Shown: positions 1 to 64,000 of the stretch, piece by piece
Numbering within the stretch: position 1 is the first letter of the stretch
Layout of the letters: each line of letters opens with the position of its first letter
Assembly: GCA_029432795.1 (NCBI GenBank)
Contig: JARNMJ010000001.1
Span: 62,001-126,000 of the forward strand
Source of the DNA: Pontiellaceae bacterium B12219
GTDB taxonomy: Bacteria; Verrucomicrobiota; Kiritimatiellia; Kiritimatiellales; Pontiellaceae
Direction: 5' to 3'
DNA length: 64,000 nucleotides
Position numbers and translations under genes: made by a program
Notes under the pieces: model-generated
Database searches by the model: none
What the model was told of the DNA's origin: nothing
Seen by the model: the letters and a program-made list of their open reading frames with translations, nothing else

Positions 1-4
1 TGAT

Positions 5-558
5 TTATTCCGCATCAATAGGTTGAATTTGAGCGTGTGTTGGGAAAAGGAAACTTATTTTCTTCCGGCGTTTCAGCAATGATCTCATACGGCGGCTGCC
101 GGCAGCTGGCCCCTCATGGTGAAGTTCATCAGTAGCCCTCATAATCACCAGATTCTGCTCAGACTTGCCTTTGAGGCGCGGTAGTAGACCAGTGATCTTG
201 AAATGTTCAACAACTGACACTGACGCCGAATGCTCTGTCCGGGCTCACGAGTTCCGCCCTCTGTAGGGAAATCCCAGCTGATCGCACTTTTTTTCGAGCC
301 AGTCCACCTCCATTGTCAGCTGGCCACCTTGCGTTCGAGAGCATCCCGCTCCTTGTCGGAGTCCTTATCCTTTGCCGCATTCTTTCGCTCAAAAACTTCG
401 GGCACCCGGTCAAGCAGCTCCTTTTCCCTGTTGCCGACCTGCACAGGATGCACGTCATACTTTGCGGCGATCTCACTGATTGTTTCAACGCCCCTGAGCG
501 CTTCAAGCGCAACCCGGGCTTTAAATTCGGCGGTATGTTTTCGTCTATGCTTTTTCAT
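5..558 (-). pseudogene. Decayed IS3-family transposase (orfA + orfB fragments)
   Basis: Minus-strand remnant of an IS3-type two-frame transposase. The orfA part (558 down to 316) begins MKKHRRKHTAEFKARVALEA and continues with a helix-turn-helix of the usual OrfA type (TISEIAAKYDVHPVQV). It hits a stop at 316-318. In the next frame the expected continuation (QLTMEVDWLEKK) is readable, so one base was lost. The orfB start follows in two further frames: ELVSPDRAFGVSVSC, then VVEHFKITGLLPRL and EQNLVIMRATDELHHEGP..GSRRMRSLLKR, ending at a stop at 5-7. The DDE catalytic core is not present in the window. With at least three frame breaks this is inactive. The insertion-sequence ends could not be identified. 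Confidence 0.85.
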
Positions 559-739
559 AACTCCTTCACCTTCTCATTTGAGGAGCTATGCGCCAAAATT
601 CAGCTTAACCCGTGGTCCTATAAATACGAGTCCCGCCCTAGTTAGTAATAAATACTACGTAATTTTCCCGACTATCTCCGGGACTAAACCTATTGGTAAT
701 TTCTAGGTGTCAAGGGACCTTAAAATCAAGGGGAATGCA

Positions 740-1825
740 ATGAAACGAATTAAATCATTAAGTGTGAGTTTTATTTTTCTTATCGTAGCTGGCGTATTTG
801 ATATCACAGCTTTGGCCCAAACTGATTTTGTTCTTAAATCTGGCGATACCATGACGGGTACACTTTCCATTGAATCACAGGGAGGTATGAATGATTTTCA
901 GCCGTCGTTACGGCTTTTCGGTTCTCAGGATCAATTTAAATATATTCGAATGGTAAATACTGACTCCAGTGCCATATGGGATTTGACTATGGATACAGCA
1001 GCTGATGGGGATAGTCTTACATTTTATTTTTCCCCCGATGGTGATAACTGGTTGATCCCATTTTCGATTGATCAATCAGGGATTATGTACGGAAATGCCT
1101 ATGGTTTAACGAATCTCAATATTGCTCAGGCGATACCGGATGGATCGATTACGGCGAACAAAGTCGGTGTGGAAATTTTGACGGCAACGGCTCTTAATGA
1201 TGGGTCAATCGAAGATCTTTCTATATCAAGCGATTTGAGTGTTGCAGGTAGTATTGTTGCAGGGCAAGGCAGCACAGCAGGTGGTAGTTATTCTTCAGCA
1301 CTCGGGGTGAATTCAACGGCATCCGGATATGCTTCGCATGCTCAAGGTAATTTAACAGAAGCTTCTGGCCCCATGTCGCATGCGGAAGGTTACAGCTCAA
1401 AAGCGGTTCATCTTTTCGCCCATGCCGAGGGTTACGGAACGGTTGCTGCCGGTCCAGCTTCGCATGCGGAAGGCTCGTCTACAGTAGCATCAAACTCTTG
1501 TAGTCATGCGGAGGGATACTACTCAAAAGCTCTGGGAACCGCATCCCATGCAGGGGGATCAAAAGCTGTAGCACAACATGCCAATTCTTTCGTTTGGTCT
1601 TCTGGTGATGATCTGAATGAAGAGTTTATATCAACAACGAATCGTCAGTTTAATGTGTATGCAGATAATGGAATCCGTCTGGTTCCAGGCAGTTCGGCAA
1701 AGGTTGATGTCGAAGGGTCGATGAATGTTACCGGAACGATTAGCGGTCACTTTGATCTCTCCAATATAGGGGTCTATGGCGATATCAGTATGGGAACATT
1801 CACAAATTCAATAACTTCCAACTAA
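740..1825 (+). CDS. Secreted protein with six SHAEG beta-roll repeats
   Basis: A 361-residue protein. The ATG at 740 is preferred because AAGGGG lies just upstream and the first 27 residues form a clear signal peptide (MKRIKSLSVSFIFLIVAGVF..ALAQ). The middle holds six tandem 14-residue repeats starting at nt 1334, 1376, 1418, 1460, 1502 and 1544, an exact 42-nt period. They read SHAQG, SHAEG, AHAEG, SHAEG, SHAEG and SHAGG. This motif is typical of YadA-like trimeric adhesin heads and phage tail-fibre-like proteins, which fold as left-handed beta-rolls. The protein has no membrane-anchor domain of the YadA type and no recognisable autoproteolytic tail domain. It is therefore probably secreted or surface-held by other means. 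Its partner and ligand are unknown. Confidence 0.8.
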   Translation: MKRIKSLSVSFIFLIVAGVFDITALAQTDFVLKSGDTMTGTLSIESQGGMNDFQPSLRLFGSQDQFKYIRMVNTDSSAIWDLTMDTAADGDSLTFYFSPDGDNWLIPFSIDQSGIMYGNAYGLTNLNIAQAIPDGSITANKVGVEILTATALNDGSIEDLSISSDLSVAGSIVAGQGSTAGGSYSSALGVNSTASGYASHAQGNLTEASGPMSHAEGYSSKAVHLFAHAEGYGTVAAGPASHAEGSSTVASNSCSHAEGYYSKALGTASHAGGSKAVAQHANSFVWSSGDDLNEEFISTTNRQFNVYADNGIRLVPGSSAKVDVEGSMNVTGTISGHFDLSNIGVYGDISMGTFTNSITSN

Positions 1826-1839
1826 AAGAGGCAATAAAA

Positions 1840-2238
1840 ATGAAATGGATGAATTCACCAGATGATGATGTTTTGTCTTGCATGAATTTGATTGAACGAT
1901 ATTCAAAATCGAATTGGGAGAAACTGCTCTATAGAGCCCGCTTGGAAGGTCGGCAGGGGCATTGGAAAGAGTCCCGGAAGTTATTGAGGGCTTCGGTCGA
2001 GCGTGCACCGAAAATGATGAGCGATTGGGTAGAGTCCTGCTCCCGGTCTCGGGATACAGCCTATTTGGATTTTGTATCTGAAGGAGATGGTGTGATGCGT
2101 TATTTTTTCTTGAAAAAATGGTCTGCGGCGGCTGTTGATTTGTTGCCGCTTATGGATGCGGGGCCGGATAAGGAATTAATGCAACTTGTTTCTGTTGCAT
2201 GGGAACAGCGCACATTGAAAATGAATCAAGATCAATGA
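1840..2238 (+). CDS. Hypothetical 132-residue helical protein
   Basis: Not recognised. It begins 14 bases after the stop of the SHAEG protein and overlaps the next gene by four bases (ATGA), so the three genes probably form one transcript. The sequence is mainly helical, with a TPR-like stretch around residues 25-50 (WEKLLYRARLEGRQGHWKES). No signal peptide or membrane segment is seen. The tight coupling to the methyltransferase-glycosyltransferase suggests a related role, perhaps in surface glycan work, but that is inference from position only. Confidence 0.7.
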   Translation: MKWMNSPDDDVLSCMNLIERYSKSNWEKLLYRARLEGRQGHWKESRKLLRASVERAPKMMSDWVESCSRSRDTAYLDFVSEGDGVMRYFFLKKWSAAAVDLLPLMDAGPDKELMQLVSVAWEQRTLKMNQDQ

Positions 2239-3647
2239 TAGGTAACAGAGATCAACGGAATCTTTTTTTTGAAAGATTAGTATCAGTTAGAGCCCACTGG
2301 CTTAAACGTTCGGCCTGCTATCAACAGGATTTGCTTCGGCTCTTTCGTTTTTTCATTCCTCAAGGCAGTCGTGTTTTGGAGGTTGGGTGTGGCCTGGGTC
2401 ATCTATTGAAGGGGTTGGAACCTACGGGTGGTCTGGGGGTGGATGCATGCGCAGGAATGATTAAAGAAGCAAACCAGACTTTTCCTGAGTTACGATGGAA
2501 GCAGGCGGATATTGAGTGTGATGCGATTAAGGAGAAACCGTTTGACTATATTGTGATGTCTAATTTACTGGGATTGCTGGGGGATGTGCAATCAACCCTG
2601 GGAAATGTGTATGATATTGCCGATGATCAAACTCGGATTATAGTTTCATATTATAGTCGTTTTTGGCAACCCGTCCTGAAAATTGCAGAACGCATTGGTT
2701 TGAAGATGCCCGAACCTGTGCAAAACTGGCTTTCGCTTGAGGATATTATCAATCTGTTTGAATTGAGCGGGTATGAAGTGCTGCGTACCGGTCGAAGGAT
2801 GCTGCTCCCTGTTAATATCCCATTAGTCTCATGGATGGTGAATACCCTGATTGCTAAGCTGCCTCTAGTTAATAGGTTTTGTCTGACCACCTACCTAGTG
2901 GCCCGGAAGCGCCCTGCGTGTCGTCGAGATTGTTCGGTAAGTGTCATTATTCCGACTAAAGATGAGGCTGGAAATATTTTAAATGCGGTTGAGCGTTTAC
3001 CGATGCTGGGTACTCATACTGAGATCATCTTTGTTGACGGTGACTCAAAGGACGGGACCTTGGGGCAGATTAAGAAAGCAATGGATTCATATCCCGAGAA
3101 GGACATAAAATTTTTCACACAGAGCGGTGCAGGAAAGGGAAATGCTGTCTTTGAGGGTTTTGATCGAGCCAATGGGGATCTGCTGATGATTCTGGATTCA
3201 GACTTGGCCGTCGCACCGGAAGAACTGGTAAAGTTCTACGAACCTTTTGCAGAGGGGCGTGCCGAATTTTTAAATGGATGTCGTTTGATTTACCCCATGC
3301 AGGATGCGGCCATGCGGTATCTGAACCTGATGGCTAATCATTTCTTTGCATTAGCTTTCTCGATGATTCTTGGTTTCCGCATAAAGGATACGTTATGTGG
3401 AACAAAAGTGATAAGTCGAGAGGCCTACGAGCGATTAAATGCAAATCGCTATTTTTTCGGCAACTTGGATCCTTTTGGTGATTTTGACCTGATTCTGGGA
3501 GCTGTCAGATTAAATCTTAAAATGCTGGATGTTCCGGTGCACTATCGCGCTCGAAAATATGGTGAAATTAAAATTAGCCGTTTTTCAGATGGGTTGTTTT
3601 TACTCAGAATGCTGAAAAAAGCGTATACGAGATTCCAAGTGCGCTAA
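2235..3647 (+). CDS. SAM methyltransferase fused to GT2 glycosyltransferase
   Basis: A 470-residue fusion. The start at 2235 is chosen because its ATG overlaps the upstream stop (ATGA). Residues 1-230 are a class I methyltransferase with the SAM-binding motif VLEVGCGLGHLL near residue 48 and a post-I acidic residue in GLGVDAC. Residues 235-470 are a DPM1-like GT2 domain: SVIIPTKDEAGNI, FVDGDSKDGT, GKGNAVFEGF, and the metal-binding DSD in MILDSDLAV. A hydrophobic patch (residues 365-385) may associate with membrane. The acceptor is not evident. Linkage to a lipid-carrier sugar donor or surface glycan is inferred from the GT2 subfamily. Confidence 0.85.
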   Translation: MIGNRDQRNLFFERLVSVRAHWLKRSACYQQDLLRLFRFFIPQGSRVLEVGCGLGHLLKGLEPTGGLGVDACAGMIKEANQTFPELRWKQADIECDAIKEKPFDYIVMSNLLGLLGDVQSTLGNVYDIADDQTRIIVSYYSRFWQPVLKIAERIGLKMPEPVQNWLSLEDIINLFELSGYEVLRTGRRMLLPVNIPLVSWMVNTLIAKLPLVNRFCLTTYLVARKRPACRRDCSVSVIIPTKDEAGNILNAVERLPMLGTHTEIIFVDGDSKDGTLGQIKKAMDSYPEKDIKFFTQSGAGKGNAVFEGFDRANGDLLMILDSDLAVAPEELVKFYEPFAEGRAEFLNGCRLIYPMQDAAMRYLNLMANHFFALAFSMILGFRIKDTLCGTKVISREAYERLNANRYFFGNLDPFGDFDLILGAVRLNLKMLDVPVHYRARKYGEIKISRFSDGLFLLRMLKKAYTRFQVR

Positions 3648-3710
3648 ATGGTCTTACCGATGGGGCCAGCTACCATCTTTCGTGCATTTTGTTGGTTGAT
3701 TCGGTTGGGG

Positions 3711-4256
3711 CTAATGCCAGCTTTTCTGCGGTTTCCAGATTTTGACGTCTTTCCAGACGCGGCCCCATTTGAGGGCTTTTTTATGCGACGGGAAATAGAG
3801 GTCGATGTGTTTTCCTTTGATGGCACCGCCGATATCTTCCACGCGGCCCCATCCGTAGTCGGGAATATACATGATGGTGCCGAAAGGATAGTAGCGGGTG
3901 TCGGCGGCAATGGTTCCCCAATCGGCCTCGGTGCCGGCCGCGGTGATGCCAACGGCTTTGGGTTTTCCTTTGGAGGGGCCGTAGGCGATGACGGGTTGGA
4001 ATTTCCAGTTCCGTTTCCATCCGCAGCATTTTCCACAACTGCAATAGCCTGTGGTTTCCATGTGCACGACTTCCGGCTTTTGACTGCGGGGAATTCGATA
4101 ACGTTTTCCGCCCGATGCGCACCCGCTCAAAAAAACAACAGAGAGCGCAAGAATAATATAGTTAACCGCCCGCTTTGCCGGAGGTTCGGAGGCATTGATT
4201 TTTTTTGAGTCGCGGAGTCTCCGTGTCTCCGTGGTTAAAAGTGATTGGGAATTCAT
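3711..4256 (-). CDS. 3D-domain lipoprotein (RlpA/MltA-like fold)
   Basis: A 181-residue protein with a lipobox-like segment, LSVVFLSGCAS, after an unusually long polar N-terminus. The first ~30 codons are encoded partly by the repetitive phrase CACGGAGACACGGAG. The mature part is a 3D domain with its conserved aspartates: GITAAGTEADWGTIAAD, YPFGTIMYIPDYGWGRVEDIGGAIKG and HIDLYF. Such double-psi beta-barrel domains are found in peptidoglycan-active lytic transglycosylases and cell-wall proteins. The start at 4256 overlaps the stop of the biotin ligase gene (ATGA), implying coupling. The functional N-terminus may begin later, but no other ATG, GTG or TTG codon is in frame before the signal sequence. 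Confidence 0.8.
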   Translation of the reverse strand: MNSQSLLTTETRRLRDSKKINASEPPAKRAVNYIILALSVVFLSGCASGGKRYRIPRSQKPEVVHMETTGYCSCGKCCGWKRNWKFQPVIAYGPSKGKPKAVGITAAGTEADWGTIAADTRYYPFGTIMYIPDYGWGRVEDIGGAIKGKHIDLYFPSHKKALKWGRVWKDVKIWKPQKSWH

Positions 4257-4984
4257 GAAACATCTCCTGACCAAATGGTTTCGATTCCGTTTTCCGTTTG
4301 CAGCAACAGTTCACCATGGTCGCCGAACCCGGCGAGGGTGCCGCTCTTTTTTATGGCACCGTCGTGGACGGTAAGTGTTTTTCCGATAGGGCCGGATTTC
4401 TCGGTCCAGCAATTCCGAAGGTTGGAAAATCCGCCGTTTTGCCATTGGCCGATCCAGTATTCCAGGGGATGGAAAAGGGCTTCCAGGGTTTGAGAAAGAT
4501 TCGCGGCGTTCCCGGTCTCGATCAGTATGGAGGTGGCGGGCCGGTCGATGGATTCGGCTTCCTGATTGGTCATGTTCACATTCAGGCCGATGCCGATGAT
4601 GATTCCGGCTGCGGATTTATTCGATTTTTCTACGCGCTCGGAGAGTATGCCGCAGATTTTATGTGTTCCAACCAGCACATCGTTGGGCCATTTGGGCCGG
4701 GCCGGAATATTCTGTCCGTTGAGAAAATCGGTTACGGCCAGAGCAACGGCCATAGTTAAAGAGGGAACCTGAATCAATTCGCAGTCGGTTTGAAGGAAGA
4801 GAGAGAAGCATAAATTCGTGTCGGGAGCGGACTGCCATTTCCGGTCCGAACGTCCGCGACCTGCTGTCTGTTCGCGGGTTGCAAAAACGGTCCCATTTTT
4901 CAGCGGCAAATCCCGACTAATATGCTCCTTCATATAGGCATTGGTGGAAGCCAGCCGGTCGAACCATTCTACAGTGAAACGCAT
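4253..4984 (-). CDS. birA: Biotin--[biotin carboxyl-carrier protein] ligase
   Basis: A 243-residue monofunctional BirA-type ligase that forms biotinyl-AMP and attaches biotin to an acceptor lysine. The start at 4984 has AAAGGACT upstream and begins MRFTVEWFDRLASTNAYM, the usual N-terminal edge of the catalytic domain. There is no DNA-binding HTH domain, so it should not be a repressor. Signature GRGRSDRKW lies near residue 59, KWPNDVLV near residue 112 and GIIIGIGLNVN near 143. It is divergent from oadG-oadA-oadB, whose OadA carries the biotinyl domain it would modify. The 133-bp gap between them should hold both promoters. Confidence 0.93.
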   Translation of the reverse strand: MRFTVEWFDRLASTNAYMKEHISRDLPLKNGTVFATREQTAGRGRSDRKWQSAPDTNLCFSLFLQTDCELIQVPSLTMAVALAVTDFLNGQNIPARPKWPNDVLVGTHKICGILSERVEKSNKSAAGIIIGIGLNVNMTNQEAESIDRPATSILIETGNAANLSQTLEALFHPLEYWIGQWQNGGFSNLRNCWTEKSGPIGKTLTVHDGAIKKSGTLAGFGDHGELLLQTENGIETIWSGDVS

Positions 4985-5117
4985 TGTTATTAGTCCTTTA
5001 TTTAGACTGGGTTTTATTACTTGGTTGGTTTGCAATATGCCTGTTTTTCACTAGGCATAGAATATCAAAAAACGTATACATGTGGCTCATTTTACCAAAA
5101 TCAAGGAGATGTTAAAG

Positions 5118-5351
5118 ATGGAACTTTTAATGCAAGGTGTAACACTTATGGTAATCGGAATGGCTACCGTTTTTTCCTTTCTCGTTCTGCTGATCGTCGC
5201 GATGAACTGCTCTGCGGCATTCTTCAGAAAGTTCGCACATCTCTTTCCTGAAGCGGTTGTAACTCCTCCTAAAAAAGCGTCTGCCGCTGCTGCCGATCCA
5301 TCCGCCGAAATTGCTGTTGCACTGGCTGCCATTCGTGCGAAGCGGGGCTAA
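5118..5351 (+). CDS. oadG: Oxaloacetate decarboxylase gamma chain
   Basis: A 77-residue single-span membrane protein, the OadG subunit that joins the soluble carboxyltransferase to the Na+ pump. The start at 5118 is preferred over upstream ATGs because AAGGAG sits 9 bases before it. It has the N-terminal helix GVTLMVIGMATVFSFLVLLIVAM, followed by an Ala/Pro-rich linker and a C-terminal segment PSAEIAVALAAIRAKRG that matches the family's typical ending. It is the first gene of the oadGAB operon. Confidence 0.88.
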   Translation: MELLMQGVTLMVIGMATVFSFLVLLIVAMNCSAAFFRKFAHLFPEAVVTPPKKASAAAADPSAEIAVALAAIRAKRG

Positions 5352-5386
5352 CCTTTTAATTAGATATAACAACCTGGAGAAAAATC

Positions 5387-7198
5387 GTGGCTAAAAAAAC
5401 TATTCATATCATGAACACTGCGTTCCGTGACGGCTTTCAGTCCGTATATGGGGCACGCGTTTTTACTGAAGACTTCCTGCCGGCTGTAAAAGTATGTGTC
5501 GAAGCTGGGCAAACTCATTTCGAAGCAGGCGGCGGGGCGCGGTTCCAGGCCCCGTTCTTTTACTGCAACGAAAGCGCTTTCGATATGATGGATAAGTTCC
5601 GCGCAACCGTGGGGCCGGATGCCGATCTGCAAACGCTCGCCCGCGGTATTAATGTGGTGAGCCTCGATTCCCAGTCGCGCGACATTATTGATCTGCATGC
5701 GAAAATGTTCAAAAAGCACGGGATGACCACCATCCGCAACTTTGATGCTTTGAACGACGTCAACAACCTGATCGACTCCGGCCGGTCCATCACAAACCAT
5801 GGACTGAATCATGAAGTGGTTGTGACGATGATGGAACTGCCTCCCGGGTGCACCGGCGCGCACGATGTCGCGTTCTATCTTAAAACGCTCCAGGATATTC
5901 TGGATGCAAAAATCCCGTTCACCAGCGTTTGCTTTAAAGATGCTTCCGGAACATCAACTCCGAAGAAGGTGTACGACACGATTCTGGCTGCGCGCAAAAT
6001 GCTGCCGGGGGATTGTAAAATTGCTTTCCACTCCCATGAAACAGCCGGTGTGGCCACCATGGGATATGTTGCGGCGATTAAAGCCGGTGCTGATCAGGTT
6101 GACTGCTCGCTCGCTCCGGCTTCCGGCGGCACCTGCCAGCCGGACGTTGCCACACTCTGGCACGCCCTTCGTGGTGAAGACTTCGAGCTCGATGTGGATA
6201 TCGACAAAATGATGGAAGCGGCCAATGTCTTTAAAGAATGCATGTCCGACTACATCATTCCTCCGGAAGCGCTGGCGGTTGAACCGCTGATTCCGTGGTC
6301 CCCCATGCCGGGCGGCGCGCTGACGGCCAACACGCAGATGATGCGCGACAACAATCTGATGGATAAATACGAAGACTGCATCAAGGCCATGGGGGAAGTG
6401 GTTCGCCGCGGCGGATTCGCAACATCGGTAACGCCGGTATCGCAGTTCTATTTCCAGCAGGCATTTAACAACGTTCTCTTCGGACCGTGGGAAAAATTTG
6501 CGGACGGTTACGGTAAAATGATTCTGGGCTACTTCGGAAAAACGCCGGTTGCGCCCGATCCGGAGCTCGTGAAGCTGGCCGCCGAAAAAATGGGGCTCGA
6601 GCCGACGACCGAAAACCCGGTCGACCTGAACGATGCCAATCCGAACAAGGGCGTCGAAGCGGCTAAGAAACGTCTGACGGAAGCCGGTATTACCGACCAT
6701 TGTGATGAAAATGTATTCATTGCTTCCTGCTGCGAACAGAAGGGGATCGATTTCCTGCTGGGCAAAGCCAAGGTGAACGGCGTTCGTAAGAAATCGCTCA
6801 TGCCGAAGGAAACGGCGGCAGCGCCGGGCGGAGACGGCGGATATACGGTTTCGGTGAACGGCAAAAAATTCAATGTTGAGGTGAAAGGCGATAAGGCCAC
6901 CGTGAACGGAAAGTCCTACGACATCGGAGTTGAAGACGGTGTTGAATCATCCGGAGCAGCTGCCGCAGGTCATGAATCTGAAGATTCAGTTGAAGTTGCA
7001 GCTCCAATGAATGCCAAGGTTATCAAGGTGCTGGTTGCCGTTGGTGACCAGGTTAATGAAGGCGATGTCCTGTTCATTGTTGAAGCCATGAAGATGGAAG
7101 TCGAAGTGAAGGCGTCTGTTGGGGGCACGGTTTCCTCCATTGTTGCTGAAGCCGGTGCTTCGGTTACCTCCGGCGAAGCCATGGCATCCATTAACTAA
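5387..7198 (+). CDS. oadA: Oxaloacetate decarboxylase alpha chain (biotin carboxyltransferase)
   Basis: A 603-residue protein with a GTG start at 5387 (CTGGAGA upstream). Residues 1-290 form the HMGL-like TIM barrel, with the metal/substrate motif NTAFRDGFQS near residue 10 and CFKDASG near 188. A PYC_OADA conserved domain follows. The C-terminus is a biotinyl domain with EAMKME, where Lys ~569 is the biotin site. Together with OadB and OadG it decarboxylates oxaloacetate (or a related beta-keto acid) and couples this to Na+ export. Methylmalonyl- or glutaconyl-CoA specificity is unlikely because those enzymes use a different carboxyltransferase fold. The divergent birA supplies the biotinylating enzyme. 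Confidence 0.92.
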   Translation: MAKKTIHIMNTAFRDGFQSVYGARVFTEDFLPAVKVCVEAGQTHFEAGGGARFQAPFFYCNESAFDMMDKFRATVGPDADLQTLARGINVVSLDSQSRDIIDLHAKMFKKHGMTTIRNFDALNDVNNLIDSGRSITNHGLNHEVVVTMMELPPGCTGAHDVAFYLKTLQDILDAKIPFTSVCFKDASGTSTPKKVYDTILAARKMLPGDCKIAFHSHETAGVATMGYVAAIKAGADQVDCSLAPASGGTCQPDVATLWHALRGEDFELDVDIDKMMEAANVFKECMSDYIIPPEALAVEPLIPWSPMPGGALTANTQMMRDNNLMDKYEDCIKAMGEVVRRGGFATSVTPVSQFYFQQAFNNVLFGPWEKFADGYGKMILGYFGKTPVAPDPELVKLAAEKMGLEPTTENPVDLNDANPNKGVEAAKKRLTEAGITDHCDENVFIASCCEQKGIDFLLGKAKVNGVRKKSLMPKETAAAPGGDGGYTVSVNGKKFNVEVKGDKATVNGKSYDIGVEDGVESSGAAAAGHESEDSVEVAAPMNAKVIKVLVAVGDQVNEGDVLFIVEAMKMEVEVKASVGGTVSSIVAEAGASVTSGEAMASIN

Positions 7199-7227
7199 GA
7201 CGCAACAGCGAACGGAGAATTTAAACC

Positions 7228-8700
7228 ATGAAGAAATTCATAACCATGAGCCTTCTTGCTGCCGTCTTTATCGGCGGGGCCGCTCAGGTGCTGGCTGACG
7301 AGGCGGGACACCAGGCGGAAGGTGCGAAAGGCGAACATCATATTTCAATTGCGAAGGGGTTTCAGAAGCTGGGCCGGGAAACCGGTATTTATCGCTTCTT
7401 CAACCCGCAGAGCAAAGAAGAGAAAGCAGAGGCCTATCGGGCAGCGCTGATTAAAACGGTTGAAGCGGAAATTGCCGCGGGGCATTTTCACGGTGCCATG
7501 GAGCAGATTCATAAAGCGCACGGGGTGGAACCATCGCTGTTGGATGATCTGAAGCTCCAAATTGAAGAAGCGGAGGCTGCGGGCTATGTTGCACCGGCTT
7601 CGCTTCCGCCGGGAGCCGGTCAGTTTGTCATGATCCTGGTGGGTTTGCTGTTGATCTATCTGGCCATCAAAAAGGGCTTTGAGCCGCTGTTGCTGCTGCC
7701 GATCGGGTTCGGTGCCATCCTGACGAATATTCCAATGGCTGGAATTTCCGCAGGGCCGATGCCGGGTCAGCCTGCCGGTTTTCTGTATTATTTCTACACG
7801 GTTGGGGTTGAGTCCGGTGTGTTCCCGCTGCTCATCTTTATGGGGGTCGGGGCGATGACCGATTTCGGTCCTTTGCTTGCAAACCCGAAAACGGCACTGC
7901 TCGGTGCCGCGGCGCAGTTCGGCATCTTTATTGCCCTGCTGGGAGCCATGGCTATGGGGGGGCTGTTCACGATTGAGGACGCTTCAGCAATCGGTATCAT
8001 TGGCGGTGCCGACGGCCCGACGGCTATTTTCCTGGCTTCACGACTGTCGCCGAATCTGTTGGGTGCGATTGCGGTTGCGGCCTATTCGTATATGGCACTG
8101 GTTCCGATTATTCAGCCGCCGATCATGCGGATGCTCACCACCAAGGAAGAGCGCTGTATTGTGATGAAGCAGCTGCGCCACGTAACCAAAACCGAAAAAA
8201 TTATTTTCCCGCTGCTGGTGCTGGTGCTCTGCCTGCTGCTGCTGCCTTCGGCGACGCCGCTGATCGGTATGCTCATGCTCGGTAATCTGATGAAGGAATC
8301 CATGGTTGTGGACCGTCTTTCAGATACTGCGCAGAATGCTCTCATCAATATCGTTACGATCATGCTGGGGCTGGCGGTCGGCTCGAAACTGGCGGCTGAT
8401 AAATTCCTGAACGTGCAGACGCTAGGCATTCTGGCGCTGGGGCTGGGAGCCTTTGTGATCGGTACCGCTGCGGGGCTGCTGCTGGCGAAGCTGATGAATA
8501 AATTCAGCAAAGATCAGATCAATCCATTGATCGGTTCCGCCGGTGTTTCCGCCGTTCCGATGGCGGCCCGTGTGTCGAATAAGGTCGGCCTGGAAGCCAA
8601 CCCGCAGAACTTCCTGCTCATGCATGCCATGGGGCCGAATGTGGCGGGGGTAATCGGCTCTGCTGTTGCGGCCGGTGTGCTTCTTGCGCTCGTCGGCTAA
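7228..8700 (+). CDS. oadB: Na+-translocating decarboxylase beta chain with long N-terminal extension
   Basis: A 490-residue polytopic membrane protein of the OadB/GcdB/MmdB family, the Na+-pumping subunit. The family signature [13 protein letters not shown] lies near residues 255-268 and the C-terminal repeat [13 protein letters not shown] near 430. Unusually, it starts with a signal-peptide-like segment ([23 protein letters not shown]) and a ~100-residue hydrophilic region before the first core helix at about residue 130. Family members are usually about 375-430 residues. The extension is probably extracytoplasmic. It is the last gene of oadGAB, followed by a palindrome and a terminator. Confidence 0.92.
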
Positions 8701-8702
8701 AT

Positions 8703-8717
8703 TTCCAAACCTTGGAA
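8703..8717. repeat. Dispersed palindrome TTCCAAACCTTGGAA
   Basis: Perfect copy of the window-wide palindrome TTCCAANNNTTGGAA, extended by one A/T pair to TTTCCAAACCTTGGAAA (8702-8718). It lies between the oadB stop and the terminator hairpin. Confidence 0.9.
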
Positions 8718-8723
8718 ATCAGA

Positions 8724-8749
8724 GGGTCGCCTATTCGGCGGCCCTTTTT
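8724..8749 (+). terminator. Rho-independent terminator of oadGAB
   Basis: GGGTCGCC at 8724-8731 pairs with GGCGGCCC at 8737-8744 (one G-U), with a five-base loop and a following T run. It is 24 bases past the oadB stop. Confidence 0.85.
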
Positions 8750-8792
8750 GTTTTCAGATCATGGAACTTTTACGGTAGATTGATCCCATTGT

Positions 8793-9587
8793 ATGAAAAT
8801 TCCATTCACCAAAATGCACGGGGCCGGTAACGACTTTATTGTGGTTGATGACCGAGAACGGATGTTCCCGCTGAATGACTCTGCATTCATTGTTTCCATT
8901 GCCGCGCACCGTACCGGCATCGGCTGCGACGGTATTCTGCTCATTCAGCCTTCGGATACCGCCGATTTCCGCATGCGCTTTATCAATCCGGACGGCGGGG
9001 AAGTGGATATGTGCGGCAACGGGGCGCGGTGTATTGCCCGTAAAGCTTTTGAGCTGGGTATTGCTTCTGTGCAGATGAGCATTGAAACGGCGGCGGGGCT
9101 GGTTCGTGCAACGATTCGGGGCGAGCAGGTGGAACTGGAACTGACGGAGCCCAAAGAGCTGCAGCTCGATCTTCCGGCGGAGTTGGACTGGCCGGTGGAT
9201 TTTGTGAACACGGGGGTTCCGCATGCGGTGGCCTGGGTGGAGGATCTCGAGACCCTGGAACTTCCGGGGGTTGGAAAACAATTGCGCGAACATCGTTTAT
9301 TTTCACCTGAAGGAACAAATGCCAACTTTGCAACGGTGGAGGCCGATGGTAGCTTGTCGGTTCGTACCTACGAACGCGGGGTGGAGGCGGAAACGCTGGC
9401 CTGCGGAACAGGTGCGGCGGCAGTGGCTGTGCTTGCTGCGGAACGGGGCCGGGTCAGTTTGCCGGTTACCGTGCATTGCGCCGGCGGCTTTGATTTGGTA
9501 ATTGATTCAGTTCACGGAAGAACCACGCTGACAGGCGGCGCGGTAACTATTTTTGAAGGGATGGTCGAATATGGAAATCGGGTTTAG
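8793..9587 (+). CDS. dapF: Diaminopimelate epimerase
   Basis: A 264-residue cytoplasmic enzyme that converts LL-DAP to meso-DAP for lysine and peptidoglycan synthesis, without cofactor. It opens with the classic KMHGAGNDFIVVD. The two catalytic cysteines are in MCGNGARC (Cys ~74) and in ACGTGAAA (near residue 214). Its 3' end overlaps folK by 17 bases. Only a weak ribosome binding site is visible before the start. Confidence 0.95.
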   Translation: MKIPFTKMHGAGNDFIVVDDRERMFPLNDSAFIVSIAAHRTGIGCDGILLIQPSDTADFRMRFINPDGGEVDMCGNGARCIARKAFELGIASVQMSIETAAGLVRATIRGEQVELELTEPKELQLDLPAELDWPVDFVNTGVPHAVAWVEDLETLELPGVGKQLREHRLFSPEGTNANFATVEADGSLSVRTYERGVEAETLACGTGAAAVAVLAAERGRVSLPVTVHCAGGFDLVIDSVHGRTTLTGGAVTIFEGMVEYGNRV

Positions 9588-10077
9588 CCTAGGTTCCAAT
9601 CTTTACAACCGGAAACGGTTGCTGATGCAGGCGAAAAATTTACTGCTGTCGGCGCCGCGTACCACGTTTGTTGACCAGTCGCCGATTTATGAAACCACTC
9701 CGGTGGACGTAAAACCGGAATATCAGGATATGGCCTATCTGAATTCCATTGTTGTGGTGGAAAGTGAACTCCCGCTGGAAAGCTGGCTCTCCTATATAGG
9801 CAAAATTGAACATATGCTCGGACGGGAACGCAATGCGACGGATCGCAATGCGCCGCGTCCGATTGATGTGGATATCATTTATGCCGGTGAAATGATTATT
9901 GACAGCGGCGGACTTGAAGTGCCGCACCCCCGCTGGGCAGAGCGCCGTTTTGTGGTGCAGCCGCTTTGCGATGTGCGACCGCAGATGGTGTTGCCGGAGG
10001 CGAGTAAATCGGTCTCGCAGATTCTTGCGGCGCTTCCGCCGGACCACGGTTTGAGTGTTTTTGACGACCGCTGGTAG
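9571..10077 (+). CDS. folK: 6-hydroxymethyl-7,8-dihydropterin pyrophosphokinase
   Basis: A 168-residue HPPK of folate synthesis that transfers pyrophosphate from ATP to the pterin. The start at 9571 (MEIGFSLGSNLYNRKR) matches the family N-terminus, and GAAGGG lies ten bases upstream inside dapF. The HPPK signature reads RNATDRNAPRPIDVDIIY near residues 85-110. Translation is probably coupled to dapF through the 17-base overlap. The gene ends just before a stretch of AATTACG-type repeats. Confidence 0.92.
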   Translation: MEIGFSLGSNLYNRKRLLMQAKNLLLSAPRTTFVDQSPIYETTPVDVKPEYQDMAYLNSIVVVESELPLESWLSYIGKIEHMLGRERNATDRNAPRPIDVDIIYAGEMIIDSGGLEVPHPRWAERRFVVQPLCDVRPQMVLPEASKSVSQILAALPPDHGLSVFDDRW

Positions 10078-10168
10078 AAATAACCCGTAATACTTAACTC
10101 GTAATTTATTATGTTTGAGCGGATCGGGCAGAATTACGCATCACGTATTACTCATTACGGACTCTCTT
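10078..10168 (+). repeat. Imperfect TAATACG/ATTACG repeat leader before panB
   Basis: The spacer between folK and panB is mostly built from variants of the phrase CGTAATACTTAACTCGTAAT and ATTACGCATCACGTATTACT. It runs to within about eight bases of the panB ATG, and no purine-rich ribosome binding site is seen. Similar leaders precede the CPBP gene (23058-23131) and valS (59465-59501). Confidence 0.65.
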
Positions 10169-10960
10169 ATGAAATGGACAGCTGCAAAGCTTAAGGCCCT
10201 GAAGGGCGAAAAGAAGATTTCGATGCTGACGGCGTATGATGCGCTGACGGCTTCGCTGGTGGATGATGCCGATATCCCGGCCATTCTGGTGGGCGACTCG
10301 CTGGGCATGACGGTGCTGGGCTATGAAACGACCCTGCCGGTGAGCATGAATGAAATGCTGCACCACACACGGGCGGTTTCGCGGGGTGCGCGCAATGCGC
10401 TGATTATTGCGGATATGCCTTTTATGTCCTATCAGCCCTCGATTGCAATGGGGCTGGAGAATGCCGGGCGTTTTCTGAAGGAAGCGCATGCCGATGCGGT
10501 GAAGGTTGAGGGCGGCGCCATCCGTGCGGAGTTGATTGAATCGCTCGTGAAGAACGGTGTGCCGGTGCTTGGGCATATCGGGCTTACGCCACAGAGCATC
10601 AAGGAAATGGGGGGCTATAAAGTGCAGGGTAAAACCTCGGAGCAGGCCCGTAAACTGATGGATGATGCCATGGCGATTGAACAGGCCGGTGCGTTTGGCG
10701 TGGTGCTGGAATGTGTTCCTGCCGAATTGGGCGAAATGATTTCAAAGGCGCTGACGATTCCAACCATTGGAATCGGTGCCGGTGCCGGGTGCGACGGGCA
10801 GGTGCTTGTGTTTACGGATCTGTTGGGTATGAGTGGAAAGCCGGTTCCGAAGTTTGTTAAAAAATATGCTTACCTGCACACGCTGATTTCCGAAGGTCTG
10901 GCAACCTATAAGACCGAGGTTGAAGAGGGTGTTTTTCCCGGCGAGGAACATACGTATTAA
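10169..10960 (+). CDS. panB: 3-methyl-2-oxobutanoate hydroxymethyltransferase
   Basis: A 263-residue TIM-barrel enzyme that makes ketopantoate from 2-oxoisovalerate and methylene-THF, the first step of pantothenate synthesis. The start at 10169 (MKWTAAKLKALKGEKKISML) matches the family. Metal and substrate motifs TAYDALTASLVDDA, ILVGDSLGM and IADMPFMSYQ are present, and the C-terminal half has GHIGLTPQS. The stop abuts the panC start with no gap. A perfect TTCCAACCATTGGAA palindrome lies inside at 10758-10772. Confidence 0.95.
   Translation: MKWTAAKLKALKGEKKISMLTAYDALTASLVDDADIPAILVGDSLGMTVLGYETTLPVSMNEMLHHTRAVSRGARNALIIADMPFMSYQPSIAMGLENAGRFLKEAHADAVKVEGGAIRAELIESLVKNGVPVLGHIGLTPQSIKEMGGYKVQGKTSEQARKLMDDAMAIEQAGAFGVVLECVPAELGEMISKALTIPTIGIGAGAGCDGQVLVFTDLLGMSGKPVPKFVKKYAYLHTLISEGLATYKTEVEEGVFPGEEHTY
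10758..10772. repeat. Dispersed palindrome TTCCAACCATTGGAA inside panB
   Basis: Perfect copy of TTCCAANNNTTGGAA, flanked by A/T (ATTCCAACCATTGGAAT). It lies in panB codons for the IPTIGIGAG segment. Confidence 0.85.
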
Positions 10961-11806
10961 ATGAAAACCATCAAATCACCGGATGAAATGCAGCGCGTTG
11001 CGCTTGACCTGAAGCGAGCGGGAAAAACGATCGGCTTTGTTCCGACGATGGGGTTCCTGCATGAAGGACACCTTTCCCTGATGAAGCTGGCTCGAACGCG
11101 ATGTGATGTGTTGGTGGTCAGTATTTTTGTGAACCCCACGCAATTTGGCCCGGCCGAGGATCTGGATGCTTATCCACGCGATTTCGAGCGCGATGAATTC
11201 TTATGTGCGCAGCAGGGCGTGGATCTTATTTTTTATCCGGAGCCAGGAGCGATGTATTCGGCGGATTCAAGCGTCTGGGTGGATGAAGAGGCCCTCAGTG
11301 GTGTATTGTGCGGGGCGTCGCGTCCGGGGCATTTTCGCGGCGTCTGTACGGTGGTGGCCAAGCTGTTTAATCTGGTGCAGCCGGATCTTGCTGTTTTCGG
11401 TGAAAAGGATGCGCAGCAGCTGCGGGTGATTGAGCGGATGGTGCGGGATCTGAATTTCCCGGTAGAGATTGTACGCGGTCCGATTGTTCGGGAGCCGGAT
11501 GGTTTGGCGATGAGCTCGCGGAATAAATACCTTTCCGAGGAGCAGCGCCGGCATGCCTTGTGTCTGAGACGGTCGCTGGATTTAATTACCTCCTCGGTCT
11601 CAAAAGGGACGCGAAATGTTTCCAGCCTCCGGAAGTCGATGGTGGACCTGATCGGCGAAATTCCAGGGGCTGAAATCGACTATATTGAGTTCGTTGCGGA
11701 TGATTCGCTGAAGCCGGTTTTGGAAGTGGCCGACCGAACCTTGGTTGCTTTGGCGGTAAAGTTCGGGAAAACACGTCTAATTGACAATACAGTATTGGTT
11801 GTGTAG
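10961..11806 (+). CDS. panC: Pantothenate synthetase
   Basis: A 281-residue ATP-dependent ligase joining pantoate and beta-alanine. Class I nucleotidyl-transferase motifs: FVPTMGFLHEGHLSLM (HIGH-like HEGHL), FVNPTQFGPAEDLDAYPRD, FGEKDAQQL and the SSRNKYLS (KMSKS-equivalent) loop. It directly follows panB. panD is not in the window, so beta-alanine must come from elsewhere. Confidence 0.95.
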   Translation: MKTIKSPDEMQRVALDLKRAGKTIGFVPTMGFLHEGHLSLMKLARTRCDVLVVSIFVNPTQFGPAEDLDAYPRDFERDEFLCAQQGVDLIFYPEPGAMYSADSSVWVDEEALSGVLCGASRPGHFRGVCTVVAKLFNLVQPDLAVFGEKDAQQLRVIERMVRDLNFPVEIVRGPIVREPDGLAMSSRNKYLSEEQRRHALCLRRSLDLITSSVSKGTRNVSSLRKSMVDLIGEIPGAEIDYIEFVADDSLKPVLEVADRTLVALAVKFGKTRLIDNTVLVV

Positions 11807-11910
11807 TCGGCTCCATTCGAGATGGTTGCAATTACCTGAATAATTTTTAGCAAATTTTGTTTGAAAGCCCTGAGCGCATCATTACATTGATGACCGCTTT
11901 TGAAACAAAA

Positions 11911-11984
11911 GGTGCGGTAGCCAAGCGGTTAGGCAGTGGATTGCAAATCCATCTAGATCGGTTCGACTCCGATCCGCACCTCCA
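11911..11984 (+). tRNA. tRNA-Cys (GCA)
   Basis: A 74-base cloverleaf. The acceptor stem GGTGCGG (11911-11917) pairs with CCGCACC (11974-11980), followed by U73, the cysteine discriminator, and an encoded CCA. The anticodon loop ATTGCAAAT gives GCA. The T arm has GGTTCGACTCC. Confidence 0.96.
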
Positions 11985-12024
11985 CTTTTTTCAGGTCCAT
12001 AAATCGATAACCAGGAGAAGAAAT

Positions 12025-12408
12025 ATGTCGGTTCCACAAGATCTGTTCTATGCAAAAACCCATGAATGGGTTGCTCTAGAAGACGGTGTTGCAACAGTTG
12101 GAATTTCCGACTTTGCGCAAAGCCAGCTTTCGGATCTGACATTTGTCGAGCTTCCGGAAGTCGGAACTGCATTCGAAGCCGGCGATGAAGCCGCAGTGGT
12201 TGAGTCTGTTAAAGCTGCCGCGGATGTTTATGCTCCTGTTGGCGGTGAAGTGATTGCTGTAAACGAAGCATTGGAAGATGCTCCTGAGTTGATCAATAAT
12301 GATCCTTTCGGTAAGGGCTGGATCTTCAAAATCAAAGTCAACGACGAATCTGAAGTCGATGACATGATGGATGCCGATTCCTACGAAGAACTCTGCCCGG
12401 AAGATTAA
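12025..12408 (+). CDS. gcvH: Glycine cleavage system H protein
   Basis: A 127-residue lipoyl carrier. The start at 12025 has AGGAGAAG five to ten bases upstream. The lipoyl lysine is Lys63 in ESVKAAADVY. It could serve glycine cleavage or act as the lipoyl relay for octanoate from LipB and sulfur insertion by LipA. lipB lies just downstream behind a terminator and lipA is at 62.2 kb. No P or T protein of the cleavage system is in the window. Confidence 0.94.
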   Translation: MSVPQDLFYAKTHEWVALEDGVATVGISDFAQSQLSDLTFVELPEVGTAFEAGDEAAVVESVKAAADVYAPVGGEVIAVNEALEDAPELINNDPFGKGWIFKIKVNDESEVDDMMDADSYEELCPED

Positions 12409-12411
12409 CTT

Positions 12412-12426
12412 TTCCAAACGTTGGAG
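12412..12426. repeat. Dispersed palindrome, one mismatch (TTCCAAACGTTGGAG)
   Basis: One-mismatch copy of TTCCAANNNTTGGAA between the gcvH stop and its terminator, the same placement as the copy after oadB. Confidence 0.75.
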
Positions 12427-12430
12427 AATG

Positions 12431-12458
12431 AAGGAGGACATTGCGGTCCTCCTTTTTT
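12431..12458 (+). terminator. Rho-independent terminator after gcvH
   Basis: AAGGAGGAC (12431-12439) pairs with GTCCTCCTT, followed by TTTT. It ends only five bases before the lipB start. Confidence 0.85.
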
Positions 12459-12462
12459 ATTT

Positions 12463-13167
12463 ATGATGAAAGCATGGTCTGTCAGTTTTTCCGCCCCCGT
12501 TCCGTATCAGGAAGGTCTGGATATCCAGCGCCGCCTTTTGAAGGCGCGACAGGATAACCTGATTCCGGATACCGTTTTGATTCTTCAGCATACGCCAACC
12601 GTGACGCTTGGAAATCGCGGTCGGGCGAACTACCTGCTGAAGACGGAAGAGGAATACCGCGAACTGGGTATTGATCTGTTTCATGCTGAACGCGGTGGTG
12701 ATGTTACCTTCCACGGTCCGGGACAATGGGTGCTTTATCCCGTTCTTTATCTGGGGGGTAATGAGGCGGATTCCCACGGCTATCTTTTTAATCTGGAAGA
12801 AACGGCTATTCGCACGTTGGGCGATTACGGAGTTGACGGCTTCCGTCGCGAAGGCAAGTCGGGGGCGTGGACCGATGCGGGCAAGATTGCCGCGATCGGC
12901 TTCCGCCTGAAAAAATGGGTCTCCTTTCACGGCATGAGCTTTAATGTCAGCAACGACCTCATGGGGTTCAGTACCATTGTTCCATGCGGGTTGGTCGGGG
13001 AGCCGGTTGCCTCGCTTAAAACCATTCTCGGCGAGGAATGTCCGGAGATGCCGTTGGTGCGCGATTCTTTACTGAATCATTTTTCTTCCGTTTGTAACCG
13101 CGAGCTCGAACGCTTTGAGGCCGAGGGTGATCTGCCTGCTGAGCTTGCCGCTTTAATTAAAGGATAA
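12463..13167 (+). CDS. lipB: Octanoyl-[ACP]:protein N-octanoyltransferase
   Basis: A 234-residue LipB that transfers octanoate from ACP to lipoyl-domain lysines. Motifs: LGNRGRANYLL, HAERGGDVTFHGPGQ (residues ~75-88), GKIAAIG with the conserved lysine near residue 140, and the catalytic cysteine in IVPCGL near residue 175. Start codons at 12463 and 12466 are in frame (MMK) and cannot be separated. The gcvH terminator stem is AGGAGG-like and ends just upstream, so it may double as the ribosome binding region. Confidence 0.95.
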   Translation: MMKAWSVSFSAPVPYQEGLDIQRRLLKARQDNLIPDTVLILQHTPTVTLGNRGRANYLLKTEEEYRELGIDLFHAERGGDVTFHGPGQWVLYPVLYLGGNEADSHGYLFNLEETAIRTLGDYGVDGFRREGKSGAWTDAGKIAAIGFRLKKWVSFHGMSFNVSNDLMGFSTIVPCGLVGEPVASLKTILGEECPEMPLVRDSLLNHFSSVCNRELERFEAEGDLPAELAALIKG

Positions 13168-13173
13168 TTTTTT

Positions 13174-13518
13174 ATGAGTGATATTCCCCATTGTCCAGAA
13201 TGTGATTCTGAATATGCCTATGAAGATCGTGATATGCTGGTCTGCCCGGATTGCGGGCACGAGTGGATTGCGGGCGAGGAGGTTGCCGAAACCTCATCCG
13301 ATGGGCTTGTTGTGCTGGACGCGAATGGTAATGCATTGGCCGACGGCGATGACGTAACTGTCGTCAAGGGGCTGAAAGTCAAGGGCGCTCAGTCTGATCT
13401 GAAAGTCGGCACCAAGGTGAAGGGTATTCGCCTTTGCGGTGGCGATCATAATATCGACTGCAAGATCACCGGTTTCGGGGCGATGAAGCTCAAATCCGAG
13501 TTTGTTAAAAAAGCGTAG
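13174..13518 (+). CDS. Zinc-ribbon protein of the YjdM/PhnA family
   Basis: A 114-residue protein with an N-terminal zinc ribbon ([25 protein letters not shown]) and the family C-terminal domain ([46 protein letters not shown]). The family was named after phosphonate genes, but its role is unclear and no phosphonate genes are nearby. It follows lipB by six bases, so it is probably co-transcribed. Confidence 0.9.
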
Positions 13519-13626
13519 GGTTTGGGTGGATTTTGGCTTAAATCGGTCAGAATTAATTTGAATCAGAGCCTCGGGAGCGATATTAAAATCGGACTGTTTT
13601 TTTTAACGAGGATATAGGGTAAGGAA

Positions 13627-14175
13627 ATGAAGTCTGCAGGGGAGTCTCCGGAACAAATAATCACAGAAGTTACTGAGGGTGCACTCAGTCCGGCTGAAAT
13701 GAAAAAATCTAAAACCAGTTCTCTGGATGAAACCCTTTCATTTTTAAACAGCCTTCCGGAGATTCATAAACCAAAGCCGAAACCGAATGTTCTTGATGAG
13801 CATCTTGCATTTCTAAGCAGTCTGCCCCGGATTAATTCCGATTCCGTAACCAGCAGTTCCGTTTCAGAGTCGAAACCGGTCTCAAATACGGCGAAAGAAC
13901 GGGTTTCGGGAAAACGGCCGCCGAAAAAGAAAAAGGCCAGCCGCAAGGTGAAGAAAAAGAGTCAGCAGCAGTTGGCGAGGGAAGAAAAAAACCGGCTTGA
14001 ACGGGAGCGGGCTGAGGCCAAACGAATCGAGATGCAGAAAAAGCGTCAAGAGGCAGAGGAACGGGAACGCAGGATTGCGCAGGAACAGGAACGCGCGAAG
14101 CAAGAGGCCGCTCGTAAAGAAAAATCCAAGGCCAAACCCAAGGCGTCCATTTTCAGAAAGCTGGTTGGCGCATAA
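13627..14175 (+). CDS. Basic coiled-coil protein with a duplicated N-terminal motif
   Basis: Not recognised. 182 residues, no signal peptide or membrane segment. Two copies of a short motif are visible: SSLDETLSFLNSLPEI (near residue 32) and NVLDEHLAFLSSLPRI (near residue 54). A lysine-rich segment (KRPPKKKKASRKVKKKSQQQ) follows, then a long charged helix rich in E/K/R/Q up to residue ~170. The basic tract suggests nucleic-acid or ribosome contact, which is inference. GTAAGGA lies close to the ATG. Confidence 0.6.
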   Translation: MKSAGESPEQIITEVTEGALSPAEMKKSKTSSLDETLSFLNSLPEIHKPKPKPNVLDEHLAFLSSLPRINSDSVTSSSVSESKPVSNTAKERVSGKRPPKKKKASRKVKKKSQQQLAREEKNRLERERAEAKRIEMQKKRQEAEERERRIAQEQERAKQEAARKEKSKAKPKASIFRKLVGA

Positions 14176-14235
14176 TTCGCCGGCGCGAACGGGAGCACAA
14201 AGCCATTCGCAGAAGGTTGCCGGGCTGGGGACGTC

Positions 14236-15003
14236 TCAGCGTTTATTCTCGGTATTCCAGATTTGAACCTGTTCCATGCAATGATGCGCGGTGAGATCGA
14301 TATGAATCGGGGTGAGTGCAACGTAGCCTGATTCAACAATGCGGACATCGGTATCAGCAGCATCGTCCAAAAGGTCTAGTTCCCCGTCTAACCAGTAATA
14401 AAGGTTTCCTCTGGGATCGCGATGCTCGGAAAATTTTTCAATGAAGCGGGATCGGCCCATTCGCGCGGCTTTCATTCCTTTGAGTTCGGAAAGCGGGATA
14501 TTCGGAATATTTACATTGAGCAGGGTGCCGTCGGGCAACGGATTTTTCATTACTTTTTTAACGACTTCGGCCACGACGTATTCGGCGGTTTCCCAGTGCG
14601 GATCGGAATAGGTGCAGAGTGAAAATGCAATCGCGGGCACACCGAGAATTGTGGCTTCGCTCGCGGCGGAGATGGTGCCGGAGTAGAGCACGCTGATGCC
14701 CGTATTTGAACCAAGGTTGATGCCGCTAACCACCAGGTCGGGCGGGGTTTCCTTTTGGAGAAAACTCACGGCCAGTTTGATGCAGTCGGCAGGTGTTCCG
14801 TCGACCGCAATTCCAAAATATGTTCCATCTTTTTCGATGGGCATGGTGCGGATCGGGTCGAAGATGGTGATGGCATGTCCGGTGGCACTTCGTTCGGTGT
14901 CGGGAGCGACCACATGCAGGTGGCCCATCCCCGTAAGGGCCTTGTGAAGTATTTTAATTCCGGGGGCGTGAATGCCGTCATCATTGGAGAGAAGAATGTT
15001 CAT
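14236..15003 (-). CDS. surE: 5'/3'-nucleotidase SurE
   Basis: A 255-residue survival protein nucleotidase. The start at 15003 has GGAGGGC directly upstream. The metal site begins with MNILLSNDDG (Asp8, Asp9), followed by VVAPDTERSATGHAIT, VDGTPADCIKLA, and DLVVSGINLGSNTG with the conserved Ser/Asn. It hydrolyses nucleoside monophosphates. It is divergent from rsmE with an 81-bp gap. Confidence 0.95.
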   Translation of the reverse strand: MNILLSNDDGIHAPGIKILHKALTGMGHLHVVAPDTERSATGHAITIFDPIRTMPIEKDGTYFGIAVDGTPADCIKLAVSFLQKETPPDLVVSGINLGSNTGISVLYSGTISAASEATILGVPAIAFSLCTYSDPHWETAEYVVAEVVKKVMKNPLPDGTLLNVNIPNIPLSELKGMKAARMGRSRFIEKFSEHRDPRGNLYYWLDGELDLLDDAADTDVRIVESGYVALTPIHIDLTAHHCMEQVQIWNTENKR

Positions 15004-15084
15004 GCCCTCCAATATGCGGGGCTGAAAAATAAACTGCAAGAATGGATGGTTGCATCCGTTGGCGGTGCTATTCATTCTGTATGT

Positions 15085-15849
15085 ATGAATTTGATTATTA
15101 TCCATCCTTCGGAAGTCGATGAAGAGCATCACGTTGTTTTAACAGATGATCGCGCACGGCATATCCGCAAGGTACTGAATGCCGGAATTGGAAAAGAGCT
15201 GCGGGTCGGTTTGCTGGATGGACCGCTCGGAACCGGAACCGTCCAGTCATTGGAAGGTCATCAGGTTGGATTGAGTTGTGTTTTTGATGGAGCAGTTCCT
15301 CCGAAGCCGCGCATGGATCTGTTGCTGGCAATGCCTCGGCCGAAAGTGCTGAAGCGCATGTGGGCACAACTGGCGGCGTTGGGTGTGGGGCGGATTGTGC
15401 TGCTGCGGGCCGATAAAGTGGAGCGCTATTATTTTGACAGTCATGTGATTGCCCCCGATTTCTATAATAAAATGCTCATGGAGGGGCTTCAGCAAGCGCG
15501 GTGCACACATCTGCCGACGGTGCAGATTGAGCCGTTATTTAAGCCGTTTGTTGAGGATCGGTTGGGGGCGGAGTTTTCCAGGCACTGGAAGTTGTTGGCT
15601 GATCCGTCAGGCGAAAAACGAATTCGCGATTTCCAAGCCTTGTCCTCCTCCGCCAAGACAGCGGCGGATCTTCGAGAAACAGAGCGGCGCATCCTGTTGG
15701 CGATCGGGCCCGAAGGCGGGTGGACCAACTTTGAACTGGAGATGCTTAAAGAGCGGGGATTCGAATTGTTCGGCATGGGCAATCGGATTTTGCGGACGGA
15801 CACCGCAACTGTAGGATTGCTTGCTGCGCTGTCGGCCATTCTCGAATAG
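15085..15849 (+). CDS. rsmE: 16S rRNA m3U1498 methyltransferase
   Basis: A 254-residue SPOUT-class methyltransferase. An N-terminal PUA-like domain (RARHIRKVLNAGIGKELRVGLLDG) is followed by the knotted SAM domain: LLLAMPRPKVLKRMWAQLAALGVG, ILLAIGPEGGWTNFELEM and LGNRILRTDTA-type ending (MGNRILRTDTATVGLLAAL). The start at 15085 gives the expected N-terminus; an in-frame extension upstream runs antisense to surE and is not credible. Confidence 0.93.
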   Translation: MNLIIIHPSEVDEEHHVVLTDDRARHIRKVLNAGIGKELRVGLLDGPLGTGTVQSLEGHQVGLSCVFDGAVPPKPRMDLLLAMPRPKVLKRMWAQLAALGVGRIVLLRADKVERYYFDSHVIAPDFYNKMLMEGLQQARCTHLPTVQIEPLFKPFVEDRLGAEFSRHWKLLADPSGEKRIRDFQALSSSAKTAADLRETERRILLAIGPEGGWTNFELEMLKERGFELFGMGNRILRTDTATVGLLAALSAILE

Positions 15850-15896
15850 TTCCGCGCACGGGCGCAGGTGTGCGGGGCGGGTAGAAAATCAATTCC

Positions 15897-15914
15897 CACA
15901 CTTGCGCAAGTGTG
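15897..15914. promoter_or_regulatory. Candidate operator CACACTTGCGCAAGTGTG upstream of a winged-helix gene
   Basis: A perfect 18-bp palindrome 41 bases before the start of the small HTH gene. A 17/18 copy lies after that gene at 16273-16290, just before pgpA. A weaker relative is at 15856-15873. The symmetry and position around a putative regulator suggest an autoregulatory site (inference). Confidence 0.6.
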
Positions 15915-15955
15915 CGCTCAGGCGGTACAAGGGGGCCTATGAGTGACTGCCCGTT

Positions 15956-16234
15956 ATGGAAACAGTTTCGGATTCTGGCGATGATCATCTGACTTCGATA
16001 ACGATCGGGGAAATACGTCGGGCGGGTTCAGGCACCGGCCCGGTGTTAACGCTGTTGACCGGCTTTACGCATGAATGCCGGATCGCGGTGGTTAACCAGT
16101 TGGTTGTGCAGGAAATGCCGGCGCCTTTGCTTGCAGAAAAGACCGGGATGTCCCGGTATCTTAAAAAGTTATCGGCCCGGGGCTTTGTTTTAGAGAATGC
16201 TGGTCGGTGGCGGGTTCGACAGCCGAACGGTTAA
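15956..16234 (+). CDS. Small ArsR-like winged-helix protein
   Basis: A 92-residue protein. Residues ~30-90 look like a winged helix: LLTGFTHECRIAVVNQLVVQ, then LLAEKTGMSRYLKKLSARGFVLENAGRWRVRQP (recognition helix and beta wing). No metal-binding cysteines of the classic ArsR type are seen. No ribosome binding site precedes 15956. However, AAGGGGG precedes an ATG at 15939 that opens a 17-codon ORF in another frame overlapping this start, which could couple translation or reflect a frameshift. Palindromic sites on both sides support a regulator. Confidence 0.6.
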   Translation: METVSDSGDDHLTSITIGEIRRAGSGTGPVLTLLTGFTHECRIAVVNQLVVQEMPAPLLAEKTGMSRYLKKLSARGFVLENAGRWRVRQPNG

Positions 16235-16272
16235 TTTGCAGAAGAGCTTTTAAACCTTGTTATTAGATAGTC

Positions 16273-16290
16273 CATACTTGCGCAAGTGTG
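16273..16290. promoter_or_regulatory. Second copy of the CACACTTGCGCAAGTGTG palindrome before pgpA
   Basis: CATACTTGCGCAAGTGTG differs at one base from the site at 15897. It ends 13 bases before the pgpA ATG, where a bound protein would block initiation. Confidence 0.6.
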
Positions 16291-16303
16291 GGAAACGGAG
16301 TGA

Positions 16304-16756
16304 ATGATGAAGAATTTTATTAAATGGATTGCGGTGGGTTTTGGAACCGGACTGAGTCCGATTATGCCGGGAACAGTGGGCACGCTGGTCGGATTGCCGC
16401 TGGCGTGGGGCGTCATGCGGGTTCCGGAGGTTGGAACGCAGATTGTTATCTGTGTTGCATTGACCCTGCTGTCGATTCCGATTTGTGAAGTGGCGGAAAA
16501 AATAATCGGAGGAAAAGATCCGGGCTGTATTGTGGCGGATGAGTATCTGACGCTTCCGATCACTGTAATCGGCCTGTCGAGTCCGTGGGCGCTGTTAAGC
16601 GGATTTATTCTGCATCGGATTTTCGACATCACGAAGCCGCCGCCGATTAAGCAGCTTCAGCATATTCACGGGGGCTTCGGAATTACGATTGATGATTTTC
16701 TGGCCGCGCTGATTGCACTCGGCCTGAATCATCTGATCTTTCACTTTTTCGGTTAG
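16304..16756 (+). CDS. pgpA: Phosphatidylglycerophosphatase A
   Basis: A 150-residue membrane phosphatase that makes phosphatidylglycerol. Family signatures: FGTGLSPIMPGTVGTLVGLPL, GGKDPGCIVADEY, HRIFDITKPPPI and HGGFGITIDDFLAALIAL. The start at 16304 or 16307 (MMK) follows GAGTGA. The 3' end overlaps the convergent TPR gene by three bases. Confidence 0.92.
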   Translation: MMKNFIKWIAVGFGTGLSPIMPGTVGTLVGLPLAWGVMRVPEVGTQIVICVALTLLSIPICEVAEKIIGGKDPGCIVADEYLTLPITVIGLSSPWALLSGFILHRIFDITKPPPIKQLQHIHGGFGITIDDFLAALIALGLNHLIFHFFG

Positions 16757-17829
16757 CGGGTTTCGACCTGCCGCATGAGGGCCTGAAAATCTTCATCGCT
16801 GCGAAGCGCATCGAATTCCTCTTCGTTCATCCATCCGAGTGCGCGTTTCGGGTCGGAGAGCTGTGAGGCGCGCTGAAAGGCGGCGATGGCCGCTTTATCG
16901 TTGCCGAGTTTCACTTCGACCTGCGCCAGCAGACGGAAGAGGGTGGCATCGTTTTTAATTTCCTGTGTCAGCAGACGCAGCTGCTCGCCGGCGAGTTCCC
17001 AGCTTCCGATCTTCGTGAGATACAGTGCGAAGCTGTGACGTGTTTCTGTATCGAGCGGCCGCAGGTCCAGAAACTGTTCAAAGAGATCAATGGCTTTGGT
17101 TTCCTGATTGGTTTTCCGGTAGAGCATGGCCAGATTGCGGATGGCTTCGGCGTATGCCGGTTTCAGCTCGATGGAGCGGAGCAGATATTCTTCTGCGCGA
17201 TCATGCTGCTGTGCTTCAATGCAGGCGGCTCCGAGATTGTTCAGTACATCATACGTTAAATCCGAATCGGATGCATTTTCCAGCAGGGCCAGGGCTTTGC
17301 CGAATTCTTTGAGTTTGAAATAGGACATGCCGAGGGGCACGCGTACTCCCTCGAGGTCGGGGAGGATTTCGAGTGCGTTTTCGTAGAATTCAGCTGCTTC
17401 GCCGAATTCGCCGATTTCCATAGCCTGTTCGGCAAGGATGACATTGAAGGCGGCCTTTTTCAGCCAGGCGGTGTCGAACGGCCGCTCGCCTTCTCCGTTC
17501 CATTGGGGATCGGCATAATTTCTTGAAAAATCGAGGACCCACTGCGATTCCGTCGGCAGGGAGTAGCGGGGAATATATTCCGTGGTAATCGGGGCCGGTG
17601 CTTCGCTCTGTTTCAGAATATCGATGTATTCGCGAACAACGAGATATACGAGGGAAACGGCTAATAAGAGAATCGTGAGCCCCATAATGAAACTGGAAAA
17701 CTGATGCCGCCGCTGTTCGCGCTTGCGCTCTTCGATAATTTCATTGGAAACCTGAGGGGTATAATCGTCACGACTGTTATGGTCCGTTGCGTAAATATCC
17801 TGTAGATGCTGGCGTTTCTGTGGTTCCAT
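16753..17829 (-). CDS. Membrane-anchored TPR protein
   Basis: A 358-residue protein starting at 17829 (MEPQKRQHLQDIY; AGGAACAG upstream). A ~50-residue cytoplasmic head is followed by one membrane span (FIMGLTILLLAVSLVYLVV, residues ~46-64). Several TPR-like repeats follow from residue ~130 to ~330 (for example AEYLLRSIELKPAYAEAIRNLAMLYRKTNQ). It is a scaffold-type protein with no catalytic motif and an unknown partner. An open frame continues upstream for 339 codons, but that part is antisense to aroC and is discounted. Confidence 0.8.
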   Translation of the reverse strand: MEPQKRQHLQDIYATDHNSRDDYTPQVSNEIIEERKREQRRHQFSSFIMGLTILLLAVSLVYLVVREYIDILKQSEAPAPITTEYIPRYSLPTESQWVLDFSRNYADPQWNGEGERPFDTAWLKKAAFNVILAEQAMEIGEFGEAAEFYENALEILPDLEGVRVPLGMSYFKLKEFGKALALLENASDSDLTYDVLNNLGAACIEAQQHDRAEEYLLRSIELKPAYAEAIRNLAMLYRKTNQETKAIDLFEQFLDLRPLDTETRHSFALYLTKIGSWELAGEQLRLLTQEIKNDATLFRLLAQVEVKLGNDKAAIAAFQRASQLSDPKRALGWMNEEEFDALRSDEDFQALMRQVETR

Positions 17830-18020
17830 AGTGCTGTTCCTGTATTTTGCGTAGAGGACCGGAATTCTCCACAATGCCCCGATTATTGCAAACCAAATAA
17901 GAGGCGAGCTGAATTTCGGGGCGCTTCCGGCGCGGACGAGATTTTCTTGGCTTTTTAGTCCAATCCGCCGTGGGTTAGTGCTATAAACACGGGTTTTAAA
18001 GCTGTTAGAAATCAGAGGAG

Positions 18021-18035
18021 TTCCAAACATTGGAA
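18021..18035. repeat. Dispersed palindrome TTCCAAACATTGGAA before aroC
   Basis: Perfect copy of TTCCAANNNTTGGAA, ending 22 bases before the aroC ATG and just 5' of its AAAGGA ribosome binding site. Confidence 0.88.
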
Positions 18036-18057
18036 GTCCCGGAACAAAGGAAAACCC

Positions 18058-19143
18058 ATGTCGAGTACGATCGGAACACTTTATAAAGTATCCACCTTTG
18101 GCGAATCGCACGGAAAAGCGGTTGGTGCCATTGTTGATGGCTGCCCCGCCAACCTGCAACTGAGCGAAGAGGATATTCAGCCGCAGCTGACCCGTCGCCG
18201 TCCGGGCCAGAGCGATATGACCACCCCGCGGGATGAAGCCGATAAAGTGATTATTCTTTCCGGCGTTGAAAACGGAAAAACGCTGGGCACACCCATTGGT
18301 CTGATGGTGAACAATAAGGATCAGCGCCCGCACGATTATGGTGAAATGAGCAATGTTCCGCGTCCTTCGCACGCCGATTTCACCTATCAGATGAAATATG
18401 GAAACCGTGCGGCGAGTGGCGGCGGGCGTTCGAGTGCGCGCGAAACGATCGGTCGTGTGGCTGCCGGTGCGATTGCTGAGAAGTGGCTGTTTGAACAGTT
18501 CGGTACCCGTATTATTTCCTGGGTAAGTTCCGTCGGCGAAATCGATGCCCGTGATATGAGCACCGAAGGGCTGACCCGCGAACAGATCGATTCCAACATT
18601 ATTCGGTGCCCGGATGAAGCCGCTGCAAAACGGATGATCGAATTGGTGAAAACCACTCGTGACCGCAAGGATTCCGTTGGCGGAGTGCTGAGCTGCGTGG
18701 TGGAGAATCTTCCGGTGGGGCTGGGCGAACCGGTTTTCGAACGGATGGAAGCCAAGCTGGGGCAGGCGATGCTCTCGATTCCGGCGACGAAAGGGTTTGA
18801 ACTCGGCTCCGGTTTTGCCGGTGCGCGGATGTTCGGTTCGCAGCATAATGATCCCTTTGAATTAAAGGCGGATGGACGTCTGGGCACCTCAACCAATTTC
18901 AGCGGGGGAGTGCAGGGCGGTATTTCAAACGGTGAACCGCTGGTTTTCCGTATTGCATTCAAGCCCCCGGCAACCATCGGTATGGCGCAGAATACCTCAA
19001 CATTTGAAGGCGAATCCACGGTGTTGGAGGCCAAAGGTCGTCATGATCCGTGTGTTGTGCCGCGTGCGGTTCCGATTGTTGAAACAATGACGGCGCTGGT
19101 TCTGATGGATTTTGTGCTGCGTCAGGCCTACCGGAATGCGTGA
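18058..19143 (+). CDS. aroC: Chorismate synthase
   Basis: A 361-residue FMNH2-dependent enzyme that converts EPSP to chorismate. All three family signatures are visible: [17 protein letters not shown] at residue ~16, the [16 protein letters not shown] region near 118, and [15 protein letters not shown] near the C-terminus. AAAGGA lies eight bases before the ATG. No other aro genes are adjacent. Confidence 0.96.
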
Positions 19144-19200
19144 TGATTGAGTCGTGAAACGTGACTGCTCGGCAGATCACGCCTCACTTTGGTTGCATTT

Positions 19201-20475
19201 ATGAATGACTCCTTCAAGACTTCGGCATCACAGCCTCGATCCTTTCATGTGATGACCAAACCGATTGGTCCGCTGTGTAATCTCGATTGCCAATACTGTT
19301 TTTACCTGGAGAAAGAGAACCTTTTTCCGGCCGGTGAAAACTATAAAATGAGCGATGAGGTTCTGGAAACCTATATTCGGAAATACATCCAAAGTCAGCA
19401 CACGCCGGAGATCAGTTTTGCGTGGCAAGGGGGAGAGCCGACGCTTATGGGGCTCGATTTTTTCCGGAAGGTGGCTGCGTTGCAGCGGCGTCATGCCGGC
19501 GGTCGGCCGGTTCGTAATGCCTTTCAGACCAACGGAACGAATCTGGATGATGAGTGGTGCCGTTTTTTTGCGCGGGAAAAGTTTCTGGTCGGTCTGAGTC
19601 TGGATGGTCCTGAACATATTCATAATCGCTATCGGAAAGATAAGGGCGGGGTTGGTTCTTTTGAGCGCGTTTTCCAGGCATTGGAACTGCTTAAAAAATG
19701 GAAGGTTGAGTTTAACACACTCACGTGCGTGACTCGGCAGAGCCCGGACGAAGCGGTTGAGATTTATCGGTTTCTGAAAGAGCAGGGTGTGACCTTTATG
19801 CAGTTTATTCCGATTGTGGAACGGGCTGGTGATCGGGATGCGCATGCCATCGGATTGAATCTGGCGGTTCCGCCGGACCTGAAAGCTCTCGGACATTCGG
19901 ATACGATGATGCCCTGGGCGGTTTCTTCGGAGGGATTTGGACAATTTCTCTGTGCGGTTTTTGATGAATGGCTGAAGGAGGATGTCGGCCGCATTTTTGT
20001 GAATCTGTTTGATGTTGCGCTGGGGGCCTGGTGCGGGATGGATTCCGGCCTTTGCATTTTTTCAAAAGAGTGCGGCAAGGCCGTTGCCATGGAGCACGAC
20101 GGGGGCATCTATTCCTGCGACCACTATGTTTATCCCGACTATGCGCTGGGCAACATTATGGAAAGGTCGTTGGAGGAAATGCTGTATTCCGACCGGCAGC
20201 TGAAATTCGGGCGGGATAAAGCGGCGGCATTGCCGGGTTATTGCCGGGAATGCGAGTTTCTGTTTGCCTGCAATGGTGAATGTCCGAAACATCGTTTTAT
20301 GTATACACCTGATGGCGAGCCGGGATTGAACTATCTCTGTTCCGGGTATAAAACCTTTTTCAAGCACATCGATCCTGTTATGCGGGAAATGGCCGGGCTT
20401 GTCCAAAATGGACGTCCTGCGGCAGACATAATGAAGAACGCCGCAGGTGCGTCGGTTCCAACCGTTGGAAAATAA
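19201..20475 (+). CDS. Anaerobic sulfatase-maturating enzyme (radical SAM/SPASM)
   Basis: A 424-residue anSME-type enzyme. It converts a Cys or Ser of sulfatases to formylglycine in the cytoplasm without oxygen. The radical SAM cluster motif is CNLDCQYC (Cys26, Cys30, Cys33), followed by FAWQGGEPTLMGLDFF and LSLDGPEHIHNRYR. The C-terminal SPASM region has many cysteines: GLCIFSKECGKAVAMEHDG, YSCDHYVYPDYALGN and CRECEFLFACNGECPKHRF. Targets (sulfatases) are not in the window. The 3' end, encoding VPTVGK, coincides with a TTCCAA palindrome. Clustering with Tat genes suggests export-linked maturation. Confidence 0.92.
   Translation: MNDSFKTSASQPRSFHVMTKPIGPLCNLDCQYCFYLEKENLFPAGENYKMSDEVLETYIRKYIQSQHTPEISFAWQGGEPTLMGLDFFRKVAALQRRHAGGRPVRNAFQTNGTNLDDEWCRFFAREKFLVGLSLDGPEHIHNRYRKDKGGVGSFERVFQALELLKKWKVEFNTLTCVTRQSPDEAVEIYRFLKEQGVTFMQFIPIVERAGDRDAHAIGLNLAVPPDLKALGHSDTMMPWAVSSEGFGQFLCAVFDEWLKEDVGRIFVNLFDVALGAWCGMDSGLCIFSKECGKAVAMEHDGGIYSCDHYVYPDYALGNIMERSLEEMLYSDRQLKFGRDKAAALPGYCRECEFLFACNGECPKHRFMYTPDGEPGLNYLCSGYKTFFKHIDPVMREMAGLVQNGRPAADIMKNAAGASVPTVGK
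20456..20470. repeat. Dispersed palindrome TTCCAACCGTTGGAA at the maturase 3' end
   Basis: Perfect copy of TTCCAANNNTTGGAA that encodes the last residues of the sulfatase maturase and ends ten bases before the next ATG. Confidence 0.88.
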
Positions 20476-20479
20476 AACA

Positions 20480-21397
20480 ATGAGTGAAAAAGCAACAATC
20501 GAATCTGAGGAGCAGGCCGCGCCGATTCTCGTGAATGGCGAAGCGGTGTCTGATGGACTGATTCAGCAGGAATTGCAGCTGCTGCGCGAACGCTATGCGC
20601 AGGAAATGTCCTGGCAGGAAATGGACGAGCGGGCGGAAAAGATTGAATCCGATGCGCGCGAAAATGCGGTGGAGCGCGTATTGCTGATGCAGCAGGCCCG
20701 GAAGGAAATTGATTCTGTCCGGCCGGAGGAAATTGAAGCGCGTTTTTATGCCATGAAGGAGCAGCACGGCGGCGAAGAGGAATTTAATAAGCGGTTTGAA
20801 CTGACTGACGAGGATGTCAAAAGCATCAAAGCGGATATTGAGGACGGGATTCGGTTGGAAAAATATTTCGATCGGCTTTGCGTTACTGCCGTTCGACCGG
20901 TTGAAGCGGATTCCCGGACATATTATGAAGCGCATCCGGAAGAGTTTCGGGAGCCTGAAATGGTGCATGCGGCTCACATTGTGCAGCATCCTTCGCCGGA
21001 GCTTCCGGTGGAAAAGGTGTATGCTGATTTGCTGAATGTACGCGAGCGTCTGGCCAAGGGAGAGGATTTTGATGTCTTGGCGGCGGAACATTCCCACTGT
21101 TCCGATGGCAGTTATGATTTGGGATTCTTTGCGCGCGGACAGATGGTGCCTGCTTTTGAACGGGTGGCATTCAGCACAAACCCCGGTACCTTCAGTGATG
21201 TGTTTCAAACGGAGTTCGGCTATCATATTCTGCTGGTCCGCGAGCATAAACCGGAAACCATGCAGGCGTATGAAGATGTGCGCTATGATATTGAGAGTAT
21301 GCTTTTCGAAGCGCGGAAGAATGATGTAATCGGTGCCGTGGCGGATGAGTTGCGTGCGGCGGCGGATATTCAAAACCTGGTGATTGTGGAAGGCTGA
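20480..21397 (+). CDS. Parvulin-type peptidyl-prolyl isomerase
   Basis: A 305-residue protein. The N-terminal half is a SurA/trigger-factor-like helical chaperone region (ILVNGEAVSDGLIQQELQLLRERY). Residues ~160-265 are a parvulin domain (VHAAHIVQHPS, LAKGEDFDVLAAEHSHC, GSYDLGFFARGQMVPAFERVAF, FGYHILLVREHKPE). It lacks a signal peptide, so it probably acts in the cytoplasm on exported proteins, unlike SurA. It lies ten bases after the maturase palindrome and two bases before the TatB-like gene. Confidence 0.85.
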   Translation: MSEKATIESEEQAAPILVNGEAVSDGLIQQELQLLRERYAQEMSWQEMDERAEKIESDARENAVERVLLMQQARKEIDSVRPEEIEARFYAMKEQHGGEEEFNKRFELTDEDVKSIKADIEDGIRLEKYFDRLCVTAVRPVEADSRTYYEAHPEEFREPEMVHAAHIVQHPSPELPVEKVYADLLNVRERLAKGEDFDVLAAEHSHCSDGSYDLGFFARGQMVPAFERVAFSTNPGTFSDVFQTEFGYHILLVREHKPETMQAYEDVRYDIESMLFEARKNDVIGAVADELRAAADIQNLVIVEG

Positions 21398-21399
21398 TC

Positions 21400-21792
21400 A
21401 TGTTTAACTGTTGTTTTCAATTGGCTTTTATCGGCCCCGGCGGACCGGAATTTCTGGTCATCATGCTGGTACTGTTGCTGATGTTCGGTGCCAAGGATGC
21501 GCCGAAGATTTTCAGAAAAATTAATGAGCTTATGAATTCCGTGCGTTCAACCGCGGATAATTTTAAGCGCGAAATTATGTATAGCGATCTGACGAATGAA
21601 ACGCCTGTGTCCACAGATGACGATTGCGGGTATGATGATGAGGAGCGCGACTATTCGGATGAAACCTTCCATAACCTGGAAAAAGACCTGGGGGAGGGCG
21701 AACTCGGCAACGAAGCGGTAACGGAAGGTGATGAGCCGGGGGTGGACCCGGATAAATGCCCGGAAGAGGATGAAGATGCTCGAAAAGTTTAA
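21400..21792 (+). CDS. TatA/TatB-like translocase subunit with acidic tail
   Basis: A 130-residue protein. The Tat signature is near the N-terminus: FIGPGGPEFLVIMLVLLLMFGAKDAPKIFRKI, a short hydrophobic helix, FGAK hinge and amphipathic helix. The C-terminal ~70 residues are very acidic. The order here (this gene, tatC, short tatA) suggests the TatB role, although the TatB/TatA distinction cannot be made from sequence alone. It overlaps tatC by 17 bases. Confidence 0.8.
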   Translation: MFNCCFQLAFIGPGGPEFLVIMLVLLLMFGAKDAPKIFRKINELMNSVRSTADNFKREIMYSDLTNETPVSTDDDCGYDDEERDYSDETFHNLEKDLGEGELGNEAVTEGDEPGVDPDKCPEEDEDARKV

Positions 21793-22822
21793 GTCGCTTG
21801 CCGGTAAATTTCGTTACGACGACAGCGAGATGCCGTTTCTGGAGCATCTCGAAGAGTTTCGCAAAACGATAATCCGTGTTTTTGTGTCGCTTGTAATCGG
21901 CATGGTTGTCTGTCTGCCCTTTGCGGATCATGTGATTCGCATTCTGCGTGCACCGGCAGAGCCCTATATTGAAAAAAGTGCTGAGCAGGTGCTGAATAAA
22001 TCCTCGGTTCAGCTTCGGGTCGGAGCCGATGCCTTTTCAACGAATACGCTGATCCTTGCGGAAGATGGCCGGCCGTATTATCAGGTGGATGCCGATGTGA
22101 TTCTTCCGGATGCTGGAAAAAAATCGAAAACCGGCGTGATACGCTTGCAGTTTTCCGAACCTGCCGCGGCGATCAAAATGTGGCTGACGGTTACATTCTT
22201 CACCGGGTTGCTGCTCAGTCTGCCCTTCGTGGTCTTTTTTGTCGGACTGTTTGTGATGCCCGGTGTGCGCGAGGTGGAGCGCAAGCTGATGACCCGCATT
22301 GCCGTATTTTCCGGCGGACTTTTTCTGGTGGGCATTTATATGGGCTATCGCATCACCCTGCCGCTGGCGCTGGGGCTGATGTTGAAAATCGGCGGACAGC
22401 TCGGCGGGGAATCGATTTGGTTTTACAACAAATACATCGCCTTTGCGCTTCAGCTTCTGCTCGGATTCGGGGTCGCATTCCAGCTTCCGGTGGTGATTCT
22501 GATTCTAGGAAAAATGGGATTGGTTGCCTCCAAAGGGCTGCGTGCGGCCCGTCCTTACGTGGTGGTCGGTATTTTTGTGGTGGCCATGATTTTAACTCCG
22601 CCGGACGTTATGACCCAGGTTCTGATGGCGGTTCCCTTGATCTTGCTTTATGAGTTCTGTATATGGTTCCTTCATTTTACCGGAAACCGGGAGGTGCCGC
22701 AGAAGGCCGAGGAGCCGGAGGTGGAAGCTGAGCCGACCGCAGAAACGGAACCCGATGAAACATCCGTCTCCACTGATGAAGACGAAAATAAAAAGAATTC
22801 AACCGATTCAACCGAGGAATAG
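21776..22822 (+). CDS. tatC: Sec-independent translocase TatC
   Basis: A 348-residue polytopic protein. The start at 21776 has GAGG six bases upstream; an in-frame ATG at 21770 is also possible. Family features: [15 protein letters not shown] at residue ~20, a hydrophobic helix set, and the [20 protein letters not shown] and [28 protein letters not shown]-type C-terminal helices. A ~110-residue insert between helices 1 and 2 ([19 protein letters not shown]..) and a charged tail of ~45 residues make it longer than most TatC proteins (~250). The insert would be periplasmic. Confidence 0.92.
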
Positions 22823-22826
22823 CATC

Positions 22827-23057
22827 ATGAATACATTGGCCATTGGAATGCCCGGCGGGCAGGAACTTTTAGTTATTCTCTTTATTGTACTGCTTTTGTT
22901 CGGCGCAAAAAAACTGCCTGAGCTTTCGCGGTCGCTGGGTAAGAGCCTTGGCGAATTCAAGAAGGGGCAGAAAGAAGGCGCGGAGCCGGATCAGCTCGAA
23001 GATGATGTGGAAAAGAAAGAAATTTTATCGGATGAAAACGGCAAAGATAAAGGGTAA
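22827..23057 (+). CDS. tatA: Sec-independent translocase TatA
   Basis: A 76-residue pore-forming subunit: [42 protein letters not shown], followed by an acidic tail. It begins four bases after the tatC stop. Together with the TatB-like and TatC proteins it makes a full system for exporting folded proteins. Confidence 0.9.
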
Positions 23058-23131
23058 TTCGTAACGGGTAATCCGTAGTTGCAGCACGGTTGTGCTGCTT
23101 ACGTATTACGCAATACGCATTACGTTTCCCT
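23058..23131 (+). repeat. TAATTCG/ATTACG repeat leader with a hairpin, before the CPBP gene
   Basis: The tatA-CPBP spacer consists of CGTAACGGGTAATCCGTA and ACGTATTACGCAATACG phrases around a perfect hairpin, GCAGCAC (23081-23087) with GTGCTGC (23092-23098). The repeat runs to within six bases of the next ATG and no ribosome binding site is seen. Confidence 0.65.
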
Positions 23132-23968
23132 ATGAGCGAACGGCAACATGAAGAAATGAGCCCTGAGGAAGAGCGGGAGAACAATAAGGCCATCATCGCC
23201 CATGTTCTCCCTTTTGCCATTTGGCTGACCATGATGGTCTGGTTTGATGGCTACAACGCCCGCACGATAGGGGGGCTGGTTCTGCTGGCTGTTTTCCGCC
23301 CATGGCGATGGTATCCGAAATTGAATTGGAAAAATATTCCCGCGGCCATCGGCGTTGGGCTGTTTATCTTTATCGTCTGGGTGGGGGTTGAGACTCCGAT
23401 TGTGCAGAAAAAGGCGCCCGCTGTAACGGAGTGGTACGACCGCCTGTTGGTGGACCCGTTCATGAAGCCGTTTAAAACGCGCGAACTTTTTGAAATTCCA
23501 CTGGCTGCTGAAACGCCTGAAATTCAGGAAGCCGTTTCGATGGGGATTGAGGTGGAGCGAACCCGGCTGCCCTACGAAGTGATCGAAGAGGGGGAACATG
23601 TCGGTCTGCATGAATATGATCCGAAAGTCACCGGTTGGATGGTCTTCTGGATTCATATGTTCGGAAGCACCGTGATGATTGCCATCATTGAAGAATTCTT
23701 TTACCGCGGTTTTTTATATCGATGGATGCAGGGCAGTCCCTTTTTCAAGATCGATGCGGGGAATCTGAATTGGCCGATGCTGCTGCTGATCTCGCTCTTT
23801 TTCAGTGTCTCCCATTATGAAGTGGGCGCGGCCATCATCTGCGGAATCAGCTATGGTCTGTTATACATTAAAACACGGGATATCTGGGCTGCAATCATCG
23901 CGCACGGCACGACAAATTTTGTGCTCGGTCTGTATGTTCTGAAGTATGGGCAGTATCACTTTTGGTAA
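23132..23968 (+). CDS. CPBP-family intramembrane metalloprotease (CAAX protease-like)
   Basis: A 278-residue membrane protein with an Abi/CAAX protease core: glutamate pair and arginine in AIIEEFFYRGFLYRW (residue ~185), histidine in SVSHYEVG, and HGTTN near the C-terminus. These are the predicted metal ligands. A long periplasmic loop lies between residues ~95 and 165. It resembles the CAAX protease-related proteins found near exosortase systems, but no exosortase is in the window. Substrate unknown. Confidence 0.85.
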   Translation: MSERQHEEMSPEEERENNKAIIAHVLPFAIWLTMMVWFDGYNARTIGGLVLLAVFRPWRWYPKLNWKNIPAAIGVGLFIFIVWVGVETPIVQKKAPAVTEWYDRLLVDPFMKPFKTRELFEIPLAAETPEIQEAVSMGIEVERTRLPYEVIEEGEHVGLHEYDPKVTGWMVFWIHMFGSTVMIAIIEEFFYRGFLYRWMQGSPFFKIDAGNLNWPMLLLISLFFSVSHYEVGAAIICGISYGLLYIKTRDIWAAIIAHGTTNFVLGLYVLKYGQYHFW

Positions 23969-24064
23969 GCGGACTTCCCGTCTTTGGAAAGATTGCACCT
24001 TTTGTCTAAAAACCGCTTGCAAAGGATAGGGGGCTCATCTATCTTCCTGCCTCACTTTTAGCGC

Positions 24065-24156
24065 GGAAAGATGACTGAGTGGCTGAAGGTGCTGGACTGC
24101 TAATCCGGTGTACTACTTACGTGGTACCGAGGGTTCGAATCCCTCTCTTTCCGCCA
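24065..24156 (+). tRNA. tRNA-Ser (GCU)
   Basis: A 92-base class II tRNA. The acceptor GGAAAGA (24065-24071) pairs with TCTTTCC (24146-24152), followed by G73 and an encoded CCA. The anticodon loop CTGCTAA gives GCU. A long variable arm (GGTGTACTACTTACGTGGTACC) is present, as expected for serine. Its last 19 bases recur at 24269-24287. Confidence 0.97.
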
Positions 24157-24162
24157 TTTTTT

Positions 24163-24203
24163 AAAGACGATCAGATTAACCTCTGGTCGTCTTTTTTTTT
24201 TGT
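24163..24203 (+). terminator. Rho-independent terminator after tRNA-Ser
   Basis: AAAGACGATCAG pairs with CTGGTCGTCTTT (12 bp with one G-U), followed by a run of ten or more T. Confidence 0.92.
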
Positions 24204-24268
24204 TTGAGAGATGAGCGCCCGATAAGAGTTTTCGAAGAACTGCCCAAAGGGTGAGGCGGAGCCTCATC

Positions 24269-24287
24269 AATCCCTCTCTTTCCACCA
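24269..24287 (+). repeat. Duplicated tRNA-Ser 3' end (att-like)
   Basis: AATCCCTCTCTTTCCACCA matches the last 19 bases of tRNA-Ser (24138-24156) at 18 of 19 positions, including CCA. Such direct repeats of tRNA 3' ends are typical cores of integrase attachment sites. No integrase gene is between the copies (112 bp apart), so only a scar remains. Confidence 0.7.
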
Positions 24288-24294
24288 ATTTACA

Positions 24295-24322
24295 ATAAAA
24301 GCCCCTTTTTGCGGGGTTTTTG
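24295..24322. terminator. Terminator-like hairpin
   Basis: AAAAGCCCC followed by TTTTTGC and GGGGTTTTT. The A and T runs on both sides make it plausible in either direction. Confidence 0.55.
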
Positions 24323-24613
24323 TTGGGTCCGGACGGTTTGTGTTCAAAGGAATCGTTCTGTCCCTCTGAAGTAAATATAAGTCCGAAGAAATCAGTTTGA
24401 TCGAATGCTGGAATGGGCCGTGCGGTTCGGAGAATAAAAATAACCAGGCAGGAGAGCAGAGATCGCTCAGACTCTCGCTGCCTGGCAGGAGGAGATGAGC
24501 CTGTTATAAAGCAGTAGACATGCCAACTCTGATCTGGTTTGAGAAAAGGCTTCTTTTTAGACCTTGTGCTGATAGACTCCGGCGCTTTCGTACACGACAA
24601 AAGGCGGGATGCT

Positions 24614-25123
24614 ATGGCTGGAACAATTGGAGCAATTTGGGGAGTTTTTGGACTGAGCATGATTCTCATACGTGGTTTTTTCAGCGTGTTGCCTCCGGTG
24701 ATTGATCTGCAGCATGAGACCTTGACTGGAATTCACTGGGTCGGGTTGGTGATCAGCCTTGTTTTTATGGGTTATGCTGAGGGTTATAAAGGTTTCCAGC
24801 TCAAGTTTTCGCCACGCGTTGCGGCCCGTGCCCTGTATCTGCGGGCGAACCCGACACCTCTTCGGATTATCTTCGCCCCGCTTTTCTGCATGGGATTTTT
24901 TCATGCAACGCGCAAAAGAAAGATCATCGCCTATGCGGTAACGACCATGGTCGTTTTGCTGATCGTCGGCGTTCGGGAGCTTCAGCACCCCTGGCGCGGT
25001 ATTGTGGATGTCGGTGTGCTGTTCGGTCTGGGCTGGGGCCTGATTTCGGTCTGGGTTTACTGCTTTAAGGCCTTTTTCGGGAAAGAAGCCTATACGGTTT
25101 CTCCTGAAACTCCTGAGTGCTGA
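24614..25123 (+). CDS. Hypothetical membrane protein
   Basis: Not recognised. 169 residues with four likely membrane helices: IGAIWGVFGLSMILIRGFF, HWVGLVISLVFMGYAEGY, IIAYAVTTMVVLLIVGV and IVDVGVLFGLGWGLISVWVYCF. A conserved-looking loop RANPTPLRIIFAPLFCMGFFHATRKRKI connects helices 2 and 3. The start at 24614 (MAGTIGAIWG) follows GGCGGG; an upstream in-frame ATG gives a poor N-terminus. It stands alone between the tRNA region and the helicase. Confidence 0.7.
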   Translation: MAGTIGAIWGVFGLSMILIRGFFSVLPPVIDLQHETLTGIHWVGLVISLVFMGYAEGYKGFQLKFSPRVAARALYLRANPTPLRIIFAPLFCMGFFHATRKRKIIAYAVTTMVVLLIVGVRELQHPWRGIVDVGVLFGLGWGLISVWVYCFKAFFGKEAYTVSPETPEC

Positions 25124-25258
25124 ACTTGACTCCGGTGGGCAGGTGCGATAGAACCGCCACCCTTCAAGGACAGCCAGACGGGCTGATTCCTCTTTTCTTC
25201 ACTCCACCGGCGGCGAGTTTTGAAAGTATGTATTCGCCGGTTTAGTTAGGAAAAACAG

Positions 25259-26584
25259 ATGAAAAACGAAAACGACCTTAATGGCGTCTTCGGTGAATTG
25301 CTTCCAGAGATTGGAAAAGCAGTTACCGAAGTTGGCTATCACACCCCCTCACCGATTCAGGAACAGGCCATTATGCCCTTGCTCAAAGGGCGCGATATGA
25401 TCGGCTGTGCGCAGACGGGAACGGGAAAGACCGCAGCATTCACCCTGCCGATTCTCCAGTATCTGGTGAAAAAAAATAAACGCCCGGTTTCAAAACGACC
25501 GGAAGTTCTCATTCTTGCGCCAACACGTGAGCTGGCTGCTCAAATTGGAGAGAGTATTGAGAAATATGGTAAACACACCAAAATTTCTCATACCGTCATT
25601 TTCGGCGGGGTTGGCCAGCATCCGCAGGTGAAGGCGATTCGCCGCGGCGTGAATATTGTGGTTGCCACGCCGGGGCGTCTGATTGACCTGGTGAATCAGG
25701 GCATGATTGATCTGGGTGGCGTGGAGGTTTTTGTGCTCGACGAAGCCGACCGCATGCTTGATATGGGCTTTATTCATGACATTAAAAAAGTGATCAAAGT
25801 ATTGCCTGAAAAACGCCAGTCACTCTTTTTCTCCGCCACAATGGAAGCAAAGGTGAAGCAGCTTGCTGAATCGCTTGTAAACAATCCGGTACAGGTGGCC
25901 ATCGAGCCTGAAAAGCCGGCGGTTGAGCGGATCACGCAGAAAGTCATGTTTGTTAAAAAAGAGCATAAAGACGATCTGATCCTTCAGCTGATGGCCAGTA
26001 AGAAACTGGATAAGGTCATTATTTTTACGCAAATGAAACACGTTGCGAACAAAGTGGCCCGTAAGCTCGAAGGCATCGGAATTTCAGCCGCCGCGATTCA
26101 CGGAAACAAGAGTCAAAGTGCCCGCACCCAGGCGCTCGCCGATTTTAAATCGGGTAAATGCCGCGCACTTGTTGCAACCGACATTGCCGCACGCGGGATT
26201 GATGTGAAGGAAATTTCCCACGTCATTAACTATGACATGCCGGTGGAACCGGAAACTTATGTGCACCGTATCGGCCGTACGGCCCGTGCCGGTGCTGAAG
26301 GCGATTCCATTTCAATCTGCAGTGCGCAGGAACGCGATTATCTGCGGGCGATTGAAAAACTGATCCGTTTTGAAATCCCGCGCGATTTAAAACACAGCCT
26401 GCATTCTGAAAAAGCAATGAATGCCACCGGTGACGATGCGAAACCCGGACCGAAGGTCCGGCAGCAACGTGGAAAAGTGACGGTGAGCGATAGCGGGCGT
26501 CCGCGCAACACCAAGAAGGGCGGTCAGCGTCCGAGTCAGGTGAAGAGTCGTCGTTCCAATTCCCGGAGACGCAGCAATGGTTGA
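25259..26584 (+). CDS. DEAD-box RNA helicase, RhlE-like
   Basis: A 441-residue ATP-dependent RNA helicase. Motifs in order: Q motif (YHTPSPIQEQAI), Walker A AQTGTGKT near residue 51, PTRELAAQI, TPGRLIDL, DEAD near 160, SAT near 192, and in domain 2 ARGIDVKEISHVINYDMP and HRIGRTARAG. A short basic C-terminal tail (RQQRGKVTVSDSGRPRNTKKGG) is typical of RhlE/cold-shock helicases. It overlaps the next RNA-binding gene by eight bases, suggesting a joint role in RNA structure or translation. Confidence 0.93.
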   Translation: MKNENDLNGVFGELLPEIGKAVTEVGYHTPSPIQEQAIMPLLKGRDMIGCAQTGTGKTAAFTLPILQYLVKKNKRPVSKRPEVLILAPTRELAAQIGESIEKYGKHTKISHTVIFGGVGQHPQVKAIRRGVNIVVATPGRLIDLVNQGMIDLGGVEVFVLDEADRMLDMGFIHDIKKVIKVLPEKRQSLFFSATMEAKVKQLAESLVNNPVQVAIEPEKPAVERITQKVMFVKKEHKDDLILQLMASKKLDKVIIFTQMKHVANKVARKLEGIGISAAAIHGNKSQSARTQALADFKSGKCRALVATDIAARGIDVKEISHVINYDMPVEPETYVHRIGRTARAGAEGDSISICSAQERDYLRAIEKLIRFEIPRDLKHSLHSEKAMNATGDDAKPGPKVRQQRGKVTVSDSGRPRNTKKGGQRPSQVKSRRSNSRRRSNG

Positions 26585-27407
26585 AGTGGGCAGAGTTAAT
26601 CGTATGTCGGTCGCACGTTTTTCCGATTTCGGATTACTGCTCGACGGATTGCAGCTGGGTGAAATCCTGATGCCGAACCGTTATGTTTCCAGTGCCTGGA
26701 AAGAAGGCGATAAAGTGGAGGCCTTTGTTTATCTTGATTCGGAGGATCGGCTCACGGCCACCACGGAAAGGCCGAAAGCGCAGGTCGGCGAATTTGCACT
26801 GTTGCGCTGTCTGGATAATAACGCTGTGGGGGCATTCCTGGACTGGGGCCTGCCGAAAGATCTGTTTGTTCCGTTTCGGGAACAGCGGGTTAAAATGCGC
26901 AAAGGCGAATCCTATCTCGTCTATATTTATTTCGACAATGCCAGCGAGCGCATTGTGGGGTCTTCCAAGCTGGATAAGTTTCTATCGGCTTCCAAACGGT
27001 TTTATAAAAACGGTGAAGAAGTGGATTTGATTGCATGGCAGCAAAGTGATCTGGGTTATAAATTCATCATCAACAACGAACGTTGGGGAATGGTGTTTCA
27101 AAATGAAATTTTTCAGTCATTGAGCCGGGGGCAGAAGCTAAAAGGCTACATCAAAAATATCCGCCCCGATGGCCGGATCGATCTGGCGCTGAATAAACCC
27201 GGCTATGGAAAGGTCTCGGCACTGACGGATGTAATTCTGGACTATCTGAAAGCGCATGACGGGTTCATGCCGATCACCGCCAAGACGCCGCCGGAACGGA
27301 TTCACGGGCTTTTCGGGGTCAGCAAAAAGACCTATAAAAATGCCATCGGTGCGCTGTATAAACAGCGCATGATCACGATTGAAGACGACGGAGTCAGGTT
27401 GGTTTGA
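26577..27407 (+). CDS. cvfB: CvfB-like S1 RNA-binding protein
   Basis: A 276-residue protein with S1-like domains (GEFALLRCLDNNAVGAFLDWGLPKDLFVPF is the hallmark) and a C-terminal winged helix (TPPERIHGLFGVSKKTYKNAIGALYKQRMITIEDDGVRLV). CvfB/YitL proteins bind RNA and affect gene expression in other bacteria. It starts inside the last codons of the helicase gene, so the two are translated together. Confidence 0.9.
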   Translation: MVEVGRVNRMSVARFSDFGLLLDGLQLGEILMPNRYVSSAWKEGDKVEAFVYLDSEDRLTATTERPKAQVGEFALLRCLDNNAVGAFLDWGLPKDLFVPFREQRVKMRKGESYLVYIYFDNASERIVGSSKLDKFLSASKRFYKNGEEVDLIAWQQSDLGYKFIINNERWGMVFQNEIFQSLSRGQKLKGYIKNIRPDGRIDLALNKPGYGKVSALTDVILDYLKAHDGFMPITAKTPPERIHGLFGVSKKTYKNAIGALYKQRMITIEDDGVRLV

Positions 27408-27535
27408 TTCTCATGGATCATGATGCCGGCCATGCTTCTCTTCATTCTTAAAGCGTAAAAGACGCCGGGTCTTGCTTGCTGACTCGTTGGGTTCCTTATA
27501 TTCTTTTCCGGTTTTTAGGTGTTGCTGGAGAAAGA

Positions 27536-30100
27536 ATGGCGGAAAAGGAAGCAAAGGCTCGAATTAAGATCAACCGTCTGCTTGAAGAAGCAGGCTGGCG
27601 GTTTTTTGATGACAAGGCAGGGGCTGCGAATATTGTCCTTGAGCCGAATGTCAAAATGACTCAATCGCAGATTTCCAATCTCGGGGAAAATTTCGAGCAG
27701 ACCAAGAGCGGGGTTATCGACTTCCTGCTGTTGGATGAAAAGGGCTTCCCATTTGTCGTGCTGGAAGCCAAAGCTGAGCACATCCATCCGCTAAGCGCAA
27801 AGGAGCAGGCGCGTTCCTATGCCGCCGCTCAAAACTGTCGTTTTGTGATTTTGTCTAACGGGAACCTCCATTATTTCTGGGATTTGGAGCAGGGCAACCC
27901 GTATGTCATTTCCCGTTTTCCGACGCCCGGCTCTGTATCTGAGCATCGACGCTACGAACCGAACCCCGGGAAGCTGATCAGTGAACCGGTGGATAATGAT
28001 TACATCGCGTTGACTCAACTGCCTGGCTATTCAGAACAGGCTGGTTGGAAAAACGAGGATGAGCGGGATGGCTTCGTTGAAAAGAATCGCTTGCGGTTTT
28101 TGCGCGACTACCAGCTTCGGGCGGTCAAATCCATACAACGGGCGGTCAAAGAGGGGAACAACCGGTTCCTTTTTGAAATGGCGACCGGCACAGGAAAGAC
28201 CCTGACGGCGGCAGCCATCATCAAATTGTTCCTTCGCACAGGAAACGCCTCCCGCGTTCTGTTTCTTGTCGACCGGCTGGAGTTGGAAGATCAGGCCGAC
28301 AAGGACATGAAGCTGTATTTGAAGAACGATTACAGCTCGTTGATCTTTAAAGAGAATCGTGATGGATGGCGCAAGGCGGAGATTGTTGTAACGACGGTGC
28401 AATCGCTTCTCTTTAACGACAAATACAGAACCCTTTTTTCGCCGACCGATTTTGATCTCGTGATTTCCGACGAAGCCCACCGCTCCATCGGCGGGAACGC
28501 CCGCGCGGTTTTTGAATATTTTGTGGGCTACAAGCTGGGGCTGACCGCCACGCCGAAAAACTATCTGAAAAAAGCCGGAAAAACCGCGATGAAACAGGGC
28601 GATCCGCGCGAACTTGAACGGCGCATACTCCTGGATACCTACCGCACGTTCGGCTGCGATTCCGGCCATCCGACGTTCCGTTATTCCCTGATTGATGGCG
28701 TGAAGGCGGGCTTTCTGATCAATCCCTATGTGGTGGATGCCCGCACCGAGGTAACCACGAAGCTCCTTTCCGAAAAGGGGTATTCCGCCATGACGGTTTC
28801 GGAGGGGGAAGAAGATGCGGAGCAAAGCTTCTTTCAGAAGGATTTCGAAAAGAAATTTTTCTCCGATGCAACGAACCGGTTGTTTTGCCGAACCTTTTTG
28901 AAAAAAGCCTTGCGCGATCCGATCAGCAAAGAGATCGGGAAATCCATTGTATTTGCGGTCAGCCAAAACCATGCGGCCAAGCTGACGCAGATCCTGAACG
29001 AACTGGCCGATGAACTGTTTCCGGGGCGCTACCAATCCGACTTTGCAGTACAGGTGACCTCGTTAATTCGCGATGCCAAGCAATTCACCATCAATTTCAG
29101 GAACAACAACCTGCTGGGTTCCGCAAACGTTCTGGAAAGCTACCGCACCAGCAAAGCGCGGGTATGCGTTACCGTGGGCATGATGACCACGGGCTACGAC
29201 TGCCCCGACCTGCTTAACCTGGCACTTATGCGCCCCATATTTTCGCCACAGGATTTTGTGCAGATCAAAGGGCGCGGAACTCGAAAGCACAACTTCCTTG
29301 AAGAACTCTTCGATCCGGATCTGGAACAAAGCATTCAGGAAGCGAACGAGATCGTGCCGGATAAAACGCGCTACAAGCTCTTCGACTTTTTCGCTACCTG
29401 CGAATATTTCGAGAAAAAATTCGATTACGACGAAAAGCTCAAACTTCCAAAGCCTGGAAAACCTCGAACGGGAGGAGGGGGAGGGGAACCGCCGCCTCCG
29501 CAACCGCCGCCTGATGGGATATATACCCATGGAGGTACCGATGCCTTGATTGCCCTGGAAAGCGAGCAGATCGGTTATGAAGGCATGAAGGTTGACCGCA
29601 TGTTCTTTGAAAAGTTCGAAGACCAGGTAAAGGCCGATCCTGTGCTGCAGCAGGAAGTCGAAGCCGAGCGCTGGGATGTGGCGGTCGATTATGTGACCGG
29701 CAACCTGTTCGATAAACCGGCTGAATTTTTTACGCTCGAAAAGCTGCGCCGCGCCGCCGGGGTGGACCGCCGTCTGTCCATTCGCGAAATTCTGGAAAAA
29801 ATCTTTGGCCACATCAGCCACTTTAAATCCAGGGATGAGATTCTCGACGAAGAGTTCAATCGGTTTGTGCTCGATCAGAAGCCGGAAGACGCCGAACACC
29901 TCATGGCGATGAAGCGCTACTTCTCGGCCTATGCCGTCGACGGCTATCTGCGGAACATTATCGAAAGCGGTCATCTTTCCGATCTGAACGTCAATCCCTC
30001 TTTCAATATGGCCGATTTTAAGGAAGTACCGTCCAAGTGGCGCGAAACCATTCCCGAATACATCAAGGACTATGTTTCCCTGAACCAATTTATGCAATAA
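27536..30100 (+). CDS. hsdR: Type I restriction enzyme R subunit (EcoEI-type), locus 1
   Basis: An 854-residue R protein. The start at 27536 has GGAG seven bases upstream. An N-terminal endonuclease domain contains VIDFLLLDEKGFPFVVLEAKAE (D..ExK nuclease motif, residues ~55-80). The SF2 helicase follows: Walker A MATGTGKT near residue 216, DEAH near 311, GLTATP, and motif VI QIKGRGTRKH near 580. A Gly/Pro-rich linker (TGGGGGEPPPPQPPPDG) precedes the C-terminal EcoEI-type domain. It cleaves DNA when bound to unmodified HsdM/HsdS-marked sites. The linker region carries a one-mismatch TTCCAA palindrome (29445-29459). Confidence 0.93.
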   Translation: MAEKEAKARIKINRLLEEAGWRFFDDKAGAANIVLEPNVKMTQSQISNLGENFEQTKSGVIDFLLLDEKGFPFVVLEAKAEHIHPLSAKEQARSYAAAQNCRFVILSNGNLHYFWDLEQGNPYVISRFPTPGSVSEHRRYEPNPGKLISEPVDNDYIALTQLPGYSEQAGWKNEDERDGFVEKNRLRFLRDYQLRAVKSIQRAVKEGNNRFLFEMATGTGKTLTAAAIIKLFLRTGNASRVLFLVDRLELEDQADKDMKLYLKNDYSSLIFKENRDGWRKAEIVVTTVQSLLFNDKYRTLFSPTDFDLVISDEAHRSIGGNARAVFEYFVGYKLGLTATPKNYLKKAGKTAMKQGDPRELERRILLDTYRTFGCDSGHPTFRYSLIDGVKAGFLINPYVVDARTEVTTKLLSEKGYSAMTVSEGEEDAEQSFFQKDFEKKFFSDATNRLFCRTFLKKALRDPISKEIGKSIVFAVSQNHAAKLTQILNELADELFPGRYQSDFAVQVTSLIRDAKQFTINFRNNNLLGSANVLESYRTSKARVCVTVGMMTTGYDCPDLLNLALMRPIFSPQDFVQIKGRGTRKHNFLEELFDPDLEQSIQEANEIVPDKTRYKLFDFFATCEYFEKKFDYDEKLKLPKPGKPRTGGGGGEPPPPQPPPDGIYTHGGTDALIALESEQIGYEGMKVDRMFFEKFEDQVKADPVLQQEVEAERWDVAVDYVTGNLFDKPAEFFTLEKLRRAAGVDRRLSIREILEKIFGHISHFKSRDEILDEEFNRFVLDQKPEDAEHLMAMKRYFSAYAVDGYLRNIIESGHLSDLNVNPSFNMADFKEVPSKWRETIPEYIKDYVSLNQFMQ

Positions 30101-30106
30101 ACGTAG

Positions 30107-30147
30107 AACGGGCGTCCCGCCCGTTTAAAGCAAGCGGGACGCTTGCT
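30107..30147. repeat. Twin palindromes between hsdR and hsdM
   Basis: Two 19-base hairpins side by side: AACGGGCGTCCCGCCCGTT (30107-30125) and AGCAAGCGGGACGCTTGCT (30129-30147), each with 8-bp arms. Their centres share the sequence GCGTCCCGC/GCGGGACGC in opposite orientation. They fill the 68-bp gap and resemble a small REP-like intergenic element. Confidence 0.75.
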
Positions 30148-30168
30148 CTACTTTGAGGAAAGAATTTT

Positions 30169-32121
30169 ATGCTCGATACCGAAACCAAACGCCGGATTGA
30201 TTCCTGCCGTGATATTCTCGTGGGCAAAGTGCCCGACCCGAAAAGCCAGGTGGAACAGATCACCATTGCCCTGATCTATAAATTTATGTCCGACATGGAT
30301 GCCGAATCGGTTGAGCTGGGCGGCAAACGGAAATTCTTTGCGGGCGACTACCGCAAATATGACTGGTCGCAGCTCATGGCATCGAACATGGGCGGGCACG
30401 ATGTGCTGCACCTTTATTCCGAGGCCATCACCAAAATGAGCCAGAACACCGGGTTGCCCGAACTCTTCCGCGACATCTTTAAAAACGCCTTTCTGCCCTA
30501 CCGCGATCCCGAAACCCTGCGTAGCTTCCTCAAGGAAATCAACGTTTTCACCTACGACCATTCCGAAAAACTCGGCGACGCCTTTGAATATTTGCTCTCC
30601 GTTCTCGGTTCGCAGGGCGATGCCGGGCAGTTCCGCACCCCGCGCCACATCATCGATTTTATGGTCGACGTCATGGATCCGCAGAAAAACGAATCGATTC
30701 TCGATCCCGCCTGCGGCACCGCCGGATTTTTGATCTCATCCTACAAACACATCCGCGCCGCCAATACCAAGAAACGACTCGGTGATAAACTGACCGCCGA
30801 CGACAAAAAACGGCTCGTCAAAAATATCCACGGCTACGATATTTCGCCCGACATGGTGCGCCTTTCGCTGGTGAACCTGTATCTGCACGGCTTCACCGAG
30901 CCGCACATCGAGGAATACGACACGCTCACCTCCGAAGAAAAGTGGAACGAGCTTTCCGACGTCATTCTTGCCAATCCGCCCTTCATGTCGCCGAAAGGCG
31001 GCATCAAACCGCACAAGCGGTTTGCCGTGCAGGCCAAGCGTTCTGAAGTGCTTTTCATGGACTATATCGCCGAGCACCTCACGCCCACCGGGCGCGCCGC
31101 CGTTATTGTCCCCGAAGGCATCATCTTCCAAAGCGGCACGGCCTATAAAGCACTGCGCAAAATGCTCGTTGAACAAAGCCTCGTCGCCGTCGTATCGCTC
31201 CCCGCAGGCGTCTTTCAGCCCTACAGCGGCGTCAAAACCTCCATCCTGATCATGAACAAGCGCCTCGCCAAAAAGCGCGACGATATCCTTTTTGTGAAAA
31301 TCGAAAACGACGGATTCGGCCTTGGTGCCCAGCGCCGCGAGGTTTCCGGCGAACAGCTCACCGAAGCCGCCGAACTGCTGAAGAAATTTTTTGGAGGGGC
31401 GCAGGCCTCTGCGACCGCGGACGGCGAGGCCGCCATCCCTCCACATCTCGCCCTCGCCGTGCCCAAAAAACAGATCGCCGAAAACGGCGAATACAACCTT
31501 TCCGGTGAGCGGTATAAAGTCGCCGAAATGCTCAGTTCGGATTATCCACTGGTTGAACTCGGAGAGGTGTGCAATCTCATCGGAGGAGGAACGCCATCCA
31601 AAAAGGATGCATCTTTCTGGGAGAATGGATCCGTTAAATGGATTTCCTCAAAACATATCAATGATCAATTCCAGGTTATCGGTTCAGAATTGATTACAGA
31701 GAAAGCGGTTCAGTCATCTGCAACCAAAGTTGTTCCCAAAGGTTCTACAATTCTCATTACGAGGGTTTCTGTAGGGAAGTTTGCATTTGCAGATGAGGAT
31801 TATGCAGTAAATCAGGATTTAACAGGTTTGGTTGTTAAAGCTGAGAGCCAACTCAATCCTAAATATTTATTTTGTATTTCAAAGCACCTTGCTGAAATTA
31901 TTGAACGGAGTGCGGAAGGGATCGGAGTTCGTGGAGTAACGCGGAAGTTTCTTTCCTCTCTTCAAATCCCGCTGCCGCCGCTGGCGGTGCAGCAGGAGAT
32001 CGTGGCGGAGATCGAGGGGTATCAGGAAGAAATTACGAATTACGAATTAGAAATTACGAAGTGCCGCAAAAAGATTTCCAAGACGATCAACCGGGTGTGG
32101 GGTGAAGATGAAGAAGGATAA
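30169..32121 (+). CDS. hsdM: Type I R-M methyltransferase fused to one target-recognition domain, locus 1
   Basis: A 650-residue protein. Residues 1-440 are HsdM: DPACGTAGFLISSY (SAM motif I, ~179), the catalytic NPPF near residue 268, and VIVPEGIIF. Residues ~455-650 are a single HsdS target-recognition domain followed by a coiled-coil helix (GEVCNLIGGGTPSKKD..IPLPPLAVQQEIVAEIEGYQ). Near the C-terminus an AATTACGAATTACG repeat is translated in frame as EITNYELEITK. There is no full hsdS nearby. The fused protein could give specificity as a dimer, as in M-half-S systems. It overlaps the four-helix gene by 14 bases. Confidence 0.9.
   Translation: MLDTETKRRIDSCRDILVGKVPDPKSQVEQITIALIYKFMSDMDAESVELGGKRKFFAGDYRKYDWSQLMASNMGGHDVLHLYSEAITKMSQNTGLPELFRDIFKNAFLPYRDPETLRSFLKEINVFTYDHSEKLGDAFEYLLSVLGSQGDAGQFRTPRHIIDFMVDVMDPQKNESILDPACGTAGFLISSYKHIRAANTKKRLGDKLTADDKKRLVKNIHGYDISPDMVRLSLVNLYLHGFTEPHIEEYDTLTSEEKWNELSDVILANPPFMSPKGGIKPHKRFAVQAKRSEVLFMDYIAEHLTPTGRAAVIVPEGIIFQSGTAYKALRKMLVEQSLVAVVSLPAGVFQPYSGVKTSILIMNKRLAKKRDDILFVKIENDGFGLGAQRREVSGEQLTEAAELLKKFFGGAQASATADGEAAIPPHLALAVPKKQIAENGEYNLSGERYKVAEMLSSDYPLVELGEVCNLIGGGTPSKKDASFWENGSVKWISSKHINDQFQVIGSELITEKAVQSSATKVVPKGSTILITRVSVGKFAFADEDYAVNQDLTGLVVKAESQLNPKYLFCISKHLAEIIERSAEGIGVRGVTRKFLSSLQIPLPPLAVQQEIVAEIEGYQEEITNYELEITKCRKKISKTINRVWGEDEEG
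32030..32060 (+). repeat. AATTACG repeat inside the hsdM-TRD 3' end
   Basis: Three to four units of the phrase AATTACG or AATTAGA in tandem, translated in frame in the fused HsdM. A related stretch (AATTTTTCATTCACAATTCG) follows the four-helix gene at 32472-32501. Confidence 0.75.
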
Positions 32122-32461
32122 TGTGGTTCAGGAGAAGAGCTATGCATTTGCAGTTCGGATTGTCCGGCTTTACCAGCATCTGACTGCCGAGAAAAAAGAG
32201 TTTGTACTTTCAAAGCAGGTGTTGCGCTCAGGCACGAGTATTGGTGCAAATGTCGAGGAGGCTATCGGTGGGCAATCACGAGCTGATTTTATTTCAAAGC
32301 TGGCGATTTCGTACAAAGAAGCCCGCGAAACTAGTTATTGGCTCCGTTTGCTGAAAGACACGGATTATTTGACTGAAACCGAATTTGTGAGCATTTATGC
32401 CGATGCAGAGGAATTATGCCGGATCATCGGAGCCATTCAGAAATCTGCAAAAGGAAGCTGA
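32108..32461 (+). CDS. Four-helix-bundle protein (S23/Avd-like), copy 1
   Basis: A 117-residue protein of the family first seen as 23S rRNA intervening-sequence ORFs (S23) and related to the Avd protein of diversity-generating retroelements. Signature residues: YAFAVRIVRLYQHL, QVLRSGTSIGANVEEAIGGQSRADFISKLAISYKEARETSYWLRLL. No known enzymatic role; basic four-helix bundles of this type bind nucleic acid. It lies within the type I locus between the hsdM tail and a second tail remnant, with AATTACG-type repeats on both sides. A relative is in locus 2 at 51392-51748. Confidence 0.88.
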   Translation: MKKDNVVQEKSYAFAVRIVRLYQHLTAEKKEFVLSKQVLRSGTSIGANVEEAIGGQSRADFISKLAISYKEARETSYWLRLLKDTDYLTETEFVSIYADAEELCRIIGAIQKSAKGS

Positions 32462-32465
32462 CTTC

Positions 32466-32603
32466 ATGTCATTCATAATTTTTCATTCACAATTCGTAAT
32501 TGATCCGCCGGAGCAGGCGCTGGTGGCGGCGAACCGCGAGCTGATCGCCCGCTTCGAGGAAAAGATTAAGCAAACCATTGCCCGCGTCTGGGGGGAAGGG
32601 TAG
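32466..32603 (+). pseudogene. Remnant second C-terminal tail of the HsdM/S protein
   Basis: An open frame whose last 30 residues (EQALVAANRELIARFEEKIKQTIARVWGEG) are the usual coiled-coil tail of type I S/M-TRD proteins. They parallel the end of the gene upstream (KCRKKISKTINRVWGEDEEG). The first residues are repeat-derived. It probably marks the original gene end, separated from its body by the four-helix gene. It may be silent or translated as a short peptide. Confidence 0.7.
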
Positions 32604-32648
32604 GGATGGACCGCCGGGCCGTCCGCCCGGGGCAATACTGGTTTTAAA

Positions 32649-32666
32649 CCCGTCGAATTCGACGGG
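32649..32666. promoter_or_regulatory. Palindrome CCCGTCGAATTCGACGGG before the KilA-N gene
   Basis: A perfect 18-bp palindrome 20 bases upstream of the KilA-N start, preceded by GTTTTAAAC. The core GTCGAATTCGAC also occurs at 53991-54004 upstream of dinD in locus 2, next to the same GTTTTAAAC. A related palindrome is inside the KilA-N gene (core 32891-32908). Confidence 0.6.
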
Positions 32667-32686
32667 ATTGAGAATGGAGCAATCCA

Positions 32687-33517
32687 ATGGGAAAAGCACA
32701 GAAAATCGAGGTGCTGGAACAGCCGGTTACCGTGCAGAAACTGCATGAGGATGACTATATTTGCATTACAGATATTGCACGTCATCGGGATAAGGAGCGT
32801 AGCGACTACATTATCCAAAACTGGATGCGGAACCGGAATACGATCGAATTCCTTGGGATCTGGGAGCAGTTGAACAATCCGGATTTTAATTCCATCGAAT
32901 TCGATGGAATTAGAAACCAGGCCGGATTGAACAGTTTTTCTCTGACTCCCAAACGCTGGATAGGGACGACCGGTGCCATAGGCATCGTTGCAAAAACCGG
33001 GCGCTATGGCGGGACGTTTGCGCACAAGGATATTGCGTTCGAGTTTGCGTCTTGGGTGTCGGTGGAGTTCAAGCTCTACCTGATCAAGGAATTCCAGCGG
33101 CTGAAGGAGGATGAGCGGAAGCAGTTGGGCTGGGATATTCGGCTCAACCTGGCGAAGATCAACTATCGCATTCATACCGATGCGGTGCAGGCGAACCTGA
33201 TTCCGCCGGAGCTGACTCCGCAGCAAATCAGCTTTGTCTACGCGAACGAAGCCGATGTGCTCAATATGGCGCTTTTCGGTATGACCGCCAAGCTGTGGCG
33301 GGAAGCCCATCCGGAGGACAAGGGCAACATCCGCGACCACGCCAACGCGGCGCAGTTGGTTTGTTTGGCCAATCTTGAAAACCTGAATGCACTGTTTATT
33401 TCGGAAGGGATGGATCGCAAAGAGCGGCTGGTGAAGCTGAACCAAACCGCGATCCGGCAGATGCAGCTGCTGACGGACGATGCCGGCGTACGCCGATTGG
33501 GAAAACAGGAGAATTGA
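32687..33517 (+). CDS. KilA-N domain protein
   Basis: A 276-residue protein with an N-terminal KilA-N DNA-binding domain (YICITDIARHRD..IIQNWMRNRNTIEFLGIWEQLNNPDFN, TPKRWIGTTGAIGIVAKTGRYGGTFAHKDIAFEFASWVSVEFKLYLIKEFQRL). The C-terminal half is a conserved helical region of chromosomally encoded KilA-N proteins. Such genes are common in phages and next to type I R-M operons; their job there is unknown. AATGGAG precedes the start. The following gene starts one base after its stop. Confidence 0.88.
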   Translation: MGKAQKIEVLEQPVTVQKLHEDDYICITDIARHRDKERSDYIIQNWMRNRNTIEFLGIWEQLNNPDFNSIEFDGIRNQAGLNSFSLTPKRWIGTTGAIGIVAKTGRYGGTFAHKDIAFEFASWVSVEFKLYLIKEFQRLKEDERKQLGWDIRLNLAKINYRIHTDAVQANLIPPELTPQQISFVYANEADVLNMALFGMTAKLWREAHPEDKGNIRDHANAAQLVCLANLENLNALFISEGMDRKERLVKLNQTAIRQMQLLTDDAGVRRLGKQEN

Positions 33518-33518
33518 T

Positions 33519-33926
33519 ATGAAAAAGAAATCATCCGGAGATTTGATGAACGATCCGTTTTATTCCGGGATAATATACCGTATTGAAAAGCTGGTTTATG
33601 ATCAGGATCAGGCTGCCCATGCCGCATCGTTGTCGGTTAAGGATTCCGATGCAAAGTCGGCCATACGTAAGGCGCTCGGATTTCTAAAGGGGAAGCCGCC
33701 CAAAAAAGCAGAGGTCAGTCTGTGTGATCAGTGGGTTATGGAGACCGCCAGGGGACTTGTTGCTTTGAGCGCGGCGCTAAGGACTGAGGAGCAGGTGGAG
33801 CCTGCTCAATTCTGTAAGGCGCTGCTCGCCGTGGAGGATTCGCTTAAACTGCGGCGCGAAATGCATGGGCATGCCCGTGGATATCTGGATTTCCTGAAGA
33901 GCTTTATTAAAGAACAGAGGATATAG
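33519..33926 (+). CDS. Hypothetical helical protein in R-M locus 1
   Basis: Not recognised. 135 residues, predicted soluble and largely helical (SAIRKALGFLKGKPPKKAEVSLCDQWVMETARGLVALSAALRTEE). CAGGAG lies nine bases before the ATG, and the gene follows the KilA-N stop by one base, so they are co-transcribed. Two regularly spaced histidines (HGHARGYLDF) near the C-terminus are the only notable feature. Confidence 0.65.
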   Translation: MKKKSSGDLMNDPFYSGIIYRIEKLVYDQDQAAHAASLSVKDSDAKSAIRKALGFLKGKPPKKAEVSLCDQWVMETARGLVALSAALRTEEQVEPAQFCKALLAVEDSLKLRREMHGHARGYLDFLKSFIKEQRI

Positions 33927-33929
33927 GCG

Positions 33930-34187
33930 CTGAACACATTCAACGAAGTTGCATTTTTTGAGCACCACGTTTTCCGGGAGGAGCGGAGCCGGATTCCAGC
34001 CTCCTTTTTGCTTGAACAAAAACAGCGCTTCGCGAATATGGCGGGCCGATTTGGAGATTTAATCAAGGATTTTCCGGATGAGTGGATGGAGCAGGATGAA
34101 CGTCCCGGCGATTTTGTTCCGGAAACTGTACATGAAATTTTAAGCCGTTTTGATAGCATCCCCGGTGTTTTCGGAGGGCAGGCATAA
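33930..34187 (+). CDS. 85-codon open frame without ATG start, upstream of DUF3037
   Basis: Between the helical protein and the DUF3037 gene is a coding-like frame starting CTG AAC ACA. It begins LNTFNEVAFFEHHVFREERS and ends ILSRFDSIPGVFGGQA. It starts three bases after a stop and its own stop shares one base with the next ATG (TAATG), which is typical of operon genes. The first in-frame ATG is only at codon ~38. It is either a gene with a CTG start or the C-terminal remnant of a HipA-like kinase of the kind often encoded before DUF3037. The motif DFPDEWMEQ weakly favours the latter. Low certainty. Confidence 0.4.
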   Translation: MNTFNEVAFFEHHVFREERSRIPASFLLEQKQRFANMAGRFGDLIKDFPDEWMEQDERPGDFVPETVHEILSRFDSIPGVFGGQA

Positions 34188-35038
34188 TGAAAAAAAAGCT
34201 GGCATGTAATTATACCGTTCTTCGTTTTCTTCCGTATCCGGAAAGCGAAGAGTTTGTGAACCTGGGTGTTGCGATGGCGTGTCCGGATCTGCATTGGTTT
34301 GATTTCCGGCTGGAAACACGGCGCGTGGATCGGATCACCAATTTTTTCCCGGAACTGAAGCACAACAAGGAATCTTTCATCGAAGGACGTAAACTGTTCA
34401 AAGAGGAGCTGGAGCGGGTTCGCGGGGTGCTCCACAACGGATATGAAAAAGGACAACCTCAGTTTAAAGAATTGGCTAAACAGTTTAATCAGACTTTTCT
34501 AACGTTGGTTCGGCCGCGGGAAGAGGCCTTTTGTTTCAGCAATCCGCGCACCTGTCTGGTGGATGATCCCGCCCAGACTTTGGAAAGCCTGTTTGAGCAT
34601 TATGTGGAGCGCGGTTTTGCCCAGCGGCAGGAATATCAGGAAACCCTGATGACGCGCCGTTTGAAAGAGGTTTTTTCCGCAAAGCAGATTCTTCGCTATT
34701 ACACCGATCACACCTTTGCCGGTGATCTTTGCACGGCACATTTTCCGTTTGTTCGTCAACAGGATAACCGTTTTACACGGGCTATCCGCCCGCTGGATTT
34801 GGATAAAAATGAAACGCATCAGATTGTCAGCCATGCGGATGCCTGGAAGAGCAAACTGGAACGCCTGAAGAGTATTCCGGAACATCCTGAAAATACGCTG
34901 TTTGTTGTCCGTAAGCCTACAGCTGGCAAGCAGCTGGATGTCTGCCGGCAGATGTGCGCAGAGCTGGAGCAGGTGGGTGCTGTGATCCTGCCGACTGAAG
35001 ATCAGACCGGTATTCTCGGTTTTGCCGAAATGCAATAA
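34187..35038 (+). CDS. DUF3037 protein
   Basis: A 283-residue protein of the DUF3037 family: NYTVLRFLPYPESEEFVNLGVAMACPD near the N-terminus is the family hallmark, followed by DRITNFFPELKHNKESFIEG. The C-terminal half is less conserved. DUF3037 genes often neighbour HipA-like kinases; the expected kinase is absent or reduced to the fragment just upstream. Function unknown. It completes the co-directional accessory block after the R-M genes. Confidence 0.82.
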   Translation: MKKKLACNYTVLRFLPYPESEEFVNLGVAMACPDLHWFDFRLETRRVDRITNFFPELKHNKESFIEGRKLFKEELERVRGVLHNGYEKGQPQFKELAKQFNQTFLTLVRPREEAFCFSNPRTCLVDDPAQTLESLFEHYVERGFAQRQEYQETLMTRRLKEVFSAKQILRYYTDHTFAGDLCTAHFPFVRQQDNRFTRAIRPLDLDKNETHQIVSHADAWKSKLERLKSIPEHPENTLFVVRKPTAGKQLDVCRQMCAELEQVGAVILPTEDQTGILGFAEMQ

Positions 35039-35047
35039 GGAATTCTC

Positions 35048-35377
35048 ATGAACAGCTTTGACGGTTTGGGTATTGTTTTTTCAACGGATAAAGGGCGGAT
35101 TAAGCCCGAAAAGAAAAAGCCGATTGCGCCGAAAGGTGACGGCATTGTTCGGGTCGGCCGCGAAACCAAAGGGCGCAAGGGCAAGGGGATGACGGTCATC
35201 ACGGGCGTTCCGCTGCATCCCGAAGGATTGAAGGATCTGGCCAAAAAGCTGAAGCAGAAATGCGGCACCGGCGGAACGGTTAAAAATCAGACCATCGAAA
35301 TTCAGGGCGATCATCGTGATCTGATGGTTTCTGAACTGCAGGCACTGGGCTACACGGTTAAAAAGGCTGGCGGTTAA
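35048..35377 (+). CDS. yciH: SUI1/eIF1-family translation factor (YciH-like)
   Basis: A 109-residue protein with the SUI1 fold: RKGKGMTVITGVPLHPEGLKDLAKKLKQKCGTGGTVKNQTIEIQGDHRDLMVSELQALGYTVKKAGG. The N-terminal ~45 residues are a basic linker. Bacterial YciH proteins act on initiation fidelity. AAGGAA precedes the ATG. A GCCTG/CAGGC hairpin without a good T run follows at 35389-35403. Confidence 0.92.
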   Translation: MNSFDGLGIVFSTDKGRIKPEKKKPIAPKGDGIVRVGRETKGRKGKGMTVITGVPLHPEGLKDLAKKLKQKCGTGGTVKNQTIEIQGDHRDLMVSELQALGYTVKKAGG

Positions 35378-35415
35378 TACCCATTAAAGCCTGTTTTTCA
35401 GGCCTGCTTTAGGGT

Positions 35416-35430
35416 TTCCAATGATTGGAA
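35416..35430. repeat. Dispersed palindrome TTCCAATGATTGGAA before idi2
   Basis: Perfect copy of TTCCAANNNTTGGAA, ending 24 bases before the isopentenyl-diphosphate isomerase start. Confidence 0.88.
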
Positions 35431-35454
35431 GATCGTTATACAGTCTTCCGAATT

Positions 35455-36483
35455 ATGGCACAAATTAACCAACGAAAACTGGATCACATCAATATTGTTT
35501 CGGAAGACCGCGCGATCGACCGAAAGCAGTGTTATTTTGATCGTATTCATCTGACGCATCGGGCCTTGCCGGAACTGAACCTTTCACAGGTCGATCCGTC
35601 CGTCCGGTTTCTGAATAAGACGCTCTCTTTTCCTTTACTCATTTCGTCGATGACCGGCGGAGCCGATGCCGAGCTCATTACAATCAACCGGAATCTTGCG
35701 ATTGCGGCGGAAGCCGAAGGTGTGGCGCTGGCGGTTGGTTCGCAACGGGTTTTCCTCTCGGATGAGGCTGCGCGCGCCAGCTTTGAATTGCGTAAGCAGG
35801 CCCCGACAGCAGTGCTGCTTGGCAACCTGGGTGCAGTGCAACTGAATTATAATGTCGGTTTTGCCGATTGTGAAGCGGCCGTGAAGGTGCTGGATGCGGA
35901 CGGCTTATATCTGCATCTCAATCCATTGCAGGAAGCCGTGCAGCCGGAGGGCGATACCGATTTTTCCGGACTTCGGGATAAAATTGCCGGGATTGTTCAA
36001 ATCTTGAAAAAGCCGGTGATTATTAAAGAAGTCGGCGCGGGTATTTCTGCGGAGGATGTTGAGCATCTGCTGGCGGCAGGCATCAGGCATGTTGATGTGG
36101 CGGGCACCGGAGGAACCTCCTGGAGCATGGTGGAAAGCCAGCGCAGTGAAAATCCGGCACTCGGAGAACTCTTTGCCGATTGGGGAATTCCGACTCCGCT
36201 GGCGCTGCAGATGATGAAGCCGTATCGGCATGAAGTGGAATTAATTGCGTCCGGCGGAATTCGAAACGGCATTGATATTGCTAAGAGTATCATCCTCGGC
36301 GCATCGCTTTGCGGAATTGCGCGGCCCTTCCTTGAGCCGGCGCGGGAATCGGCAGAAGCGGTACGCGTGGTGATTCGCCGGATTAAGCGGGAATTTACAA
36401 CGGCCATGTTTCTGCTGGGAGCGGGCTCGATTAACGATTTAAAGGGTAGAGAGGAACTCATTCTGAATGAATATTGGCATTGA
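35455..36483 (+). CDS. fni: Isopentenyl-diphosphate delta-isomerase, type II (FMN)
   Basis: A 342-residue TIM-barrel flavoenzyme interconverting IPP and DMAPP. The start at 35455 ([15 protein letters not shown]) matches the family N-terminus. Motifs: [47 protein letters not shown] and [16 protein letters not shown]. Its last 17 bases overlap the HMG-CoA synthase gene, and it is the first of four isoprenoid genes in a row. Confidence 0.93.
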
Positions 36484-37639
36484 TAAAATCAGTTTTTACA
36501 CCTCTCACTATTTTGTGGATCTGAAAACGCTCGCGGAAGCGCGCTCGGTTGAACCCGATAAATATTACATCGGGATCGGGCAGGAAAAAATGGGCATACC
36601 CGCTCCGGACGAAGATGTGGTGACGCTGGGCGGCAGTGCAGCATATCCGCTTATGCAGGATGGGGAACTTGAAGAGGTGGAGCTGCTGCTGTTTGCGACA
36701 GAAAGCGGGATCGATCAATCGAAAGCTGCGGGAATCTATGTGCATGGTCTGCTCGATATGCCTTCCCGGTGCCGATCGGTTGAGCTGAAGCAGGCCTGCT
36801 ATGGCGGCACCGCCGCCATCCAGTTGGCGATCGGTTTTGTGGCTCGGAATCCAACGAAAAAAGCGTTGGTGATTTGCTCTGATATTGCGCGCTACGAACT
36901 TGGAAGTCCCGGCGAAGCCACGCAGGGCTGCGGATCGGTGGCGATGCTGATTTCTGCGAATCCGCGCATTATGGCGATTGATCCGGAATGCGGGTATTAC
37001 ACCGAAGATGTGATGGATTTCTGGCGACCGAACTATCGCTCGGAAGCATTGGTGGATGGAAAGTATTCAACGATGGTGTATATCCATACCCTGATGGAAG
37101 CGTGGAAGCAGTATGCCGAACTTTCCGGCCGGTCTCTGAGCGATTTCGATCGATTCTGCTATCATATTCCGTTCACAAAAATGGCTGAAAAAGCCCATCA
37201 GAAACTTTGTCGGAAAAATAAGGTGGTAACCTCCCGAGAAGAAATGCAGGCGTTGTTGGAAGAGTCGCTGCGCTACAGCCGGATTACCGGCAACTGCTAT
37301 TCCGGTTCCATGTATGTGGGGCTGACCTCGCTGCTCGACACATCCGCCGAAAATCTGGCCGGGAAACGCATCGGACTCTACAGCTACGGTTCGGGCTGCG
37401 TCGGTGAATTTTTCAGCGGGGTGGTGCAACCCGGATATCAGGATCATCTGTATGGGGATCAGCATCGAAAAATGCTGGAGAACCGAACAGAACTGACGTA
37501 TCAACAATACGAAGATATCTTTAATTACGGCGTTCCGACCGATGGCGGGGAATATGTTTTTCCGCAGTATAAAACCGGGCCGTTCCGGTTTTCAGGCATC
37601 AGTCAGCATAAACGCGAATATGAATCGTTGGTGGATTAG
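36467..37639 (+). CDS. mvaS: Hydroxymethylglutaryl-CoA synthase
   Basis: A 390-residue thiolase-fold enzyme condensing acetyl-CoA and acetoacetyl-CoA. It begins [19 protein letters not shown]. The catalytic Cys is near residue 111 in ELKQACYGGTAA, the conserved His near 235 in YHIPFTKMAEKAH, and Glu near 78 in ATESGIDQSKA. Bacterial MvaS size is normal. It overlaps the isomerase gene and is followed three bases later by mevalonate kinase. Confidence 0.94.
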   Translation: MNIGIDKISFYTSHYFVDLKTLAEARSVEPDKYYIGIGQEKMGIPAPDEDVVTLGGSAAYPLMQDGELEEVELLLFATESGIDQSKAAGIYVHGLLDMPSRCRSVELKQACYGGTAAIQLAIGFVARNPTKKALVICSDIARYELGSPGEATQGCGSVAMLISANPRIMAIDPECGYYTEDVMDFWRPNYRSEALVDGKYSTMVYIHTLMEAWKQYAELSGRSLSDFDRFCYHIPFTKMAEKAHQKLCRKNKVVTSREEMQALLEESLRYSRITGNCYSGSMYVGLTSLLDTSAENLAGKRIGLYSYGSGCVGEFFSGVVQPGYQDHLYGDQHRKMLENRTELTYQQYEDIFNYGVPTDGGEYVFPQYKTGPFRFSGISQHKREYESLVD

Positions 37640-37642
37640 CAT

Positions 37643-38647
37643 ATGAAAGCAGTTGCTCCGGGTAAAATAATTTTAAGCGGTGAACATGCGGTGGTATACG
37701 GAAAACCGGCCGTCGCGATGGCCATCGACCGCAGCGCTGTTTTTGAAATGACCCCGCAGGAAGGCGATCAGATTTCATTTGATATTCCGGGGGTTGATTC
37801 GAGCGAATCCCACACGCTGCTGGCCTTGCGCGATCTGAAGCGCCGGGTTGAAAAAAAATATCATGAATTCCTGAGCGGCGATATCGGCATCGGTTATGTG
37901 CTTGGCGCGCCGGTTGATTTGTTTCGTTTTGCTTTTATTCACACCTTGGACGGACTGCATCGGCAGCTCGATTCCGGGATGGTGATGAAGTTGCGTTCCA
38001 GCATTCCGGTTGGTTGCGGGATGGGCTCTTCAGCAGCCACCGTATTGAGCGAAATCCGGGCGATGGGCCATTACCTGCGCGTTGATTTCAAGCCGGACTG
38101 GTATTATGAATACAGTCTGGAAGCTGAAAAAATGCAGCATGGTAAACCGAGCGGTGTCGATTCGTATATTTCGCTGCACGGCGGTTGCGCCCGTTTTCAG
38201 AACGGCCAGGCCACTCCGATTTCATTGCCCCGCGCCAGGATGTTTATGGTGCAGACCGGTATCCCGATGTCCACCACCGGCGAGTGCGTTATGGAAGTCG
38301 AACGTCAGTTCGGCAGCAGCGCCATCTGGAATGAATTTGAGGATGTCACGAATGCATTTGAAGATGCCATTCGCAGAAATCAGGAACAGAAGCTGCACTG
38401 GCTCGTTCGCGAAAATAATCGGTTGCTGAGCGCCATCGGCGTGGTGCCGAAAACGGTCCAGCAGTTCATTGCGGAAATTGAACAGTGGGGCGGATCCGCC
38501 AAAGTCTGCGGAGCCGGTTCGGTGGTTGGCGAGAAGGGCGGTATTGTGTTGGTTTTTGCAGATCGTGCGCCGGTTCAGCTGTGTGAAAAATACGGCTATT
38601 CGGTGTCGCCCGTACGCGGCGACCCGCTCGGAACGCGCATCGTCTGA
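37643..38647 (+). CDS. Mevalonate kinase (GHMP)
   Basis: A 334-residue GHMP kinase. MKAVAPGKIILSGEHAVVYGKPAVAMAIDR is diagnostic of mevalonate kinases. The ATP-binding loop is VGCGMGSSAAT near residue 125, the catalytic Asp is in GKPSGVDSYISLHGG near 172, and motif 3 is SAKVCGAGSV. It phosphorylates mevalonate, between HMG-CoA reductase (not in the window) and the phosphomevalonate step. Confidence 0.9.
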   Translation: MKAVAPGKIILSGEHAVVYGKPAVAMAIDRSAVFEMTPQEGDQISFDIPGVDSSESHTLLALRDLKRRVEKKYHEFLSGDIGIGYVLGAPVDLFRFAFIHTLDGLHRQLDSGMVMKLRSSIPVGCGMGSSAATVLSEIRAMGHYLRVDFKPDWYYEYSLEAEKMQHGKPSGVDSYISLHGGCARFQNGQATPISLPRARMFMVQTGIPMSTTGECVMEVERQFGSSAIWNEFEDVTNAFEDAIRRNQEQKLHWLVRENNRLLSAIGVVPKTVQQFIAEIEQWGGSAKVCGAGSVVGEKGGIVLVFADRAPVQLCEKYGYSVSPVRGDPLGTRIV

Positions 38648-38766
38648 TACGATAGTGATGCAAATGGAACAGTCGGAATAATTTAAAATCCTGTTCCGAA
38701 GAACATTGATTCTGCTGCCAGTTAATCTGCCGAACTGAAACGTAAAGGAAAGTGCTTTAAAAAATC

Positions 38767-39699
38767 ATGGCTGAGATCGCCGTCATCAAAACTTCAGCCC
38801 CCGGCAGCCTGATGTTGCTCGGCGAGCACGCGGTGCTTCACGGTAAACGGGCGCTGGTTGGAGCCATCAACCGTCGCATCACGGTTGAACTTTTCCAAAC
38901 CTTGGAAAAAACCGTGCGGATTAGGTCCGGCCTTGGGACGTATGAAGCCCCTTTGCACGAACTGAGTGATCATCCTTCTTTACGTTTTGTTCTTCAGGCC
39001 ATCCGGCAGCACGCGGATCAGATTCCCGGTGGTTTTGATCTGGTGATTGAATCCGAGTTTTCAGCGGATATCGGATTCGGTTCTTCGGCAGCGGTAACGG
39101 TGGCGACACACGCGGCGCTTTTGTTTTGGATACAGGGAAAAGCGCCTGTGCAGGAATGCTTGTTTAATGCATCATTGAAAACGGTGCATACGGTTCAGGG
39201 GCGGGGTTCGGGGGCCGATCTGGCGGCCAGCGTTTTCGGGGGGATTGTGGGCTATACCGTTGATCCGGATTTTCTGCCGGTTGAAGTTTCTATTCCGCTG
39301 ACGGCGGTTTATTGCGGATATAAAACGCCGACGGCAGATGTGATTCTTCGCGTTGAACAATTGCGGTCGGAAGATCCCGAGAAATATCGGCGCATCTATG
39401 AAGAAATGGGTGCATCTGCGCTGGCCGCAATTTCCAGCCTTCGGAACCATGACTTTCCGGCCTTTGGAAAAATCCTGAACCGGAACCAGGAACTTATGGA
39501 TGAAATAGGCGTGAATACCCCGGAGCTGCAGGAAATTGTCAGTGCGCTTCAGCGGACTCCGGAAATCTGCGGCGCAAAAATTTCGGGCTCCGGGCTGGGC
39601 GATTGCGCCATCGGTATTGGTGTTGCGGATTCGGTGGAGCTGGATTATCCGGTTTACCAGTTGGAAATTACGGCGACAGGGTGTGAGTGTCATGGCTGA
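38767..39699 (+). CDS. Second GHMP kinase (mevalonate/phosphomevalonate kinase-like)
   Basis: A 310-residue GHMP kinase: KTSAPGSLMLLGEHAVLHGKRALVGAINRR, IGFGSSAAVTVAT near residue 103, GRGSGADLAASVFGG near 146, and AKISGSGLGDCAIG near 278. Similarity to mevalonate kinase is clear, but with a dedicated one upstream this copy more likely serves the next phosphorylation or a variant step. No diphosphomevalonate decarboxylase is in the window. The gene contains a perfect TTCCAA palindrome (38893-38907). It overlaps the ion-channel gene by eight bases. Confidence 0.85.
   Translation: MAEIAVIKTSAPGSLMLLGEHAVLHGKRALVGAINRRITVELFQTLEKTVRIRSGLGTYEAPLHELSDHPSLRFVLQAIRQHADQIPGGFDLVIESEFSADIGFGSSAAVTVATHAALLFWIQGKAPVQECLFNASLKTVHTVQGRGSGADLAASVFGGIVGYTVDPDFLPVEVSIPLTAVYCGYKTPTADVILRVEQLRSEDPEKYRRIYEEMGASALAAISSLRNHDFPAFGKILNRNQELMDEIGVNTPELQEIVSALQRTPEICGAKISGSGLGDCAIGIGVADSVELDYPVYQLEITATGCECHG
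38893..38907. repeat. Dispersed palindrome TTCCAAACCTTGGAA inside the second GHMP kinase
   Basis: Perfect copy of TTCCAANNNTTGGAA in codons for LFQTLEK, the same 15-mer as after oadB. Confidence 0.88.
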
Positions 39700-40510
39700 T
39701 ACAGCGCTTAAAAATCGATTGACTGAGATCATTTTTGAAGCGGATACGCCGGCAGGCAAGGCCTTCGATGTCGGTCTGTTTGTCGCGATTCTGGTCAGCG
39801 TTGGGCTGACGATGCTGCAGAGTGTTCATTCGATTCGGGCCGCGTATGGAACGGTACTCTTTTGGCTCAATGCTGCTTTTACGGTGCTCTTCACGATTGA
39901 ATATCTGTTGAGGATCTATTGTGCCAAACGTCCGGTCCGCTATTTGCACAGCTTTTTCGGGGTGGTGGATCTGTTGGCGGTGCTGCCGTTTTATATCGGG
40001 CTGTTTATTCCGAGCACGCGTTTCCTCGATGTGATCAAGGTCCTGCGCATGCTTCGTATTTTCCGGGTGCTGAAAATGGCGCAATATGTCGGTGAAGCGG
40101 ACCTGTTGAAAAATGCACTGATGGCGAGTCGCCGGAAAATCGGTATTTTTCTGGTGGCCGTTCTGACCATCGTGATCATTATCGGTTCTTTAATGTATAT
40201 CATTGAAGGCGAAGACAACGGCTTCACCAGTATTCCGCAGGCGGTCTATTGGGCGATCGTTACGCTGACGACCGTCGGCTATGGCGATATGTCGCCGCAT
40301 ACCTCGTTGGGGCAGGCGCTCGCGGCCTGTATCATGATTATCGGCTACAGCATTATCGCCGTTCCGACCGGTATTATTACGGCGGAAATCGGTTATGCGG
40401 TGGCAAAAGATAAAAAGAAGCCGGGAACCTGTCCGTCCTGCGGACATATGGATCATGCTGCCGATGCGCTGCATTGCAATCAGTGCGGTGCAAAGCTCAC
40501 TTCGCGCTGA
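39692..40510 (+). CDS. Voltage-gated-type potassium channel with C-terminal zinc ribbon
   Basis: A 272-residue six-helix channel. Helices S1-S4 are followed by a pore. S4 carries regularly spaced arginines (RFLDVIKVLRMLRIFRVLK, residues ~109-127). The selectivity filter is TTVGYGD near residue 193. The C-terminal ~30 residues form a zinc ribbon, CPSCGHMDHAADALHCNQCG, which is unusual for bacterial Kv-like channels. It overlaps the end of the isoprenoid operon by eight bases, so it is co-transcribed with it. Confidence 0.92.
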   Translation: MADTALKNRLTEIIFEADTPAGKAFDVGLFVAILVSVGLTMLQSVHSIRAAYGTVLFWLNAAFTVLFTIEYLLRIYCAKRPVRYLHSFFGVVDLLAVLPFYIGLFIPSTRFLDVIKVLRMLRIFRVLKMAQYVGEADLLKNALMASRRKIGIFLVAVLTIVIIIGSLMYIIEGEDNGFTSIPQAVYWAIVTLTTVGYGDMSPHTSLGQALAACIMIIGYSIIAVPTGIITAEIGYAVAKDKKKPGTCPSCGHMDHAADALHCNQCGAKLTSR

Positions 40511-40775
40511 AGCGTTGATAGGCACCCTTTGCTGAAAAACAGCATTTTGTCATGAAGCGCCTTAAATATGACAGAAAGTTAATGGAAAACGGGGCGTTGG
40601 CGTCATTTTTCCCGCTTATCTTCAGTTTTTATTAACCGGCGGCAACATGGCTGTTGCAGGGGGCGGTTGTTAACTGAAAACAGCTGAAGTATTTTCAAAG
40701 TGTTAGGTTAATATTAGGCTTCTGTTTAAATATGTATTGTGTACTGTGTGACCAAACTATGCAAAGTGGCTACTA
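40511..40775. other. 265-bp gap upstream of the VTC operon
   Basis: No gene seen. The stretch nearest the VTC start is A/T-rich (TTAGGTTAATATTAGGCTTC, TTTAAATATGTATTGTG) and is the natural place for the promoter of the four-gene operon, but no confident -35/-10 pair can be assigned. Confidence 0.4.
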
Positions 40776-41603
40776 ATGATTAAGCGCAGCTCCAACAGAA
40801 TACAGGATGCGGATTTTTCGACTGAACTCGATCGGTTTGAAGCGAAGTATATTATTCCGCGTCAGCTGGTTGAACCGATCAAGGCCTTCATCCGCCCGTA
40901 TTGCGTGATGGATAAACATTGCGAAAAGGCCGGCGGCCGATACTTCATTAATACACTGCAGATGGACAGCCCGGCCTTATCGTTGCATCGGGCAAAGGAA
41001 TGGGAGGCGGCGCACCGGTTTAAATTACGCGTTCGGACCTATGGGAAGCCGCCCGGCGATGCACCTGTTTTTCTTGAGATCAAACGGAAATATTTCGAGC
41101 GGGTTATTAAATCGCGGGCCTGCATTCCTTTTGAAGCATGGAAGCCGGGCATCTTAAACCGCCATGTGGATGAACTGAATCTCAAATCAGTCAAAGAGCG
41201 TGAAGCTTTTCGTGAGTTTGTTCGGCTGGCGGATGAAATCGATGCCGCTCCGCTGGTGTATGTCCGCTACAGCCGGGAGGCCTACTCCGGGATTTTCGAC
41301 CACTATGCCCGGATCACTTTCGATTCCAAACTGTGTTATCAGCCGGTATTCGATATGTATAACTGGGGGGGGAACGGGCGTTTTATATCGATGGATAGCG
41401 GGCTGGTCCGGAACCGGAAGGAATCGAGCCTCGTGCTGGAAGTGAAATGTACCGAGCAGGTTCCGACCTGGATGGTGGAGCTGGTTCAGGAGTTTGATCT
41501 GATCCGCTGTGGTAATTGTAAATATTCCACGGCGATCTGGATGGAAAATTTACTGACGGGTAAAGGGGATGCTCCCTTTGCTGATGAATTTATGGATGAT
41601 TAG
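40776..41603 (+). CDS. VTC-domain polyphosphate polymerase
   Basis: A 275-residue protein with a complete VTC catalytic tunnel of the CYTH/TTM type. Basic and acidic positions expected for polyphosphate synthesis are present: ELDRFEAKYIIP (E, K), RFKLRVRTYG, PVFLEIKRK (ExK), YVRYSREAY, RITFDSKL (R..D) and SLVLEVKC (ExK). In yeast Vtc4 this domain makes polyphosphate from ATP. It is soluble here, with no membrane span, and probably docks on the DUF4956 membrane protein encoded next. First gene of a four-gene operon. Confidence 0.88.
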   Translation: MIKRSSNRIQDADFSTELDRFEAKYIIPRQLVEPIKAFIRPYCVMDKHCEKAGGRYFINTLQMDSPALSLHRAKEWEAAHRFKLRVRTYGKPPGDAPVFLEIKRKYFERVIKSRACIPFEAWKPGILNRHVDELNLKSVKEREAFREFVRLADEIDAAPLVYVRYSREAYSGIFDHYARITFDSKLCYQPVFDMYNWGGNGRFISMDSGLVRNRKESSLVLEVKCTEQVPTWMVELVQEFDLIRCGNCKYSTAIWMENLLTGKGDAPFADEFMDD

Positions 41604-41614
41604 AGGAGTTGGCT

Positions 41615-42313
41615 ATGAATGGGAGTCTCGGGGATCTGTTGACTGCAGCTGGCAGTGCACAGAGTCTAAGTCTGCAGCACGTCATTTCGGCGATGCTGCT
41701 GAGTTTTGTTTTATGTTCTGTCATTGCGAAATTATATCAGGTGACCTTTCAGTCGTTGTCCTATTCCCGGGCTTTTGTACACACGCTGATTCTTGGCGGC
41801 ATGATTACCTGTATGGTGATGATGTCGATGGGCGATAGCCTGGCCCGGGGAATCGGCGTGCTGGGGGCACTTTCGCTGATTCGTTTCCGGACGGTGGTTC
41901 GCGATCCGCGGGACATGATGTTTCTGTTTGCCGCGCTCGGTCTGGGCATTGCGTGCGGAGCCGGAATGTTTGCGGTGGCAATTGCCGGATGCATGCTGTT
42001 GAGCGCCGTGATTGTGCTGTTGCACTGGGCTCCGTTTGCCACCCGGCGGCGCTACGAAGCGATGCTCCGGTTTCTGGTGGAAACCGATAATGAAGAAGCT
42101 CGCGCCGATGTGGATGCCATTATGGCGGAGTGCTGTTCTGCATATATGCTGCTGGCCATGCGTGAAGCCGTGCAGGGGGATCTGCTCGAATATTCCTATC
42201 AGGTTCGTCTGATCGATCCATCGTATCAGGTGGATCTGGTGAAAAAAATGGAAGCACTCGGATCGATTGCCGAAGTGAATTTAGTGATGCAGCGTACAAC
42301 CGTTGAACTGTAA
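41615..42313 (+). CDS. DUF4956 membrane protein
   Basis: A 232-residue protein. The start at 41615 has GAGGAG upstream. Four hydrophobic helices lie in residues ~22-135 (HVISAMLLSFVLCSVIAKLY, AFVHTLILGGMITCMVMMSM, MMFLFAALGLGIACGAGMFAVAIAGCMLLSAVIVLL). The family motif GALSLIRFRTVVRDPRDMMFLF sits between them. A ~90-residue cytoplasmic domain follows. DUF4956 genes are regularly next to VTC-domain genes in bacteria, where it is thought to be the membrane partner. Role in transport unproven. Confidence 0.85.
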   Translation: MNGSLGDLLTAAGSAQSLSLQHVISAMLLSFVLCSVIAKLYQVTFQSLSYSRAFVHTLILGGMITCMVMMSMGDSLARGIGVLGALSLIRFRTVVRDPRDMMFLFAALGLGIACGAGMFAVAIAGCMLLSAVIVLLHWAPFATRRRYEAMLRFLVETDNEEARADVDAIMAECCSAYMLLAMREAVQGDLLEYSYQVRLIDPSYQVDLVKKMEALGSIAEVNLVMQRTTVEL

Positions 42314-42325
42314 AGAGGACGTATT

Positions 42326-43342
42326 ATGACCAGGAAAGATTTTAAACGTCCTCCCTTGCGCCATCGCAGCCGGCATAGAATCCGTCAGCTTTTTAACGGC
42401 TGGCCGTGGATTATCTGGCTGGGAGCTGCGATTGGTGTTCTGGTTCTTTTGCCGGGCGGTATGAACCGGATTCGTTTTTATGGTGTTGCGGAACGAACGT
42501 ATGAATATGTTTCGCCGCTGGAAAGCGGCCGCATTATTTCCCTGAATGTCAATTTGGGCGATCCGGTGTATGCTGGCCAGTTGGTTGCGGAACTTGATAA
42601 TGCATCGTTGGCGGCGGAGCTGCTGATGGACCGGGCTTCGCTGATGAAAACACGCGATAAAGTGCATTCCATCCGGTACGAGCTGGAAAGCATTAAATTG
42701 GAACAGGCAAAAGTGCAGGGCGAGCTCGATATACTGGAAAGTCAGTGGCGGCGGACGCAGGAGTTGCGCGAGAAGAAGCTGATTCTTGAGCAGGATGTGG
42801 AAGATCTCAGCCCGCAGATTGCCGCCATAAAAAATACGCTCACGTACTATCCGGGAATGATTCAGCAGCTTGAAAGGCGGCTTGCACTCACCGAAGAGGA
42901 AACCAAGCTGTTTGATTCTCAGGAGCTGAAAAATATACAGGATGCGCAGAAGCAGCTCAAAGCGCAGACTGCCGGGGTAGTGGCAGAAGTGCTGCAGCAA
43001 CCGGGCGATGTGGTCGATACGGGCGATCCTATCGTTCGGATCAGTAATGTTTCGACCAGCCGGATTATCGCATTTATGCCGGAAGAAAATCTGATGGATA
43101 TTGCGGAGGGGGAGCGGTGCCGAATTATCACCTCCTCCAGCCGGAATGTCTATGATGGTAAAGTCATCACGGTGACTGCTGATATCAGAAAGCTCCCGGT
43201 ATTCACCGGTTTCGGCGATCAGATTCTGCGGGGCCGACGGATTGTGATTCAACTGGATGAGGGCACAACGCTGATTCCGGGGGAACAGGTCGTCGTGGTT
43301 CCCGATGTGTCGCTGCTCGAACAATGGTTTGGAAGAAAATGA
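42326..43342 (+). CDS. HlyD-type periplasmic adaptor
   Basis: A 338-residue membrane-fusion protein. A cytoplasmic basic N-terminus (RRKxRPPLRHRSRHRIR-like) is followed by one span (WIIWLGAAIGVLVLLPGG, residues ~31-48). A biotinyl-lipoyl-like half (VSPLESGRIISLNVNLGDPVYAGQLVAELDN) follows, then a long alpha-hairpin (residues ~95-210) and the second lipoyl half (AQTAGVVAEVLQQPGDVVDTGDPIVRISN). It would link an inner-membrane machine to the TolC-like protein encoded next. The VTC/DUF4956 pair is the only candidate partner in the operon. Confidence 0.9.
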   Translation: MTRKDFKRPPLRHRSRHRIRQLFNGWPWIIWLGAAIGVLVLLPGGMNRIRFYGVAERTYEYVSPLESGRIISLNVNLGDPVYAGQLVAELDNASLAAELLMDRASLMKTRDKVHSIRYELESIKLEQAKVQGELDILESQWRRTQELREKKLILEQDVEDLSPQIAAIKNTLTYYPGMIQQLERRLALTEEETKLFDSQELKNIQDAQKQLKAQTAGVVAEVLQQPGDVVDTGDPIVRISNVSTSRIIAFMPEENLMDIAEGERCRIITSSSRNVYDGKVITVTADIRKLPVFTGFGDQILRGRRIVIQLDEGTTLIPGEQVVVVPDVSLLEQWFGRK

Positions 43343-44553
43343 ACGCCGTAATCTTATATTCGATCCCGTGTGCGATGCTCCTGCTTTCGTTATCCGCAAA
43401 AGCAGAGGAACTTGATTTGGATCTGCTGATGCAGCAGTCGGAAATTAAGCAGTCGGTTCGCGCCCGTTCCGAGAGCACGCTGCTGGAATCATCGGTGGCC
43501 TTGGAGCAGGTCCGGGCGCAGGCGAAAGGTCGCTCGGATTATGGGCTCGAATTCCGCCCGCGCATCAGTGACAGCAATGTGGGAGCCGCGCTCCGCATCT
43601 ACCTGCCATCGAGCTGGAATAAGTCCGCCCTGCAGCAGCAGCTTGCGCTGGTTGCCCAAACGGAGCAGTTGCGGGTGGCGGCGCTGGAATGGGTGGAATT
43701 GATGGAGGTATATCGCCTGTTTTGCGAATACCGGTTGTGTAAGGCACAGGATGCACTGCTGGCGGATGAACGTGAGTTTCTCGAACCCTATCTGGAACAG
43801 GCGAATGAAGCGGTTGCTTTGAATCGATTGAAAGTGACCGAACGCGCAAAGCTCTACAGCCACTGTCTGGACCTGATTAACAATCAGGAAAAAGTACGTG
43901 CGGATCAGCTCGATGTGGAAAAACAACTTCTCTTTTTAGTTGGCGCTGAAGCGGATCTTGATGCAATGGCTGAAATCGCCAAAGTGGAAATGCCATCGGA
44001 AATGGAGTTCGCAACGTTGATGCAGCAGGCCCTGAAAAACCGCAGCGATTACCGTCAATTTCAGATGAATGCGCAGGCATTGGATGCCGCTGCGCAGGTG
44101 GCGCGTAAAGAAGAAGGATTCCGACTTAAATATATCCAGCCCGACTATCAGGTTGATTATAACGATGGCGAAAGTTCCTTTGGTCTGACTGCATCCATTG
44201 TTTTGCCGTGGGGCACTAAAAACCCGGACATTCAGGTGTATCAGCATCAGCGCGAGCTGGAATTTGCCAATATGAATCTATATCAAACGCAGATTGCGGA
44301 CCGGCTGCGGGTGTTGTTGAAAACCGCCGAGGCCTATTACACACAGTCTAATACGCGCGACGAAATCATTGAGCCGTTGCTGGCGCAGCTTGCGCTCGAT
44401 ATGAAGGATATTGATACCGGGCGTTTGGCGGAACTTCGCGATCTCATTGAAATCCGGGAACGGATCCTGGACGCATCGCTGCAAACCGCCGAAGCCACGG
44501 CCCGTAATGAAGAAATTGCCGTGGATCTCGTCGCGGAGCTGGGGTCGTTCTGA
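43339..44553 (+). CDS. TolC-like outer-membrane channel protein
   Basis: A 404-residue protein. The start at 43339 overlaps the adaptor stop (ATGA). A signal peptide (MNAVILYSIPCAMLLLSLSAKA) is followed by long coiled-coil helices and two beta segments, GLEFRPRISDSNVGAALRIYLP and SSFGLTASIVLPWG, typical of the OEP/TolC fold. It is somewhat shorter than TolC. It ends the VTC operon; the next genes are convergent. Confidence 0.87.
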   Translation: MNAVILYSIPCAMLLLSLSAKAEELDLDLLMQQSEIKQSVRARSESTLLESSVALEQVRAQAKGRSDYGLEFRPRISDSNVGAALRIYLPSSWNKSALQQQLALVAQTEQLRVAALEWVELMEVYRLFCEYRLCKAQDALLADEREFLEPYLEQANEAVALNRLKVTERAKLYSHCLDLINNQEKVRADQLDVEKQLLFLVGAEADLDAMAEIAKVEMPSEMEFATLMQQALKNRSDYRQFQMNAQALDAAAQVARKEEGFRLKYIQPDYQVDYNDGESSFGLTASIVLPWGTKNPDIQVYQHQRELEFANMNLYQTQIADRLRVLLKTAEAYYTQSNTRDEIIEPLLAQLALDMKDIDTGRLAELRDLIEIRERILDASLQTAEATARNEEIAVDLVAELGSF

Positions 44554-45258
44554 TTAAATCAGCGATAGTTCGAGTCTATGTTTTCGCTTTTTCCAGTCGG
44601 GCATGGATTTTTCAAGAAGGGTGTAAAAGGCTGGGCTGTGGTTGTGGTGCTGCAGATGACACAGCTCATGAGTTACGACGTAATCAATACATGCTGCAGG
44701 AGCGCGAATCAGGTCAATATTCAGTGTTAACCGACCGTTTTCGGAAAGACTGCCCCAGCGGGTTTTCATTCGTTTGATAACCAGCATGGGTTTATTCAGT
44801 CCCATTCTTTCAAATTTAGGCCAGCAGCGCTCGAACGCCTCGGTGAATTTTATCTGAGCCTTTTCGGTGTACCATTGATCCAGCAGGGATTGGGTGATTT
44901 GAGGTGTGGGAGAACCGTTGACAGATATCCGGAAATATCCGCGAACCAGCTTAACACTGCATTCCCCGGCCTGAAGAATTTTAAGCCGATACTGGCGGCC
45001 CAAATAGAGATGTGTTTCTCCTCCTATATATTTTCTTGGCGGAGTTCGCGGCTCAAACTGCTGGAAATAGTCCAACTGACGAACAATCCAGCGCCCTTTT
45101 CGTTGCACTCTTCGGGCAACCTCTTCCGGTTGGATTCCATTCGGAGCTTTAACCCGGATGCGTTGATCGGGGTAAACTTCGATCTGAAGCGTTTTCCGTG
45201 GCGACTGAATCACTTCAAATTTCAGGAGTCGGCGACCATATTTTAGCTGATACTGCAT
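44554..45258 (-). CDS. YgjP/SprT-like metalloprotein
   Basis: A 234-residue DUF45 protein with the metal motif VVTHELCHLQHHNHSPAFY near residue 190 and MKTRWGSLSENGRLTLNIDLI before it. The start at 45258 is four bases after the hsdR stop, so it is the last gene of the locus 2 operon. YgjP genes next to hsdR are frequent in bacteria. A protease function is usually assumed but unproven. Confidence 0.9.
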   Translation of the reverse strand: MQYQLKYGRRLLKFEVIQSPRKTLQIEVYPDQRIRVKAPNGIQPEEVARRVQRKGRWIVRQLDYFQQFEPRTPPRKYIGGETHLYLGRQYRLKILQAGECSVKLVRGYFRISVNGSPTPQITQSLLDQWYTEKAQIKFTEAFERCWPKFERMGLNKPMLVIKRMKTRWGSLSENGRLTLNIDLIRAPAACIDYVVTHELCHLQHHNHSPAFYTLLEKSMPDWKKRKHRLELSLI

Positions 45259-45262
45259 GGTT

Positions 45263-48200
45263 CTATTTTCCGGAGCGGCTGCGGGCAATGCGCATGGTGC
45301 TTTTGATCAACTCGTCCATTTGTTCCAGCGTGAGATCTATACTCTTAGTGTCACGGACTTCATCAAAGAGATAATCATCAATTTCATTGATAGCCTGTTT
45401 CTGGGCATCCTCATCCTCCCAGAAATGAACCAGGGTCAGATGGGGAGCCAGTATTTTATGGATGGCCGAGGCGGTTTCGGCAGCCAGCTCTTCATTGGTT
45501 TCACCGAAGAGCGGTTTAATGATTCCGAAGTAGGCCATGGCATCAGCATTTCCGGTTAAGGCCGCTGGAATATCATCATGGTGCTTGGTTACAATCCTGT
45601 TGCGGATATCGGAGACTTTTTCCAGATATTCCTGACCGGAAATCAGCTTGGCGCGAAATTCATCAATCGCATCCTGAATCAGCTTGGAAAATTTTGAGTA
45701 GAAAGCCGGATCTTCATCCATTTTTTCCGTAATGACCTTTTTGGTCGCATGGGCAATGGCATCGGCCTTGGCTCCGTCCGGTTTTTTGGTCGTGTAAACG
45801 CCCATATCTTCTTTCACTGCGCCAAAGCTTGCATCGTCGAAGATGTTGACCGGTTTATTCAGCTGAATGGCTTCATTCGCCTGAATATGCGTATCCAGCA
45901 ACTTTTTAATTTTCGGTTCATAATCCCGGTAGTCGATGGATTCGGCATAACGCAGCTTTACCGAAGCGCGGAGTTTGTGAAACCGCTTTAAATCGGTTTT
46001 ATACTGCTCCAGTTTCTGATCTGAAATTTCGGTCACAAACCGTTCGCTGGAGAGAGCGATACCTAGTGTTTTGCTGAAGTCCGTAAGACGGCTGTAAAAA
46101 TCATCACGGATATCGTCGTCAGCCAAGAGCTGTTCGTAGGCCTCTTCATCATAGGCGTTTTTCACTTCTTTGAAGAGATCCCATAAATCCGAGTAGCGCT
46201 GTGGCAACTGGTCAATTTGGGATTGGATGGAGGTCAGGGTTCCTGCCAGATCATTTTCATCAAATCCTTCAAAGGCATCATACATTGTAAGTGCATTATC
46301 CAGTTCACCAAGCAAACCGACATAATCGACCACATACCCAAAGTCCTTGTCATCATGAATTCGGTTCACTCGGGCAATGGCCTGAAGGAGGGTGTGTTCC
46401 TTCAAGGATTTGCAGAGATAAATAACCGCATTGTTCGGGGCATCAAAGCCTGTGAGCAGTTTGCTGACGACGATCAGGATTTCCGGATCTTCACCGAATT
46501 TAAACTGGTTGATGACCTGTTTGTTGTATTCCTCCTCGCTGCCGTAGCGGGACATCATCTTGTTCCAGAAGCGGATCACTTCATCCGTCGGTTCATCATC
46601 TGTTTCTTCATAGCCTTCGCGGGCATCGGGGCCGCTGATGATCACCTCGCATGAAACGGTGTCCAGCTCATTCAGGAAATCACGGTACTGCATCGCAACC
46701 GCCTTGCTGGGGGCAACCAGCTGTGCCTTAAAGCCGGTTCCCTGCCAGGTTTTACGGTAATGCTCGCTGATGTCGTAGGCGCGCATATACACGACCTGTT
46801 CAGTTTTGTTCAGCATTTCCGCACGGGCATATTTCTTTTTCAGGTCGGCCTGTTGTTCCCGGGTCAGACCCTTGGTATGGCGGTCAAACCAGAGGTCAAT
46901 CGCGGCTTCGTTCTGCTCCATTTCCACCAAACGGCCTTCATAGAGCAGGGGAACCACTGCGCCGTCCTCTACTGCCTGGCCAATAGAATAATGCGGTTCA
47001 ATCAGTCCGCCGAATTTAACGAAATTGTTTTTTTCCTCTTTCATTAGCGGGGTGCCGGTAAATCCGATATAGCAGGCTTTCGGGAACATTTGGCGCATGC
47101 GGGCGGAAAAGGAACCGAACTGAGTGCGGTGGCTTTCATCCACCAGAACGAAGATATTCGGCGAATCGTCCTGGAACGACCGCACTTTCATCGCCTTGTC
47201 AAATTTATGGATCAGGGTGGTCACGATGCCCGCCTTGTGGGTAGCCACCAACTCCAGCAGATGACGGCCGGATGATGCACGTTCCGGGTTCAGGCCACAG
47301 GCGGCAAAGGTGTTGCCCAACTGCCGATCCAGATCTTCGCGGTCGGTCACTAACACAATCCGGGGATTGGAAATGTCGGGATCCAGCGCCAGATTGCGTG
47401 CCAGCATCACCATGGTTAATGATTTGCCCGATCCCTGCGTATGCCAGATCACGCCGCCGTTCCGTTGACCTTCACTGTTTTGCTGTTTGATACGCTCCAG
47501 TGCCGACTGGATGACAAAGAACTGCTGGTAACGGGCGATCTTTTTAATTCCGCCGTCAAACACCGTGAATTTAAATACAATCTCCAGTAGTCGTTCCGGT
47601 CGGCACAATGCAAACAACGCTTTATCCTGTTCCGTAACCAGCCGATCTCCCTCACCTTCCAACCCTTGGAAAAACGTCCGAGCCGCCGAAAACTCACCGG
47701 AAAACAATCGGTCTTTATCTTCGTCCGACAGTAAGGTGTTAACAGCAGTTTCAATCGGCAATCGGCAATCATCAATCGGCAATGCCGTCTCTTCTTTCCA
47801 CACGCCCCAAAACTTTTTGCCGGTTCCAACGGTTGCATACTGCGCTTCGTTTTTGCTGACGCCCATCACCAGCTGGGCATAGATAAACAGCTTCGGGATG
47901 AAGTCATCGCTCTGGTTCCGGATCGATTGCGAGATCGCCTGGTCGATTTCAATATCCGGTGCTTTGCACTCGATGACGGCCAGCGGAATGCCGTTTACGA
48001 AAAGAACGATATCCGGGCGGGCGGTTTCCGTGCTGCGGGTGCGCTCCACGCTGAATTCCGGTACCACATGGAAAATGTTGTTTTTCGGGTTTTTCCAGTC
48101 GATGTATTGCAGGTTAAAGCTCTTGGAATCGCCCTCAATCGACTGCTCCAACGCCGTCCCCAGCGTGATTAAATCGTAAATCGCTTCATTGGTTTTCTGC

Positions 48201-48466
48201 AGGCCGTCATATTTAACGTTTTTCAGCTTCTGGATGGCCGATTGGATATTCTCCTCGCTGAAGAGATATTCATTCCCCTTGTAGGCGATGCGATTAATTT
48301 TCTTCAGCTGTTCGCGCAGCGTATTTTCAAGCAGCACATTGCTTTGCTTGCCCTGACGGTCAGCCAATGCATCTGCCGGACTCAGGAATTCATAGCCCGA
48401 GTTGATCAGCGCCTGGAGTGCCGGGATCTGTGAAAGATATTTTTCATTGAAGTGGAAAGGGCTCAT
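45263..48466 (-). CDS. hsdR: Type I restriction enzyme R subunit, locus 2
   Basis: A 1067-residue HsdR of the EcoR124/EcoAI class. The start at 48466 (MSPFHFNEKYL) has GAGGTG upstream. The N-terminal nuclease domain contains RPDIVLFVNGIPLAVIECKAPD (D..ExK, residues ~155-180). Helicase motifs follow: Walker A WHTQGSGKSLTM near residue 344, DESH near 442, GFTGTP, and QAIARVNRIHDDKDFG. The C-terminal helical domain ends SIDLTLEQMDELIKSTMRIA. It pairs with HsdM/HsdS at 51.8-56.7 kb. A perfect TTCCAA palindrome is inside at 47657-47671. Confidence 0.95.
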   Translation of the reverse strand: MSPFHFNEKYLSQIPALQALINSGYEFLSPADALADRQGKQSNVLLENTLREQLKKINRIAYKGNEYLFSEENIQSAIQKLKNVKYDGLQKTNEAIYDLITLGTALEQSIEGDSKSFNLQYIDWKNPKNNIFHVVPEFSVERTRSTETARPDIVLFVNGIPLAVIECKAPDIEIDQAISQSIRNQSDDFIPKLFIYAQLVMGVSKNEAQYATVGTGKKFWGVWKEETALPIDDCRLPIETAVNTLLSDEDKDRLFSGEFSAARTFFQGLEGEGDRLVTEQDKALFALCRPERLLEIVFKFTVFDGGIKKIARYQQFFVIQSALERIKQQNSEGQRNGGVIWHTQGSGKSLTMVMLARNLALDPDISNPRIVLVTDREDLDRQLGNTFAACGLNPERASSGRHLLELVATHKAGIVTTLIHKFDKAMKVRSFQDDSPNIFVLVDESHRTQFGSFSARMRQMFPKACYIGFTGTPLMKEEKNNFVKFGGLIEPHYSIGQAVEDGAVVPLLYEGRLVEMEQNEAAIDLWFDRHTKGLTREQQADLKKKYARAEMLNKTEQVVYMRAYDISEHYRKTWQGTGFKAQLVAPSKAVAMQYRDFLNELDTVSCEVIISGPDAREGYEETDDEPTDEVIRFWNKMMSRYGSEEEYNKQVINQFKFGEDPEILIVVSKLLTGFDAPNNAVIYLCKSLKEHTLLQAIARVNRIHDDKDFGYVVDYVGLLGELDNALTMYDAFEGFDENDLAGTLTSIQSQIDQLPQRYSDLWDLFKEVKNAYDEEAYEQLLADDDIRDDFYSRLTDFSKTLGIALSSERFVTEISDQKLEQYKTDLKRFHKLRASVKLRYAESIDYRDYEPKIKKLLDTHIQANEAIQLNKPVNIFDDASFGAVKEDMGVYTTKKPDGAKADAIAHATKKVITEKMDEDPAFYSKFSKLIQDAIDEFRAKLISGQEYLEKVSDIRNRIVTKHHDDIPAALTGNADAMAYFGIIKPLFGETNEELAAETASAIHKILAPHLTLVHFWEDEDAQKQAINEIDDYLFDEVRDTKSIDLTLEQMDELIKSTMRIARSRSGK
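47657..47671. repeat. Dispersed palindrome TTCCAACCCTTGGAA inside hsdR of locus 2
   Basis: Perfect copy of TTCCAANNNTTGGAA; the same 15-mer follows valS at 62156. Confidence 0.88.
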
Positions 48467-48636
48467 AAACACCTCAGATATTAAACCGCAGATCAGCGCC
48501 AATGGTCGCCAATGCGTCTTGGTTCTTTAATTTATCAGGTTGACAAAACGGGATCATATTATAGCTTCCTTCATAGCGACTGGCACAGTTCGTTCCAAAC
48601 AGCGAGCTATCCTTAACGGGCCGGTCGTTCCTTTTT
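48467..48636 (-). other. 170-bp spacer between the DUF3800 gene and hsdR, with a possible gene remnant
   Basis: On the minus strand a short frame starts MIPFCQPDKLKNQDALATIGADLRFNI and stops just before the hsdR ribosome binding site. It reads openly upstream as well but has no other start. The self-complementary ATAGCTCGCTG and AGCTAT segments could fold in RNA. The 14-mer TGAGGTGTTTATGA at the hsdR start recurs at the start of the fragment gene at 49662. Nothing here is recognised. Confidence 0.35.
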
Positions 48637-49350
48637 TTACGGCCACTCCTGTATTTTTAGATCGGTGCCCTGTTTTAGCGTATTCCATATTTCCAGCCCC
48701 TTTTGCTCCATCCACTTTTCCGGCTCCTCTGTCATTCGATTAAAGCGTCCTGCCAGATAGACCATTACATCAGCCAGCTGAAGCAACCGGCTGTGGTGCG
48801 ATTGGGTGAAATAGATCGTGTCGATCAAACGGTCGATGTTCCGACCAAAATACATCTCGGTGGCTCCCTGCATTTTAAACTGCGAAAAATCCACAATGGA
48901 GCGGGCCACTTCATCTTTTTCATAGTCGCCGAAAACCATTCCGTAATCAGAATTTTTATCCAGGTGGTCGCAGACCCGTTCAAGAAAAAGCATTAAGCCA
49001 AGCCGGTATTCCGGTTCCGGATAGCGGTATTTTGTTTTGTGGCGCTGGACATCGATGGTCACCAGCTGGACAGGAATTTTATGTTCAATCACCACCGATG
49101 CCAGATCTTCAAGCAGTTGGATCCGTTCCGATGCTTTTCGCTTCTTGAATACGCCTTTCCGATGCCACAGCTCTTTGCCATGAATTTCCGTATCCTTGAT
49201 GAGAACCGACGAGCCGAAAAAATTATGCTGAATCCGGGCCAGTACATTTTCCAGCGGCAGCAGCTTTTCTTCCGGAACCATGATCCCGCCGATATGAAAG
49301 AAGGGCGACTCCTCCGAATATTTGTTCTCATCAAAATAGATAAAATGCAT
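48637..49350 (-). CDS. DUF3800 protein
   Basis: A 237-residue protein starting MHFIYFDENKYSEESPFFHIGGIM, with the RNase H-like acidic residues of DUF3800 (YFDE near residue 7, VFGDYEK near 139, LQLADVMVYLAGR near 195). DUF3800 proteins are recurrent in phage-defence regions and prophages. It is part of the minus-strand locus 2 operon, between a Schlafen-like fragment and hsdR. Confidence 0.85.
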   Translation of the reverse strand: MHFIYFDENKYSEESPFFHIGGIMVPEEKLLPLENVLARIQHNFFGSSVLIKDTEIHGKELWHRKGVFKKRKASERIQLLEDLASVVIEHKIPVQLVTIDVQRHKTKYRYPEPEYRLGLMLFLERVCDHLDKNSDYGMVFGDYEKDEVARSIVDFSQFKMQGATEMYFGRNIDRLIDTIYFTQSHHSRLLQLADVMVYLAGRFNRMTEEPEKWMEQKGLEIWNTLKQGTDLKIQEWP

Positions 49351-49362
49351 CGTCCCGTTCCG

Positions 49363-49662
49363 TTATTGAACTGATTGTTGAGAAGGGCTGAAAAAGAAAG
49401 ACCCACCAGAATTGAGCATGCGGGGCAGAGGCTTGGCGGGTATGCTGCTTTTGAAACTATACGAATTTGGTGTGGTGTCAGTTGTGGGTGTGGAGGGACT
49501 TGAACACCCAAATATGGAGCACGAGGGCAAATGTTGCATATTTTGCAACAATTCGCTTCCTGTAGTGAATACCTCCACCGGAGTGGAATATGCAAAATTT
49601 GCATATACTATTTCCGTGCGCCACGACTGCTTCCATTCAATATTCTGGGATTCTTTATTCAT
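49363..49662 (-). pseudogene. Truncated Schlafen/AlbA_2-type gene start fused to unrelated sequence
   Basis: The first 17 residues, MNKESQNIEWKQSWRTE, match the N-terminus of AlbA_2 (Schlafen-type, AAA_4) DNA-binding proteins, which usually continue with YLKWICGFANAQGG. Here homology stops after IV and the rest is non-homologous. The DNA behind it contains two strong palindromes: TGTTGCA/TGCAACA (49532-49550) and ATATGCAAAATTTGCATAT (49588-49606). GAGGTG precedes the ATG. Best read as a decayed defence gene. Confidence 0.6.
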
Positions 49663-49679
49663 AAACACCTCAATGGGTT

Positions 49680-49812
49680 AACCAGGAAAGATACGAAGTA
49701 CACGAAAAGGGCGGGGATATTTTTTAGCCACAAAAAGGCACAAGAATTCACAAAAACAGGTTTTCTTGGAATGCGGGATGGATTTTGGCCGCAAGAGAAC
49801 GCAGAAATCGCA
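49680..49812. repeat. ACACGAAAAGG / CACAAAAAGGCACAAG repeat spacer
   Basis: Intergenic phrases such as AGATACGAAGTACACGAAAA, AGCCACAAAAAGGCACAAGA and AACGCAGAAATCGCAAAG form an imperfect tandem of a ~10-base unit. Similar phrases occur at 4203-4238, 51272-51295, 53000-53027, 54020-54070, 54388-54420, 55606-55638 and 56008-56040. Confidence 0.6.
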
Positions 49813-49835
49813 AAGATGGTATTGAGTGTTCATGC

Positions 49836-51203
49836 TTAAGAGAGGGTTTCTGTGAGTTCAATACGTTGAGGATATTTTGTAAAAATACCAAATGCGTTAT
49901 AACAACTTCGCTGAATTTCGCTGAGGATATTGTCATCCATGGTTCGGTTTCTACGTGCTTCCATGGAATATGTGTGGTCATTGTTGAGACGATCCATTAC
50001 GCCGCTTTGGTCTAAGTCCATTAAAATGAAATACTCATTAACGAAACGAAATATACCGGCTGTTGGTTCTGTTGTAATCGATGATTCCTGCCAAGCCATA
50101 TGTTTGCGTTGGGCACTCATAATATGCTCATAGGTTTTGGGCTGTTTAAGCCGCAACATTACCAAGAAGCAAATGTGGATGAAATGAAGTCTACTGCTTT
50201 GAGGAACAGGTGTATTACTTACGACGGCCATTACACGGTGATGAGCTTGCAATTGTTGGCGGAGAGTCAAGTTGAGTTGTTGGGATAGCTCTCCGAATGT
50301 GTAGGCCGGTGATTCTTTAACCAACCAGTTGTTCATCCATGACTGTTCAGGGTCAAAATCCTGAAAGAGTAAGTCCGCAAATTGGTGTGGATTTGGATTG
50401 GGCAGGGTGAATGTTTCGTCAAAGAAACGCTGGAGATATGTTGCTGCATCAAAGTCATGTCCATACACCGCTTTAATGGAATGTATGAGTTGTCCCGTAT
50501 CCGTAGAGATAATGAACTTGATGCCGTCTACATCGAAGAGATGCTTGATGCGTTCCAATAGTTCGATCGCAAAGGTCGGGCGGCAACGGTCAAGTTCATC
50601 GATGAAAATGAAGATCGGTAGCGGCTGGTTGCCCCCGACCTTTTCAATCAGTGCTTTCAGTTCGGTTGTGAATGTTTGACGCTCCTGTTGTTTCTTAATC
50701 TGCTCTTCGACGAGTGTGCCGCCGAGGTCGATGAGATCCGTTTCTGTCTCGGGAGAAAAAATGTCACAGATATCTTTTGCTCCATCATCCCCGAGTATCT
50801 TGCGGAGGCCTGCCTTGGCTGCTATTCCGCCAAGCCGGAGGGCAATACGACCACCTTTTTTCTTAATACTTTCAATTAATTCCTGATCGTCATTTAGGTA
50901 AGATTGTAATGCCTCTGCACAGGTGCCAAGTAAGGAAGTGAGGGGGTCGTCTTCCGAATCGTTATCCCACGCATTGTATTCAACAACAGGATGTGTGTCT
51001 TTGATCGATGCAGCCCAGCGATTAACAAATAAGGATTTTCCCGTGCCCCATGCTCCGTTTACGTTAAGCACGAAGTTAGAATCATTAGCCTTGAGTGCAT
51101 TCGTTAAAAACTCGGCGTACTGTTCCAGCGTTCCGAAAACATCATTCTCCCAAACGTCGGCGGTGATTAGTGGAGTTTTGTCTCTACGTTTGAATTCAGT
51201 CAT
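49836..51203 (-). CDS. KAP-family P-loop NTPase
   Basis: A 455-residue protein with a KAP domain: Walker A NGAWGTGKSLF near residue 54, Walker B IFIFIDELDRCRP near 199, and the KAP-typical long insert between them. KAP inserts often contain membrane helices; a weak one may be GRIALRLGGIAAKAGL. Prokaryotic KAP NTPases are frequent in defence islands, where they are proposed to act at the membrane. It is transcribed with the locus 2 R-M genes, downstream of the four-helix gene. Confidence 0.88.
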   Translation of the reverse strand: MTEFKRRDKTPLITADVWENDVFGTLEQYAEFLTNALKANDSNFVLNVNGAWGTGKSLFVNRWAASIKDTHPVVEYNAWDNDSEDDPLTSLLGTCAEALQSYLNDDQELIESIKKKGGRIALRLGGIAAKAGLRKILGDDGAKDICDIFSPETETDLIDLGGTLVEEQIKKQQERQTFTTELKALIEKVGGNQPLPIFIFIDELDRCRPTFAIELLERIKHLFDVDGIKFIISTDTGQLIHSIKAVYGHDFDAATYLQRFFDETFTLPNPNPHQFADLLFQDFDPEQSWMNNWLVKESPAYTFGELSQQLNLTLRQQLQAHHRVMAVVSNTPVPQSSRLHFIHICFLVMLRLKQPKTYEHIMSAQRKHMAWQESSITTEPTAGIFRFVNEYFILMDLDQSGVMDRLNNDHTYSMEARRNRTMDDNILSEIQRSCYNAFGIFTKYPQRIELTETLS

Positions 51204-51245
51204 TATTCACATCCTATCGGATGGAGGGGCAGATGTTGTCCGCCC

Positions 51246-51264
51246 GGTCGCACAGCGTGCGACC
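51246..51264. repeat. Hairpin GGTCGCAC/GTGCGACC
   Basis: A perfect 8-bp stem with a three-base loop in the spacer before the KAP gene, flanked by GTCCGCCC and CTCCAGG. No T run, so a terminator is unlikely. Confidence 0.6.
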
Positions 51265-51300
51265 CTCCAGGCCTTTTCGTGTATTTTGTGTTTTTCGTGG

Positions 51301-51402
51301 TTACTCCTCGTTCGCGATATTCACCCGCCAGGTGCCGGTGAGCAGTTTCTGCATAAGGCCGCGCAGGGATTCATTGATCAGTGTACATTGTTCATTGAGC
51401 AT
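51301..51402 (-). pseudogene. Duplicated C-terminal tail of hsdS
   Basis: A 33-codon frame: repeat-derived start MLNEQCTLINES, then LRGLMQKLLTGTWRVNIANEE and stop. The RGLMQKLLTG.WRV part repeats the end of HsdS upstream (RGLMQKLLTGEWRV). Over 38 bases the DNA (51326-51363) is 32/38 identical to 51868-51905. The four-helix gene lies between the two copies. It probably represents the displaced end of hsdS. Confidence 0.85.
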
Positions 51403-51748
51403 TGTTTTTCGCGCTCCTTACGGTTGAAAACAGGATTTTGCCCAATTCATCGGCGTCGGCATGAATGCTGTTAAAAACCTTTTCTTCGATGTATCCGGTA
51501 TCTTTGAGCAGGTTCAGCCAATATTGGGTTTCCAGACATTCCTTGTAGGCAATGGACATTTTTGCGGCGAATTCCGGCTTGGAGATTGCGCCGATGGCTT
51601 CGGAAACATTTGCGCCAATCGAGGTGCCGCAACGCAATAGCTGTTTTGAAAGAACATATTCCTTATGTTCTTTGCAGAGCCATTTGTAGGCCTCCACAAT
51701 CCGAATTGCAAAGGCGTATGCTTTGTCATATGTAACATTGTTTTTCAT
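51392..51748 (-). CDS. Four-helix-bundle protein (S23/Avd-like), copy 2
   Basis: A 118-residue relative of copy 1 in locus 1: YAFAIRIVEAYKWL, YVLSKQLLRCGTSIGANVSEAIGAISKPEFAAKMSIAYKECLETQYWLNLL. Family as for copy 1. It is inserted at the 3' end of hsdS, with a different repeat type (TTCATTGATCACTGAAC and relatives) on each side at 51370-51404 and 51781-51860. Its last codons lie within the downstream repeat. Confidence 0.88.
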   Translation of the reverse strand: MKNNVTYDKAYAFAIRIVEAYKWLCKEHKEYVLSKQLLRCGTSIGANVSEAIGAISKPEFAAKMSIAYKECLETQYWLNLLKDTGYIEEKVFNSIHADADELGKILFSTVRSAKNNAQ

Positions 51749-51780
51749 TGTTATTTACCGCCTTTGCTGGTCTCCCTTTT

Positions 51781-51860
51781 CATTGATCACTGAACACTTC
51801 TTTCATTGATCACTGAACACTTCTTTCATTGATCACTGAACAATGATCATTGTTCAGTGA
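51781..51860. repeat. Tandem 23-bp repeat CATTGATCACTGAACACTTC... plus inverted half
   Basis: Two full 23-base units (51781-51803 and 51804-51826) and a third partial unit (51827-51841), followed by an inverted version TGATCATTGTTCAGTG. The repeat supplies the last ~15 codons of hsdS. A related stretch is on the other side of the four-helix gene (51370-51404). Confidence 0.9.
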
Positions 51861-52982
51861 AAACACTCGCCATTCACCGGTCAGCAGTTTCTGCATGAGG
51901 CCGCGTTTTTGGGTTTTGTATTTGTCCGCCAGTTTTTTGAGCAGGACGATTTCCCGTTGCGCCGTATTCAGGGTTTCGGCAATGGCTTTTTGTTCGTCGA
52001 GTGGGGGGAGGGCGACTTTGAGATTTTTTAGATCTTTTGAGTAAACATGTGGCTGCGCGCCTCCTGATTGCAATGCATAGATCCGATGTTGGAGTGACTT
52101 CAGCAAGTAGTAGTAGAATTTGGTGTTACCATCACCAACTGAAACCACATTGCAGTCAGATGCCCATAATGGATAATCGTGAAACCAGACAAAGCCGGCA
52201 TATGCGCCAGAAGCACTAATGGTAATACATTCTTCCGTATGCGTTGGGGTGTTATGAAAATAGGCATAGGTTTGTCCTCCTGCCACTACAGGGATTTTCC
52301 CTTTAGCAATTTTTGCTTTAATGAGAGGTGAACCTTTTTCGATGGTGATTTCTTTGCCGTATAGTTCCCCCAGCTTCACTTTTCGCCAATCGGAATTGTT
52401 TTGGTTGATGAGTTTGTTGAGGAGCCATTTGAAACGCTTTTTTTGGGCTTGGATGAGGCGTTCGGTGGTGGAGATGGCCCGGTCCCATGTCGACAGCACA
52501 TCCGCAATCGCTTTCTGTTCCTCAAGTGGGGGGAGGGAAAGGGGAAAGCGGTTTATGGTTTTCAGACTTAAGCCTGATTTTGCACCCGAATCATTTAATC
52601 GATTCAAGAGGTTTCGTTGAGGTTGACTGGCGAGGTAGAACGCTAGGAATTTTGGATGTACATCCGGTGATTCTACTCTGACAAGTGCGACGTGTTGATT
52701 TACATAGGCCTCTTCGATTTCGTTTTCAACAAATCCAATTTTTCCCAACTCGGCAGTAATTGAAATGAGAATGTCATTTTGTTTAACGCGGGTTCTAATT
52801 CCTTCTGATGAACCGGAGGGTAGTTTAACGTATTTTTTATCATGAAATAGAAGTCCAATGCCCTCTTTGGGTAAATTGGTCATGCGCAAAAAAAGCGCTC
52901 CTTTATCTGAGTAGTAAGATGCCCATCCACGAGATCCGCTCGTTATATTGGGGGCTATCTTTCCTAGGGTAGTTGTATTCAT
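51810..52982 (-). CDS. hsdS: Type I specificity subunit with two TRDs, locus 2
   Basis: A 390-residue HsdS. The start at 52982 (MNTTTLGKIAPNITSGSRG) begins TRD1, followed by the first conserved region (LSLPPLEEQKAIADVLSTWDRAISTTERLIQAQKKRFKWLLNKLI) near residues 150-195. TRD2 follows (WRKVKLGELYGKEITIEKGSP) and the second conserved region is VALPPLDEQKAIAETLNTAQREIVLLKKLADKYKTQKRGLMQKLLTG. The final ~17 residues (VFSLNNDHCSVINERSVQ) are encoded by the tandem repeat and replace the usual end. TRDs determine the DNA sequence recognised, which cannot be read from the protein. Confidence 0.92.
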   Translation of the reverse strand: MNTTTLGKIAPNITSGSRGWASYYSDKGALFLRMTNLPKEGIGLLFHDKKYVKLPSGSSEGIRTRVKQNDILISITAELGKIGFVENEIEEAYVNQHVALVRVESPDVHPKFLAFYLASQPQRNLLNRLNDSGAKSGLSLKTINRFPLSLPPLEEQKAIADVLSTWDRAISTTERLIQAQKKRFKWLLNKLINQNNSDWRKVKLGELYGKEITIEKGSPLIKAKIAKGKIPVVAGGQTYAYFHNTPTHTEECITISASGAYAGFVWFHDYPLWASDCNVVSVGDGNTKFYYYLLKSLQHRIYALQSGGAQPHVYSKDLKNLKVALPPLDEQKAIAETLNTAQREIVLLKKLADKYKTQKRGLMQKLLTGEWRVFSLNNDHCSVINERSVQ

Positions 52983-53031
52983 CAGACTCTCTTTTGTGAT
53001 TCGTTGTGCCGTTTCGTGGTTATGCTGAAGT

Positions 53032-53121
53032 TTAATCCCGTTGAATTGCGGCGAGCTTTTCAGCCATTTCCTTCCGGACCTTGGAAAGTTCAATTTCGAG
53101 GTCGTTGCTTTTATTCGTCAT
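53032..53121 (-). pseudogene. Duplicated C-terminal tail of hsdM
   Basis: A 29-codon frame (MTNKSNDLEIELSKVRKEMA.. ending AIQRD) overlaps the end of dinD. It repeats the last residues of HsdM at 54073 (ELEIELSKVRKEMAEKLAAL). About 67 bases are ~84% identical (53039-53105 versus 54077-54144). The dinD gene lies between the copies. An analogous tail remnant follows each four-helix gene. Confidence 0.82.
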
Positions 53122-53968
53122 CGTTTTCTTTCAGCTTTTTCAGCTGCTCCCGTTCAAGTTTTTTAGCGCTGGTTTCCGGGGTGGGCAGATCTTCGGGCAT
53201 GGTGCCGCCCAATTCTTCGATAGTCTGGCGGACTTTTGCGCCGACTTCGTAGTGTGTTTTGTTGGCGTTCTTTTTGCCTTTGATGTTATCGCGGCGAAGT
53301 TTTTCGTCGGTTTGCGTGGCGCGGAAAAGGTTGGCGGCGAGTTCGGTGCTGCCCATATAGTCGAGGATTTTATGGCTTTTCTTTAATCCCTTCTTTGCAT
53401 GGATGCCTTTGTTGTCGAGTCCGCCGTAGAGCCCTTTGTAACCATGGTTCTGAAAAATGGCAAAATCGATGCCGCGTTCCACACCGGCCTGCTGGGCGGC
53501 TTCGGCTAACTGCGAGTTGTGCTCTGCTAGTTCTTTGCGCAAATAGAGCCGTTTTTCATCTTCTTTTAGCTTTTGGAAGTCCTGATCGTCGGACAGTTCC
53601 TGTCGGCGGGTCTGGATGGCGAAATAGGTCTGTCCGTTGGCAATGACCGGTTTGGTGGGATCGCCATTCTGAACGATGAGGTAACAGGCATAGCGGGAGA
53701 GGGCGTAGGAGTCCATTTTACGTTGACCCCCTTTGCCGATTTCGATCATCTCGTGCACCTCCACGAAATGATCCGAAATCTGTTGTCCGCTTTCTTTGCA
53801 GGCCGTTTTGGCTTTTTCGATGACCGGTAGGAAATTGCGGTATTCCGCATAGTCCAGAACCTTGCCAAGCTGGCGCGCCCACCAGAATTCCTGATCGAGC
53901 TCGTTGATCTGTTTGATCCCTTCAAAGGTCCTGTGGTGCACTTTTTCGACATATTCTTCGTGGTTCAT
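53111..53968 (-). CDS. dinD: DinD-like DNA damage-inducible protein
   Basis: A 285-residue protein with the DinD/Bro-N-like arrangement: VHHRTFEGIKQINELDQEFWWARQLGKVLDYAEYRNFLPVIEKAKTAC at the N-terminus and QRKMDSYALSRYACYLIVQNGDPTKPVIANGQTYFAIQTRRQE near residue 80. In E. coli DinD inhibits RecA activities. It sits between hsdM and hsdS and is followed by a duplicated hsdM tail. GTCGAATTCGAC lies 23 bases upstream of its start. No LexA-type box was identified with confidence. Confidence 0.92.
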   Translation of the reverse strand: MNHEEYVEKVHHRTFEGIKQINELDQEFWWARQLGKVLDYAEYRNFLPVIEKAKTACKESGQQISDHFVEVHEMIEIGKGGQRKMDSYALSRYACYLIVQNGDPTKPVIANGQTYFAIQTRRQELSDDQDFQKLKEDEKRLYLRKELAEHNSQLAEAAQQAGVERGIDFAIFQNHGYKGLYGGLDNKGIHAKKGLKKSHKILDYMGSTELAANLFRATQTDEKLRRDNIKGKKNANKTHYEVGAKVRQTIEELGGTMPEDLPTPETSAKKLEREQLKKLKENDDE

Positions 53969-53990
53969 GCTTCGGTCTCCGTTTTAAACT

Positions 53991-54004
53991 GGTCGAATTC
54001 GACC
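53991..54004. promoter_or_regulatory. Palindrome GGTCGAATTCGACC before dinD
   Basis: A perfect 14-bp palindrome 23 bases upstream of the dinD start. It shares its core and the neighbouring GTTTTAAAC with the site before the KilA-N gene at 32649. Confidence 0.55.
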
Positions 54005-54072
54005 CCTTTTCTGTGCCTTCAGTTTATTTCGTGGCTTTCTTTTGTAAATCTTTGTGCCTTTTCGTGGCTAAC

Positions 54073-55590
54073 CTACCGTTGCAGGGCGGCGAGTTTTTCG
54101 GCCATTTCTTTCCGAACCTTGGAAAGCTCGATTTCGAGCTCGTCAATTTCCTTTTGTACGACGTCGATGTCGATTTCAGCCTCTTCTTCGAAGGTGTCGA
54201 CATAGCGCGGAATATTGAGGTTAAAGTCGTTTTCCTGAATCTCGTCGAAGGGGGCGAGGTAGGAATATTTTTCAATCGCCTTACGGTTGCGGTAGGTATC
54301 GACGATTTTGTTGATGTGTTCTTCGGTCAGGGCGTTCTGGTTTTTGCCGGGTTTAAATTCCTTGCTGGCGTCAATGAAAATTACATTCCTTTCGCGTCCT
54401 TTTGCGTTTTTCGCGGTTCCTTCCCGACTCCGGTCAAAGATCAGTACGGCCACGGGAATGGAGGTGGTCTGGAACAGGTTGCCGGGCAGGCCGATGACGG
54501 CGTCGAGCAGATTGTCTTCAATCAGCTTCTGCCGGATACGGCCTTCGGCAGCACCACGGAACAGTACGCCGTGCGGAACGACGACAGCGACACGGCCCTC
54601 TTTTTCGACGGCCGATTCAATCATGTGGCTGATAAAGGCATAGTCGCCCTTGCTCTTGGGCGGTACCCCGCGCCAGAAGCGGTTGTAGCGGTCGGAATCG
54701 GCCTCTTCCGCGCCCCATTTGTCGAGCGAGAAGGGCGGGTTGGCCACGACGACGTCGAATTTCATCAGCCGGTCGTTTTCAACGAGAGCGGGCGACGTCA
54801 GTGTGTTGCACCATTCAATGCGGGCGCTGTCGAAGCTGTGCAGGAACATGTTCATGCGCGCCAGTGCCCAGGTGGCCCCGTTGACCTCCATACCGAACAG
54901 GGCAAAGTTGCGGTCGCCCACTTCCCGTGCGGCTTCAATCAACAGCGTGCTTGATCCACAGGCTGGGTCGCAGATGCGGTCGCCGGGTTTGGGGTTGGCG
55001 AGTTTGGCGACGAGCTGAGAAACCTGGAAGGGGGTATAGAATTCGCCGGCCTTTTTCCCGGCATCGGTGGCGAAGCGTTCAATGAGGTAGAGATAGGTAT
55101 TGCCGATCACATCTTCCGAAACGCGGCTGGGCGACATGTCGAGCTGGGGTTTGTGAAAATCCTCCAGCAGCATTTTCAGGCGGCGGTTGCGGTCTTTAGT
55201 GCGGCCCAGGTTGGACTCGGAGTTGAAATCAATATTGCGGAATACGCCGTCGAGTTTGGCTTTGTTGGCTTCTTCGACCGCATCCAGCGCTTCGTTGATG
55301 AGTTCGCCGATGTTGGCTTCGTTACGTTTTTCATAGAGATCGTAATAACCCGCGTCCGGAGGAAGGACAAAACGTTCGCGTTCGAGTTTTCTGAGAATAC
55401 GGGCATCATCCTCGCCATATTGCTTACTGTATTCGGCATAGTGATCTTTCCAGACATCGGAAATATATTTGAGGAAGAGCATCACGAGGATGTAGTCCTT
55501 ATACTGAGCCGGATCGACCACGCCCCGGAAGGTGTCGCACGCCGCCCAGGCTGCGTTGTTGATGTCTTTCTGTTCAATCGTTGTGCTCAT
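54073..55590 (-). CDS. hsdM: Type I R-M methyltransferase subunit, locus 2
   Basis: A 505-residue HsdM: N-terminal helical domain (AAWAACDTFRGVVDPAQYKDYILVMLFLKYISD), GEFYTPFQVSQLVAKLA, DPACGSSTLLIEA (SAM motif I near residue 208), and NPPF near residue 284. A short insert GTAKNAKGRERN (near residue 395) is encoded by a CGCGAAAAACGCAAAAGG repeat phrase. The C-terminus ends in a coiled coil that is partly duplicated after dinD. It modifies DNA with HsdS. Confidence 0.95.
   Translation of the reverse strand: MSTTIEQKDINNAAWAACDTFRGVVDPAQYKDYILVMLFLKYISDVWKDHYAEYSKQYGEDDARILRKLERERFVLPPDAGYYDLYEKRNEANIGELINEALDAVEEANKAKLDGVFRNIDFNSESNLGRTKDRNRRLKMLLEDFHKPQLDMSPSRVSEDVIGNTYLYLIERFATDAGKKAGEFYTPFQVSQLVAKLANPKPGDRICDPACGSSTLLIEAAREVGDRNFALFGMEVNGATWALARMNMFLHSFDSARIEWCNTLTSPALVENDRLMKFDVVVANPPFSLDKWGAEEADSDRYNRFWRGVPPKSKGDYAFISHMIESAVEKEGRVAVVVPHGVLFRGAAEGRIRQKLIEDNLLDAVIGLPGNLFQTTSIPVAVLIFDRSREGTAKNAKGRERNVIFIDASKEFKPGKNQNALTEEHINKIVDTYRNRKAIEKYSYLAPFDEIQENDFNLNIPRYVDTFEEEAEIDIDVVQKEIDELEIELSKVRKEMAEKLAALQR
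54388..54420 (-). repeat. Repeat phrase translated inside hsdM
   Basis: On the minus strand it reads GAACCGCGAAAAACGCAAAA and continues GGACGCGAAAGG. This is the same GCGAAA/CGCAAA wording as the repeats around the GxxExxY gene. It adds GTAKNAKGRER to the protein in frame. Confidence 0.65.
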
Positions 55591-55622
55591 ATGATGTACT
55601 CCTGTGTTAACCGCGAAATGCG

Positions 55623-56042
55623 CTAAAGTCGCGAAAAGTTTGTGTTGGCTATACGGACGATTTCAGCTTTCGGATGGCTTCCGAAATTTACGAGTAAGCC
55701 CAGTTTAAGTCCGGTTGCTTTTAAATAGTTTATCAGTTGAGCTTTGTGTTCGGGGGCAACCGCTTTGACCGCTTTGAGTTCAGTGATAATTTTTCCGTAG
55801 CAGATGAAGTCCGGTTTGTAGGTTTGTTTTAAAGGATCGCCTTTATAGGCGAGTTTTAATTCGGGTTGTGCTTGAAGGGGTATTTTCCGCTTCTGAAACT
55901 CGAATTCGAGGCATTCCTGATAAACTGCTTCGAGAAACCCGCATCCCATTTCTTTGTACACAGCAAAGATCGCGCCCTGAATGGCATAACATTCGTCCGG
56001 ATAGAGTATGTTTTTGCGTGTTTCGTGATTTTCGCGGTTCAT
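55623..56042 (-). CDS. GxxExxY protein
   Basis: A 139-residue PD-(D/E)XK-like protein of the GxxExxY family: AIFAVYKEMGCGFLEAVYQECLEFEF carries the name motif, followed by KLAYKGDPLKQTYKPDFICYGKIITELKAV (D..ExK) and LINYLKATGLKLGLLVNFGS. Function unknown, though a nuclease-like fold is likely. Its first ~10 codons (NRENHETRKN) are repeat-derived, and CGCGAAATGCGCTAAAGTCG follows its stop. It starts by ATGA overlap with the half-HsdS and precedes hsdM. Confidence 0.9.
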   Translation of the reverse strand: MNRENHETRKNILYPDECYAIQGAIFAVYKEMGCGFLEAVYQECLEFEFQKRKIPLQAQPELKLAYKGDPLKQTYKPDFICYGKIITELKAVKAVAPEHKAQLINYLKATGLKLGLLVNFGSHPKAEIVRIANTNFSRL

Positions 56043-56677
56043 ATCCCATTTCCTCTAAGGGTTGCGGTTTCTGACGCAACCCGCGCCAAAATTCCTGAAA
56101 TCAGTGTTTTCTTCTTATCCCTCAGCTGATCCATCAAACGCTGTTCACGGTCGGCCAGTTTGGCAATGGCCGTGATTTCCCGCTGTTTTTCAAGCGGGGG
56201 AAGGGTGATCGGAAGGTCTTCCAGTGCGTCGCGCCCGATCATCCGTACCGAAGTGCCTTTGGCATGACGATCAAGCCATGCTTGTGCTTCGGGCTGATTA
56301 ATAAACCAGCAGATGTATTCGGGCATAACGTCGGGTGCTGTTACACGGATTTGGAAAAGCGGCGCAGCGCAAACGGTAGGTTTTTCAATGGTTGAAAGTA
56401 TTGAGCAGGTGTTTGTGCGGCCCCTGGAGCGAAAGATGAGGTCTCCTGCTTTCAGAAGGTATTGGGGTTTAATATCGTTTCGGTTAACCGTCGCTGCAGC
56501 GGAGGGGTTAATGAAAAAGGATTCGGTGATATCCTTCATCTGCAGGACGGGTACCGTGCCGTCAGGATCCTCGTTCAGTTTGCCCCTGAACGGGTGTCCT
56601 GCTCGAATTTCGGCTATGGATTTTAAGGTTTTCAATGCAGTAATCTCGTTTTGTTGATCGGTTTGTATATAATTCAA
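56039..56677 (-). CDS. Single-TRD type I specificity protein (half HsdS)
   Basis: A 212-residue protein with one target-recognition domain (SIAEIRAGHPFRGKLNED..VLQMKDI..SRGRTNTCSI) and one conserved coiled region (DLPITLPPLEKQREITAIAKLADREQRLMDQLRDKKKTLISGIL). It is the first gene of the locus 2 operon. Such half-subunits can act as dimers with HsdM. A full hsdS is also present downstream, so this operon encodes two specificity options for one HsdM. Confidence 0.85.
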   Translation of the reverse strand: MNYIQTDQQNEITALKTLKSIAEIRAGHPFRGKLNEDPDGTVPVLQMKDITESFFINPSAAATVNRNDIKPQYLLKAGDLIFRSRGRTNTCSILSTIEKPTVCAAPLFQIRVTAPDVMPEYICWFINQPEAQAWLDRHAKGTSVRMIGRDALEDLPITLPPLEKQREITAIAKLADREQRLMDQLRDKKKTLISGILARVASETATLRGNGI

Positions 56678-56750
56678 ACATCTGTGTCAATGTGTATAAA
56701 TTATGAAATAACGCTGTTACTGCATAGGTTGTTGTTTGGGTGGTGAGTCT

Positions 56751-57488
56751 TTAATGAGCGCTGCTTAGCTCTCTAATTCGCTTTTTAATTCGGGCGATTC
56801 GGTCAGGCATCGTGGGGTGGGAAGAAAAATAGGTGCTGGCAGGCATTGGATTGCTACTCATTTTCCAAAGGTTGGAAAAAAGGCGGCATCCTCCTTCGGG
56901 ATCAAATCCGGCAGCTTTGGTGAGGGCCACGGCAAACCGGTCGGCCCGGAACTCCTGTTCGCGGGAATAGCCTTGCTGAACCAGCTTGCCAATCGTCTGT
57001 TTCACGGCGGGGTTGAGGCCGCGCGTTTGCAGGCGGAGCAATCCGTTGATAACGGCTTTCGTGAGGAAACGCTGGTTGGCATCGCCATGAATTCCATGGG
57101 CAATTTCGTGGGCGAGCACAAAAGCAATGGCATCGGTGTCTTCGCCGCATTGATCAAACAGTTTTTCGGAGAGGTAAATAAACCCGCCGGGAATCGCGCA
57201 GGCATTCAGTTCGCCGGAACGGTCGAGTTTAAAACAGTGGTGCCGCTCTTTGTTCCGAAGGCTGGAAGTCAGCTGATCGGCAATTTTGGAGAGTCGATTG
57301 TTTCCAAGGGCTGGAACCTTTTCTTCGTAGACCTGTGCGAGCAAATAGCCCATCTGAAATTCGGCTGCAAGTTTTTCCTCCTCGTTGCCCGCCAGCGATT
57401 TCAGGACCCAGTTTGCCCTGAAAAAGAGCGGGGCGGATTTGCGGCCGAGTTGGTAGGCCAGGCTTCGGTTGGCGGGCGATTGATGCAT
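56751..57488 (-). CDS. M48-family metalloprotease
   Basis: A 245-residue zinc protease with HEIAH near residue 126 (FVLAHEIAHGIHGDANQRF) and a downstream glutamate/aspartate pair in REQEFRADRFAV. Also C-terminal PASTYFSSHPTMPDRIARIKKRI. No signal peptide or membrane span, unlike HtpX. The gene contains one perfect and two imperfect TTCCAA palindromes (56863, 57253, 57302). No good ribosome binding site precedes 57488. Confidence 0.88.
   Translation of the reverse strand: MHQSPANRSLAYQLGRKSAPLFFRANWVLKSLAGNEEEKLAAEFQMGYLLAQVYEEKVPALGNNRLSKIADQLTSSLRNKERHHCFKLDRSGELNACAIPGGFIYLSEKLFDQCGEDTDAIAFVLAHEIAHGIHGDANQRFLTKAVINGLLRLQTRGLNPAVKQTIGKLVQQGYSREQEFRADRFAVALTKAAGFDPEGGCRLFSNLWKMSSNPMPASTYFSSHPTMPDRIARIKKRIRELSSAH
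56863..56877. repeat. Dispersed palindrome TTCCAAAGGTTGGAA inside the M48 gene
   Basis: Perfect copy of TTCCAANNNTTGGAA with T/A extension on both sides (TTTTCCAAAGGTTGGAAAA). Confidence 0.88.
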
Positions 57489-57814
57489 GGGCGGAAGGTA
57501 CTAAGAAAAAAGGAGGCCTGCCTATAAAAATCATCCGCAAGGCGCAGATTGCGAGGAGAGGGGGAGGACTGAAAAACTGGAGAGAGAATAATCAGCACAT
57601 CCGGGTTTTAATTTTTCTGTCTCGGATTTTTTTTGTCGCTATTTCCTTTTCATCGCTCCCCGCGCCGATGCGAATGAACGCTTTTGATTTGTTTTAATAA
57701 GACAGAATTTCCCCCTTCGGGCTTGGTTCGACTTCGGGGGGTGGGGTATGTTTCCGCACTTCTTGACGCGCTGGAGCTTTGGCAAAAGCGGTTGGTAAAA
57801 AACAGGTAATCCTT
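57489..57814. other. 326-bp intergenic region between the M48 protease and citramalate synthase
   Basis: No gene seen. It must contain the divergent promoters. Visible elements are a T-rich tract (57606-57655), and a C5/G5 imperfect hairpin (CCCCC at 57711, GGGGG at 57736) separated by two TTCG-like steps. A conserved-looking phrase (GCACTTCTTGACGCGCTGGA) before the cimA start could be a repeat, but no second copy is in the window. Confidence 0.45.
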
Positions 57815-59407
57815 ATGAATACTGAAAATAAAATCTTTATATACGATACCACGTTGCGCGACGGCGCGCAGGCGGAGGGCGTAAATTTTTCGCCGGTTGC
57901 CAAAATTCACGTGGCCAAAATGCTCGATTCGTTCGGGGTGGATTATATTGAAGGGGGCTTTGCGGCTTCGAATCCCAAGGATATGGCCTTCTTTAAGGAT
58001 ATTAAGAAGGAAAAGCTGAAACATGCAAAAATTGCGGCCTTCGGCAGTACCCGCCGCGCGAATGTGAAGGTGGAAGAGGATAAAGGTACGCTGGCCCTTT
58101 TGGAAGCCGACACCGAAGTCTGTACCATTTTCGGCAAAACCTGGTTGCTGCATGTGGTCGAGGTGCTGAAAACAACGCCCGAAGAAAATCTGGCGATGAT
58201 TGAAGACACCTGCCGTTTTCTGAAGGAAAACGGCAAGGAAGTGGTTTACGACGCCGAGCACTTTTTCGATGGCTACAAAGACAGCCCGGAATATGCTCTC
58301 CAATCTCTGGAAGCGGCGGTGAAGGGCGGAGCCGATGTGCTGGTGCTTTGCGATACAAACGGAGGCATGCTTCCGAACGAAGTGTTCGAAATTACCTCAA
58401 TGATCCGCTCAACATTTGACGTGGCGGTTGGAATTCACACCCACAACGATTCGGAAACGGCTGTGGCGAATGCTTTGGAAGCGGTGCGGGCCGGTGCGGT
58501 TCAGGTGCAGGGCGTCATCAATGGTTTCGGCGAACGCTGCGGAAACTGTAACCTGGTTTCGATGGTCGCCAATTTGAATTTGAAAACCGAGAAAACGTGT
58601 TTAGCCGATCCGGAGCAGCTGAAAAATCTGAAACAGGTTGCTCAGTTTGTGAATGAGCAGGCGAATTTACGGGATAATCAGCGCGCGGCATTTGTCGGCG
58701 ACAGTGCATTTGCCCATAAAGCGGGTATGCACGTGGACGGCGTTCGTAAGGTTTCGCACAGTTTTGAGCATGTGGCACCGACGTTGGTCGGAAACGATCG
58801 CCGTATTCTGATTTCGGAGCTTTCGGGCGCGAGCAATGTGATGGAAAAACTGATGGAAATGGGGCTTGATAAGATCGACCGCAAATCGCCGGAAGTACGC
58901 GACATTCTCCAGACGCTGGAAAAAATGGAAAAAAGCGGCTATGTTTACGAATCAGCCGATGCTTCGTTTAAAATGCTGATCAAGAAAGTTCTGAAAGATC
59001 ATAAGAGTTTCTTTGAACTGGAAGGTTATCGGGTGATTGTTGAGAAACGCGGCAAAAACGGGAAGTGTATGTCGGAAGCCACCTTGAAACTGAAGGTGAA
59101 TGGCCAGACGGCCTTTACGGTGGGCGATGGAGACGGCCCGGTGGATGCGTTGAATATGGCTTTGCGTCGGGGACTTAAAAAGTTTTACCCGAGCATCAGC
59201 GATGTGCATTTGGCAGATTACCGAGTGAGCATTCTTGATCCGGAAGAAGCAACGGCCGCAAAAACGCGTGTGGTCATCGAGTCGTCCGATGGCGAATCTT
59301 CCTGGCGGACAGTCGGCGTTTCAGAAAATATCATTGAGGCTTCCTGGGAAGCGCTCGTCGACGGTGTTGAATATAAGCTGTTCCTGAATGAGGAGAAGAA
59401 AGTATAA
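57815..59407 (+). CDS. cimA: (R)-citramalate synthase
   Basis: A 530-residue enzyme condensing pyruvate and acetyl-CoA for isoleucine synthesis. HMGL-like barrel: YDTTLRDGAQAEGVNFSPVAK at residue ~8, GGADVLVLCDTNGGMLP, HTHNDSETAVANALEAVRAGAVQVQGVINGFGERCGNCNL. A LeuA dimer/allosteric domain occupies the C-terminal ~150 residues (KVNGQTAFTVGDGDGPVDALNMALRRGL). The TTLRDGAQAEG start and overall length fit CimA better than isopropylmalate synthase. The C-terminal domain implies feedback control by an amino acid. Confidence 0.92.
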   Translation: MNTENKIFIYDTTLRDGAQAEGVNFSPVAKIHVAKMLDSFGVDYIEGGFAASNPKDMAFFKDIKKEKLKHAKIAAFGSTRRANVKVEEDKGTLALLEADTEVCTIFGKTWLLHVVEVLKTTPEENLAMIEDTCRFLKENGKEVVYDAEHFFDGYKDSPEYALQSLEAAVKGGADVLVLCDTNGGMLPNEVFEITSMIRSTFDVAVGIHTHNDSETAVANALEAVRAGAVQVQGVINGFGERCGNCNLVSMVANLNLKTEKTCLADPEQLKNLKQVAQFVNEQANLRDNQRAAFVGDSAFAHKAGMHVDGVRKVSHSFEHVAPTLVGNDRRILISELSGASNVMEKLMEMGLDKIDRKSPEVRDILQTLEKMEKSGYVYESADASFKMLIKKVLKDHKSFFELEGYRVIVEKRGKNGKCMSEATLKLKVNGQTAFTVGDGDGPVDALNMALRRGLKKFYPSISDVHLADYRVSILDPEEATAAKTRVVIESSDGESSWRTVGVSENIIEASWEALVDGVEYKLFLNEEKKV

Positions 59408-59464
59408 CGCGAAAATGTAATGCGTAACGAAGTTGCGCATTCGTTCAGACGCATCTCATTTTTT

Positions 59465-59501
59465 TTACGAATTACGAATTACGAATTACGGATTACGAGT
59501 T
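59465..59501 (+). repeat. Tandem TTACGAA repeat directly before valS
   Basis: About four copies of the 7-base phrase ACGAATT/ACGGATT occupy the 36 bases immediately 5' of the valS ATG. No ribosome binding site remains. Confidence 0.85.
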
Positions 59502-62153
59502 ATGGCAGAACTAGCAAAACAGTACGACCCGAAAGAGGTTGAAGACAAGTGGTATAAGCAGTGGATGGAAGACGGCCGTTTTCATGGCGACAGCAAAGAT
59601 GGGGGCGACCCGTTCTGTATTGTGATTCCTCCGCCGAATGTGACCGGTATTCTGCACATGGGCCATGCGCTGAATAATAACATTCAGGATGTTCTGACCC
59701 GCGTTGCCCGGATGCAGGGTAAAAACACAACCTGGGTTCCCGGCACCGATCACGCCGGTATTGCTACACAGAATGTGGTGGAACGCGCCCTGAAAAAAGA
59801 GGGCATGACCCGCGACGATCTGGGCCGCGAAAAATTTATCGAGCGTGTCTGGGAATGGAAGGAGGAATATGGTTCCACCATTTCGAACCAGCTAAAAAAA
59901 CTGGGAGCATCCTGCGATTGGGAGCGCGAACGTTTTACGATGGATGAGGGGCTGAGCGAAGCCGTTCTCGAAATTTTCTGCCGACTGTACGACAAAGGTC
60001 TGATTTATCGTGGCAACCGGATCATTAACTGGTGTTCGCGCTGCGAAACCGCGCTTTCGGACGAAGAAAGTGAACACGTTGATGTGGAAGGCGCTCTCTA
60101 TCACCTGCGTTATGCGGTGAAGGGCAAAAAACAACGTATTGTTGTGGCCACCACACGTCCGGAAACGATGCTGGGCGATACCGCTGTTGCGGTGAATCCG
60201 CGCGATGAACGTTATAAGGATCTGATTGGCGAAATGGTCGTGCTACCGATCACCAACCGTGAAATCCCGATCATTGCCGACGACTATGTGGATCCGGAGT
60301 TTGGAACCGGTTTGGTGAAGATAACTCCGGCGCACGACCCGAACGACTTTGAAATGGGGCTTCGGCATAATCTTCCGCAGATCAATGTGATGACCAAGAC
60401 CGGTCTGATGAATGAAAATGCCGGTCCATACGAAGGCATGGATCGTTTTGAATGCCGCAAGCAGCTGATGGAAGATCTGAAAGCCGGCGGTTTGGTTGAG
60501 AAGGTGGAAACGCATCACCATGCGGTCGGGCATTGCTACCGTTGCGACACAGTGGTGGAGCCGCGTTTGTCGCCACAGTGGTTTGTGAAAATGAAGTCGC
60601 TGGCACGTCCGGCGATTGAGGCGGTGAATGACGGCCGGATCAAGTTTGTTCCGGAGCGTTGGAATAAAACCTATATGGGCTGGATGGAAAACATCCGCGA
60701 CTGGTGCATTTCCCGTCAGATTTGGTGGGGCCACCGTATTCCGATTTTCTATTGCGATGACTGCAATCATGAGTGGGCTTCAAAAGTTTCTGAAACGGCC
60801 TGTCCGAAATGTGCTTCGTCCAATGTCCGCCAGGACCCGGATGTGCTCGATACATGGTTTTCTTCGTGGCTCTGGCCGTTCAGTGTGTTCGGTTGGCCGG
60901 AGAAGAGTGAGGATCTTAACTTTTACTATCCGTCAAAAACGCTGGTTACCGGCAACGAGATTATTTTCTTCTGGGTGGCCCGTATGATTATGTCGGGGCT
61001 GGAAGTGATGAACGATATTCCGTTCGATACGGTGTATATTCACGGCACGGTGCGGGATGATCAGGGGCGTAAAATGTCGAAAAGTCTCGGCAATTCGATT
61101 GATCCGCTCGATATCATTGAAAAATACAGTTCAGATGCTCTGCGCTTTTCGCTGCTGATGATTACGGCCACGGGGCAGGATGTTTATATCAGCGATGAAA
61201 AGTTTGAAATCGGCCGTAACTTCGGAACCAAAATCTGGAATGCCGCCCGTTTCATGGAAATGCATTCGACCGATTTTGATGTGAAGGATCTGGCCTTTAA
61301 GAAGGAAGATCTGACGCCGGATGATCAGCACCTGCTGGCCAAGCTGAATGAAGCGATTGCCGCAACGAATGAAAATCTGCAGCGTTATCGTTTTAATGAT
61401 GCGACACTGGCGCTGTATGACTTTTTCTGGCACAGCTACTGCGACTGGTATCTGGAATACGCCAAACCGATTCTTTACAAAGGATCGCCGGAGCAGAAGA
61501 AGCACACGCTTCAGGTTATGCATTTTTCGTTCTCGACGGCGCTGCGTCTGCTGCATCCGTTTATGCCGTTCCTGACCGAGGAACTCTGGCATGGCATGGG
61601 ATACAATTATGAAGTCGAATCTATTATGGTTGCAGCATGGCCGGAAAAATCGATCGCGTCCGGAATTAATAAATCGATCGTAAAATACGTCGATGGAAAA
61701 CACGATCTGATCCGGATCGGTCGCATCCTGCGTGCGGAATATAATCTGGCCAATAAGCAGACGGCGACGTTCTGTGTGCGGGCTGCGAATGAGGCGGTTG
61801 CTGAGCAGATTGAGGCCGACAAAGCTTCGATTATTTCCGCGCTTAATGCCGAGGAAATCAATGTGGATGTCGACTTCTCGCCGAAAGGTGCGATGCCGAG
61901 CGGAATCAGCACATTGGGTACGGTGTATATGTCCATCGAAGGTCTCGTTGATGTGGATGCGGAAATCAATAAGCTGACCGCTGAGCTGAAAGAGGTCAAT
62001 GGCTTCCTGGCGGGTGTGAAACAAAAGCTTTCGAATGAAAATTTTGTAAACCGCGCTCCGAAAGAAGTGGTGGACGTGCAGAAAAAACGGCAGGAAGAGC
62101 TGATTGAAAAAGCCGATAAACTGGCGAAGATGATTGAAACATTGAAAAACTGA
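59502..62153 (+). CDS. valS: Valyl-tRNA synthetase
   Basis: An 883-residue class I synthetase. The start at 59502 ([21 protein letters not shown]) fits the family; upstream in-frame codons are repeat sequence. HIGH-type motif ILHMGHA near residue 51, KMSKS near 523, and the editing domain with [19 protein letters not shown] near 220. [15 protein letters not shown] is also diagnostic. A C-terminal tRNA-binding coiled coil ends [17 protein letters not shown]. Perfect TTCCAA palindrome starts directly after the stop. Confidence 0.97.
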
Positions 62154-62173
62154 TTTTCCAACCCTTGGAAAAT
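62153..62173. repeat. Dispersed palindrome after valS, core TTCCAACCCTTGGAA
   Basis: Perfect core at 62156-62170, extended to 21 bases by symmetric A/T pairs. It touches the last base of the valS stop codon. Confidence 0.9.
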
Positions 62174-62223
62174 GTGTGAGTGATTACCGGGGTGGTTCAG
62201 AGGTGAACTGGAGAGTATAGATT

Positions 62224-63102
62224 ATGAGCGAAACAACCGAAGCTGTAAGACCGGACCGCATTCCTGACTGGTTGCGTCGTCCGATTCAAACCGATAAGGC
62301 CTATTCGGAAACGCATAATGCATTAAAAAAGAATGGGCTGAATACCGTTTGCGAAGATGCCAAATGTCCTAACCGCCACGAGTGCTGGAATGCCGGTACG
62401 GCAACGGTAATGATTCTTGGTAATATCTGTACGCGCGATTGCCGTTTTTGCTCCATTGCCACCGGCAAGCCGGAAGGGCTGGATCTGGATGAACCGCAGC
62501 GTGTTGCCGATGCCGTTGAAAAGATGAACCTGAAGCATGTCGTGATTACGAGTGTGACGCGGGATGACGTGCTTGATGGCGGCGCTGAAATTTTTGCGCA
62601 GACCATCACTGCCGTGAAGGAGCGCGTGCCGGGGCTTACTGTTGAAGTGCTGACGCCGGATTTCTGGGGGCGGAAAGAGTCCCTCTATAAGGTGCTGGAT
62701 GCCGGGCCGCTGGTATTCAACCACAATATGGAAACCGTAAAACGGTTGCAGCGTTCCATCCGGTCCGGTGCAACCTACGATCGCTCTCTTTCGATTTTGA
62801 AGATGGCTTCCGAATACGGCGATCGATCGATTCGTGTGAAAACGGGAATTATGCTGGGATTGGGCGAAACCAACGAAGAAGTCCTGGAGTGTCTGCAGGA
62901 TATTTATGACCACGGTGTTCGTCTGCTGACGATTGGGCAGTATATGGCGCCGACGCGCGACCATGCGCATACAAAACGTTTTGTGACGCCGGCCGAGTTT
63001 GTTGATCTGGAAGATGCGGCTTATGAAATCGGCTTTGATGCCGTGGCTTCCGGTCCGTTGGTACGCTCGTCGTATCGCGCCGATAAAATGATTAAAGCCT
63101 GA
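62224..63102 (+). CDS. lipA: Lipoyl synthase
   Basis: A 292-residue radical SAM enzyme inserting two sulfurs into octanoyl-lysine. The auxiliary cluster CEDAKCPNRHEC lies near residue 43, the radical SAM motif CTRDCRFC near 68, and the C-terminal RSSY motif in GPLVRSSYRADKM. It works with LipB (12.5 kb) on GcvH or 2-oxoacid dehydrogenase E2 domains. The gene is preceded by the post-valS palindrome. Confidence 0.96.
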   Translation: MSETTEAVRPDRIPDWLRRPIQTDKAYSETHNALKKNGLNTVCEDAKCPNRHECWNAGTATVMILGNICTRDCRFCSIATGKPEGLDLDEPQRVADAVEKMNLKHVVITSVTRDDVLDGGAEIFAQTITAVKERVPGLTVEVLTPDFWGRKESLYKVLDAGPLVFNHNMETVKRLQRSIRSGATYDRSLSILKMASEYGDRSIRVKTGIMLGLGETNEEVLECLQDIYDHGVRLLTIGQYMAPTRDHAHTKRFVTPAEFVDLEDAAYEIGFDAVASGPLVRSSYRADKMIKA

Positions 63103-63118
63103 TCGGGGTTTCCAACCT

Positions 63119-63847
63119 ATGGAACAGGCATCCAGCACGGCATTGAAAAGTTTCTGTGTGCTGATTTGCGCCTTTAATGAGGCGAAGCATATTGAAGCGG
63201 TCATACAAGGTGTACTGCTTCAGAAACCGGATGTGGTGCTGGTGGTCGACGACTGCTCGACTGATGGTACCGCCGAGATTGCCCGGCAGGCCGGTGCGGT
63301 TGTTTTGCAAAATCCGGTGAATACGGGCAAGGGTGCTTCGTTGCAGAAGGGCTTTGAATGGATTCGTTCGAGGGACCTCGAGGCGGTGGTTGTGCTGGAT
63401 GGCGACGGTCAGCACGATCCCGCTGAAATTCCCCGTTTTCTGGATGCCTATCAGCGTACCGGAATTCCGGTGCTGGTCGGCAATCGTATGTCGGATACAA
63501 GCGGGATGCCGATTGAACGGCGATATACCAACCGGTTTATGGCCTGGGTGCTGAATCGGCTGGTTAAAATCTATGTGGCCGATCCGCCATGCGGATATCG
63601 TTTTTACCGAGCCGATGTGTTGCCGTTTATCACAAGCAAAGAACAGCGGTTTGCCTTTGAATTCGATGTGCTGATTCATGCGGCATTGCGCCGCGTACGA
63701 ATTGATTCAGTTCGTATCTCAACGATCTACACACGGTCGCGCCGGAGTCATGTGGAGCCGCTGCGCGATGCGTGGTTGCTGTTCAAAGTGGTGAAACACC
63801 ACTTTTTTGCTGTTCGAAATGATGAAGCGCACTACACCCCGCGTTAG
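63119..63847 (+). CDS. GT2 glycosyltransferase (DPM1/polyprenyl-phosphate type)
   Basis: A 242-residue GT-A enzyme: FCVLICAFNEAKHIEAVIQGV, VVDDCSTDGTAEIARQAGAVV, NTGKGASLQKGFEWI and the metal motif VVLDGDGQHDP (DxD near residue 103). A CGYRFYRADVLPFI acceptor-side segment and FEFDVLIHAALR follow. It lacks membrane helices, as do other soluble dolichyl-phosphate mannose synthase-like enzymes. The ATG at 63119 lies inside a one-mismatch TTCCAA palindrome (63110-63124). Confidence 0.87.
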   Translation: MEQASSTALKSFCVLICAFNEAKHIEAVIQGVLLQKPDVVLVVDDCSTDGTAEIARQAGAVVLQNPVNTGKGASLQKGFEWIRSRDLEAVVVLDGDGQHDPAEIPRFLDAYQRTGIPVLVGNRMSDTSGMPIERRYTNRFMAWVLNRLVKIYVADPPCGYRFYRADVLPFITSKEQRFAFEFDVLIHAALRRVRIDSVRISTIYTRSRRSHVEPLRDAWLLFKVVKHHFFAVRNDEAHYTPR

Positions 63848-63984
63848 TCTTCTTTCATTTTTCCGGCCATGGTTTCCACCAGGGCAATAATGACAACGCC
63901 GGCGAGCATAATGGCCAGGGCAATGCCGGTTTCGGCGTTCAGCTCGGGTAGAGCGTAGTCGTAGCCAATCACTTTTTCTTTCAT
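63844..63984 (-). CDS. 46-residue single-span membrane protein
   Basis: A small minus-strand gene convergent with the glycosyltransferase, overlapping its stop. AAGGGCG lies about eight bases before the ATG. It starts MKEKVIGYDYALPELNAETG, continues with one membrane helix (IALAIMLAGVVIIALVETMA) and ends GKMKED. Family not recognised. The charge pattern (acidic outside, lysines after the helix) and a proper ribosome binding site favour a real protein. The gene upstream of it lies beyond the window. Confidence 0.6.
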   Translation of the reverse strand: MKEKVIGYDYALPELNAETGIALAIMLAGVVIIALVETMAGKMKED

Positions 63985-64000
63985 CTCATCGCCCTTTTCA

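Follow-up and report, generated by a model that had tools for sequence, protein, structure and literature searches.

A fused hsdM-S gene of a Pontiellaceae bacterium with a probably remodelled specificity end and a passenger S23/four-helix unit

Some integrative elements take over the 3′ end of their target gene: the gene end is regenerated, and the displaced original lies on the far side of the element. The 23S rRNA intervening sequence (IVS) of Coxiella burnetii carries an S23p ORF, terminal inverted repeats and direct heptamers before the ORF (PMC4990558), and Avd of diversity-generating retroelements has a homologous four-helix fold (PMC10053308). On the side of restriction-modification (R-M) enzymes, a Tn5 insertion in the EcoDXXI S gene left an active enzyme, a homodimer whose specificity was palindromic (PMC3874165), and an engineered HsdM/half-HsdS fusion was active, pairing with itself and methylating a two-part palindrome (PMC6158711). 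A literature search with coverage limited to part of the journals, and weak as evidence for that reason, returned no paper that mentions both four-helix bundle proteins and hsdS or Type I restriction; the one paper in which S23-IVP and restriction-modification terms coincided deals with retroelements. Here we describe two R-M loci in a 64,000-nt stretch of a Pontiellaceae genome (hereafter the window) in which an S23/four-helix gene lies between a specificity gene end and a second, detached gene end.

Two R-M loci with S23 genes between inverted heptamer arrays

At locus 1, an hsdR gene for an EcoAI-type R subunit (27536 to 30100, forward strand, start codon approximate; Pfam ResIII 1.6e-37 and HSDR_N_2; 4.6e-63 against the NCBIfam EcoAI-family R subunit model, which is below its cut-off) is followed by a fused hsdM-S gene of 650 aa (30169 to 32121, forward strand). 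The fusion has an N6_Mtase domain at residues 133-453 and one Methylase_S match at 458-624, and so a single TRD in its S part, the feature that marks half-S proteins, whereas two-TRD relatives are 789-942 aa long and most fetched hsdM-S relatives above 800 aa have two TRDs. Its C terminus runs in the order LPPLAVQQEIVAEIEGYQ, EEITNYELEIT, KCRKKISKTINRVWGEDEEG, stop. The first of these is the left conserved region (CR; 31972 to 32025, forward), in which nucleotide homology to CR2 of relatives mostly ends at 32015-32018, near CR residue 15. An AATTACG heptamer array found by repeat search and census (32031 to 32060, forward) then continues in frame within hsdM-S and is translated as EITNYELEITK; after it the gene reads KKISKTINRVWGE. 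This first, or surrogate, tail (32059 to 32121, forward) aligns without gaps to the tail of a one-TRD M-S gene in another fetched locus (L126) and is nearer to that tail type than to CR2 (score 144 versus 113); its motif recurs as a vestige in the cyanobacterial locus L044.

The four-helix bundle/S23-IVP gene (32108 to 32461, forward, 117 aa; PF05635 1e-29, TIGR02436 1.6e-32, PDB 2rld 3.2e-36) overlaps the hsdM-S stop by 14 nt and is followed by a 3′ inverted heptamer array (32472 to 32501, forward), 83% complementary to 32031-32060 over 30 nt. Between the arrays only the four-helix ORF fits, and no integrase was found inside the unit. The second tail, EQALVAANRELIARFEEKIKQTIARVWGEG plus stop (32511 to 32603, forward), lacks a start of its own and lies outside the reading frame of the four-helix gene; homology to the uninterrupted CR2 of relatives begins here, at CR residue 16. 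Matches to AATTACGAATTACGAATT with up to 2 mismatches were expected 0.00 times in shuffled windows and were found 6 times, at two places. Every part that the first-pass annotation had noted at locus 1 (in-frame AATTACG array, first tail, four-helix gene, second array and second tail) is present. It had also described two different repeats here; the two arrays of a locus are in fact inverted copies of each other. Further downstream, a palindrome around TCGAATTCGA occurs at 32642-32669, before a KilA-N gene, and again at 32881-32918, within the KilA-N coding sequence.

Locus 2, on the minus strand, repeats this order with another heptamer family, as had been proposed. It comprises an hsdS gene with two TRDs and a complete first tail, RGLMQKLLTGEWRV (51810 to 53093; Methylase_S in two stretches), a 5′ array (51825 to 51861), a four-helix gene (51392 to 51748; PF05635 1.5e-30; 58% identical to the locus 1 copy), a 3′ inverted array (51370 to 51404; 77% complementary to its partner) and a second tail, RGLMQKLLTGTWRV (51322 to 51363; 83% nucleotide identity to the first tail), all on the minus strand. 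Each of the three four-helix copies in the host genome has a heptamer family of its own; the third copy is intergenic, with guaA-like and carB-like neighbours (names taken from sequence reading, not family search).

Origin of the second tails

To locate second tails, the tails of upstream genes at all loci were scanned against 450 nt downstream. Among 103 upstream proteins, 8 carry Methylase_S, 1 is an Eco57I-type methylase (L085) and 2 are N6 methylases lacking Methylase_S (L034, L103). Convincing second tails occurred at 5 of these 11 R-M genes (locus 1, locus 2, L072, L084 and L085) versus 0 of the 92 others (hypergeometric chance ∼5e-6, or 1.4e-6 under a previous tally of 9 R-M genes), which bears out the suggestion that the arrangement recurs in unrelated R-M systems, with L072, L084 and the Eco57I-type methylase L085 as further cases. 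High scores at non-R-M genes were of low complexity, array-derived or no better than those of control windows, and those of L099 and L101 did not repeat the last residues of the gene. Tail duplication as a general property of S23 units was rejected, convincing pairs being found at R-M genes only. Nor was the idea that the four-helix unit produces the tail pair supported, as the pattern also appears with no S23 gene nearby: in L126 a one-TRD M-S gene with its own tail is followed by a Y1 (IS200-like) transposase (PF01797 2.1e-25) and a complete CR2, and in L131 a two-TRD gene is followed by a perfect hairpin and a second CR2. Second tails are a matter of R-M genes and not of the four-helix unit by itself.

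In most of the close M-S relatives fetched, there are two TRDs and the C terminus is a single, unbroken CR2, IVAEIEAEQALVAANRELIARFEKKIQATLARVWGED. The alignment to relatives with uninterrupted ends that the first-pass annotation had recommended places the junction at CR residues 15/16: against most relatives, left nucleotide homology ends at residue 15 and right homology starts at residue 16, and the window hsdM-S lacks TRD2 together with the first half of CR2. As judged from these alignments, the second tail is what is left of the CR2 that ended an ancestral two-TRD fused hsdM-S and not a copy of the first tail. The view of the tail pair as a gene-end duplication was not supported, the second tail being the CR2 end of a two-TRD gene. 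Locus 1 has no duplicated CR stretch, which weighs against a long target-site duplication, in which insertion of the unit into the gene end would have doubled 40-50 bp that later diverged; although the tails overlap by ∼42 nt in locus 2 and L072, second tails are missing from all 92 non-R-M upstream genes, and the differences between tails are mostly synonymous, a pattern that a dead, decaying copy would not show. In view of these synonymous differences and of the clean junction in CR, such a duplication is very unlikely.

The tail pairs differ by 5 synonymous and 5 nonsynonymous codons in locus 1, 4 and 1 in locus 2, 3 and 1 in L072, and 7 and 4 in L085. Pooled over these four pairs, 19 synonymous versus 11 nonsynonymous differences were observed where ∼25% synonymous would be expected for random change (p ∼1e-5), in a test that lumps four short pairs together and leaves out the more diverged L084 (3 and 8) and L126 (10 and 24); L131 has 5 and 3. 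Each single estimate is weak, the tails being 42-48 nt long. Since the differences are mostly synonymous, the two tails look like separately evolved alleles, which is support, not proof, for their being different alleles. The first-pass annotation had offered another allele as one explanation of the diverged tails, and the excess of synonymous codons (19 versus 11) favors that option.

A second tail left by a separate, since deleted downstream S gene, with the S23 unit lying between two S genes, would be in keeping with the duplicated hsdS genes reported for many Type I loci (PMC7394358). Against this, a second S gene is absent from that place in all relatives examined, none of which offers an independently starting S gene as a source of the tail, and right homology begins exactly where left homology stops. 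Furthermore, in L155, which has no S23 gene, the equivalent tail is a CR2 end directly upstream of the downstream gene shared with L072 and L084, so that the second tail in the L072/L084 family is the resident one; we consider a deleted S gene improbable. In the M-domain tree, one-TRD forms turn up at scattered places between two-TRD forms; L084 is the sister of the two-TRD L072 at 100/100. Loss of TRD2 is not part of every case, since L072 and locus 2 retain two TRDs, and an insert is not required for it, since no relic lies within 1.5 kb downstream in L180 and L182, which are one-TRD relatives. No second tail was found downstream of the complete end in other two-TRD relatives of the same phylum without an end insert (L133 looks frameshifted).

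Locus 1 is probably the remodelled specificity end of a fused hsdM-S carrying a passenger S23/four-helix unit. The best reading is that a two-TRD gene was turned into a one-TRD “M-half-S” form with its old tail stranded, and the enzyme appears from its domain content to have lost one of its two DNA-reading domains. A block made up of array, tail, S23 gene and inverted array would have entered by recombination at the conserved region, its left side joining by homology and its right side joining beyond the inverted array. It would thereby have taken the place of TRD2 and of the first half of CR2, with the old CR2 end stranded from residue 16 on; a one-TRD tail of the other type, its coil partly written by the heptamer array, now closes the gene. 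Such a block may survive by restoring a working C terminus, because loss of specificity or methylation in an R-M system whose R is still active endangers the host. By analogy with half-S enzymes, the M-S protein is predicted to be active, and the one-TRD fusion may pair with itself and methylate a two-part palindrome. Points against remodelling are that an older one-TRD lineage could have had the surrogate tail from the start and that TRD2 is kept in L072 and locus 2; among the fetched loci, no donor allele, event in progress or left crossover point was found. If this reading is right, it shows how restriction enzymes can come to a new specificity in nature, with an insert displacing a recognition domain and a replacement tail keeping the enzyme whole.

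Alternatively, the S23 unit itself may carry a spare hsdS C terminus (array plus tail), insert in frame without an integrase and push the old end to its far side. The clean junction at CR residues 15/16 fits such an element, as does L044 (Cyanobacteria), where the vestige CRGKISKAINKVWGN lies after the array and before the S23 gene, although the host gene already ends in a complete tail and stop of its own. The window and L044 tails have 12 of 17 residues in common and differ by 7 synonymous versus 5 nonsynonymous codons, in step with the S23 genes. Yet this is a single vestige, and nucleotide scores, used to ask whether first tail and S23 gene are inherited together, fail to separate it from ordinary hsdS tails; the tail lies outside the array in L072, L085 and locus 2, the unit encodes no recombinase, and second tails occur without S23 in L126 and L131. 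We therefore hold the portable tail to be doubtful. The wider proposal, that S23/four-helix units are widespread small mobile elements, flanked by inverted heptamer arrays, at gene 3′ ends with a subclass bearing a portable in-frame Type I specificity C terminus that switches a two-TRD to a one-TRD enzyme in one step, is likewise offered only tentatively. If true, that subclass could land in an R-M gene without killing it.

S23/four-helix units beyond R-M genes

At least one four-helix gene was present in 140 of 288 genomes of the phylum, and S23 relatives of 60-84% identity occur in Cyanobacteria, Bacteroidota, Desulfobulbaceae, Planctomycetes and others; a plasmid search added 24 further records with S23 genes, all at ≤60% identity. 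Among the 123 S23 loci fetched, which come from many phyla, 114 have inverted arrays that score above shuffled flanks; the best period is 7 in nearly all. The upstream gene was on the same strand in 108 loci and on the opposite strand in 9, its stop mostly within ∼60 nt of the four-helix start. Array arms pair better with their own partners than with those of other loci (mean 18.7 versus 10.8), the own partner beating all 12 sampled others in 61 of 120 loci. The S23 unit is general in kind, not peculiar to R-M genes; it has the look of selfish DNA and is putatively mobile. Divergence of the S23 gene is mainly synonymous (59 versus 20 codons between the window and L044; 29 versus 9 and 42 versus 9 between trpD-linked copies), and on these codon counts purifying selection acts on the S23 protein. 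Our guess is that the protein binds a hairpin RNA or single-stranded DNA formed by the arrays; folding of the whole unit as RNA was not better than that of shuffles (z 0.87), though the arms do pair in the predicted fold. Across Flavobacteriaceae, a four-helix gene recurs after what is apparently one and the same glycosyltransferase-family-3 (trpD-like) gene (L053, L055, L057, L059, L060, L061, L074 and L120), a recurrence that suggests long retention at a single site.

Arrays also occur on their own. An AATTACG array of about five units lies in the window at 59462-59502, directly before the start of a valS-like gene, and a shorter heptamer array at 23100-23125, both without a four-helix gene. 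Elsewhere in the same genome, apparently intergenic inverted heptamer arrays without a four-helix gene (L217, L219, L198, L220 and L223) have the opposite order (CGTAATT ... ATTACG) to S23 units, and longer solo arrays are found at L201 and L212. In two loci of the same hsdM-S family (L125, L136), a four-helix gene, also between 7-base repeats, is upstream of hsdM-S. In L072 (2408-4960), the array-derived peptide NYELPITNYE is in frame in CR1 of hsdM-S with no four-helix gene there; an hsdM gene in L103 (4374-4841) contains the in-frame array peptide FKFVIHNSQFIID; and in L096 (4247-4987) an hsdR-like frame ends early, directly before a four-helix gene. L116 had been flagged for an array-like peptide and was discarded, its upstream gene being saccharopine-dehydrogenase-like and free of such a peptide.

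Comparison with known systems

The fold of the four-helix protein is homologous to that of Avd, though its match to the bAvd model (4.5e-4) is below the cut-off. A retroelement acting in cis was rejected, with no RVT_1 in the genome; no reverse transcriptase match (PF00078), a feature of diversity-generating retroelements, was found in the 96%-complete host genome. Like integrative elements that replace gene 3′ ends, the locus shows a regenerated gene end and a displaced original end beyond the insert; it differs from them in that the unit measures ∼0.5 kb and has no integrase. The half-S systems (EcoDXXI S::Tn5, EcoR124I HsdS(delta50), NgoAV and the engineered M-half-S) resemble it in that one TRD is left, the second having been removed by insert or truncation (PMC3874165, PMC6158711). 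In the window, by contrast, the fusion of M to half-S is natural, another tail has taken the place of the old one where those systems show a simple cut, the insert is an S23 unit, and activity is a prediction. With the Coxiella IVS, the unit has in common an S23/four-helix ORF (S23p/PF05635), terminal inverted repeats or stem, heptamers before the ORF and a similar size (about 430-490 nt). It is located at the end of a protein gene, hsdM-S, rather than inside an rRNA gene, and excision by RNase III is a feature of the IVS. The shared parts mark the window unit as an IVS-like unit outside rRNA. If the reading above holds, the nature of S23 proteins and rRNA intervening sequences, a long-standing question, would become testable outside rRNA, because many copies occur in operons of protein genes, where the inverted arrays match and both the old and the new gene end can be read.

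Follow-up and report, generated by a model that had tools for sequence, protein, structure and literature searches.

The window analysed here, a stretch of 64,000 nucleotides from Pontiellaceae bacterium B12219, carries on its minus strand hsdS, the type I RM specificity subunit gene (51810..52982; identified by sequence and Pfam Methylase_S, E = 6.2e-41), and behind it, between hsdS and a KAP-NTPase gene, a small gene (51392..51748, minus strand) for an S23-family, four-helix-bundle protein of 118 amino acids. The protein gives whole-protein profile matches to PF05635 (E = 1.5e-30, positions 2-105 of 106) and TIGR02436 (E = 4.1e-31, positions 2-108 of 109) and also matches PDB entry 2rld (E = 1.7e-32), a solved chain closer to it than 2gsc (XCC0516), the solved pentameric relative from the same family (PMC4990558).

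As the original prediction had it, related repeat arrays flank the S23 gene on both sides where hsdS ends. Repeat and palindrome searches place the left arm, an array of CATTGAT/CACTGAA-type units, at 51778..51860 (minus strand), where it includes a perfect 28-nt palindrome (51833-51860) and 2.8 tandem copies of TTTCATTGATCACTGAACACTTC (51778-51842, 100% match). The hsdS frame continues into this array (...LLTGEWRVFSLNNDHCSVINERSVQ), which encodes the final codons of the gene, FSLNNDHCSVINERSVQ. The right arm (51369..51404, minus strand) overlaps the final codons of the S23 gene and is an inverted relative of the left arm; the two are mirror images, 77% complementary over 35 nt, and both are also detected as period-7 arrays. 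The arrays had been recognised as related beforehand; their inverted orientation and 7-nt period emerged only from the present analysis.

Two hsdS tails frame this arrangement, a first one joined to the gene (RGLMQKLLTGEWRV; 51864..51905, minus strand) and a displaced second one (LRGLMQKLLTGTWRV; 51322..51363, minus strand), into which the right array runs and which was delimited by sequence comparison and by the relative G016. The identity of 32 of 38 bases claimed for them (51868-51905 and 51326-51363) is correct and extends to 35 of 42 over the full tails, with a local score of 28, where 500 shuffles gave 15 at most. The new C-terminus of hsdS is likewise confirmed by its reading frame, which continues into the left array. 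In RNA fold predictions for this cassette, the left arm folds on itself and the far arms are unpaired with each other. No Rfam match was found at 50900-52600.

A second cassette of similar layout, on the plus strand, sits where a different type I RM gene ends. Its left arm, (ATTACGA)n, is read in the host frame as EEITNYELEIT (32031..32060) and is followed by a replaced host-gene end, CRKKISKTINRVWGEDEEG* (32062..32121), the stop of which falls within the start of the S23 gene (32108..32461; 58% identical to the first in alignment); then come an inverted right arm (32472..32501; locus L004, inverted score 20) and the displaced host-gene end, ..PPEQALVAANRELIARFEEKIKQTIARVWGEG* (32503..32603). 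In this cassette the left array precedes the first host tail; at hsdS the order of the two is the other way round. The original prediction had included neither this second cassette nor the gene-less forms and parallel GxxExxY cassettes described below.

The hsdS locus belongs to a defence-like cluster (44554-56677) of hsdR, DUF3800, KAP NTPase (with weak QatA similarity), S23 and hsdS genes, which also holds a dinD-like Bro-N gene, hsdM, a GxxExxY gene, a half-length hsdS and a probable metallopeptidase gene. A (CAATCGG)n heptamer array without an S23 gene lies within the hsdR frame (47752-47783), where it is read as ALPIDDCRLPIETA, and the GxxExxY nuclease gene of the same RM operon (55623-56042) has an N-terminus, MNRENHETRKN, read from a CACGAAA-type repeat. 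Immediately 5′ of a valS-like gene (59465-59502) there is a (TTACGAA)n array with neither an S23 gene nor an inverted partner.

Host-gene relatives and the second tail

The relative G016 has a single hsdS tail, and what comes after it is the sequence found behind the second tail of the window; 151 of 176 positions are identical on the body side and 103 of 143 on the far side, where the match is partly a palindrome and may be a dispersed repeat. Four relatives (G005, G008, G009 and G012) have one hsdS tail each with no S23 gene directly behind it, and the host gene of the second cassette, including the end displaced in the window, is unbroken in G012 and G014. Both sites are thus occupied in the window and free in relatives. 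This comparison with empty sites, which had been proposed as a check, revealed no relative with two tails but no S23 gene.

The cassette would have entered the 3′ end of hsdS within a defence operon, and the second tail would be either a long duplication made at entry or a leftover of an older hsdS allele. Since the tail variants GEWRV and GTWRV each occur as the sole tail of hsdS genes in some relatives, recombination between hsdS alleles explains the double tail at least as well, and the displaced tail may, to judge from these sequences, be what remained of an older allele after allele replacement. With array similarity and low-complexity matches discounted, protein-level tail duplication was clear only at the two RM loci of this window among 169 S23 loci examined, and not in the 167 others; host-tail duplication, which the original prediction had proposed looking for at other S23 genes, was therefore rejected as a rule for S23 loci.

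Inverted arms and placement of S23 genes

Eight S23 genes are present in the source genome, most of them flanked by related, mirrored arrays whose unit is different each time (AGGTCGA, GGTTAAT, ATTACGA and CTGAAAC, for example). Across the window's class, S23 genes were present in 51 of 58 genomes searched, giving a sample of 96 loci (95 in the inverted-match count), with GxxExxY nuclease genes and ParE genes of the same genomes as comparison families. A second sample drew 80 loci, 76 of them usable, from many phyla; a profile of all eight proteins was too diverse for a scan of the collection, and the narrower S23 alignment used instead tilts this sample towards one broad S23 branch. Each upstream flank was compared with the reverse complement of its downstream flank, a match of at least 18 counting as inverted arms, and re-paired flanks of different loci served as the null.

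Inverted arms occurred at 44% of the 95 class loci, against 1.5% of re-paired flanks, and at 58% of the 76 cross-phylum loci, against 1.3%, so arms match in a locus-specific way; at this threshold, inverted arms were lacking in about half of S23 genes. Period-7 arrays were found in 33% of upstream and 38% of downstream flanks in the class and at 46% of cross-phylum loci on each side, compared with 0% around GxxExxY genes and 0-3% around ParE genes, and other short periods accounted for 1-6% of S23 sides on average. None of the ParE genes (0%) in the same genomes had inverted arms. GxxExxY (TIGR04256) loci had them in 62% of 32 cases (1.9% when re-paired), with units of about 9-10 nt and no heptamer period. 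Most of ten S23 loci on cyanobacterial plasmids had a heptamer array on at least one side. The matched repeats anticipated at S23 genes elsewhere do exist and, together with the S23-free, single-tail relatives, support the proposal of a small mobile cassette that inserts at the ends of genes and keeps the host protein intact. Within 399 kb of the source genome, 13 of 18 heptamer arrays were without an S23 gene, which means that such arrays are not confined to S23 loci.

The left arm starts at a median of −3 nt from the upstream stop codon (37 of 70 within 12 nt), a closeness partly to be expected from the general shortness of operon spacers. Upstream and downstream alike, about 80% of neighbours are co-directional with the S23 gene, and the stop codon often lies within the arm, for example at gmk and cas6. 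The cassettes thus sit at gene 3′ ends, mostly in co-directional runs, where an arm often supplies the stop codon or last residues of the neighbour.

Between genomes, the similarity of arms rises with that of S23 proteins, from 0.19 in unrelated pairs to 0.555 in close pairs (Mantel r = 0.264; 0 of 2,000 permutations as high), a correlation that is due in part to shared descent at the same place. Related S23 proteins with different neighbours have a mean arm similarity of 0.317, against 0.189 for random pairs, and arms within one genome are hardly more alike than arms between genomes (0.211, 23 pairs, versus 0.189). The arm unit differs by locus and partly follows the S23 subfamily.

Changing junctions and movement of the element

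The same junction exists in several states. In Flavobacterium succinicans, an S23 cassette begins at the gmk stop codon in the gmk-nadD junction; in other Flavobacteriia, the two genes are separated by a bare 8-24 nt, by an S23 gene with the same or a different heptamer, or by a hairpin that lacks a gene and either consists of heptamers or resembles the arms of GxxExxY cassettes. These states imply at least 14 changes on the tree of the two neighbour genes, and the sister species L274 and L275 differ in state (support 100/95). The S23 genes at this junction are under purifying selection (dN/dS 0.04-0.22). Two Flavobacterium species (L299 and L300) carry an unrelated insert of about 0.6 kb between gmk and nadD.

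Type I-D CRISPR operons of cyanobacteria vary in a similar manner. Anabaena sp. 90 has an S23 gene and a long heptamer array between cas6 and cas4, where Dolichospermum sp. UHCC 0315A lacks S23 and has a different inverted-repeat sequence instead, even though the flanking genes are 98% identical (800 of 819 bases in cas6, 586 of 599 in cas4). Between the same two genes, Pseudanabaena sp. ABRG5-3 has a short ATTACGA array alone and Nostoc sp. UHCC 0302 a short gap. The Dolichospermum sequence (L419, 2237-2483; GTAGGTTGGGTTGACGCAAGGAAACCCAAC...) also provides the cas6 stop codon. S23 genes were likewise seen within CRISPR-Cas operons on cyanobacterial plasmids (L412, L413 and L417), in the orders cas6-S23-cas4 and cas10-S23-cmr3.

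Evidence for movement comes from the Desulfobacterales, two of which (L194 and L210) share a nearly identical S23 element in unrelated surroundings, with GTAACTACTCAGGTGGATAG... at one end and inverted GTAACTACTCAGGTATTTAG at the other. Recent copies in this group share exactly the same ends (GTAACTACTCAGGT...), whether they are full or internally deleted. Perfect 8-bp target duplications flank a 453-bp copy (L352; TATTTTAA on both sides), a 483-bp copy (L357; TTAAATTC) and a 187-bp internally deleted copy (L363; GATGATTC), and a gene-less hairpin with the same ends (L364) has 7 of 8 bases duplicated. These duplications flank the arms, and the arms were therefore inside the unit that moved. 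Several other copies in these genomes show weak or no target duplication, and there was no general excess of duplications over 92 S23 elements, as expected if most insertions are old. Gene-less or deleted copies were seen at L351, L363 and L364, in addition to the hairpins at gmk-nadD. The S23 gene of L367, and probably that of L357, looks interrupted by a small nested heptamer hairpin.

IS66 elements, which have GTAA ends and make an 8-bp duplication, were the first suspect as mover and were set aside after three of four genomes gave no PF03050 match, an absence that is weak evidence since the genomes are mostly MAGs. We found no transposase with the same ends as the Desulfobacterales element, which had no terminal-repeat (TIR) match and no tblastn relative in viral contigs and was not found among plasmids; a search of phage records with a Flavobacterium S23 query yielded no S23 relative.

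Explanations and known elements

With cassette anatomy, locus-specific arms, gene-less forms, a location at gene ends and, in a single lineage, mobility all observed, the S23 gene behind hsdS, together with its two arms, probably represents a class of short mobile cassettes, each about 0.4-0.6 kb long. Counting against this reading are the heptamer arrays without S23, the S23 genes without inverted arms, the restriction of target duplications to recent Desulfobacterales copies, the failure to find a transposase with matching ends and the predicted RNA fold, in which the far arms of the window cassette stay unpaired. Such a unit would move as DNA, by cutting and joining at the hairpin ends, with the moving enzyme supplied from elsewhere. 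The S23 protein may bind the hairpin, as DNA or as RNA, and might assist the element either in moving or in residing quietly in transcripts, such a role having been proposed for the S23 ORF within the intervening sequences (IVSs) of 23S rRNA.

The rival to be taken most seriously, although we think it unlikely, puts hairpins first: slippage and template switching would make the common intergenic heptamer hairpins, template switching would keep their arms matched, and S23 would be a passenger that inserts into their loops, sitting there as in rRNA helices. This account draws on the frequency of gene-less hairpins, on the location of 23S IVSs in a helix (PMC4990558) and on the gmk-nadD junction, where the heptamer type of both arms changes jointly between species groups and the S23 gene is retained. 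It fits poorly with an arm type that tracks S23 subfamily between genomes, partly even across differing contexts, with Desulfobacterales arms that lie inside the moved unit and have target duplications outside them, and with the many one-sided arrays among those without S23 in the 399 kb of the source genome.

Gene conversion and horizontal exchange at homologous junctions, with S23 transposing almost never and the second tail in the window derived from hsdS allele recombination, seem to us a good deal less probable still. RM loci do recombine, and both hsdS tail variants exist singly in relatives. The S23 proteins at gmk-nadD belong to one subfamily in all species examined, and some of the switching between states may therefore reflect homologous exchange of the junction rather than new insertion; exchange of this kind would not place a near-identical element in the unrelated contexts of L194 and L210, or account for target duplications or for S23 loci between many unrelated gene pairs in many phyla. 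Mere coincidence in a repeat-rich genome, for which the dispersed heptamer arrays of the source genome could be cited, is refuted by the locus-specific inverted match (44-58%, against 1.3-1.5% re-paired) and its absence around ParE, and deserves scarcely any credence.

Beyond the mobile-cassette reading of the window, we tentatively put forward, at rather less than even confidence, a new class of mobile element that ends, in place of a fixed sequence, in a matched pair of inverted short-repeat arrays, which are renewed together and vary from locus to locus. S23, with 7-nt units, and GxxExxY nuclease, with units of about 9-10 nt, would be two parallel lines of this class, if not the only ones. 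The class would target gene 3′ ends, be the source of many dispersed heptamer arrays and include the 23S rRNA IVSs as its rRNA-resident members.

The IVS of Coxiella, an S23 ORF between inverted repeats within 23S rRNA, undergoes trimming by RNase III and is a suspected mobile element, and IVSs with an S23 ORF, found in Coxiella, Leptospira and others, have had an origin without agreement since the 1990s (PMC4990558). IVSs, long suspected of being mobile or selfish, resemble the cassettes in their S23-family ORF, their size of about 0.4 kb and their terminal inverted repeats; the cassette of the window is not inside a 23S rRNA gene, and its S23 ORF is bracketed by terminal inverted repeats as in an IVS. 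They differ in residing in 23S rRNA helices rather than at the ends of protein genes and, in Coxiella, in having a plain 28-bp stem where the arms of the cassettes are mostly heptamer arrays with a locus-specific unit; Gene-less forms are a further feature of S23 cassettes, as are the 8-bp target duplications of recent copies.

MITEs and mobile insertion cassettes are similarly small, with inverted ends, target duplication in recent copies, no internal transposase and deleted or gene-less copies. However, S23 cassettes carry a conserved S23 gene, and their short-repeat arms differ between loci, whereas MITEs have one terminal sequence per family. Target duplication of the MITE type amounts to the three perfect Desulfobacterales cases, without excess over the 92 elements, and the 42-nt tail duplication in the window may differ in origin.

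Heptamers are also familiar from cyanobacteria as short tandemly repeated repetitive (STRR) sequences. TAACTGA heptamers have been described in Beggiatoaceae, and for the heptamer arrays of Beggiatoaceae, cyanobacteria and Bacteroidetes no spreading agent is known (PMC4679880). Like the arms reported here, these are intergenic 7-nt tandem arrays of wide and patchy distribution, often beside start codons, but they were described as direct repeats rather than as inverted pairs around S23 genes. The terms ‘helix bundle’ and ‘S23’ are absent from that paper (PMC4679880). Our literature search, sparse on subscription journals, found no paper that joins S23 genes outside rRNA to heptamer arrays. Avd of diversity-generating retroelements is another small four-helix-bundle protein and forms a pentamer; unlike in those systems, no reverse transcriptase match was found among the eight neighbouring proteins scanned at the hsdS locus.

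S23 genes are common, and their cassettes alter how the genes that they enter come to an end, in stop codon or final residues—here a restriction specificity gene, elsewhere cas6—and link two old puzzles, the intervening sequences of rRNA and the scattered 7-base repeats. If S23 genes, rRNA IVSs and heptamer arrays are one kind of element, its movement would be testable in culturable Flavobacterium and Anabaena.
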